Assembly (NCBI RefSeq): GCF_016859285.1
Contig: NC_053414.1
Span: 1,288,517-1,352,516 of the forward strand
Reading direction: 5' to 3'
From: Xiphias gladius
Taxonomy: Eukaryota; Chordata; Actinopteri; Istiophoriformes; Xiphiidae
DNA: 64,000 nucleotides
Both the position numbers and the translations under genes were made by a program. Positions 1 to 64,000 of the stretch are shown here, piece after piece. Within the stretch, counting starts at the first letter, position 1. Every line of letters begins with the position of its first letter. The notes beneath the pieces are model-generated. The model was not told the DNA's origin and searched no databases. It worked only from the letters and a program-made list of their open reading frames with translations.

Positions 1-133
1 TGACGGTTTCGTTTTTAAAGTTGAGGGACTGTTGGGTCCAGGAGCTAACAGGAGCAACTTCTGCTGCTGCAGCCGTAGACTTCCGGGGAAAAGTTCAACA
101 CCCCCCTCACACCAACGCTCTCTCTCTCTCTCA

Positions 134-160
<27 letters not shown>
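134..160. repeat. (CA)n microsatellite
   Basis: A short CA dinucleotide run ending in CAG. It could act as an unusual tract before a splice acceptor, but it is ordinary for fish DNA. Confidence 0.9.
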
Positions 161-164
<4 letters not shown>

Positions 165-299
165 AAACAGTTTATGTCACCAAAGAGGAAAAATGCCATA
201 AACCTGACAGAAGAGAGTGTTTTTCTTCAGGGGTTAGAAACTGGTTCGTTTCCAGCTTCGTCCTGCAGCAGAGGAAGAAAATGAAGCCTCGAAAGTTGA

Positions 300-533
300 T
301 GCAAACGGTTCCTGTCGATGACCGACGAACCCTCGGAGCCGGAACCAGCTGAGGTACTACTCCCTCCGATTCACCTTTGGACCGACACTGTTACTGGTAA
401 ACTGGTGTCAGACTGGGCAGAGGAAGACCGACTGGTGGGTCGGGGCTTCGTCCTGCAGCCAGACCGTGACCCAGAAACGTCAGGAGCGAGTCCGAAATTT
501 AGATTCGGTGATTCCTGGTTTGATCTTTATTAG
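300..533 (+). CDS. Possible terminal exon of an unidentified gene
   Basis: An open frame from 300 to the TAG at 531-533 ends in a residue pattern (KFRFGDSWFDLY) that looks like a real acidic/aromatic protein C-terminus rather than repeat-derived sequence. It contains an ATG at 318, but a gene start is not required. An AG at 347-348 could be the 3' splice site, which would give an exon from 349 with the frame kept. I do not recognise the protein family. A second open frame from about 160 to 352 also follows a (CA)n tract ending in CAG, so the true exon and frame are uncertain. If real, the gene enters from the left edge and is transcribed rightward, with an AATAAA at about 902. Random open frame remains a real alternative. 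Confidence 0.3.
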   Translation, partial: CKRFLSMTDEPSEPEPAEVLLPPIHLWTDTVTGKLVSDWAEEDRLVGRGFVLQPDRDPETSGASPKFRFGDSWFDLY

Positions 534-599
534 TTATTTGTTCTGTGCTTTAATTTCAGAAACACTGAGACATTACACTAAGTACTGTAACACTTGTGA

Positions 600-2180
600 C
601 TGGTTGTATGTATATATATAATACATATATATGTATATATATGTACACACACACACACATATATTTACACATATACACACATATAGAAAAGCTGACTTTT
701 CAAATGTTCACGTCCTTTTTAAAGCAAATTCAAATGAATGCTGAGAAACGATCCTGCAGCAGGACAGTTTCATCTTTAATCATCCAGGTTTATCAAACAT
801 TTACAGCTAATATTCCTCACTACTAAAAAGAAAAGGGCAGAATTGGTATCAACCCCCAAACTTACACTTTAAAATTACATTCATGTCTATTAACAATGAG
901 AAATAAACCAAAATATTTTGGATATTTTGGTTTGATGAGATGATGCAGAACTTGTGCAAACTGGTTTCTGCAGGTTCGCCGAGTTAAAGACTTTTTAAAA
1001 TGACGCAGAATGTGTGTCATACTGGTCAAAGTATTAAAGTCTGATGAAAACCAGTAGGAATGATATGAATTATTTATTATGTCACATTCCTAATGATATA
1101 GTTCATTTAATTAACACAACCTGAACTCTGATCAGTGGCAGAAAATGGATGAATTGAACCAATTGAAAACAGGAGTTCATGTAAGTTTAGTTGAGTCTCA
1201 ACTTGTCCACTGGGAGCTGCTGCTCAGTCACTGTGTTCATTACATTTAAGACCTTTTAATACTTTGAGGACTTTTCCAATGAGGGAGGAGAGTTCAGTGC
1301 TTCTTTCAGACGTGACGCGCTCTAACTGAACAGATTATTACCGTTTCCTCTGACAGTGCTGTTTATGATCCGACTGTCGTCTGAAGCTTTCACCTTTTCA
1401 TTTTCTCTGCAGCGTTTTTCCATTTACCATTCTAATATTTAATCTGTCTTATTCCGGTTCCTCTATTTACCTTCTATTTCATTTTAAATCCTTCTGGTGT
1501 TTTTTTTAATCTTGTCTTTAAGTTGTTTGTACCTCATCTAACGCACCTTGTTCAAAAGGTGCTGTACTAATAAACTCACCACTGTTCTATGGACAATGAA
1601 GGATCTGTTTTCTCTATCAGGACAAGTCATCACATGCTCAAATAAATACAGAAAACTAAAGCAGAGTAAATAAACATACATTTGCAGAGGACGCAATAAG
1701 AGTGTTTATTTCTTTATCAAATATTGAAGACACAAGTAAGAACATGAATATGTTTATGTGACCCTCCCAACATGTCCAGGGCTGTAGGATCATGGAAAAA
1801 GCAGCACAAGAGTAGGTCTGTATTTAAGTAAAAACAAAGAAATATATTTCCACGCTGAGTTAAAGTTACATCAGGTTCCTGTGTGAAACTCAGTGTTTTC
1901 ATTCACAACCAGGCCTGTCTCCTGTGAGCACTGTACTGCTCTATATACCAACTGGCTTAGTAGATCTGTTTTCAGTCAAACCACATTTGGTGATTCAGAT
2001 TTCTCTGCTGCTGCTTCACCACCACCTGCAGTTGCTTTTAACTTTGTCCGGATGCCAGGAGAACAAATACCAATTCACCACAAATAATCAAACCATTGAA
2101 CCCAGTATGAGCTGTACCTACCTCCGTATAAAATACACAGCAGCAGGAAATTGCAACATGGAGGGAATAAAATAAAAAGC
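600..2180. other. Gene-free stretch, AT-rich
   Basis: No supported exon is seen. The stretch holds an AT/CA-rich low-complexity patch (about 605-685) and AT-rich unique sequence. Near 1540-1575 there is a phrase resembling the 3' end of fish LINEs ('aaaggtgctgtactaataaa'). The 60-80 aa open frames here lack splice context and family resemblance. Confidence 0.6.
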
Positions 2181-2184
2181 TCTA

Positions 2185-2940
2185 CAAGCTCTGAATGCAA
2201 TGAAGAGGAAATTTTATACCTTTCAAGTTCAAATTAAAATCCAGCTTAACTATTCAACTGTGTTATCCAGCCCATTGTGCTATATGATAGCGAGGTATGA
2301 GGTCCACTCAGTCACTGGAGCTTCACCTGTTGGATAAAACACTCAACAGAATTGCTACATGAAGAAATCTGCTGATACATTTTACACGTACAAAGAAAAA
2401 CCCAAACAGATGCTCACTGATGACTAACATTCAAAAGAGAGCGCTCACATTTTTTGGGCGGCTTTCTGAACACCAATCGGAGTCAACCAAGTTATAACAC
2501 ACTATGGGAAACGTGTGTGTGTGTGAGAAACACTGGAGAGAAGAAGAAACAAAGTCACCGTAGATCAGAACATTATCGGTTCCTAAACAGAGACGAACTG
2601 GCTGATGAGCTCTAAACTGTCAGAGACCGAAAGCAGAGGCAGGTCCTGACTAAATCCAGGTTCAGTGACCACAACCTGGCAATCAAACAAGACAGACACA
2701 AAAAACCAAAGCAACCCAAAGACAGATCATGTGGTCAGTGCTGGACAGGTGAGGTTGAGACAGAGACGGATGTAAATCATTCAGTGAAATAAAGGAACCT
2801 TAACCAGGTCAATTTTGTGATTCCGCATTTCACGGTGCTAAATGGAAAATACTCCCAGGAGAAGGAGACAGGGCAAATCTCACTTACCGATAAGTAAACG
2901 TGCCACAACCTCAGGGGCAGTGAAGGACCTGTTTGTTTTA
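2185..2940 (+). mobile_element. Degraded LINE, C-terminal end of the RT ORF
   Basis: Conceptual translation across several frames recovers phrases typical of the C-terminus of fish LINE reverse-transcriptase proteins. These include an 'IKIQL...' block, a 'YGSEVWGP'-like block near 2280-2310, an 'INIQKRALxF'-like block near 2430-2455, and an 'LTKSRFSDHNLAIKQDRHKKPK' block near 2650-2715 followed by a CxxC-like segment. Frameshifts and stops are frequent, so the copy is dead. Sense is left to right. The exact clade is not assignable by eye. Confidence 0.6.
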
Positions 2941-3003
2941 AATAGGCAAAATTCTTTTATTTACACTTTCATACCCATAATGCAGCTTTGAATGAATTTT
3001 TTT

Positions 3004-3005
<2 letters not shown>

Positions 3006-3036
<31 letters not shown>
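3006..3036. repeat. (CA)15 microsatellite
   Basis: A perfect run of CA dinucleotides about 30 bp long. Confidence 0.95.
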
Positions 3037-3038
<2 letters not shown>

Positions 3039-3364
3039 AACTAAATAAATGAATGAATAAAGAATAGCACAATGCAGGTTCCACATAGAATGCATCATCA
3101 TCATCGCAGCAGGTGGTGAGCGGGGTCATGGGGCAGTAGCTTAGCTTGGTTGCAGTCACATCACAGTGCACTGACCATAAATCTCCTTTACTGACTTCTT
3201 TGGCTTAAGTGTCTTTCCCAGTATAAAGAGACTGGAAACCAGTGCAGTGTGAAGTGGGACTGAGCTTTAAGTTAAACTGCGTCCAGGCTGAAGAGCCACC
3301 AACAGTCCTCAATCTGCTGCCAGGAAACTATTCGTTATGATTCTGCAGGTGTTACAGGTCTTAC

Positions 3365-3404
3365 CTCCAGACAGACTGAGTCCTCCAGGATCGCAGAAAC
3401 AAAC
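3365..3404 (-). other. Candidate small exon of a minus-strand transcript
   Basis: Read on the minus strand, a pyrimidine-containing acceptor (CTCCTGCAG) is followed by 40 nt and then a strong donor (GGAG|GTAAGA). It lies downstream, on the minus strand, of the CpG-rich start near 5.5 kb and of two other candidate exons. No coding potential is recognised, which would fit a non-coding host transcript. Splice sites alone are weak evidence. Confidence 0.3.
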
Positions 3405-3890
3405 CTGCAGGAGACCAGATGCCACACACAGTTCAGTGAATTTATTCTGACCCTCAACATTTATTGAGCTTTGAAACTGTGACAAAATAATCCAACTCAA
3501 TGTCCCCTTACTAGCTTTTTTTTGGAGGCCTGCTGAAGCTCCAGGAGAATTTACAGATCCCAGTGTTTGTAGTTGTGAGAGAAAATAGTTTTCATACTGT
3601 CATGAGATTTTAAAGGATGATATAGTAACTGCTCTGAAATATTTATTAATTCAACAGTAACTGAAACTTAATCACTTATCAGGATGTTAGATTAGTTTTC
3701 TGTCTTTAGACTATCTGATGCAGCTCTGTCTCAAAGCTGTGGAAAAAGCCAGTAAGTGGACCTTGAGTGAAATATTTCAGTAAACTGGTTCTAACGACAT
3801 CAATTGTCTAAATTGTTGATATTAAGTTTTCCTCCAGCTATTAAAATAAACCTGCAGCTATTTGTGTCATGTGACCCTCAGTGAGTCAGC

Positions 3891-4008
3891 TGTTCCGGGA
3901 TCAGATAAACGCTTCGGTCAGTCTTTGTCAGGGCACCCCCACTCTGAGAACACACTGCCTGGCGGGGGCGCTACAATTCGGCCTTTTGTTTACATCATCT
4001 CCCAGCAG
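3891..4008 (-). ncRNA. Structured RNA candidate, copy A (C/D-like kink-turn)
   Basis: On the minus strand this element begins with a partial terminal stem (4 bp plus weaker pairs). It then has a C-box-like AUGAUGU (6 of 7 matches to RUGAUGA). At its far end a D-box CUGA immediately precedes the closing stem. The GAUG/CUGA pair satisfies the kink-turn core. An inner hairpin of about 10 bp (GCGCCCCCGC with GTGGGGGTGC) uses two G-U wobbles that would be A-C mismatches in plus-strand RNA, which points to minus-strand transcription. It is a diverged paralogue of the element at 4212-4322. No known snoRNA is recognised; a non-functional duplicated hairpin element is the alternative. Confidence 0.4.
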
Positions 4009-4154
4009 ACACTAAGCACAGCCACGACTGGATGTTTGACACTGACCATCCTGTTAGAGGTTTGAAATCACTGATGTCGTCACGGTTTCGTCTCCAGGGG
4101 TCAATCTGTCAGAGCCAATCAGAGAGAAGCATTAATGAACAAGTAGAGTCTCAC

Positions 4155-4203
4155 CTGAGGAGCAAGCAGTCTTGTCCTGTATAAATCTCTTCAGAGAACT
4201 CCC
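4155..4203 (-). other. Candidate small exon between the two structured RNAs
   Basis: On the minus strand, an acceptor at 4205-4204 (or an alternative at 4178-4177, after a TTTATACAG tract) is followed by a donor CTCAG|GTGAGA with the GT at 4154-4153. Short exons separating introns that each carry one structured RNA are the usual layout of snoRNA host genes. Coding potential is not evident. Confidence 0.3.
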
Positions 4204-4211
4204 CTGCGAGC

Positions 4212-4322
4212 TGCCTGGATCAGAATACGCTTCAGTCCGGTTTTGTCACGGCGCCCCCCCCTGTGAACAGACTGCTTGGGGGAGGCGCTTCAGTCGGCCT
4301 TTTATTACATCAATTCCAGGCA
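4212..4322 (-). ncRNA. Structured RNA candidate, copy B (C/D-like kink-turn)
   Basis: On the minus strand this 111-nt element is closed by a perfect 8-bp terminal stem (TGCCTGGA with TCCAGGCA). Just inside the stem are UUGAUGU on the 5' side (C-box-like, 5 of 7) and CUGA on the 3' side (D box), giving the GAUG/CUGA kink-turn core. A short helix continues inward (AAUA with UAUU); the paralogue has UAAA with UUUA at this place, a compensatory change. The inner GC hairpin has about 11 bp including one U-G wobble that is only valid on the minus strand. It sits in a candidate intron between splice sites at 4375 and 4204 or 4177. No named RNA family is recognised. Confidence 0.42.
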
Positions 4323-4375
4323 GAACGACAGGGGCTGTCCTGCCCTGTGGGTTTGGTGTGTTCAATGCATCTTAC

Positions 4376-4450
4376 CTGTCAGACCCATGAATATTGGTGG
4401 GGGGGTGGTCCTGGTCGGTCCACACCAGCACGTCAGGTCTGTGGTTCCTG
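4376..4450 (-). other. Candidate exon of the minus-strand host transcript
   Basis: Minus-strand reading gives an acceptor ATTTTTACACCTCAG at 4452-4451 and a strong donor TGACAG|GTAAGA with the GT at 4375-4374, for a 75-nt exon. One frame is open but has no recognisable family. It would be the exon upstream of the intron containing RNA copy B. Confidence 0.3.
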
Positions 4451-5079
4451 CTGAGGTGTAAAAATGATCAACCGTAAATAATTGTTTTCTTCTCCACCTG
4501 TTTGATTCCCTGTGGACTTTTCGTCATTAACAGTCGTACCCTCCTGTAAATACTGTTTTAATTATTCAAACAAAATTAATCTGCAACTACTTGAAACATG
4601 CCGTTATTGTCAGTTTTCATTAGAAGAACTTTCTACCGAAGAAACAGCTACAATGAAATCTGTCACTGTCTGGTGGATTATTCAGACCTACAACACTGAG
4701 CAATCTAAACTTTATTCACCTCCACTCCGTTTGTTGTAGTTTGGGTGAATACAGCCTTTAATAACTGGTGGCTTTAAGAATGCAAAGCATTTTGACCACC
4801 TCCGTAACCTGGAGTTAAAGGTGATTCTAACACCGTGGCCAGCGAGCGGTGCCCCGAAGGACCATTAATATACTATAAGATATAACATGGTTCTGGATAA
4901 CACGAAAAATAAGGTTTTATTTAGAAGCTAACGTTCAGAGCGCAGCTTAAAGGGAGTAAAAGCTAAATAGAAGTCTGGTTCAGAGCAGTGAGAGCGGGTC
5001 ACTAAAGTCCAGGTTCAATTTCAACACGGTCCTTTTTAACTGCCCACACAGACCTTCAGAGTCCGGACTCTACTTCAGC

Positions 5080-5600
5080 TTTAACAGATCCACCAGGGAC
5101 GGCTGGTCCGGGATCAGAAACGACTGAACCCGGCCCAGCGGGTCCGGAGAGGGGACCCGTTATTCCGGAGATGTGTCCGTTCCCACGTCCCCCCCCCCCC
5201 CCCGGTGGTTAAGGTTAGCATAAGGTTCGGTTCGGGTTAAAGTCAGGTTAAATACATATCGACGAGGAAACAGACTTCGACACAACAACGTGGTCTGTAG
5301 GTTAGCATGTTAGCTTAGCCCCAAAGTTTCCAGCCTTTGGTGAGAGGGAAAGCTTCTGAAGTTAGCTTTAGCTTCGGCTGAAAATCAGCGACAGCAGAGA
5401 TACCGGACCGAGCTCCTCCACGCACCCGAAATGCTTCACTGTCTTCGGCTTATCTACGTTTTCTCCGAACAGCTCCGAATGTTCCGCTCTCTGTCCTGAA
5501 ACCAGCCCGGCGAGCCGCCGCCATGATATCTTTATGCAGGCCATCGGCCAATCACAGCGTGTCGTCGTCTTCTTCTTCTTCTGTCGGTTTATAAACAACT
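5080..5600 (-). promoter_or_regulatory. CpG-rich putative promoter and first exon, minus strand
   Basis: CpG density rises between about 5080 and 5560 relative to the AT-rich surroundings. On the minus strand an ATG at 5524 sits at the start of ATGGCGGCGG and opens a 24-codon frame rich in Ala and Arg, which stops at about 5450. That frame could be a small upstream ORF or the start of an unidentified protein continued by splicing. It could serve the candidate host transcript carrying the structured RNAs at 4.3 and 3.9 kb. A homopolymer C run (about 5189-5203) lies inside it. Confidence 0.4.
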
Positions 5601-5604
5601 CAGG

Positions 5605-6534
5605 ACAGTTCCCGCTTTTGTTAAAATCCAGAACAATGTCTGTCAGGAGACGAGTTTTTAAATCAGTGATTAGAAGCTGGTGAAGAGATTCGAACAGTCA
5701 ACTCTCACACTGACAGAGAACACATCAAATAATTTAAATACAAATTTAAATTTCCAGTGTAGCTGTCATTTCTGTGACTGATACAGAAACATCCGGAAAT
5801 TTAATTTACAGATGAAGATTCATGTGGTTAGATATTTACAGCTGGAATTAAAGACAAACGAGTTAAATATTTTAGCTCAGCCTGTATGCATAATTAAATG
5901 ATCGTTTCTTAAATTAATTATTAACAAAAAAGTAATACCACATACACAAAGGAAAGTGATTTGTCTTCACCCCTACAACCAAATTATAAATAAAGATGTG
6001 TTTGTATTTTGATAAAATATTAAATACAGTACACAGAAAATAAAAAGGTTGGTTTTATATTGGAGATTTTTTTTTTTTTTAAAGAATTGCTGGCTTCAAA
6101 GGCTCAAACTGCAGTAGGATATACTGCTTTCTTCAACTTATTCTACATTTCTGTCGGGTAAATACTTAAGAGTTTATTCTTTCGGCAGATAAATAAATAT
6201 AATTGTCCAGCGCTTTATTTGTGGATTGGTCATGTTTGATTCTGTCAGAGACACTTTTGCAGTGAACCTAGGAACATAAATGAAATAAAAAAAAAAAAGA
6301 TATCACTACTACATTTAAAGTAGTCGCTGACGGTTTATTTAAAACAACATGTGAAAATCGTTTGTTTTTTGTTATCAAAAGCTTTTGAATGCATTGAATT
6401 TGGAAAGTACGACCCGTGGAGAGACACTGAAGGCAGCGAGTGACTGGTTTGACCGTTAGAAATTCAACGGTGGGATTTTCAAGGTTTTTGACCAGTTTTT
6501 TCAGACACTCAGAGAAAGAGGAACAAAGAGAGAG
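5605..6534. other. Intergenic stretch upstream of the dynein tail gene
   Basis: AT-rich sequence with no supported exon. It includes the 5' flank and presumed promoter of the dynein tail gene. No clear TATA box or canonical X-box was found here by eye. Confidence 0.6.
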
Positions 6535-7708
6535 ATGGAGGGTAAAGACGAGCGGTTGGATCCTGTCCGGAGTTTCACCGTTAAAAGTTTGAGGCTGGAT
6601 GAGGCAAGATGGCAGGAGTTTGTGTCGGAGGAGGGGAACCAGGTGAACTTCAACAGTTTCTTTAACGCTCAAGATTACTGTCACCTGTTCATCTGTCAGG
6701 ACCCGGACTCCAGACTCTCTGTCAGCCTCGACTTCCCCCAGAACATCCAAAGTAAAGTAATCTGTGTCTCTAAAACGGCCCGTGAAGCCGTGACTAAGGA
6801 AAACTCCAGGAAAATTTTAATCTTTCAAGAAGTTCAGGGAGAAGAGGTCCTGAACTTCATCATCTGTGTCACTGAACAGGTACGGTAAGGCTAAATGTAA
6901 CTTAGCTTAGGCTAATAAAAAGTAGGGCTGAATGTAACTGTTACCTTAGCATTTTATAAGATTAAGCTAATATTAAAGCTAACAATGAGCTGTAGCTAAA
7001 TTAAGCTTAGGGTAAATTTAAGGCTAATTGTAACCTGTGGGTAATTTAAGATAGGACTAAATTAATGCCACTGTTAAGCTAAGGCAAATTGTAAGATATG
7101 GCTAACTTGATGTTGAGCTAAGGTAATTATAAAATACAAAATTTTTAATCAAATGGTAATGGAGACAAATTAGGTCTAATGAGGCAAAAGTTAAACCAAA
7201 AGATGATGTTAAGACTAGGTAAACTAAGATCAAAGCAAAGAATAACAAACATTAAGGCCAGCTAGGCTAAGGCTAAAGTAGGTAAGCTAAGCAAAAAGTA
7301 AGTCCTAACGATCGCAGGCAAGTATGATAGGGCTATTTTAGTTAAGCCAAAGCTAACTGTAATATTAGCAGAAGATAAGACAGGGCTAAAGCTAACAGTA
7401 ACATTAAGGCGAGGTATGCTTAGGCTAATTTAGATACGTTTGTTAGTGTAAAAGAGCGCCCCCTGCGGGACATTAATGCTGTAACGCCTGAAGGTATGTA
7501 GTGTCTCGCCTCAGGTGACCTGCCCGTTGCTTAGCAACCCGGAGAACAGCAGCAGGTGGGTGTCGGGTGTGATCGACGAGGCCTTTAGGCTCATGGAGCG
7601 ACAGAAGAACGAAGCGCTGGTGATGAAGGCTCAGATAGAGGGACGCACCTTCCTGCCTCATCCCGACGCTCTCCATGACGATGCTCTGTACGACGCCGCC
7701 AAAGGAGG
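6535..7708 (+). CDS. Dynein tail gene, exons 1-2 (N-terminal region)
   Basis: Exon 1 starts at an ATG preceded by purine-rich sequence (GAGAGATGGAGG) and encodes 115 codons in phase 0. The donor is CAG|GTACGG at 6880; a GTAAGG four bases further would shift the frame. Exon 2 begins at 7515 and has the 'PLLSN...W...' signature followed by '[10 protein letters not shown]', which corresponds to the 'PLLSN...G.TLLPLP' segment of DNAH9/11/17-type chains. It ends in phase 2 at 7708. Intron 1 (6880-7514) is a drifted repeat of GCTAA/TTAGG-type words. Confidence 0.8.
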
Positions 7709-10700
7709 GTAGGCAGGTCCACCTTTTGTCTTCTAGGCCGAGCTGTCTGTGACAAGCAGCCTCCTGTTGTAGCTGCAAATTAGACTTCTTTGACAAGAAG
7801 CAGAACGTACGAAGAAACAGAAAACACAGAAATCGCTCAAAAACAGCATTCAGCAGGGTAACACTGAGGAAATGCGTAGGAACTAGAAATAACAATAGTT
7901 AAAAAAAAAAAAAGATACAAGGTTTGAAAGGAAAATCAAAATAAAAATAGCTAGGCATATAAAAGTACTTTAGAAGAGGATTAAGTTGATAATCCAGGAT
8001 ATCTTAGCATTTTATAGCCTCTTTGTTTTTAGAATTTTGAATGTAAAGATTTACAGTGAAGTGTGGTGTGAAATTATTCAGCGAGCAGTGGAATAAGATA
8101 TCAGCATCCATCCAGCCATTAACTTTACCTGTTTATCCTTCAGTCCAGTGGTCTTCACTGGCTGGACTCAGTCAACAGGAGACACTTTTACCATCAAACA
8201 CCAAAACGGTTTTGGGTGTGTGGTATGGAAATGCCACTAAATTGCTTTGGTTGAGACCAGAGAGGGCTCAATTGCATCTTAAAACACAAAAAGGGTTTAA
8301 GATTTCCTCTGAAGGACTCTCCATTACTCTAGAAATGCCCTCTGTGTAACAACTGGAACACCACAGGAGAGAAGACTCGAATGCACGACTCAGAAGAGCA
8401 CTAGGTTAAAAAATCCCTGTCTGTTACTGTTTCAACAGAGTTCAGTACACAGCCTGCAGTCAGAAGATTAGGCAAAGGCAGGGTCAGGTAACCGGTCATA
8501 AATCAAAAACAAGGAACCCTGCACGCTTGACTCATGGTGCAAAGATGAACTGGCGCTGAGCGAAGGGAACACACAGATTTAATACACTAGTGAGGGGAAG
8601 ACAAAGAGACGCAGGTGGAACTAATCAGGGCAGGGTAGACAATCACAAAGGCAGGAAACACACAAGGGCAGGTTGAAACGAGAGGAGAGGAGAGGTGAGT
8701 ATCACAAAAATAAAACAGGAAACCACGAATGAATGACACTAAGAAAACATAACCTAGTACTCAGAGCGGGGCATGACGCTCAGCTCGTCTCATATCCCTC
8801 TGATTTTCCTTCTGCCTGGTTTCTCTGCATCTGGTCTGTGACTCTGATTAGAAATCGAGACATTTTTATAGTTAGTGCTCTACATGTTAGTGAACATGAG
8901 ACCTGCTGTAGATGAACTAATAACGTTTAGCACAGGGGTGAGCAGGTTGGTGTAGTTCAGTCGTAACATTCAGAAAATGTGGTAAAAGCCCAAATGTACG
9001 TGAACGGGTCACATGCTTACACTGCAGTCTGCTGAATACAGTACACTGAATGTCATTTATGTCGATCGCCACAGATGATGCCACAGCAGCCCTCTGTTTA
9101 TTTACAGGTTTGTAGCCTGTACTGCCATCTTGTGTATGACGCTGAAGCGTTATGCAGTATTTTAGGTCATCTGGTGGTCTGGACCCAACTGTACCCACAG
9201 TAAGATTCAGGACTCCAGAGGGAGGTTTTGGTACTTTGGTCCCAAATGACCTGAGATCAGTCACTACAGTTTCCACATTTATTTATTCCTTTTTTTTCTT
9301 TTTTTTTTCTTTTGTGTGTGTGCATGTATGCTGATTTGGTATTTATTTTTAACTGTACTTCTGCATTAAACCTTGTTTAAAATGATTTTATAAAGTTGCT
9401 GTTATGATGTTCCCAGCTGACACTGGGCAGGAGGTGGGGTACACCTGGACAGTACTGACACACACACAACCATTCTCAATCACATTCATACCAACGGGCC
9501 TGATACCATCATCCTATACCGACACAGTTTCTCTGACAATCTGTCCTGAATTTCTGTTTGTCAACTGCTAATGAAAGGAAGCTGTCAGACATGAAGCTTT
9601 TCTGTTTTGGATAGAAACACAGAGTAAGTTGAACTACTGACGCTTCCTGCCCTCAGATTCCCACACCTGTCAATCCAGGTGTACTTTAATTCAGAGTCCG
9701 AGCGATAGGAGACGGGCAGGTAGTGCAGAGACAACAGTGGACTCTGCGGTAATGTACGCCCGGATTGAAAGATCTGATTGACGGGCTCGCAGTTGCTCTC
9801 CTCTTCTAACAGGAAGGTATCAGACATGAAACTGCTCCACACCTGTGATTGGACGATCATAGAGTGGGCGGAGCTTGTGTCTGAGTTCCTGCAGCAGGAC
9901 TCGTCTCAGCCAGTTGTGGACGGACTGAAGCCGCTTCCTTCAGAGGAGTTCCACTTCTGGAAGAACCGACGACGGAACCTGCTCTTCATCCAACAGCAGG
10001 TGATGAAGTAGGTCAGAACCTAGGAGGGCTGGTGGTCAATAGCATTATGTCAAATCCAAATCCACCATCAAATCTGAATCCTCAAGACTCCCTTATTGGA
10101 TCTCAGTAAGTTTAACTTTGATCATTTGTCAGTAACTAAAGTTGTAAATAAAGATCCAGTTCAGATCTGTGATCAGCTGTTGTTGGACCAGAATACAGAA
10201 ATCCTACAGTTTTTAGTGGCGGCCACTGAATTAAATCGACATTAACATTAATGAAACCAAATTAGCTCCAACCTGAACGTGAGCTGAGCACATTAACCAG
10301 CAGACTAAAGTTTCACATTAATTAACATTAATCAGCTACAGCTGATATAATCTACCGCCGCTGAATTCATTTTAACCGGAGGAAGCAACAGCTGAGAAGC
10401 TGCTGACGTCACCTGACTGGTTTCTGAAAGAAAAATAAGCAGGAGAGAGTCCTGACAGTTGCACCAAACTTGTTTCACTCTGAGGATTTTAGTCCAGTTA
10501 GGACTGATTATCTTCTTGGGTCAATTTGATAAATACAGACCGCAAAGGAGTCTGCAGGAACACTGATAAAAGTATAGTCAAACGGTGACTGAGCATCAGC
10601 CCTTGAAAATGAAACCTTGTCTTGTTGATTGATTGTTTATTTTGTGGTGGTGTTGTCTGTTCAGTTGATGAGCAGCAGAGCTCAGCTGGTGGCGTTTATT

Positions 10701-13700
10701 GTTGAGAGGGCAGAAAGTGTCTACTGGTCCACGCTGAGAGACATGTACAGAGACGTCCAGGAAGGTAGACATCACTTCTGTATGAACCTGTTAAATAACA
10801 ACACTTGTTACCTGCAGCCTGAAACACAGCTGATGTCCTCTCTCAGGTGTGAAGGAGGCGGAGGATGTGACCCTGAACCTGTCTCCTCTGCAGAAGAAGC
10901 TGGAGGAGGTGGAGCAGATGGAGTACCAGCAGGTACCTGCACACTCACAAACAGGTCACTGCTGCTGCAACAAAACAACAGACTTGTCTTTATATCTCTT
11001 CTTCGACTTTCTGTGAGTCTCTGCGCAGGTTTACACACACACCATTTCATCTACAACTGCATCCGTTAGTCAGTTAGTAAACATTAAATTCATCTGCGCT
11101 ATTATGATAATTGATGAATCGTTTGATTAATCACTCTTCAAGCAAAAGTTCCAAAAATTTGATGGTTCCAGCTTCTCAAACGTGAACAGCTGTTTTTCTC
11201 TGTTTTCTATCACAGTAAACTCAGTCTCTTGTGTTTTAAACTGCTGGTCGGACACAACATTTGAAGATGTCAGCTTGGACTGTGGGATATTGTTTTCTGA
11301 TGTTTAATACACCAAACAATTAATCAATCAATCAAGAAAATAGTCAGCAGATAAATTGTAATGAACATAATCTTTAGTTTCAGCCCTATTTACATTAAGA
11401 AGAGGAAATAAGATAATTGTCTTTCCTAAAAGCTGCTGTAAACCAGCAGTACACCTGATCCCCTTCATAGACCTGGACTGAGTCTGAACCAGCCCCTTAT
11501 TCACTTGTTGACTCATTCACTCCTCCCTCCCTCCCCCTGATTGGCAGCTGGGGGAAAACATGGCGTCTGTGCTGGAGGAGGTGCTTCTGGTGTGGATCAG
11601 GTCTGAGTTCTACTGTAAACCCTGCAGGATGGTGGTCCTGCTGCAGGAGATCTGCAACCTCCTCATACACCTGGTACCAACAAACTGAGTGAATGTGTGT
11701 GTGTGTTCTGTCTTTTATCATCAAACCCTCCAAATTTCTTCTTCTGTTGTTGCAGAGCAGGAAGTTCCTGCGAGGGGAGGAAGTGATGCATGGTCTGGTG
11801 TCAGACCCTGGTCTGGTCCTGGATGATGTCAGACTGGTGATCTGGACTCTGCAAACTTTCAAAGAGACGTACAGTCAGATCAGGGCTCAGCTGGAGGACC
11901 AGAGCCAGGTACAGCTGCAGACCACATGATTTGTGTTATGGGTTTCACTTTGTGCGTACTGCTGCTGAGGCTCATGGGTACTGTAGTACTGCTTTCACAT
12001 CCGACCTGGCTCAGTTAAATCAAACTCTACTGTGGAACAAACAACCCGACTGAGATCAAGTGAAAAGGAGGGTCTCAGTTTGGTTCCAGTCAGAGGGATT
12101 TTCTGATGGTAGCTCTGCGATTTCAACATGAATTAAGAAGATAAACAACTCATCAATCAGCTGATCTGTGAACTGTTCAGGAGGAGCTTTATAATCCGTC
12201 TGTGTAGTGACGAATGTGTTTCCACTATATTTGCCTTTGGCAGAGTGACTCAGTGATCCCTGTTTATCTCCGCACAGACGACTCTTTCTCCTCCTGTTTC
12301 TACCTGTTCATCACTATTCAACATGCAGCTGATTTACAGTCGAATAACACTGATCGTCAGTGAGAAAGGAAATAAACACTTTAGAAACATTAAAGTGCAG
12401 AATGACCTGCTGTCAGCCACCTAAGCTTAACTGATGATGTCGGAAGACTTCACCAAAACTGTCCAATCAGTGAGCTACCTGTCAGTCCGTATCGCTTCCT
12501 GTTTATTTCTCTAACGCGTGCGAACGTGAACCAGATCAGAACTAAAAGAAAACACTGGATCAGGATCAGTTACTCTAAGAGAACTCAGAGTGACTTCACA
12601 GAGCAGACAGAGAGAAAAAGGTGAAACTGACTTTACTGTGACAGAAAACAGCACCAGTGGCAGCAGAAGCACCAGTCACATCTGTTTGTAATTGAATGAA
12701 CATGACAGACCGGCTGTAAATACTTTCAGTAAAATCCATAAGGTACAGTGAGCCTGACGTCCTCTCCAGGTTCAGGCTGATACAGGAGCAATAATGGTAG
12801 CTGTGCTTCGGTTTTCCTGAATGAGTCAAGATGCACTGGGAACAGAAAATAAGAAAAAATAGACAAAGTTACAAGACTTTTATTAATGATGTAGATGAAA
12901 CACATGTCTAATAATCAGTATTTTGTACATAAACCGTCCAGTCAATGATTGGCTGAGGAAAGACCCGTGGTTCCTCTGAGACACAGACTGACAGTTTGAC
13001 TGCTGCATGTTTGTCTCTGCTGCAGGACCGAGTCTCCCAGAGCTGGGACTTTCCCTCACACCTGGTCTTCATCCACCTGGACAACTTCCTACACCGTCTG
13101 CAGGGCATCCAAGTACTCACATACAACATACATACACAATATGGAGACCTTCAATATGTATCGCTGAAAAGTGTACGGAGAATTGAGTTGAACTATATGC
13201 AGTAAATGTCGTGGGTTTGTCTTTTGTGTATCTCTGTTAGTAAAAGTAAAAATGTCCATAAAATATATTAACCTAGAAAGTAGAAGATGAGACACACGAA
13301 GTGTAAAGTACCAGATGAGTACAGTGGTTTTGTAGTCGCAGGTTGTGTCATTAGGTGGTGTGTGTCCGTTTAATGTGATGGAGTTACAGGTGTGAGTGCT
13401 GCCCGTCAGTAAGGGCCACAGATGGAATAACCAGTTTACTGGTGTGAGTTAAATGTTTAAAGATTCTCTGAGCTGGTGAAGTTGGCACACAGTGTTATTT
13501 GACCAGGCCTATCTGTCTCACCTGAGCAGGTGTTTTCAGCAGCTAGAATAACAATAATGAAAAAAACAGCACGCGATCATGTAGCTGAGGCATAATCATT
13601 ATCTTAAAGAAAATAAGTAGAACTGAAGTCTGTCGCAACCGATTTTATATTTGTGTGACACCAGCTATTCAAAGCTGCAGCCTTTTTTGTTGATAAAGGA

Positions 13701-16700
13701 AAAATTGGGTTTTTGACGTTGTTTTAAAACGTAATCTTCTCAGCTCGTTCAGCCTCATCACGTTTATGTCCAACAGTGGACGTTCTGCATCGTCATGTGC
13801 TATATTTAATATTCTTAACTTGGCTGACCATTTCTTAAAACAGCAACTATACAAAGTCAGAGCATCATCATTTTAAGTGAAAGCATTGAATTGTCGTCAT
13901 AATATGATTTCTGTGTATTAATTGGTTGATTTAGTAATTGATCGCTAGTCTGAAGTTTCACTTAATCAGCTGGACAAACAGCAGCTGCATACAGGACACT
14001 GCTGCTTCACTTATTGTTCTGGTTGACGTTAGCAGCAGAGGTATCGTCGGTGTTAGTTTCATCCTGTTTGTTGCTTTTCAGTTCAGATCTCAGCGAACAC
14101 TCGGATGGAACTTTTTGAGATTAAAGTTGAGTTTTATGAAATGAAAATGTCTTCTCCTCTCTCCTCCTGCAGGAGGTATTCTGTGTCAGTCTGCAGCTGT
14201 ATCAGCTGGATCAAGTGGTTCTGTCCGGTGTCAATGGCAGGATGTGGACAGATGTGGCTAAGAACATGTATCGGGACTTCCTGCGTCATGTAACGGTCCT
14301 GTCTCACTGTAACTGTGACCCCACCGACTCCGACGACCAGGTGACAGTCCGCTGATCTGTGTGAGGTACTCGATGTTTGACTGAGCTGTGTATGACTCCG
14401 CTTCCTCCTCGTCTTCCTCTCAGAGCTTTGAACTGTACCTGGATCAGTTCCAGGTTCAGGTGTCAGACCTGGAGAGACGTCTGGTGTCGGTGCTAAGCAG
14501 AGCCTTGGAGAACTGCAGCGTCTCTTCCTCTGCAGCAAAGGTACGAGTCCGTACCTCTGACAAAGTACAGCAGCCGCGGGAAATGAGCTCTGAGTCTGAT
14601 CCAGTATGCGTTTCAGCTGGTCAACATGTTCGGGTTCATCCTGGACCGGCGTCTGATCCAGGATCAACTGCGACCTTACCTGATCCGGCTGGTGGATATG
14701 GTCCTGATGGAGCTGGATCACACTAAGCTGCTGTTCTACAGTCAGAGAGAGAAATCGAAAACATTCAGCAGGTTCACTCCGACTGCTGCAGCTGGCCTCT
14801 GCTGGACTCAGCAGCTCCGACTGAGAGCCGAAGACTCTCTGACGAACTACAGGACTGTTCAACACCTGTAAGATCAAAGATCACTGCGGACATACACTAA
14901 ACACTCAGCGGGTTTTCAGTGTGTGTCTTGACTTTTTGATTTGACTTGACACTTGTCGATCTCTGTTGTGTTCAGGTGTGTGGACTCAGGTCAGCTAGTT
15001 CTGCAGAGGTTCCAGCAGATTGTGGACCCCCTGCAGGACTTCAGAGACAGACTGAAGTCAGAATGGAGCTCTCAGCTGGACTCGGACTGTGGATTTGTAC
15101 TGGAACAACCCCTGATCCAGTTCAACCAGCAAGGCATGCTGGGAGTCAACAGCAGCCACAAGGTCAGTGTGTGTTTGTATTTCTTACTGTAACAGTGTGT
15201 GTTGTATCTTTACTGTAACAATTTAAAAAAATAAAATAACTAGAAATATATATGTAAAAACAAAACCATAGATCACTATACTTCTTTATGGTTTAACCTC
15301 AGTATTACCACATAAGTTGACATTAGGGAAGTCAACAAAGAGGAGAAAACCGCTGAACGTTGTGATGTAGCTTTTTCTCTTCTTTCATTTAAAACTGAGG
15401 CCCGTTTACTCCAGAATATCAGGGGAGAATGTGAGGAGAAGAAACATCAGATTTTTTTCAGTCAGGCGTGGTGGATTCTTGCAAATGCCACTAGGAGCAC
15501 TAGGAGGAGCCAGAGGAACCTGATGATTTCACAGATTACCTTAGTCTCATGTACTACTGTCAAGACATTTGTGACAGTTTCAGCAAATATGGCAAAGTTA
15601 CCTAGTGAACCTTTAAGGTTTGGGTTAGGGACTAGGGAATGCATAATGTCAATGAATGTTCTCACCATTAATGTAAGACAAGTGTGTGTGGGTGTTACCA
15701 GCTGGAGGCGGTGCTGAGGGAGCTCAGGTATGTGATCAGGGAGAGAGACATGGAGCTCCGCCCCCACGCTGCTCAACTCTGCACCTGCAGAGATGACGTC
15801 ACGCAGAACTACCTCAGCCTGAGTCACATGGTGGCTTGCTACAACCAGGTACACAAACACGCACATTGTTTTGGTTCTGAAACTGACAGGTGGATCCAGG
15901 TGAAGGTGAGTTTATCTATACAGCACCTTTCTACAGCACAACACAAATACAAAAGAAACCTAAGACAATATAAGAATACACATAAATAGTATTTCAAAAT
16001 AACATAAATGGTAAAAATGAGGTTAAATAGAATAAAAACAGATTAAACAGGAGAATAAACACTGCAGCTGTTCCAAATTGAATTGAATCAAAGGCAGCAG
16101 CAAACAGACTGATTTAAAAGAACTCAGAGCTGGAGCAGAGCTCAAAGTGAAGGTCATCTGACAGACTGTGGTCCTCCGTCAGGTGGTGAGTGACGTCCTG
16201 CAGGTCGAGCTTCCTCTGATCAAGGACCAGCTGCAGGACCTGAACCGGACTCTGTCAGAACTGCAGGGGAACACCTGGGGCTCTGAAGGTGACACATCGC
16301 ATGACACATCACGGAGAGCAGAGTACAGTAGCTAAGCTTTAATGTCCCCGAGGGGCAGTCCATTACAGTAAATACAGAATAGAACAGGTGGTTCCCATCA
16401 TGCACTGCGGCACCTGGCTCCAAAAACTGCTGCCGCCTCGATCATTGCTAATGTAGATCTGACCGGCTGCACTGTGTGGTTATCGCTGGTGACCGATTCT
16501 GTGCAGGTCTGGATCATCTCAAACCAGCCTGTTACATCACCTGACGTCACCTGACGTGATACCTGACCGACAACTGCTGTGAGAGGACGGGGACTGATGA
16601 GTCCAATTTCAGAGCCGGAGTCATAACATACAAAGTCAATCAGATTCTCCCGGGGCAGTTTTCTCCGCTCTCTGAACACTCCTAGACGGGTGTGTGTGTC

Positions 16701-19700
16701 TCTGTGTGTGTTTATAGGTGTGTCTCTTTCTGTGTGTGAATGTTCAGGTTTGCAGCAGCTGGTGAAGCAGCAGACAGACAAAGTGTTGATGTTTCATTCC
16801 TCAGTCACTGAGGCCAGGGCCAACACGGACGCCATGACACACATCATCCAGGTCAGTCAGCTGACCTCTGACCTCTGATCAGTGTGTTTAATAGAAGAGG
16901 TTTTTCCTCATCAGTGTTGTTGTGAGACATCATCATCATCTGAATGAGCTGAAGTCAGTGACGGGGAAACGAAGGTGTGTGAATCTAAGACGGGGACAGG
17001 GAAAGTGTCTGTGGAAACAAAGAGGGGATTTGGAACCCGACACACTGTGACTCTGGAAATTATTTGACTAATCCAGAGTGATGAAGCTTCACATTGACTT
17101 CAGATAAACTCACACAGAATAAGAAAATATTGTGCAAAGACCTGTTAATGTCCAGAATGAACAGGAGGAAAATCCAGTTCACATGTTTATGTTTAAGACA
17201 GACTGTCCTTTAAATCTGAGCGCGTCGGTCTTTACTGCCTTTGTTCGTTTTCTCAGTAAAACCTTTGTTAGAACACCTGACCACTGTTGTTAGACGGGTC
17301 AGAGACAGACAGAGACACGTCCTGTATTTAGATCCACTGTGACTCCTCTGATACGAGTGTGATGTTTGAAACAGAAGATAAAGTTTGGTCTCACAGTGAA
17401 ATCTAACATGCAGTAGACCGTGGTGTGCATCAGTGTGTTAATGTTCTTGCGCAGGGCTGGGCGGAGCTTCACCTGCTGCAGCGCTCAGCTGAGTCACTGC
17501 TGGATGGTGGAGCCACAGAACAGAGCTACAAGCGCATCAGAGAGGAGGGACAGGAGCTGCTGAGGTTAACACAGGTAACACCTGAGGATGAGGAGGTGGG
17601 AGGAGGAGGAGAATGGGTGTTTATGTGACTATGCTGTGTCCTCAGGTGAACAGGAGTCTGTACAGAGCTACTGACTGCTCTGAGTCCTGGTTCAGGTATC
17701 TGGACAACATTGATGACAAAGTCCAAGATGGACTGTTCCAGCTGCTGCTCAGATCACTACACTTCCTGTCTGACAACATGAACCCACAGGTACACACACC
17801 TGCTGAGTGTCAGCCCTGATGGTGTCATCATGTCCTGTTAAGGTACAGTCACATGACTCTTCTGTCCTATACGTGTGTTTACCTCACAGTCGGCCAATAG
17901 AAACCCTAATACGGTGTTTGCAGATGTGGGGGTCGTTATTCTGACAGGGTGTCGCCATCGTACAGTAACAGACTGCAGCATCACTGTCACACACTGTTTA
18001 CAATAGAGCACTGAAACTCTGCTCGACCTCTAAATGAGGGGCCCCCTGAGTGCCTGGGGGCCAACACATAAGACACACGTTTCTGGTGAGGACAGAGACT
18101 CCGAGGCAGAGAAACTCGCAGGAGACCAGGTAAGGTTCAAAAAAGAAGTGTCTTTACTGAAGAGCCACAGGGTCCTACACAGGAAGTCAGTCTGATAAAG
18201 GCAAACAGTAGTAGCCAGGGAATACGCAAAAACCAAGACACAAGGCAATGTATCAAATAAGGCAAACGTGAGGAGAATGCTGGAAAGCAATGCACACTGT
18301 AGGAGTAACAAAGACAATCTGGCAAAGGACAAGCCAAAGAGGAGAAGCATATAATGGGGTGAGCTCTCAGAACGTCAACCAGACAGACAAACACAAAATG
18401 ATTCATCATGTAGCGAAGAACATCGTTGATTAAGGCCTAGAAGGCAGCTGGAGCATTAGTTATAACCCAAATGGCATTACCAGGTACTCGTAGTGGCCAC
18501 TGGGGGTTTTGAAGGCCGTTGTCCACTCATCCCCTCCGTGACGTGAGCAGGCTGATAGGCATTCCTGAGATCAAGTTTAGTAAAAAAAAATTAGTGGCAC
18601 CTTGTAAAAGTTCAAAAGCTGTAGAGATGAGTGGGAGGGGGCACATGTTCTTGATGTTGACATCATTGAGACCCCGGTAGTCGATTCACGGCCAAAGTGT
18701 CTTGTCTGTCTTGTCTATAAAGAAGAGTCCGGCGTCAGTGGGAGACAAGGAAGGGAATTCTGGAAGTATTGATTCATAGCCTCCCTCTCCGGGGCTGACA
18801 GGGAGTAGAGGCGGGCTTTTAGGAGTGGAAGCCCCGGGAAGGAGGTCAATGGTGCAGTTGTATGGCCGATGAGGAGGTAGGGATGTTGCATGGGCCTTGT
18901 TGAAAAATTCTTTCAGGTCCAGGTAGACGGAGGGAATGCCACAAAGGACAGGAAACTCTGGGGAAGATCACAGACTTGGGGAGAACGTTGGGAGAGGCAG
19001 ACAGGAGACATGATGAGTTGCAAATGCAACATGAAAAGCAATGGTTTCAGAATGGTTGCCGACACGTGGAGGTCTAGGGGTGGACTCTGGTGCAGCCCCC
19101 GACACAGGAGATGGTTATCTGAGGTGTTGGCAAATGGGGGACAAGGGTGTGGCTCCAATTCGAGCTGGAGTTGGTGAGCTCATCCCCTGTCCATGAAATT
19201 TTCATCTGTCCCGGAATCCATAAAAACAGCCAACTTCAGAGATGCAACAGGAGAGACCAGGTGAGCATGAGTCAGAGGTTGAGAGGGTTGGGGAGAAGAA
19301 GAGGAGCAGCTCACCAGTAACCCTCCCTTTACTGATCAGCCTGGCCTTTTACTGGGCGCCCCGCCAGGAAATGTCCAAGTTGACCACAGTAGATGCACCT
19401 TCCCTCCTAAAGTCAGCTTTCGAGCTCCTCGGGGGTAGGGTGAGTGTGGCCCACCGGCATTGGCTCCTCCCTGCCACCAGAGAGCTGTCACCTCATCTTT
19501 GGGACTCACCATGGCAACGGGAGGTCGAATGTCTGCTAGCAGGGAAGTGGACTGCCCCCAGTGGAAGGGAGGTCTCCTTTCAGGTCGGCTCTTCCTTCCT
19601 TCTCTCAAACAGGCAGTTATCAATCTTAATGGCTAAGGTGACCAGAGGGTCAAAGTCGGTGAGTAAGTCTAAGGTCTAAGGGTGTAAGATGGCCTTTGAT

Positions 19701-22380
19701 GTGATCGGATAAACTGTGCAGGAAAGTGTCGGACAAAGAGTGTGTGTTGTAGTCACCGTCAGCAGCCAGGGACCGGAAACAAACTGCATGGTTGGCCACC
19801 CGGCTGCTGCCTTGCCCAAAAGCCAGTAGCCTCCATGCTGCCTCGGCCTGGAGTACAGAGTCTAAACCCCTTTCTCAAGGCCTCTAAAAGCCTCCACAGA
19901 AAGGGAGATGGCAGATTGTCTGTCCCACTGAGCGGTGGGTCTGTGATCATGAAGGCCACACGAGAGCTTTCGGTGGAATAAGGGCAGGAACTGGAACGAC
20001 AAGAGAGAGAAGTTTTTCAAAATAAAATGGGAAATAAGACTCGAACATTAAACGGGATATAACACGTGGGGCTCTGTCATAGGGTTAAATGTAACATTAA
20101 GAGCGAATTTCTCTGATTTACTCTGAGACAAGAAATTTCAAAAAGGGAGAAAAAAGATTTGCAGACCAGATGTGACAGAAACTTTGTGCTTTTTGCTGCG
20201 TTATTGGAAGAAAGTTGAGAAATTTGACACAAGTCATTCAAACATTAAACTGTGTGTTAGATTGCAGAGTGAATTTATTGAGTTTCTTTTTTGTTTGTTT
20301 GTTTGTATGTTTTTTACACACCAACACCAAATGACCTGAATCAGCTGTTCATACTAAACAGCAGATCCCAGATCAGGTTAGTAGTGCACCATTAAAGCGT
20401 GTGTGTGTGTGTGTGTGTGCGCAGAGCTGCAGTGCTGCGTTGTTGGCAGTCTCTCTGCAGCTGAAGGAAACAGGAAGTGTGTTTGAGCCGTCGGTGGGCA
20501 GCGGCCTCTCTGACCTCCTGACGACCATCATCAGTGATGTTTACACAGCAGCCAGTCTGCCGCCCAGGATCTCTGTGCGTCGTCAAGGCAACTACCAGGT
20601 GACTCTGACATCATTCTCGCATCACTCATTGAATCCCGTACAGGCTGCTGTTACAGGCTTCAAGGAACCAAACTGGACGTGTCTACCTGTCTCTCAGATG
20701 TCTCTGCAGCAGAGTCCGGAGCTCTTGGCGTTGGAACAGGCAGTGATGCAGCGTCTGCTGCGGGTGAGGGAGGAGGCGGAGCATCTGAGGGCTGGGTTGG
20801 ACAAGTACTCTCACCTGTGGCAAAGTGACAGACGGGGGGTGATGCAGGAGTTCTTGACCTACAGCAGACCGCTGGGACCTGAGGAGCTGGAGGCTGAAGA
20901 GACCCCGCCCACCCTGAAGGACTTCCAGAGAGAGGTGAGACACACCTGGCCAGGTGTTTCCCAGGTAAAAATCTTAGTTTCATATTAAATATTTATTGCT
21001 CAGGAGTTAGTGGTCATTATTGTATCCACCCGTGTGGTGCAGTGTGGGTGGAGCCTCTCGTCTCTGCTGTTGACAGATGTTGATCAGGTTTGTCAGGTCA
21101 CACCTGTGTGTCATAACTTGACCTCACCTGATGGCTGCAGGACAGAAGCATCTTCGCAGGTTTAGAGTGACCCTGCTGTTGGTTCAGGTCCGTAGGGCGC
21201 TGTCTGCTCCCCCTGCTGCTTGTTAGTGTCTGTTTTGTGTTTCCGTTTCAGATCGAGTCACTCCACAGACTGAGCGGAGAGGTGACTCACCTGGAAGAGG
21301 TCAAGGTGCTGCACGGCTGGCTGCAGGTTGACCTGCGACCCTTCAGAGACTCGATGCTGTCAATCATCCACGACTGGAAAAACATGTACACAGAGCACCT
21401 GCTGGACTCAGTCAGTGACAGGTAAACTCACACCTGAGACCTGCTGGACTCAGTCAGCGACAGGTAAACTCGCACCTGAGACCTGCTGGACTCAGTCAGC
21501 GACAGGTAAACTCACACCTCAGACCTGCTGGACTCAGTCAGCAACAGGTAAACTCACACCTGTATATGTCTGTTTCTCTGTGTGTGTGTTTTCAGTCTGC
21601 AGCAGGTGACTCAGTGTGGTGGTGGTGGTGATGATGAAGAGTCTTCATCTTCCTCAAGTTTCCCTCCGACAGAAACCATCATCCTGCTGGAAACTGCAGG
21701 TGTCAAGCTGCCTGAACACCTGTCAGCACAGCTACAGGTGCGACCTCACTCTGACCTCAGTGCCGTGGTCATGTCATGTGTGATGGCCGTAGTGATGAAA
21801 CAGTCTCATGTTTTGCACCTTTTGTAAAATGTCATGAACCTTGAGTCAACGAGCACAGAAGTTTATTTTCAGTCAGACTGTAACAGGTGGCAGCTGCTAC
21901 TTTACCTGTTTTGAGTCCTGACATTCCTGTAAACTGTGATGTAATTGGTGAAACTGAGCACCTGCTGCAGACTCCAGGACTCCAGGACTCAGATGTACGG
22001 TATAAACCATGTGTACAAACCCAGCACATGCCATTTCACTCATAACAGTAGTTAGATGCAATGGCTGAAATGAAAACCACACCTTCTGAGTTGGCAAAAA
22101 AACCCCAATTTTTTTTAAAAAGCTCCTGGCTTCAGCCTCAGCCCAGTTACAGGTCTACAGGACATCACTGCTCCCTGATGTTGACCTGTTCTGTCCTGGT
22201 GACAGAGCTGAATGCTAGACTCAGTGAGGTGGACCCATGCTGACCCATTCACACCATCAATAAACAGGTTTTTCCTGGATCTGTGCTTCGGTCCGACAGT
22301 TGGATTAATGTGGATCATGTGGTTAAAGACCCTGGATCTATAATCTCCCTCTGAACTGTTTCCTTATGTTTCAGTGTTGA
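6535..22380 (+). CDS. Dynein axonemal heavy chain tail (DNAH9/11/17-like), motorless
   Basis: Twenty-one exons join with consistent GT-AG sites and phases into 1,115 uninterrupted codons: 6535-6879, 7515-7708, 9813-9999, 10665-10764, 10847-10932, 11548-11673, 11756-11908, 13026-13112, 14173-14340, 14424-14540, 14617-14867, 14976-15162, 15702-15848, 16183-16288, 16748-16851, 17455-17574, 17646-17789, 20425-20598, 20698-20934, 21252-21421 and 21596-21737. The N-terminal block (residues 1-180) and the DHC_N1 stem region follow the outer-arm beta/gamma heavy chain pattern: 'FWKNRR', '[16 protein letters not shown]', '[10 protein letters not shown]...ELDHTKLLF' and '[14 protein letters not shown]'. 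The family's tail dimerises and binds intermediate chains on axonemal microtubules. After '[21 protein letters not shown]' a family member would continue into the linker and AAA+ ring. Here a small exon at 22375 gives Cys-stop, or intron read-through gives 29 more residues. No motor exon follows. Full-length relatives are roughly 4,400-4,500 aa. Confidence 0.85.
7526..7538. promoter_or_regulatory. X-box-like RFX palindrome inside exon 2
   Basis: The 13-bp sequence GTTGCTTAGCAAC is a near-perfect inverted repeat that fits the RFX X-box consensus used by many ciliary genes. It lies in coding sequence about 1 kb after the start codon, so coincidence is possible. Confidence 0.3.
8440..8790. repeat. 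Interspersed-repeat-like segment in intron 2
   Basis: A purine-rich stretch with phrases such as 'gggcagggtagacaatcacaaaggcaggaaacaca' ends near 'cggggcatgac'. It has the look of the untranslated/LTR-type repeats common in fish genomes. The family is not assignable by eye. Confidence 0.35.
9813..15162 (+). CDS. Dynein tail gene, exons 3-12 (DHC_N1 core)
   Basis: These ten exons encode residues about 180-667. Family landmarks appear in order: '[13 protein letters not shown]' (exon 3), '[15 protein letters not shown]' (exon 4), '[17 protein letters not shown]' (exon 5), '[26 protein letters not shown]' (exon 6), 'MYRDFLRHV' (exon 9), the 'VSDLERRL' exon (10), '[10 protein letters not shown]', 'ELDHTKLLF' and '[15 protein letters not shown]' (exon 11), and '[17 protein letters not shown]' (exon 12). 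All splice phases agree (0/2/0/1/0/0/0/0/0/0/2/0), with no stop or frameshift, so the tail has been maintained by selection until recently or still is. Confidence 0.85.
15702..21737 (+). CDS. Dynein tail gene, exons 13-21 (end of stem)
   Basis: Residues about 668-1115 continue the stem: '[11 protein letters not shown]' (exon 13), '[27 protein letters not shown]' (exon 17), '[21 protein letters not shown]' (exon 18) and '[18 protein letters not shown]' (exon 19). Exon 21 carries a low-complexity [10 protein letters not shown]6 insertion before '[20 protein letters not shown]', the segment that in complete heavy chains leads into the linker. Exon 18 is preceded by a (GT)n tract in place of a normal polypyrimidine tract. 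Exon 20 ends inside a 42-bp tandem repeat that copies its splice donor. Confidence 0.8.
18040..20000 (-). mobile_element. Degraded Ty3/Gypsy retrotransposon in dynein intron 17
   Basis: Minus-strand translation near 19345-19390 gives a gag zinc knuckle ([15 protein letters not shown]) in which the last Cys of CCHC is Arg. Nearer 18430-18740 it gives reverse-transcriptase phrases of the Ty3/Gypsy class ('[19 protein letters not shown]', 'FELLQGAT', 'TKLDLRNAY') broken by frameshifts. Gag-then-RT order on the minus strand shows an antisense insertion. LTR boundaries were not delimited; 18040-18350 may be LTR or untranslated sequence. The element is an old, inactive endogenous retrotransposon. 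Confidence 0.7.
20399..20420. repeat. (GT)n directly before exon 18
   Basis: The run TGTGTG...GCGCAG ends at the acceptor of dynein exon 18 and takes the place of the polypyrimidine tract. Confidence 0.85.
21399..21566 (+). repeat. 42-bp tandem repeat copying a splice donor (4 copies)
   Basis: Four head-to-tail units start at 21399, 21441, 21483 and 21525. Each contains the last 23 bases of exon 20 plus the first 19 bases of the intron, including CAG|GTAAAC. Only the first donor preserves the reading frame, because use of a later one would place TAA directly after the first junction. Confidence 0.9.
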
Positions 22381-23750
22381 TGAATGAAGATGAAACTGTC
22401 ACCTGAGAGAGAAGAGGCTGAAGATGTCACCTGGAAAATAACATTCGTCAGTCTCAGTGGTTTAAAGTGTTCAGATTATACAGAGAGAAAACGTGTTCTG
22501 TTCAAATGTGGTGATTAAACGTTTATTAGTGAGCTCTGATGTGTGTAAATGCATTTGGTCCATAGCTGAACTCTAGTAGTCAAAGCAGCATTTTCACCAT
22601 TTACTCCCTAATTAAATCTCAATTGTATAAAATTTAAAAAAAAGTATAAGCAGTGCCGACAGTCCCTCTGAAGCTCTTTAACTTCTTCTTTAAACTGTTA
22701 ATTCATATTTATAAACTAAGTAACATAATCTGAACTTTAATTTACAGAAAATGACGGCTGTAAAATTATTTACCTTCCTGGTCTGATTTGATTCGTGTCA
22801 AAGAAAAGTCACATTACCGATACGCCACTTGAACCCCTAACGTCACAGTTAGAGCTGACAGGAGATCAGTACATCCGTCTTCACTGCTGGTCTACAACAA
22901 GGCGCTCAGACTGCTTTTACTTCGAGTCCGGGTTATTAGGGTCAGACTAACCCGATCTGATCCAGTCCTGTAATAAATCCTCCTTCATGCAGGTTCTAGT
23001 GTTCTATGTGTGCTGATTCACCTGGATCGGGGTGGACAAAATAATAGAAACACCTGTCAGTATAACACAATAAATGAAGAAAAGCACCTGCTTCCGTTTA
23101 ACACCTCCAACAGTAATTGTCATCTGTAAGTCTGATTTTTTTGAAGTGTAACAGGTGTATAATAATACCTGTGTATAATTTAGTAAATACGTCCTCTTCC
23201 ATGTCTGAGTTAAGATCTTCCTCAGATGGTCGTCATTTCATAAAAAACCTGAGGCTGACTGTGCAGCTCCTCAAAACAGGACCTGCAAACTCTCCAAAGG
23301 AGCAGCTCCTGCTTTAATAAATTCCCTCTTCTTCATTCAGCCTAAATCCAGCAGTTCGAGGGGTTGTAAAATATCTGCCCTACAGGTCATTAACTTCATC
23401 AATATTCTACAACCTTTGGTTTATACTGAGAGATGTGGAACAGCGGACACGTTTCCATCCTACCACCGCCAGTAGATCTCCTGCCACAGTCCCTCATTAC
23501 TGGTGCCTCTGCTTCTGCTAGTATTACTGGTGGTGCTACCCTCACCTCAGCTCAGCTACTGGTACTACAGGTACCGTTACATTGCTCCTCACTGGTTGTT
23601 TTATTACTATAGATTTGTGATGCTGACAGACTAACAGACTTGACTAAAAATAGCTCTGAAAAAGGAAAAGCCATTTGAAAATAGTGGAAGTAAAATAACT
23701 TGAATCCGTTTACAGAGACAGAAAAGAACCACAAAAGGATAAATAAATGA
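22381..23750. other. Converging 3' flanks of dynein tail and tmub genes
   Basis: No exon is supported. Possible poly(A) signals for the dynein tail gene are AATAAA near 22257 (if the last intron is retained) and ATTAAA near 22512. For the tmub gene on the minus strand an ATTAAA lies at 23756-23751. Confidence 0.5.
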
Positions 23751-24124
23751 TTTAATAGAATTTCTCTTTCTTCAAAAGCTGTAATTTACACAAGTGACCT
23801 TCCTCCCCCTGTTCACACAGACAGACGTACAGACAGACACGTGAGCATGTTACAGTCTGGCAGTCGACAGAAACTAAGAAGACCAGAAAGTAAAAGAGGC
23901 ACATCGATGATCAACCGACTGAAACGTGATCTAAAAAAAAAATAAAAATTAAAGTCCTTGTTTACACTTAGCGTCTCCATGTCAACAGAAACAAAAACAA
24001 ACTAACTATCGGCACCTGTTCCCTCCCGCAGGTGTGAGTCCCGGCCGGCTCTGAGGTCAGAGGGACAGAGAGAGAGCTCCGCCCCTGGCTGCTGACATCA
24101 CCACAGCACCCAATCAGAGAGCAG

Positions 24125-26392
24125 CTAGCGGCGGTAGACTCCGAAGGCCACCAGGCTGAGGAAGATAGTGACTCCGACCAGCGAGGCGGTGGCCGGGGCC
24201 GTGAAGAACTGCCGGTACTGGATCTGACAGTACCACAGCACCGACAGCATGAGGACCAGCAAGGGGACCATCAGGCTGCCCACATTCAGAGCCACCTGCA
24301 CCTGGTCTGTGGGCCGTGGCCCCCCCGCCGCACCCCGCCCGGCATGCTGAGAGATGTGACAGTGTAGGACGCAGTTATGGACCAGGTTCAGAGAAGCCAG
24401 AGTCTGAGCATCATCCTGCAGCAGCTGACCCTGATAGATCAACCGGACCTGCTGCTCCTGACCCGCAAAGTAGGTCCTGAAAGGTCAGAAGTCAACACAA
24501 CACAACATCGATCAGATCTGTCTTATTGACTGCACTTCACTGCCTGTGTACTGGTTTTCTGGTTTTTACTGAGTCTGTTCTCGCTGCGTTAACTGTGCGA
24601 TACGCCGAGGAGCCAGAACAGGTGAAGAGAACAACGCTGCTCACCCCCTGACAGCGGCGCATTCGAAGCTCGGGGACACGTCAGATGGCGGGTGAACAGG
24701 TTCTCGTAGTCAGCGTGTTGGATGTGGGAGAAATGAGCAAGTGTAAAGACCTGAGCCACTTTTACGAGGACGGGATCATTATGGTCAGATGACTGGGTCG
24801 GATCAAGGCTGGCGGGGTGTTCCCAATCGGTGGTCTGAGGAGGGACTAACCATGAGCTGGAGACAGGGTGTTGGGAGATGTGCTAGAACAAGTCTGATCC
24901 ACATTGGCACCGCCTCAGAACTTACAGGACATAAAGGATCTGCTGCTGACGCCTAGGTGCCAGATACCGCAGGGACCTCGGTGGTCCCGTGGATTGGGGC
25001 TGTTTGGGTGGGAGCATGTCAGGTAGGTAGTCATAATTGTTTGTTTCTTCTGTGTAGAGAACGGAGAGAACGACAAGAATTTCTACCTTGAACCTAGACG
25101 ACTCTAACGACTACACCAGAGTCTGAAATTAGTTCTAACCGGCCAAAGACTCTCAGTGACGCATTCAGGTTGAGGAGTAAAATGTCGTCAACTAACCTGT
25201 AAAATGACGGGTATTTATATTAGCACCAGTTAGGAGGGAGGAGAGATGTTCTGAAAAGCCTGATGACATTAAGTTTATTTAAAAAAAATTGTTTGAACAA
25301 AACCAGAATAGTTTTAGAGACTGTGTGATGCAGAGGAGAACATTTCACACACCTCTGCAGCTCTGATCATGTATGTGCCTCATACTGCAGGACCAGGATC
25401 CTCAGTGAGAACAGACCCTTACCTTAATGACAACAGGGAACATTTCACATGTGGCTAATTATTATTGTTAATTATCTTAGGACAGCCCTTTGACTTTACA
25501 GAAATGTGTGTTACTTTCTCGGCATGTGGGGAACATCCAGTAAAGGTTTGTGGGTGAAGCATCATCCTCACAGTGTGTGTGTGCGTGCGTGTGTGTGCGT
25601 GTGCTGACGATGCTGCGTGACTACAGGCTGTGAAACCACGTGACTGGACGGGGCTGAGTCCCATTATTTAATCTACATAGAGGCTGAATTCATTGCTCGA
25701 GCCACGCGAGGGACCCGTCAGCGTTTACTCACAGTCTAAATGTTGTACCTGTATATATCAATGTGACTGAATGAATGTTGTCATCGCAGTTTGTGTGTGT
25801 AACCTTGGTGCGATACATGTGTTATTTGCCCATAAAACCTTTACCAGTGCTCAGTAAAACTACGACAGACTGTCTCTTTGTAGTACTGCAGCAGTGTGTA
25901 GCAGTGTTGTTACCGTTTGATGTATCCGATGGTGTCCTGTGGTTTGACCTGAGCTGTTCTCTCTGTGTCATTGAGAAACTTCAGTCTGACCACCATGTTC
26001 CTCTGAGACGGCGACGAAGACTCTCCTCCTCCTCCTCCCCCTCTGTTCCTCGCCCCATCTCCTCCAGCCTCGCCCCCCCTTCCCCGCTCCTCCTCCTTAT
26101 CCTCCTGGGCGGAGGCAGTGGGAGCTTCTGTCAGAGAGCTGTCACTCACAGAGCTGGAGGGTGAGGGAGAGGAGGATGAAGAGGACGCGTTTGTGTTGCT
26201 GGAGGTGGGGGGGGTGTCCTGGTGGGCGGGGCCGGTCCTCAGTGAAGGGGCGGGTCCTGCGGTGGATGTGAACAGATGTTCTGGGGGCTCAGAGGTGCGG
26301 GTGGAGATCCAGGCGAGCAGCAGCACCGCGAGGAGCAGCAGAGACCCGAACAGCAGCGTCACCTCGTCCCCTACGCCTTCGATCAGAGCCAT
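24125..26392 (-). CDS. tmub1: Transmembrane and ubiquitin-like domain protein (TMUB1/2)
   Basis: Two coding exons on the minus strand, 26392-25914 and 24476-24125, join in phase 2 into 276 aa plus stop. The ATG at 26392 begins MALIEGVGDEVT, matching the vertebrate TMUB1 N-terminus; an in-frame TTG upstream is not needed. In order there is an N-terminal membrane segment (about 10-28), a Ser/Gly/Glu-rich linker (about 32-131), a ubiquitin-like domain (about 132-200, with 'VRLKFLNDTE', 'DTIGYIKR' and 'VRLIYQGQLL'), and two C-terminal membrane segments (about 218-238 and 250-270). TMUB proteins act in ER membranes and associate with ER-associated degradation machinery. The N-terminus and 'LHCHIS' favour TMUB1, while 'LNVGSLMVP' and 'QFFTAPATASLVGVT' resemble TMUB2, so the paralogue call is provisional. 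Human TMUB1 and TMUB2 are 246 and 321 aa. Confidence 0.85.
25569..25604. repeat. GT/GC-rich microsatellite in tmub intron
   Basis: An imperfect (GT)n run with CG interruptions within the single coding intron (24477-25913). The rest of that intron holds no recognisable exon. Confidence 0.7.
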
Positions 26393-26937
26393 CGCCCCCG
26401 GCAACGCCCGCTGAGGTCAACACAGGTCACACACCTGCACAAAGAGGGCAGGGCTTAGCGTCAGCACCTGACACAAGATTATTTACCTTCTTCAGACAAA
26501 TAAAGAAGAAAGAATGACGTAGGGGAGGTACATACCCCGTCTTTTACTTGTTTGTAACATTTTGTTAAACATGAGATAAACAACAATGGAGCTGGATCAC
26601 CGTGTCTCCCGCCTCCGTGGTCAATCCTCAACCAGCCTGTATCAGTCAGGTGTTCATCATCAGACCTTCAGGTACAGTCTGAAAACAGTGTGCAGCGTTT
26701 TGCTACGGTTTCTGGGTTGAACATCACGTTTCCTCCAGACAGTGTAAACGGCGCGAAACAGGCCATGAGGTGCGTTTTCAATGGTTTAGTGAGTGTGTCA
26801 CGTGTTACAATCAGCAGTGATGTATATAAACCTCGCTGCATATAAAGGCCAGTGTGCATGCGTTTTACAACAGGGTGTTCAACACACCACCGTTTCTGTT
26901 TAAATAAACGTTTTGTCGGAGCTGAACCTGCTGCAGG
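26393..26937 (-). other. Upstream region of the tmub coding sequence
   Basis: On the minus strand a TGACCTCAG acceptor lies just upstream of the start codon, so the first tmub exon is probably non-coding and lies further right. No other exon was recognised in this interval. Confidence 0.4.
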
Positions 26938-27409
26938 AGTCTGTTGGTCCGTCTCTCGACACCTTCCCTCCTCTGTCTTTGGTTCTCAGCTTCAAGCCCA
27001 TCGGTTCCTACTGAAGACGTAAATATTTAAAAACACCTCACAAATGTATAGTTTCATTTAAAAACTCTCAGTCATTTTCCTAAAACAGCTGCTCACTGTA
27101 GTTTTTAATCAAACAAACAGGAGGAAACTGTGACTCTGTTGGGGACTATTTTCAGCGGCGGATTGATCCACGCTCGGTGCTCTAGTGAGCGTTTGTGGCA
27201 GAAGGATGGCGTGTGTGGGACTGAGTCTAAACAAACGACAGTGTGCGTGTTCGTGGTGATGAAGGAACACGTCACCCAGTGCGACAGTTTCTGGAAACGG
27301 TGGAGCTCTGTGGCTCCGAGGAACCAGAGACATCGCAGCTCCTGTTAGTGGGAGACGTTCAGATCTGGTTTGAGTCTGAACATGATGATGAGACGAGAAA
27401 TACAGAAAA
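26938..27409. repeat. Inverted 472-bp duplication, left copy
   Basis: This block matches the reverse complement of 63032-63503 over its full length without gaps. I found one mismatch in the parts compared by eye, and both copies carry the same 74-aa open frame. It lies between tmub and asap1. The edges show no obvious terminal repeats or target-site duplication. Confidence 0.9.
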
Positions 27410-27567
27410 GGATATCAGTTTAAAACTTGACCTAGCTAGACCTGCCACATTTGAGAGCTGAACCTGACCTGAAATCTGAGGTTGTATTTTTGTTAGTTCA
27501 CCAGGAAAGACTGGCCACACCGTGTATCTGTGGGTCTGAGAAGGCTTCAAGAGAATAAAGTTTCCTT

Positions 27568-27584
27568 AAAAAAAAAAAAAAAAA
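27568..27584 (+). repeat. Poly(A) run
   Basis: A run of about 17 A after an AATAAAG-like phrase, possibly the tail of a retroposed sequence. Confidence 0.6.
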
Positions 27585-29160
27585 GCCTTGGAGAGCATGT
27601 GTCTTCTCTAGTCCGTTGCTGCTGTGGACGGCAGCATCTTTCAGGACACGTCCTCCACCTCCACACTAACACTGGTCTGAGACAGTGGACAAGTCAAGAG
27701 TCAACTGAAACTTACATGAACTTAAGTTAATTCATCCTTTTTAATTCGTTAATTGATTCATCAAGTTTCTGGCCCATGTCACATTATTTGAATAATTATA
27801 TCATTAGGAATTATTTTTATATTCAGCTGGGACCTACAGGAAAATGTGATATGATAAATAATTCCAGTTTTCCATCAGACCTTCAGACTTTGACCAGTTA
27901 GACTGTGAAACAGGGATTAAACTTCATTCTTTGTGGTTTTAAAAAGTATTAAAGTCTTTAACTCAGTGAACCTACAGAAACTACCAGACTTTTTGCTTCT
28001 TTCCCAGTGTTCACTGAGTAACTACCTCCAGGACATGATGCCCACGGACCCAGAACCTGATCCTCAGTCAGGACCAGTCAGGTTCAGGTCAAGCAGCAGA
28101 ATAAACTGGGTCCGAACCCTACAGGTCAGAACCGGGTTTAGGTCAGGTTTAGGTTACGGGGGCCGGAGATTGTATTATTCAATGATGGGTCCCCACGAAT
28201 ATAGTAAAACAAGGTTTGTGTGCGCGTGAACCTGATGCGCTCACATGTTTTGACGTCACGTGTTACTATGGAAACTGTGGTTGAAGTGATTGATCAGTTT
28301 CTCAAGACGTCAGAGGAGGATTCATGTTTTTATTCAATAAAATGTTGTTTTCCGTCATAAAACTTGGAAACATCAGTTATTTTGTGACCTAATCCAGAAA
28401 TAAACACGTTCCCAACTGTTCATTAGTTTTTGATTATTTTATCATTTAACTGCAAATTTACAAACGGAGTCTCTCATTTCAACGATTTCACATCGAAGTT
28501 CAGACACTAAATTCATTTCATTTGTTTCTGTAAAAATCCCAAAACGGTTGAAACTACAAAGACTAAAGATGAAACAATGAACCATTTGATTGATCAGTTG
28601 ATCAACAAAAAAGTGTATAATCAACTGTTTTCATTATCGATCATTAGTTTTAGTCGAATATTCACTGACTAAATAAATATTGATTAATGATGACGGATTA
28701 AAGAGATAAGGATTGAAGTCTGAAAGGTTTAAAGCGGGTTAAAGTGGAAATACAAGCGGGACGCTTTTTATTTCTCAAACTTTGTTATTTTTCTGTTTTT
28801 ACCTTAAACCTGAACTTGTGTCTGTTCGAACTGTTTACCCCTGGACTTGACTTATCTGGTTTATGCATTTATTTGGGTCGTCCCTGCCGGGCTCTCGGTT
28901 AGCTCGGGTTTAGCTCTGGGTTAGCTCTGGGTTATCTGGTCTTGTATCGGTCCGGTTATTGTCCACAGCTCCGGTTTAACCCCTGACAGCCTGAACCTGC
29001 TGATTTTCGGTCAAACTGATTAATACCGTGCTAAACTCTGAGCTAAATGCTAATGGCGTTTGAACCCGGACAGGAAGTCAGCTAAGCTCCATGCTAAAAG
29101 CTAACAGCTGGTTAATACCTGTCCAAACAGAGTCAGAGTCAGTTTGTAGATAAATACGGT
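27585..29160. other. Intergenic stretch, nothing coding seen
   Basis: AT-rich intergenic sequence. One X-box-like phrase (GTTACTATGGAAAC) is at 28262-28275. Open frames of 60-98 codons lack splice support. Confidence 0.6.
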
Positions 29161-29164
29161 AAAA

Positions 29165-29300
29165 TAAAAACTTACAGTTAAGCTGATAAACCTCACATCA
29201 CAGCGCGTTAGCCTGCAGCTAACCAGGCTAGTCTTTTCCGATGCTGCCCGGCACTTCCTGCTGCTTCCTCTTCTGTGGTTCTGACCGAGCGGACGCATGG
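29165..29300 (-). promoter_or_regulatory. Candidate non-coding first exon of the tmub gene
   Basis: A GC-richer patch read on the minus strand ends in a usable donor (AACT|GTAAGT). It lies upstream of the tmub coding exon, whose start codon follows a splice acceptor. Transcript evidence is lacking; it could belong to another unit. Confidence 0.3.
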
Positions 29301-29645
29301 TGACGTGACGCTGCCCCCTGCCGGTTCCTCTGGTTGATTTCTGTGCCTGAGCTCGTCGGTGTGTTTCCTGCACGTTGCAGATGTACTGCAGTAAAAGTAC
29401 TGATACACACTGTGAAATGCTCCGGTAAAAGTAAAGGTCCTGCACCGTGAATGTGACTCCAGTAGAGGGATGAGAGGAAACTGTATTTAAAAGTATTTAA
29501 AGTAGAAGTAAAACGATGCTGCGACTTGTTTCTGTCACTGATGCTTTTTACTGTTGGAGCTGAGGGGGAGACCATTTTAACTGATTCATGTAAAACTGTC
29601 ACTAATGATGATTTTCTCTACGTGTTCATCTGCTGAATATTTTCA

Positions 29646-29646
<1 letters not shown>

Positions 29647-29684
<38 letters not shown>

Positions 29685-29690
29685 CTGATT
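29647..29690. repeat. (GATT)n microsatellite
   Basis: About ten tandem GATT units with one GACT interruption. Confidence 0.95.
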
Positions 29691-31180
29691 ACTATAACCT
29701 GAGAGAAATGTCGCCACAGTTACACAACGTGAAAGCTTCAGTGTTTCGTTTCTCTACATTGTTAAAAACGCATTTCAGTGATTAAAATAACGAAAGGGAA
29801 ATACATCGATCACCAATAATCGACTGATACCTTCAGCTTTGCTCGTGTTTACTGTTGGGTTGTTTCTTTTCTAACAAAGCACCGGATTCTATGAACTCGA
29901 CACGTTTAAAGTGTAAAGTTGCACGAAAGGGAAACGACGCAGCTGAAGCCCGAGGTTTCCTTTACGTGTCGGGGGAGTTATCGGGATTTGAAACCGCCTC
30001 AGACTCGCGTTGTGCTGCTGAACACGGTTCAACCGCTCAGTGCCGATCGCCGATCAATAAGATTTCTGACGTCCGACTCTCAACTCATCCGTATTGATAC
30101 GGTGAGTATTGATCCGAATGTGGATCGATAACGTTAATGAATCATGACAAATATCTGATTATGTTAATCACGTTTCCCACTCTCTCCTCCAATTAGCCCG
30201 CGGTGTGACGCATGCGCACTGACCAACCGTTCTCCAGCTCACCCCGAAGCAGCGTCAAGAGCGGGAATTTACAGGATGTTACACGGTTTCTCCTTCAAAA
30301 TAAAAGCCGGACTTCAACAAGCTTAATAAAGGCAATTCACGTGTCAATGCAGGAGTATACAGTCTGTTGTAAAAAAAAATCCAAATGATTTCATAGAGAA
30401 ATAGTCAGATGGTAAAGAGCAGGTTAAAAGTATTATATAATAAGAATAATAATAATAGAATAAAAATAAAAGAATCCACTGCACGTTAGTGCAGGACGGT
30501 CATACTGGAACTGAGAAAATGTGGTTAAAATAATCCGAAACACATCGGAAGGAAAAGTATCCAGAAAACAGAATTCCTCTGCCTCTCAGTTTGACTTCCC
30601 AGCGACTGGGCCTCCATCAGGCCCAAACTTCATCTAAAATACTGAGACTTCACCTGTTTATCGAGTCTGAAGGAGTTTATTTAGTTTCTCTCGAGAACGT
30701 TTCCACTTCAAACCCCGAAGAACTTTAAAATCTTCTCCGGAAAAGCATCAGCTGCAAACACAACCTGGGCATTAACAGATGGCGTGAGAAAGGGTCTAAG
30801 GCAGAACCTTGAATCCACATTTAACCTTCACACAGCCGGATTTCCCACCGTCTCACTGTGATCGAGGTCATCGGAGGATCTTGTCCGATCCGTAAACACC
30901 CCAGTCGTCGTTACTCTGCCGAAGATGCAGATCTTGGTCTATGATGTGTAGACCTGCGTGAATGCGTACATATATGTATATATACACGCAGCTTGATACC
31001 ACAGACAGTAAAACACAACTTTAAAGGAAAAACATAAAGTGGCCTTTGCAGCCTGGAGGAAACAGCAACTAATGAAAAACAGCGGAGATATTTTGGAACA
31101 TTTTATGGATTTTATTTGGTCAGTTGAACTTGTATGAATACGTGTAGTGTTGTATCGAGGTGAACTGACTGTTTCCTTCA
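29691..31180. other. Intergenic stretch upstream of asap1
   Basis: No exon is supported. A locally CpG-richer patch lies around 29880-30250. Remaining open frames look random. Confidence 0.55.
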
Positions 31181-31471
31181 TCCCCGCAGACGGGATTTCA
31201 GAGCGCCCTGTTTTCGGCTTTTATTTTGAAAGAATCCCGGGGTCACGTGCTGCTCGGTGTGTGACTTGACGGCAGGTGGGGGGGGATGAATCATCAGGAG
31301 GAGACAGGCTGATGAGACGCTCAGAGGACATCTGATCTGATCTGAGACCGGCCGCTGTCAAACATCTGCAGACTCACGGCAGCTGGTCCCTGGACGGACT
31401 GCGGGTCCCTCGTCCCGCCCTGGTTTTTTCCCCGTTTCTTGCTATTTTTCGGGCGGTTTGTGGCGTGAATG

Positions 31472-52965
<21,494 letters not shown>

Positions 52966-53161
52966 CAGCCCGTAGACGAGTGTCAGGCCACCGCCCACCG
53001 GCACAAGCCCCGCCCACATGCCGCGGTCACACAGGTGACAGTGGGTGGAGTCAGTCGGTCAGTGAGTAACCTGCTGCCGACCACCGGGAATAAACTAATG
53101 AGGCCAGCCTCAGTTAACGAACTCCTTGCTGTAAATAGACTTTATTATTCTGCCTAACAGA
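52966..53161 (+). terminator. asap1: asap1 3' UTR start with poly(A) signal
   Basis: After the stop codon the first AATAAA is at about 53089. A longer 3' UTR that includes the MITE at 53162-53731 cannot be excluded. Confidence 0.45.
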
Positions 53162-53731
53162 GGCCCTGTTCAGACCTGGCATTAACACGCGTCCCGGCTG
53201 ATCCGATCACAGGCGGACAGCTCTGAGTACAGGTGTGAATGCAGCCGAGGAGGATGCGTTGAAATCCGATCGCTCGGACCACATTCTTTTACCAGTGTGA
53301 ACGCTAATGCGTCCGGGGCCGCATTGAAGGACCGCCGACTCCCCTGACGTCCTCTGTGTAAGCAGAGGAACGTAGTCAGTCACAAACAAATGCAAGTCGT
53401 CGAAAACGCGTAAACTGGCTTTGTCCACGACGTCTGAACATTGTGAAAAGCACACAGACATCATCAAACATCGTGGGCTATTTGGCTTGTCAGGAATAGA
53501 CAGTCTGTATCGTTTTGAGCTCCTCTTCTTCTTCTTCTTTTAACTTCTGGCAGACTAGGCACAGGATGTGCACCGCTGCCTCCCGCTGGTTAAAAACAAC
53601 ATTTAGGGTCTCTGCAAACAGAAACGAGCTACGTGTTTATTTGCGCATAGAGCGGGAGGCGAGATCCGATGGCAGGTGGTCACTGGAGACGCGTGTGGAG
53701 ACGCATGGCACTGCCAGGTGTGAACAGGGCC
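53162..53731. mobile_element. Non-autonomous DNA transposon (MITE) with ~20-bp TIRs
   Basis: The left end GGCCCTGTTCAGACCTGGCA and the right end, read inverted, GGCCCTGTTCACACCTGGCA differ by one base over 20 bp. They enclose about 570 bp with no transposase frame. The interior is CpG-rich compared with its flanks. Superfamily is not assigned by eye. It lies 200 bp after the asap1 stop codon. Confidence 0.75.
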
Positions 53732-53739
53732 AGTGCTAC

Positions 53740-55540
53740 CATAGTAACTCAGCATGCTGACCCCAGGTGGGCTGTAGGAAGGGGTCTACAGAGAAGGAAA
53801 ACACACACAGGTCAGTGGTCAGTAAAATCTGAAGGGTTCATCCTCTGGAGAGCAGCTACCACTGCCCTCTGTTGGCCAAGCAGCTCATCACACCACCAGC
53901 CAGAAACAGAAGCACAAGAAAATAAAATCAATCTGAAGAGCCAAGAGATGGTTCATCTCAAATTTCAGTTCTGACTGACTGGTCATTACTTCTGACAATG
54001 AAGCACAAAAACAGACACGTCAGCACTCAGCTAATGCGCAGGAGACTGTAAACGTTTCCTTCTCCTCCTGCTGGATAAAACCGAGTACCTCCAGCTTTAT
54101 CAGCATATTCTGGATCTACATTGTAGTCCTGCACGGGTCCAGTTTGGCCTCCTCTCTTGGCCGTTTTTCACTGCGCGTGAACACTCTTTTACTCGTCTAC
54201 CTGGATCAGTGCAGGACTCGGATGTAGCTACATCTTTCCTCATCAGTAATTTACAAACAAACAGGTTGCATATGTAAGAGAACATGACGAAGGCCTGGAA
54301 GCAGCTTGTCTCTGGACTCTGACGATGCAGAGTGCTGAATATTTCTAGAAATGGACGCATGAGAGGTTTCATGCATATTTGATGGGTACTGAAGCAGCAG
54401 TTTCTAGCCGATTTGATCGTAGTGCATGTGTAAGATTAGTTTCATGTTTCAGGTGTATTTTAAGAGTGACAGTGTGACTTTTCCTTCTCTTCAGATGCCT
54501 CAGACTCAAATCTCTCCAAAGCCGACTGTACACACACACTGTATTTACTGTATGTATCTGTATAAAACATAAACCTCTGTATGTCCTCAAGTCTGTCTGT
54601 ACACACCTGTCACCTCTGTATGTTTCTGTACAGGTCCTGATTAATCTGGTTTCATCTGAGCAGAATAACACTCTGTTTGAGTCTTTACGTCCTTCAGTCT
54701 CATTTTCTTCAAGTTTGACTTTTCGTTAAAAAAGCGAAAATACTCTCGACTTCCTCCCAGAGTAGTTTCAGTTAAAGCCACGAGAGGATTGTTGAGTTTA
54801 GAAAATTATTTCCAACAACTTCAGAGGAGAAGTTGACTGTTGAAGTCCCAGAGATTATTGCTGTAATGAATATCCATCAGACAGCTTCATCATCACAAAT
54901 CATATGTAGAGGACGTAGGATTGATCCCTGGTACACCAGAGAGAGCAACTCCTGTCAGAACAATAAGAAAACAAAACAACTTTCTGAAGTCAAACTGTAG
55001 TTTTAAAGATTTCCCTTAAGGTTTTCAAATAAATTAACCTCAAAAATTGCTGTTACAAACAATGAAAAATTCATCGTATAACTGTGGGAAGTTTGTAGAA
55101 CTCCTCAGATAAATTCGAACCTATGATTCAAGTGTTCTGAATGTGCTAAAGCTCTGACTGATGGCTTGCATCGAATTTTAAAGGTTCTTTGAGGTATACA
55201 AACTTCTTAAACCTTCGGTTTAATCCATTAAAAACCCTTTCACATATTATAATTCATTGATTTATCCATTAATTAACCTGAGTTGAGTTGGGGGACAGGC
55301 TGTGATTTGGTGGTTTTATAATAAAATCAGGGAGAATGGGTTTTGTGCCACATGAAAGGATTTGTGAGGACATTAAAGCTGGAAGCTGTTTGTATTGTTG
55401 GTCAGTGGATATTTACTGTGATGACTGGGGACGTCTCCATCTGAACATAACATTTATGGAAAAATTATATATTCATTGGTCACCAACAGGAGGATTCTGT
55501 CTCATTTAACTCCCTCAGTATTAATGTGATCCAGTTTAAA
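53740..55540. other. Gene-free stretch downstream of asap1
   Basis: No exon is supported. It may include more distal asap1 3' UTR. Open frames of 80-100 codons show no family resemblance or splice context. Confidence 0.5.
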
Positions 55541-55544
55541 GAGA

Positions 55545-55690
55545 TGAAGGAACAGTTCAACATTTAATAAAACGTCTCTGTCTTCTCCAGAGTCAGATGA
55601 TTCACATCAATTCAGCTCTGCGTTTAGCTTAGCTCAGCACAAAAACCAGAAGCAGGGGGAAACTTTTAGCCAAGAGATACTAGATACTAG
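55545..55690 (+). repeat. Teleost GCTTAGC-type interspersed repeat, copy 1
   Basis: Shares 'gcgtttagcttagc...cagcacaaa...ggaagcagggggaaa'-type sequence with 56729-56860. This is a repeat phrase seen widely in fish intergenic DNA. Confidence 0.6.
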
Positions 55691-56728
55691 ATAGATACGT
55701 ACTGCCCAGCATGCATGGCTACAGAGATTGTAATAACATTAACCAGGCAGCGGTCTCATTTATTCAGCGTTTTATACAACAAAATAATCAAGAAGAAGAA
55801 GAAGCATTACAACCTATCCAGTCAAATGAAGAAAGTTTTCAGAGCTGTAGTTTGCTAAGGTTAGCTTGACGCTCAAACAAGAAACAGGAGTTTCAGGTGT
55901 AAGTTAGCTACTTAGCATAACCTTTTTGATTACAGGAGCCTGAGTGCTCAGTTACACCAACTTATCATGTTCGCACAAGTGGAAAAAAAAACAAAAGAAA
56001 AAAAAAACAACTTGCAACTTTGGGGGCTCCGTAGATTTGTACTTGTGATTACGTTGGCTACTGTAGCTGGAGAGCTAACCGCTTAGGTTGTGGTCAGTAC
56101 TGTCACTAGCTAGTTTATGGACCGGCAGTTAGCAAGCTAGCTAGTTAGCAGAAAGAATCCACGTCAAAGCTGAACTCTGCGAAAGCTTCATGTGGATTTA
56201 CTTCATCTCTGAGATTACAGCGATTCATTTTAAATAAATAGTTTTGCTAAGAAATTTTAATGATGTGACCAACCCTGATCGAGTTTTTCAAACAAAACAC
56301 CTTCCAGAAGCATTTAAGGTTTTTTTCACCTATTCATTTAGTCCTGTCTCTGTTTACTGTAGATGTCAGGTGCGCAGTTGGAGGGAAAGTTGGTTGGGGT
56401 TTGTTAAACCACTACTGACTCACTCTGTTCATTTAGTTTCTAAATAGAAATATTTCTTGCTGACTCATTGTGGCTAGCATGTTTGCTAACCAACACGTTA
56501 GCTTAAGAAATTATCTACAGGTAAGGTCTGTGTGCTTGTTAGCTTAAATGCAACCAAGCTAACGTAGTTGACACTAATCTGTCCTTACTGAAAAGTTGTA
56601 TGTGCTTCAACATTCAGTTTCTGAAAGTGAATTAATTATTATTGAAAACATTAAAATGACCTGAGAGCAGTGGTGAGATGTTAACAATTGCATTGTAACA
56701 ATTGTATTTTTTTTAACAATTGTATTTT

Positions 56729-56860
56729 AAAGGAATAGTCTGACATTTAACTAAATCCTGTTGTTTGTCTTTTCCAGTCAGTTTCATCTCTGTGTCTGCG
56801 TTTAGCCTAGCTTAGCACAAAGACTGGAAGTAGGGGGAAAGCGTTAGCCTAGCCTGTAAC
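56729..56860 (+). repeat. Teleost GCTTAGC-type interspersed repeat, copy 2
   Basis: A second diverged copy in the same orientation about 1.2 kb downstream of the first. GCTAGC/TTAGC-rich sequence lies between them. Confidence 0.6.
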
Positions 56861-56899
56861 TCTACCATCAATAAAAACTGTTTATCTTTTAATGTGGCA

Positions 56900-59530
56900 A
56901 ACAAAAGGATTTCACAAAATGTTTGATTGTTCTCTAAGTTCGACGTGTGTTGTATTGAACTGGAAACACACTGTATTCACCAAAGAAAAAGACTTAGTCT
57001 CTACATCTAAGTAGGATATTGTAATTATGTTTGTTCTTTCTCCTTATTATAAAATCATTTGGTAATTATCCGATTTTTTCATTTTTATAACATAGCTTTC
57101 CTGTAATCGTGAGGTAGTTATCATGTAATTATAATTGGCTGAACAGCATGAGGTATCTTATAATTAAGACATTGCTGAGATACAAGATACAAATCTTATA
57201 ATAATGAGATAGATGCTGTTGTTCTGAGATTCAAATTTTGTAATGATTAAACTGTTTTCTCTTAATGATCGCAAAGTTGTCCGATAATCTATTCATCAGG
57301 AGTTAGATTAACCAATTTCCTCGCAGTTTTGAGTTACAGCTCTTGTAATTCTGTGATGTCTCCATTGTTTTTTCTTTGGTAATTGCAGTGTGTTTATGTG
57401 GTATTGTATTGAATATATTGATTCTGGGCTTTGGCCTCGTCAGGATGGATCCAGGTGGTTAAAAGTGCAATCTGAAGTTTAATGTGTATTTATTTAGAGT
57501 TTGTGTCCGAAGGAAAGACAGAATAAAACTTTTGACAGTTATTAAAACTGTTGTTAAAGCTGAAATATAATTTTCTATACATTGCAGGTCATTGTTTTTG
57601 TTTTTTATGTTTTATTGTGAAATATGACCTGATAGGAAAGGCGTCAGTTTGACCCTGACGTCTGTTTCTGCTTCGTGCTTTGCTAACGCGACTGAGCCGA
57701 GTCTGACCAGGGCCTTAGCTGGGACTGAACCGGGACTGAGCCGGATCAGCGCAGGCCACAACCAGGAGGAAACTACCATCACCACCATCAACAATAAACA
57801 TCTGCGGATGAACTCACAGTTTGTGTTGTTTTCTGTCTGTCATTTTTCAGAGTTCGGAAAACAAAAAGTGAAAAGAAAAGCGGATATTGTATACAGACTA
57901 ATCACATTGTGTCTAATCTATTTCTATGTAATCACTGATTATTTGTTTTCATCAAAATTCTGCAGATGCAATTAAAAACCTGTGCGTGGACAGTTGCAAC
58001 TCAGTGGATATATTTAACAGCCAAATCAGTCATTTTCAAACCATAAAAATGACAGATCACAAGAAGCTACACATCAGAAATTCATCAGTGGTTTTGTCAA
58101 ATGGTCCTATTTGAAAACATCAGCATGTTTTCCAGTTCCTATACATTCAACAGCACTGGAAAATATTATTAACTAAGATTTAGATTTATGACAACTGACC
58201 AGACTGCAGCTGCTGATGAAGGCCATGAGATATGGTTGAAAGATCTGCAAAACTTCCAGTGAATGAGCCTTGTGCAAAGATTTTTTTCCTCTATTTCCAA
58301 GGTGATTAATGAGACCTACTTGTTGATTTTGTATTAAGGGATCCATCAGTCCGTTTAGGACCCAACATGTGGAGCCCCCCACCCCAAAAGAAGACTAGAA
58401 ATTAAAAGTTTGTTTGTATCTGCATTTTGAGATTTACATTATTAGGATTATAAATAAACTATGACTGTTTTCTGAATAATTTGACAAACTATTTCTTGCA
58501 TCAAAAACAATATTAGAGCTCAGTTTCAGCAACGTGTTCACCGACATTGTTTATGTAAGGAAACATCCAGCACTATCAGAAAATACTGAGTTATTATTTA
58601 ATGCGTCTCCTGCATTAAGTCCAGTCCGTCAGCCTGAGAGCGAGAGCAGCTTCTAGGTCGCCTTATTTGTAAATGTATGGATTCTGATGTTTTATTCTGC
58701 TTCCTATATGTCGCAGCAGATCGGGTTACCACTTGTTAGAAACAAATGTACTTTAATTCTCAAAATTAAACGTGAACCGGTACTACAGGGATCCCCTCTC
58801 AGTGTAGTACCAGTTAGATGGTTTTATGACGCTGCATAATGTTGTAAAGCCTCATAGTGAAACATCACACATTAATTAAATATGTTAATTCAAAAAGGCT
58901 AAAATCTGCTCAGATTTCAAATTGTTTATATTTTCTAAAATACTTATAAAGACTTGATTAGTGATGATCCTCAAAACCACGACATCTTGGTTCGGTTTTT
59001 CACAGACGTGACGATAAATGTCTTGAAAGAGGAAGGGGCCTGGGGTTTTTTGTGCCTCACCACTGAGGTTTCTGAATTAGGTTTTCACTCCATCGCCTCG
59101 TTCACACTGCACCGCTGGAGCTTATCTGCCTTGTTCCCAGTGTTAAACACACATTTGACTCAAGCAGCAGAGACGTGGTTTTGTTCAGAGTTGGTTAAGG
59201 TGACGGTCTCTCGCTGCGTGTTGTCGGTTCGTTCAGGTGAGACTCACCTGTGAAACCTCTGAACACAGGACGACCAGCAACGGCGGAAGTCCACAGCTGT
59301 GTGATGTGAAAAGTAAACAACTGATTCAAATTAAAAAAAACTTAAGGTAAGAAAAAAGATTATTTAAAAAGGACTTAAAATTGAAATAACATTACAACAT
59401 GAAACTGAATCCATTCATCGATCCTTTTTAATGAGGTTACTAAGGTATTTGTAATGGAATTTTAAAGGGATGATTAATGATTGACCATTAATTACTGGTT
59501 TGTAACATATTAAACTATTTTTGATGAATC
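56900..59530. other. Gene-free stretch, AT-rich
   Basis: No exon is supported. An AATAAA with downstream T-rich sequence at about 57523 could serve as a distal poly(A) signal for asap1. Confidence 0.5.
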
Positions 59531-59531
59531 T

Positions 59532-59855
59532 CTTCATCCGTCCCAGTCCACGAGTGTTTCCGTTCATTTGTCCTGGTAAAGCTGTTCAATATCTGAGTGG
59601 TGAATAAGAGTCAATTAAAACCTGATTAATTAGCAGCTGAGAATATTTCAGAGCCCTGACGTGAACCAGAATCCCTTCACCTCAATAAAACCTTCAACTC
59701 ATCATTCATGGATTTGTCAAACATTTCACATTCATGTGGAAACTAAGGGAAAGTCACGACGCCCTTAAAATCTACTACATCGTCTGATTAAGGCCTTTTC
59801 ACATTAAGGGCTTTTTAAGGGCTTCGGTTTTTCAAAGTAAAGGACAAACGAAGGA
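59532..59855 (+). repeat. Dispersed repeat R1, copy 2 (full)
   Basis: About 325 bp matching 62372-62697 inverted, and for its first 200 bp matching 33031-33232. The ends carry short imperfect inverted repeats around 'TTCATTTGTCCT', which suggests a MITE-like origin. Confidence 0.85.
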
Positions 59856-60244
59856 ACTCTGTGATTTTTCTTCACCTATCAACGCTGAGTTCATTAACAA
59901 TCATTTCATAGCTAAAATGACAGACTCTCCCTTTAATAGTTCAACATCCGGAGCAGCAGGTGGCGGTAAACAGGCGGACAGTCAAACACACGCACGCACT
60001 GAGGGCCCCGGGGTCCTGACGTGGTTTCTGATTTATTCGTTTTGGGACTAAGTTCATAAAGTCACAAAAAATAAAGTCCCTGTAGATTTTGTAGAAAATG
60101 CATTTTATTTATAAAACTGCACAAGAAATAAAACCGGTGGAGCTGAGCCCCCCAGCCCCTCTCCGCCCTCCACACACCTGTGGAGATGTTCCCCTGAGGG
60201 CAGGTGTATCGATCGGTTTGTTGTATTGATTGATCAGGGCTTAC

Positions 60245-60600
60245 CTCCAACTTCACTGCTCTCTATGGGAGGGGACCGGTGACTCGGGGAGATCAGACCC
60301 GGCAGACGGTGTGCTCTCAGCGGGCAGGATGCCATGTGGATGCCGGCTGCTGTCCTGCAGGATGCATGTTACTCTGCCTTCTCCGAGCCGCTGATTAGCA
60401 CCCGACAGGCCGGGGAGGGAGACCGGAGCAGCCGGCGGAGCTGATAACTTTCTGCACACTTTGGTTCTTCCTCTCGGAGTCTGGAGCAGCCGGGCAGCCG
60501 CTCTCCTCCCCGTGCCCCCGGCCGCATCTCTGTCGACGGCTGGCCGTCGGGTCCCTGGGCCCCAGTCCTCTTGTCTGCCCGGCGGTTCAGCATCTGGACC
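60245..60600 (-). other. Candidate divergent first exon, minus strand
   Basis: This GC- and CpG-rich block, read on the minus strand, ends in a strong donor GGAG|GTAAGC (GT at 60244-60243). It contains open frames of 68-74 codons that stop before the donor, so it is more likely non-coding or 5' UTR. No matching downstream minus-strand exons were found between 53 and 60 kb. Confidence 0.35.
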
Positions 60601-60992
60601 CGGACCAGGTTAAAGTCAGGATGGTAGATTTACAGAAAAGGACGCTGTCGCGGTTTAAGTTTTGTGAATATCGACTGAATGATTGTGTACGACACGTTCA
60701 ATAAAGTGTTATTTCTACACATTAACTATTTTTTAAGCGGCTTTGGCTGGTGTCTTAGCCGCTGTCTCTGGTTTCATCCTCCGCCTTTGTCCTCATGTTT
60801 TCCCCCGGAGTTCCTCCCCCTGCGGCGCTGGGCGGAGTTTCATACCGGACTAGACGCTCCTTTTGTCGGATTCGTTTCGACCTGACTCCCCGGGGTTTAC
60901 GGCTGAAAAAAACACACTTTGAAACTCCCGAAATAATCCAAACGACCACAGTGGTGTGCAGTTATAACCCGGGTTTCTGTGTGAACCAGAAG
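60600..60992 (+). promoter_or_regulatory. ubtfl: CpG-rich promoter and non-coding first exon of the ubtf-like gene
   Basis: CpG-rich DNA ends in a strong plus-strand donor (CCAGAAG|GTAAGTAG, GT at 60993-60994). The first coding exon, beginning at 62891, has an acceptor and no promoter of its own. This makes 60.6-61.0 kb the likely transcription start region. Confidence 0.5.
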
Positions 60993-60999
60993 GTAAGTA

Positions 61000-62370
61000 G
61001 TAAGTTGTGATTTTAAACAGATTTCTGGGGTTTTCTGGTCGTTTGTCCCCGAGTCTCCAGAACATTCATGGCGGCTTCGCAGTGAAGGCTTCTGGGGCAG
61101 CAGTAAGTCATCCAACCCGCTCAGCACCGAAATCATCAAATATTAGAGTTCCGGCAGTTCTATGAGTTGCACCAGACCATCATTTCGCCATTATAACCTC
61201 ATTCTTTCTAAAACCAAAGACACAGATGTCGACTAATTTTGTCATTTAAGCAGTTTTGCTAAATAATGCGATTATAAGCTACACGTGCCAAATTGAGCTT
61301 TTGGCTGGTGTTTTAAAAACATTTAAATATAATTCGTGTTTGTATTTTCTAAGTTTATCTCGCAATTTCCACATTTAACCAAAAAAGGATAACGTTAGCT
61401 TGTCTCGAGTAGCTCTTTGCGTGCCAGCGGAAGCTACGTGGTGACTCCTGCCGGAGGACGGACGCCATTACCGGGGCAGCTGGAGCCTGACGGCCCGCTG
61501 GTTTCACTTAATTTCGACCCCGAACACATTCCCGCGGTACGCACACAGTTTCAAACTCCTGCTTTAAAAAATGCCCGTATCAGCGCACACAGCGGCAGTT
61601 ATTTGCGCATACATCGATATTCACGAGAACGGGGGACAGATTTTGATGGTTTGGGCTCGTAAAGTGTCCACCAAGCCACACTTAATTTTTACAAACTTGT
61701 AAAGACTCAATCCAGTTTGCTCTCTACCGCCCTCCGTGTTTTATTCTGGGAGAAGCATCTTTTGGAAACTCTCGCCAGCTCTTTATTTTTTCTAAAATAA
61801 GAGCTACACAATGTGCTGGATTTATGCTGAACGAAGAGTTGCTCTTAAAGACCGGGGTAAATGTCTCGAACAAGCTTTATGTTTACATATAATTACATTT
61901 GCATTAAAATGGAAGATTTTTCAATGGAGTTTGGTGAAACATTCTGACCTGTATACGCTCCGAGATCGGTAACAACGGTCCGCCTCATAGATGTTTCCAC
62001 TTTTTAGCAGTTAACTGGGATCTAATTTAAAGTCTGAAGCTAAAATACCCTGCATGTTCCACTTAAAGTACAGAAACGGAATCTTTGCGTAATCTTTGCC
62101 CTCCAATTTGACCTTGTCAGCGGGCAGCAGTGACACAGCACAGCCGGGGAAATGTTACCTCGGCCGGCCAGTCGGGGTCAAGACAGGCGGGGATCAAAGC
62201 GCTGAGGGCGGACAGGAGCTGGCGGGTCAGAAACGGGACTGTGTGTGAATTAAACTAAATCTAGAATCTGTGACTTATCATCCGAATATCTCAGCCAAAA
62301 CTGACGGCCTGAATTAACTCTTAATCCCCCCGTGAAAACACACCAGCACCTGAACCTGGATCGGCCAGAG
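61000..62370 (+). other. First intron of the ubtf-like gene (upper part)
   Basis: No coding exon is recognised. A second CpG-richer patch at about 61420-61560 could be an alternative first exon. Confidence 0.4.
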
Positions 62371-62371
62371 A

Positions 62372-62697
62372 TCCTTCATTTGTCCTTTAGTTTGAGAAAC
62401 CGAAGCCCTTAAAAAGCCCTTAATGTGAAAAGGCCTTAATCAGAAGATGGAGTAGATTTTAAGGGCGTCGTGACTTTCCCCTTAGTTTCCACATGAATGT
62501 GAAATGTTTGACAAATCCATGAATGATGAGTTGAAGGTTTTATTGAGGTGAAGGGATTCTGGTTCACGTCAGGGCTCTGAAATATTCTCAGCTGCTAATT
62601 AATCAGGTTTTAATTGACTCTTATTCACTACTCAGATATTTAACAGCTTTACCAGGACAAATCAATGCAAACACTCGTGGACTGGGACGGATGAAGG
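62372..62697 (-). repeat. Dispersed repeat R1, copy 3 (inverted)
   Basis: Reverse-complement copy of 59532-59855. The two face each other across the CpG-rich promoter with about 2.5 kb between them. Confidence 0.85.
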
Positions 62698-62890
62698 GGA
62701 TTTTAATAAGGGTTTTCTGTGGGGATAACTTTCACCGTAGGTGAGGTACAGATTAAAAATCCCTGAAATTTTTCCAATAAATTCTTCTGACCCAGTAGTT
62801 TATAACTTTGTATAATATAAAATAGTCAGTTCACACACACGTTCGTTGTATACAGGTAAAGTTGTATTAATTGTGTGTGTGTGTGTTCAG

Positions 62891-63909
62891 AGGAGGGAGG
62901 GGAGTCAACTCCCTCAGGTGCTGCATGATGAACGGCAGCAGCAGCGTCTCCGCGGCTCAGAGTGCCAGGATCAAAAGTGAACCAGGTAACAAACCACCTG
63001 CTGCGACCCCATCAAAGAATTACTCTGGAGATTTTCTGTATTTCTCGTCTCATCATCATGTTCAGACTCAAACCAGATCTGAACGTCTCCCACTAACAGG
63101 AGCTGCGATGTCTCTGGTTCCTCGGAGCCACAGAGCTCCACCGTTTCCAGAAACTGTCGCACTGGGTGACGTGTTCCTTCATCACCACGAACACGCACAC
63201 TGTCGTTTGTTTAGACTCAGTCCCACACACGCCATCCTTCTGCCACAAACGCTCACTAGAGCACCGAGCGTGGATCAATCCGCCGCTGAAAATAGTCCCC
63301 AACAGAGTCACAGTTTCCTCCTGTTTGTTTGATTAAAAACTACAGTGAGCAGCTGTTTTAGGAAAATGACTGAGAATTTTTAAATGAAACTATACATTTG
63401 TGAGGTGTTTTTAAATATTTACGTCTTCAGTAGGAACCGATGGGCTTGAAGCTGAGAACCAAAGACAGAGGAGGGAAGGTGTCGAGAGACGGACCAACAG
63501 ACTGCTGGTTTGATTCTAAACATGAGATTTGAATATTTTAAGAAAAAGACAGAATAACACCAGACTTATTCTTAAACACTGATGCACTCACCAACAGATT
63601 CACCTCTCGTCTTATTCGCATCTTCAGACCTACAGCAGGACTTCCGAAAATCTCGGACTGAAGAAAACCCAGTGGTGTCACTTGTTGGGGCCGACAGTGA
63701 CAGGTGTATGAGTTTGTTTCTTTGTGTCCACAGATAACTGGAGTAAGGAGGACTGTCTGACTCTGTTGGAGAGGATTCGCAGCCTGCTGCCGGACGGAGA
63801 CGCCATGAAATATAAAACCACAGAGTCTCACTTCGACTGGGAGAAAGTTTGCTTCGGCAGCTTCACCGGAGACATGTGCCGCCAGAAATGGCAGAAAGTC
63901 TCAACCGAG
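62891..63909 (+). CDS. ubtfl: Upstream-binding-factor-like protein, N-terminus (UBTF/UBTFL)
   Basis: Two exons are visible: 62891-62985 (coding from ATG at 62925 or 62928) and 63734-63909, phases 1 and 0. They encode about 79 residues: a short Ser-rich leader with 'RIKSEP', then 'DNWSKEDCLTLLERIRSLLP', 'KYKTTESHFDWEKV' and 'FTGDMCRQKWQKVSTEV'. This is the UBTF N-terminal dimerisation region that precedes HMG box 1. UBTF binds rDNA promoters with RNA polymerase I factors in the nucleolus. Divergence from mammalian UBTF (for example 'DMLTLLECMKNNLP') suggests the fish ubtf-like paralogue. The HMG boxes and acidic tail lie beyond the right edge. Confidence 0.8.
63032..63503. repeat. Inverted 472-bp duplication, right copy
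   Basis: Reverse complement of 26938-27409, same length, near-identical. It lies in the intron between the first two coding exons of the ubtf-like gene. An open frame across the exon/intron boundary at 62871-63332 is an artefact of this repeat. Confidence 0.9.
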
Positions 63910-64000
63910 GTACCAATGATGATCGGATGTTAAAGGGTTTTTCACTATTTTGTACCAAATAACATGGAAGCCATCCCTTTTATTTTATTCTTAAGAAATT

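What the first reader, a model, noticed from the sequence alone, without database searches (positions are those of the whole stretch)
6535..22380. A dynein heavy chain gene consisting only of the tail
Seen: 21 exons give 1,115 codons with matching phases and no internal stop, covering the N-terminal region and DHC_N1 stem. They end precisely where complete heavy chains continue into the linker. After 21737 the only acceptor gives Cys-stop at 22375-22380, and a convergent gene (tmub) starts 1.7 kb later. Known: axonemal heavy chains are about 4,400-4,500 aa, and motor loss abolishes force generation. Inferred: this is either a paralogue that kept a docking/dimerising or dominant-negative role, or a recently truncated gene whose tail has not yet decayed. 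The clean frame over 1,100 codons argues for constraint.
Basis: partly seen in the sequence, partly recalled or inferred. Interest (0 to 1): 0.75.

Follow-up and report, generated by a model that had tools for sequence, protein, structure and literature searches.

The report
Headless sperm-type dynein in spiny-rayed fish
This swordfish gene makes only the tail of a sperm-type flagellar motor protein, with no engine attached, and the same shortened protein is found in dozens of other spiny-rayed fish species, so losing the engine is old and probably useful rather than a recent accident.

Summary
Twenty-one in-phase exons (6535-21737) plus a Cys-stop exon (22375-22380) encode 1,116 residues whose only Pfam domain is the DHC_N1 tail. 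The window is swordfish: two Xiphias gladius isoforms are identical apart from skipped exons 6 or 6-7. No motor relic was found in the 64 kb. The truncation is not recent: searches returned 72 motorless relatives with 62 species names, all percomorphs as far as I recognise them; 23 of 49 parsable C-termini end in the same QC-stop. Tail trees place the clade inside DNAH17, the sperm-specific outer-arm beta heavy chain, with full-length DNAH17 of salmonids and the opah Lampris; grouping with DNAH9 is rejected (p 2.65e-5). So DNAH17 lost its motor on the way to percomorphs; the tail persists, fast-evolving but constrained. The predicted fold keeps the dimerisation domain and helical bundles. Most likely it acts as a motorless outer-arm beta tail, like the Chlamydomonas mutant oda4-s7; that mechanism is inferred. 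Open: expression, partners, dN/dS, and whether percomorphs keep a second, full-length DNAH17.

The parts
6535..6879 (+). exon 1 (start codon; first part of the N-terminal dimerisation domain)
7515..7708 (+). exon 2 (rest of dimerisation domain)
9813..9999 (+). exon 3; DHC_N1 begins at residue 191; one of the parts most like full-length DNAH17
10665..10764 (+). exon 4
10847..10932 (+). exon 5
11548..11673 (+). exon 6 (126 nt, in frame; absent from isoforms P0001 and P0002)
11756..11908 (+). exon 7 (absent with exon 6 from P0002)
13026..13112 (+). exon 8
14173..14340 (+). exon 9
14424..14540 (+). exon 10
14617..14867 (+). exon 11
14976..15162 (+). exon 12
15702..15848 (+). exon 13
16183..16288 (+). 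exon 14
16748..16851 (+). exon 15 (DHC_N1 match ends at residue 754)
17455..17574 (+). exon 16
17646..17789 (+). exon 17
20425..20598 (+). exon 18
20698..20934 (+). exon 19
21252..21421 (+). exon 20
21596..21737 (+). exon 21: shortened acidic/serine stretch, then the conserved end that matches full-length DNAH17 up to residue 1167 of P0073
22375..22380 (+). terminal coding exon: one Cys codon and stop; same QC ending in 23 of 49 parsable relatives
22514..22519 (+). ATTAAA, candidate poly(A) signal 134 nt after the stop
   Evidence: function inferred
21397..21562 (+). 42-bp unit x 4.0 (95% matches) that repeats the end of exon 20 with its donor

Best explanation
The gene is the percomorph orthologue of DNAH17, the outer-arm beta heavy chain that in mammals is sperm-specific. 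After the split from the opah lineage (Lampris) and before the radiation of the percomorphs sampled here it acquired an early terminal exon and lost linker, AAA ring, stalk and microtubule-binding domain. [Shown: tail-only structure, placement by tree, shared ending across many fish, conservation along the whole tail, predicted dimerisation domain and helical bundles.] The retained tail most likely still pairs with a gamma-type heavy chain (DNAH8 or DNAH5) and binds intermediate chains and docking complex, giving either a one-headed outer arm or a regulated share of motorless arms in sperm flagella. [Inferred from outer-arm anatomy and from Chlamydomonas oda4-s7, where a motorless beta tail still assembles.] Force-generating beta duty would then fall to DNAH9, the only beta chain reported as detectable in zebrafish testis. 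I put about 0.93 on identity and old age, and about 0.5 on the outer-arm mechanism.
Against: The tail evolved fast: stem 1.07 changes per column against 0.16 (Salvelinus) and 0.37 (Lampris); 13 tail-only rows are as diverse (57% identity) as 9 DNAH9 rows across vertebrates (58%). The dimerisation domain is among the parts least like full-length DNAH17 (exons 1-2: 27-30% vs 34% overall), which does not favour unchanged pairing. None of the species names shown is a cichlid, medaka, pufferfish, flatfish or goby as far as I recognise them, so retention may be patchy (one name per 90% cluster is shown). The branching order of Salvelinus, Lampris and the tail-only clade is unresolved in the careful tree. 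No expression, localisation or interaction data were reachable. Public models are biased towards intact frames.
Confidence: 0.55

Rival explanations
1. Competitive regulator rather than structural subunit: the free tail binds gamma chains, intermediate chains or assembly factors and lowers the number of two-headed arms (a natural dominant negative).
For: The same binding parts are predicted to be kept; isoforms without exons 6 or 6-7 could tune binding.
Against: No data separate this from a structural role; long retention of an inhibitor of sperm motors needs a special reason.
Confidence: 0.2
2. Neofunctionalised scaffold outside the outer arm, perhaps outside cilia: the tail kept its fold but new surfaces are selected.
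For: Long stem branch; 154 columns conserved in the tail-only clade but not in full-length chains; shortened acidic/serine C-terminal stretch.
Against: 132 of 208 ancestral conserved columns are kept, at least one in each of the 21 exons.
Confidence: 0.17
3. Slowly dying gene: the motor was lost by accident and the tail persists without function.
For: Fast evolution; possibly patchy species list; 11 of 73 models lack the usual end.
Against: Neutral simulation leaves 0 of 200 frames intact at comparable divergence; conservation runs to the last exon-21 residues.
Confidence: 0.06
4. Annotation or assembly artefact: motor exons lie elsewhere and a full transcript exists.
For: Only the window could be searched; no RNA-seq.
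Against: Same end in many separately assembled species, often on contigs of tens of megabases; a convergent gene directly downstream; no motor relics.
Confidence: 0.02

Closest known systems
DNAH17, full-length outer-arm beta heavy chain (salmonid P0073, Lampris P0074, bird DNAH17; bovine sperm 9fqr_I4)
   Same: Orthologous tail: dimerisation domain, DHC_N1 and helical bundles, aligned up to residue 1167 of P0073
   Different: No DHC_N2 linker, AAA domains, stalk, microtubule-binding domain or C-terminal domain; segment before the end shortened; 1,116 instead of 4,460 residues (P0073)
Chlamydomonas oda4-s7 (truncated beta heavy chain mutant)
   Same: Motorless beta tail with retained N-terminus; arms still assemble (passages of PMC11496786, PMC12338079, PMC7817835; the 1993 paper itself was not held)
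   Different: A laboratory mutant allele, not a gene kept in wild species
DNAH12
   Same: Naturally shortened axonemal heavy chain
   Different: Described as lacking a microtubule-binding domain (start of the abstract of PMC11949491, listing); that it keeps an AAA ring is recalled
Headless myosin X
   Same: Natural motorless form of a motor protein (recalled; only a listing was seen)
   Different: Product of a full-length gene, and an actin motor (recalled)

Membership tests
DNAH17 (orthology) | Groups with DNAH17 rather than DNAH9 or DNAH11 | tested here: met
   DNAH17 side 100/100; alternative with DNAH9 rejected, p 2.65e-5. DNAH11 is represented by Denticeps sequences only
DNAH17 (orthology) | No separate full-length copy in the same species | tested here: inconclusive
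   One search lists 52 long relatives; the two named as percomorphs are gobies in the DNAH9 group. But mammalian DNAH17, which exists, is missing from the list too, and the genome search did not complete
DNAH17 (orthology) | Conserved neighbouring genes | not tested
   A ubiquitin-domain gene and an ArfGap gene follow here; no relative's DNA could be fetched
Dynein heavy chain tail | DHC_N1 domain | tested here: met
   residues 191-754, E 3.9e-110
Dynein heavy chain tail | N-terminal dimerisation domain fold | tested here: met
Dynein heavy chain (motor) | DHC_N2 linker, AAA+ ring, stalk, microtubule-binding domain | tested here: not met
   absent from the protein and not found on either strand of the window. 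It is therefore not filed as a dynein motor
Outer dynein arm subunit | Present in outer arms with intermediate chains and a gamma chain | not testable with these tools
   Needs proteomics
Sperm-specific beta chain | Testis-restricted expression | not testable with these tools
   No expression data
Pseudogene | Disrupted frame or splice sites | tested here: not met
Pseudogene | Neutral decay (dN/dS near 1) | not testable with these tools
   No DNA of relatives; indirect evidence against it

The most novel reading that the evidence does not exclude
Percomorph fish have, as a constitutive part of their sperm flagella, a naturally headless outer-arm beta heavy chain: DNAH17 was turned from a motor into a fixed structural or regulatory arm component before the radiation, so their sperm carry one-headed or mixed outer arms.
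Probability: 0.33. Interest if true: 0.85.

Novelty: new variant of a known kind. Interest (0 to 1): 0.72.

Why it matters
Motorless heavy chains are known to me only as laboratory mutants, recombinant fragments or isoforms. A gene that has been nothing but a tail through much of percomorph history separates the building role of a dynein heavy chain from force production by natural experiment. It predicts outer arms with fewer heads in a very large vertebrate group and makes the division of labour between DNAH17 and DNAH9 in sperm directly testable. It also shows that names such as 'DNAH9' or 'DNAH17-like' in fish databases can hide a protein without a motor.

Tried and rejected
Profile search with 17 tail-only proteins (A1) to reach older fish: 33 hits, only one of them new, P0072. 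Motor relics in the window: none found. dN/dS: not possible, only proteins of relatives were available; a neutral simulation and column conservation stand in. Synteny in relatives: not possible. Rfam: no match in the window. A UBTF-like reading of 63736-63909 is recalled and found no support in solved structures or Pfam. 'VIA-align' lists no outer-arm full-length chain because chains over 3,000 residues are not aligned by it.

Rows chosen and dropped: the tree alignment held 35 rows, of which 14 tail-only out of 73 available; the quick tree used 32 and the careful tree 27, to cut near-duplicates and long branches. The structure alignment used 40 of 72. In one search, 11 of 73 sequences lacked the exon-21 motif near their end (P0030, P0032, P0037, P0046, P0051, P0062, P0066, P0068, P0069, P0071, P0072; listed again). 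The stricter end pattern parsed 49 of 72, so 23 were not counted. Composition was flagged as unlike the rest for several rows in both trees. The AU alternatives were named after the tree had been seen.

Literature: nine paper searches, several of them showing only the top of a longer list, named no paper that I recognised as describing a natural tail-only axonemal heavy chain gene. I saw titles, starts of abstracts and, for eight papers, passages; none was read whole. Only open-licence papers are held. Two papers looked up by recalled identifiers were not held.
Full report
What is there. Pfam finds DHC_N1 only. Against solved structures the best match is a chain named DNAH17 (9fqr_I4, bovine sperm; E 1.2e-176), then DNAH9, then beta chains of other outer arms. 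The window is from swordfish: two Xiphias gladius proteins are identical to the translation and lack only stretches that fit skipping of exon 6, or of exons 6 and 7. The databases call them 'dynein heavy chain 9, axonemal'. The public model therefore has the same motorless ending, including the one-codon last exon.

Where it ends. Full-length salmonid DNAH17 (P0073) reads ...KETIQFLKDFGEELPDEVHAQLQ and goes on DLPEHWNN...; the swordfish tail reads ...[28 protein letters not shown]. The last shared residue is 1167 of P0073; DHC_N2, the linker domain, begins at 1267. The segment just before is shortened from 55 to 28 residues and has become acidic and serine-rich. tblastn finds no recognisable motor exon on either strand of the 64 kb (best E = 3.5).

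It is old and shared. A protein search limited by length to 0.55-1.75 times the query found 71 relatives (it scored the 7,989 candidates sharing most words), and a profile search one more. All 72 list DHC_N1 as their only Pfam domain; they are 599-1,325 residues long. I count 62 species names; P0054's name is cut and P0065 has none; only one name per 90% cluster is shown. All named species are percomorphs as far as I recognise them; I looked up lineages for Xiphias and Hippocampus, and for Lampris, which lies outside. Of 73 sequences (72 and the window) 62 carry the exon-21 motif near their end and, read by eye, none of those goes on into linker-like sequence; 11 do not carry it. By a stricter pattern 49 of 72 ends could be parsed: 23 end in QC, one (P0065) in HC, eight directly after Q, the rest with a few other residues. 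The length filter excludes full-length proteins, so this set alone cannot show that no species has a full-length version. P0065 comes from an unnamed source: 1,130 residues from a 3,834-base contig, which for a gene with about 20 introns points to a spliced transcript (inference).

Which dynein. A further search admitted proteins of about 1,830-5,830 residues. The best were Salvelinus P0073 (753 bits) and the opah Lampris P0074 (593 bits over 78%). In the careful tree of tail parts (27 rows, 1,115 columns) the DNAH9 group is 100/100; the other side, 100/100, holds bird DNAH17, Salvelinus, Lampris and the tail-only clade (100/100). Forcing the tail-only rows together with DNAH9 costs 79 log-likelihood units (p-AU 2.65e-5). 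Holding them with Lampris gives a better likelihood than the free quick tree (by 15.45, p-AU 0.859), as expected if the tail-only gene is the percomorph orthologue; but in the quick tree Lampris sat with the salmonids (support 50), and in the careful tree the order of Salvelinus, Lampris and the tail-only clade is unresolved. Whole-protein scores name the clade: P0073 and crane P0077 both match bovine-sperm DNAH17 better than human DNAH9. Some database names mislead (gar and frog 'DNAH17' fall with DNAH9).

Constraint and speed. The tail-only stem is 1.07 changes per column, against 0.16 and 0.37 for Salvelinus and Lampris, and 13 tail-only rows are as diverse as 9 DNAH9 rows over vertebrates (57% and 58% mean identity). 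Yet 132 of 208 columns conserved in 15 full-length beta chains are kept, at least one in every exon, against 138 of 381 matches in less conserved columns; 154 further columns are conserved in the tail-only clade only. With neutral change giving 54% identity a frame of this length would carry 16.8 stops on average, 0 of 200 intact. Public gene models favour intact frames, so this argues for constraint without measuring it.

What remains open. Expression, localisation, partners, dN/dS and the existence of a second full-length DNAH17 in percomorphs. Among the 52 long proteins the two named as percomorphs are gobies, in the DNAH9 group; but that list also misses mammalian DNAH17, so its silence is weak, and the genome search did not complete. 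I recognise no cichlid, medaka, pufferfish, flatfish or goby among the tail-only names, which suggests later losses or missed hits.

Verdict. An ancient, conserved, motorless DNAH17 in percomorph fish: ordinary in descent, unusual in form. The gene models are already in databases under names that do not show the missing motor; nine searches of the open-licence library listed no paper that I recognised as describing it.

Noticed in passing
window 21397-21562: A 42-bp unit repeated 4.0 times duplicates the end of exon 20 with its splice donor, giving consecutive donor-like sites; the first is the one that fits the X. gladius models.
   Followed up: partly
window 26934-27409 and 63032-63507: A 476-bp inverted pair, 99.6% identical, one copy beside the tmub-like gene and one near the right end: probably a recently moved element.
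   Followed up: no
window 33024-33229, 59529-59861, 62366-62703: Three copies of another dispersed repeat, 94.7-96.5% identical in pairs, the last one inverted.
   Followed up: no
window 18530-18967, minus strand, intron 17: Broken minus-strand frames that resemble a Ty3/gypsy reverse transcriptase (motif recalled; frames), which may account for the long intron 17.
   Followed up: no
protein records P0085 (gar) and P0110 (frog), both named DNAH17: Both fall in the DNAH9 group of the trees, so their database names look wrong.
   Followed up: partly
window 44383-44514, plus strand: An exon with an ArfGap domain (E 6.9e-16), part of a gene that reads like an ASAP family member (recalled) beyond the tmub-like gene.
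   Followed up: partly
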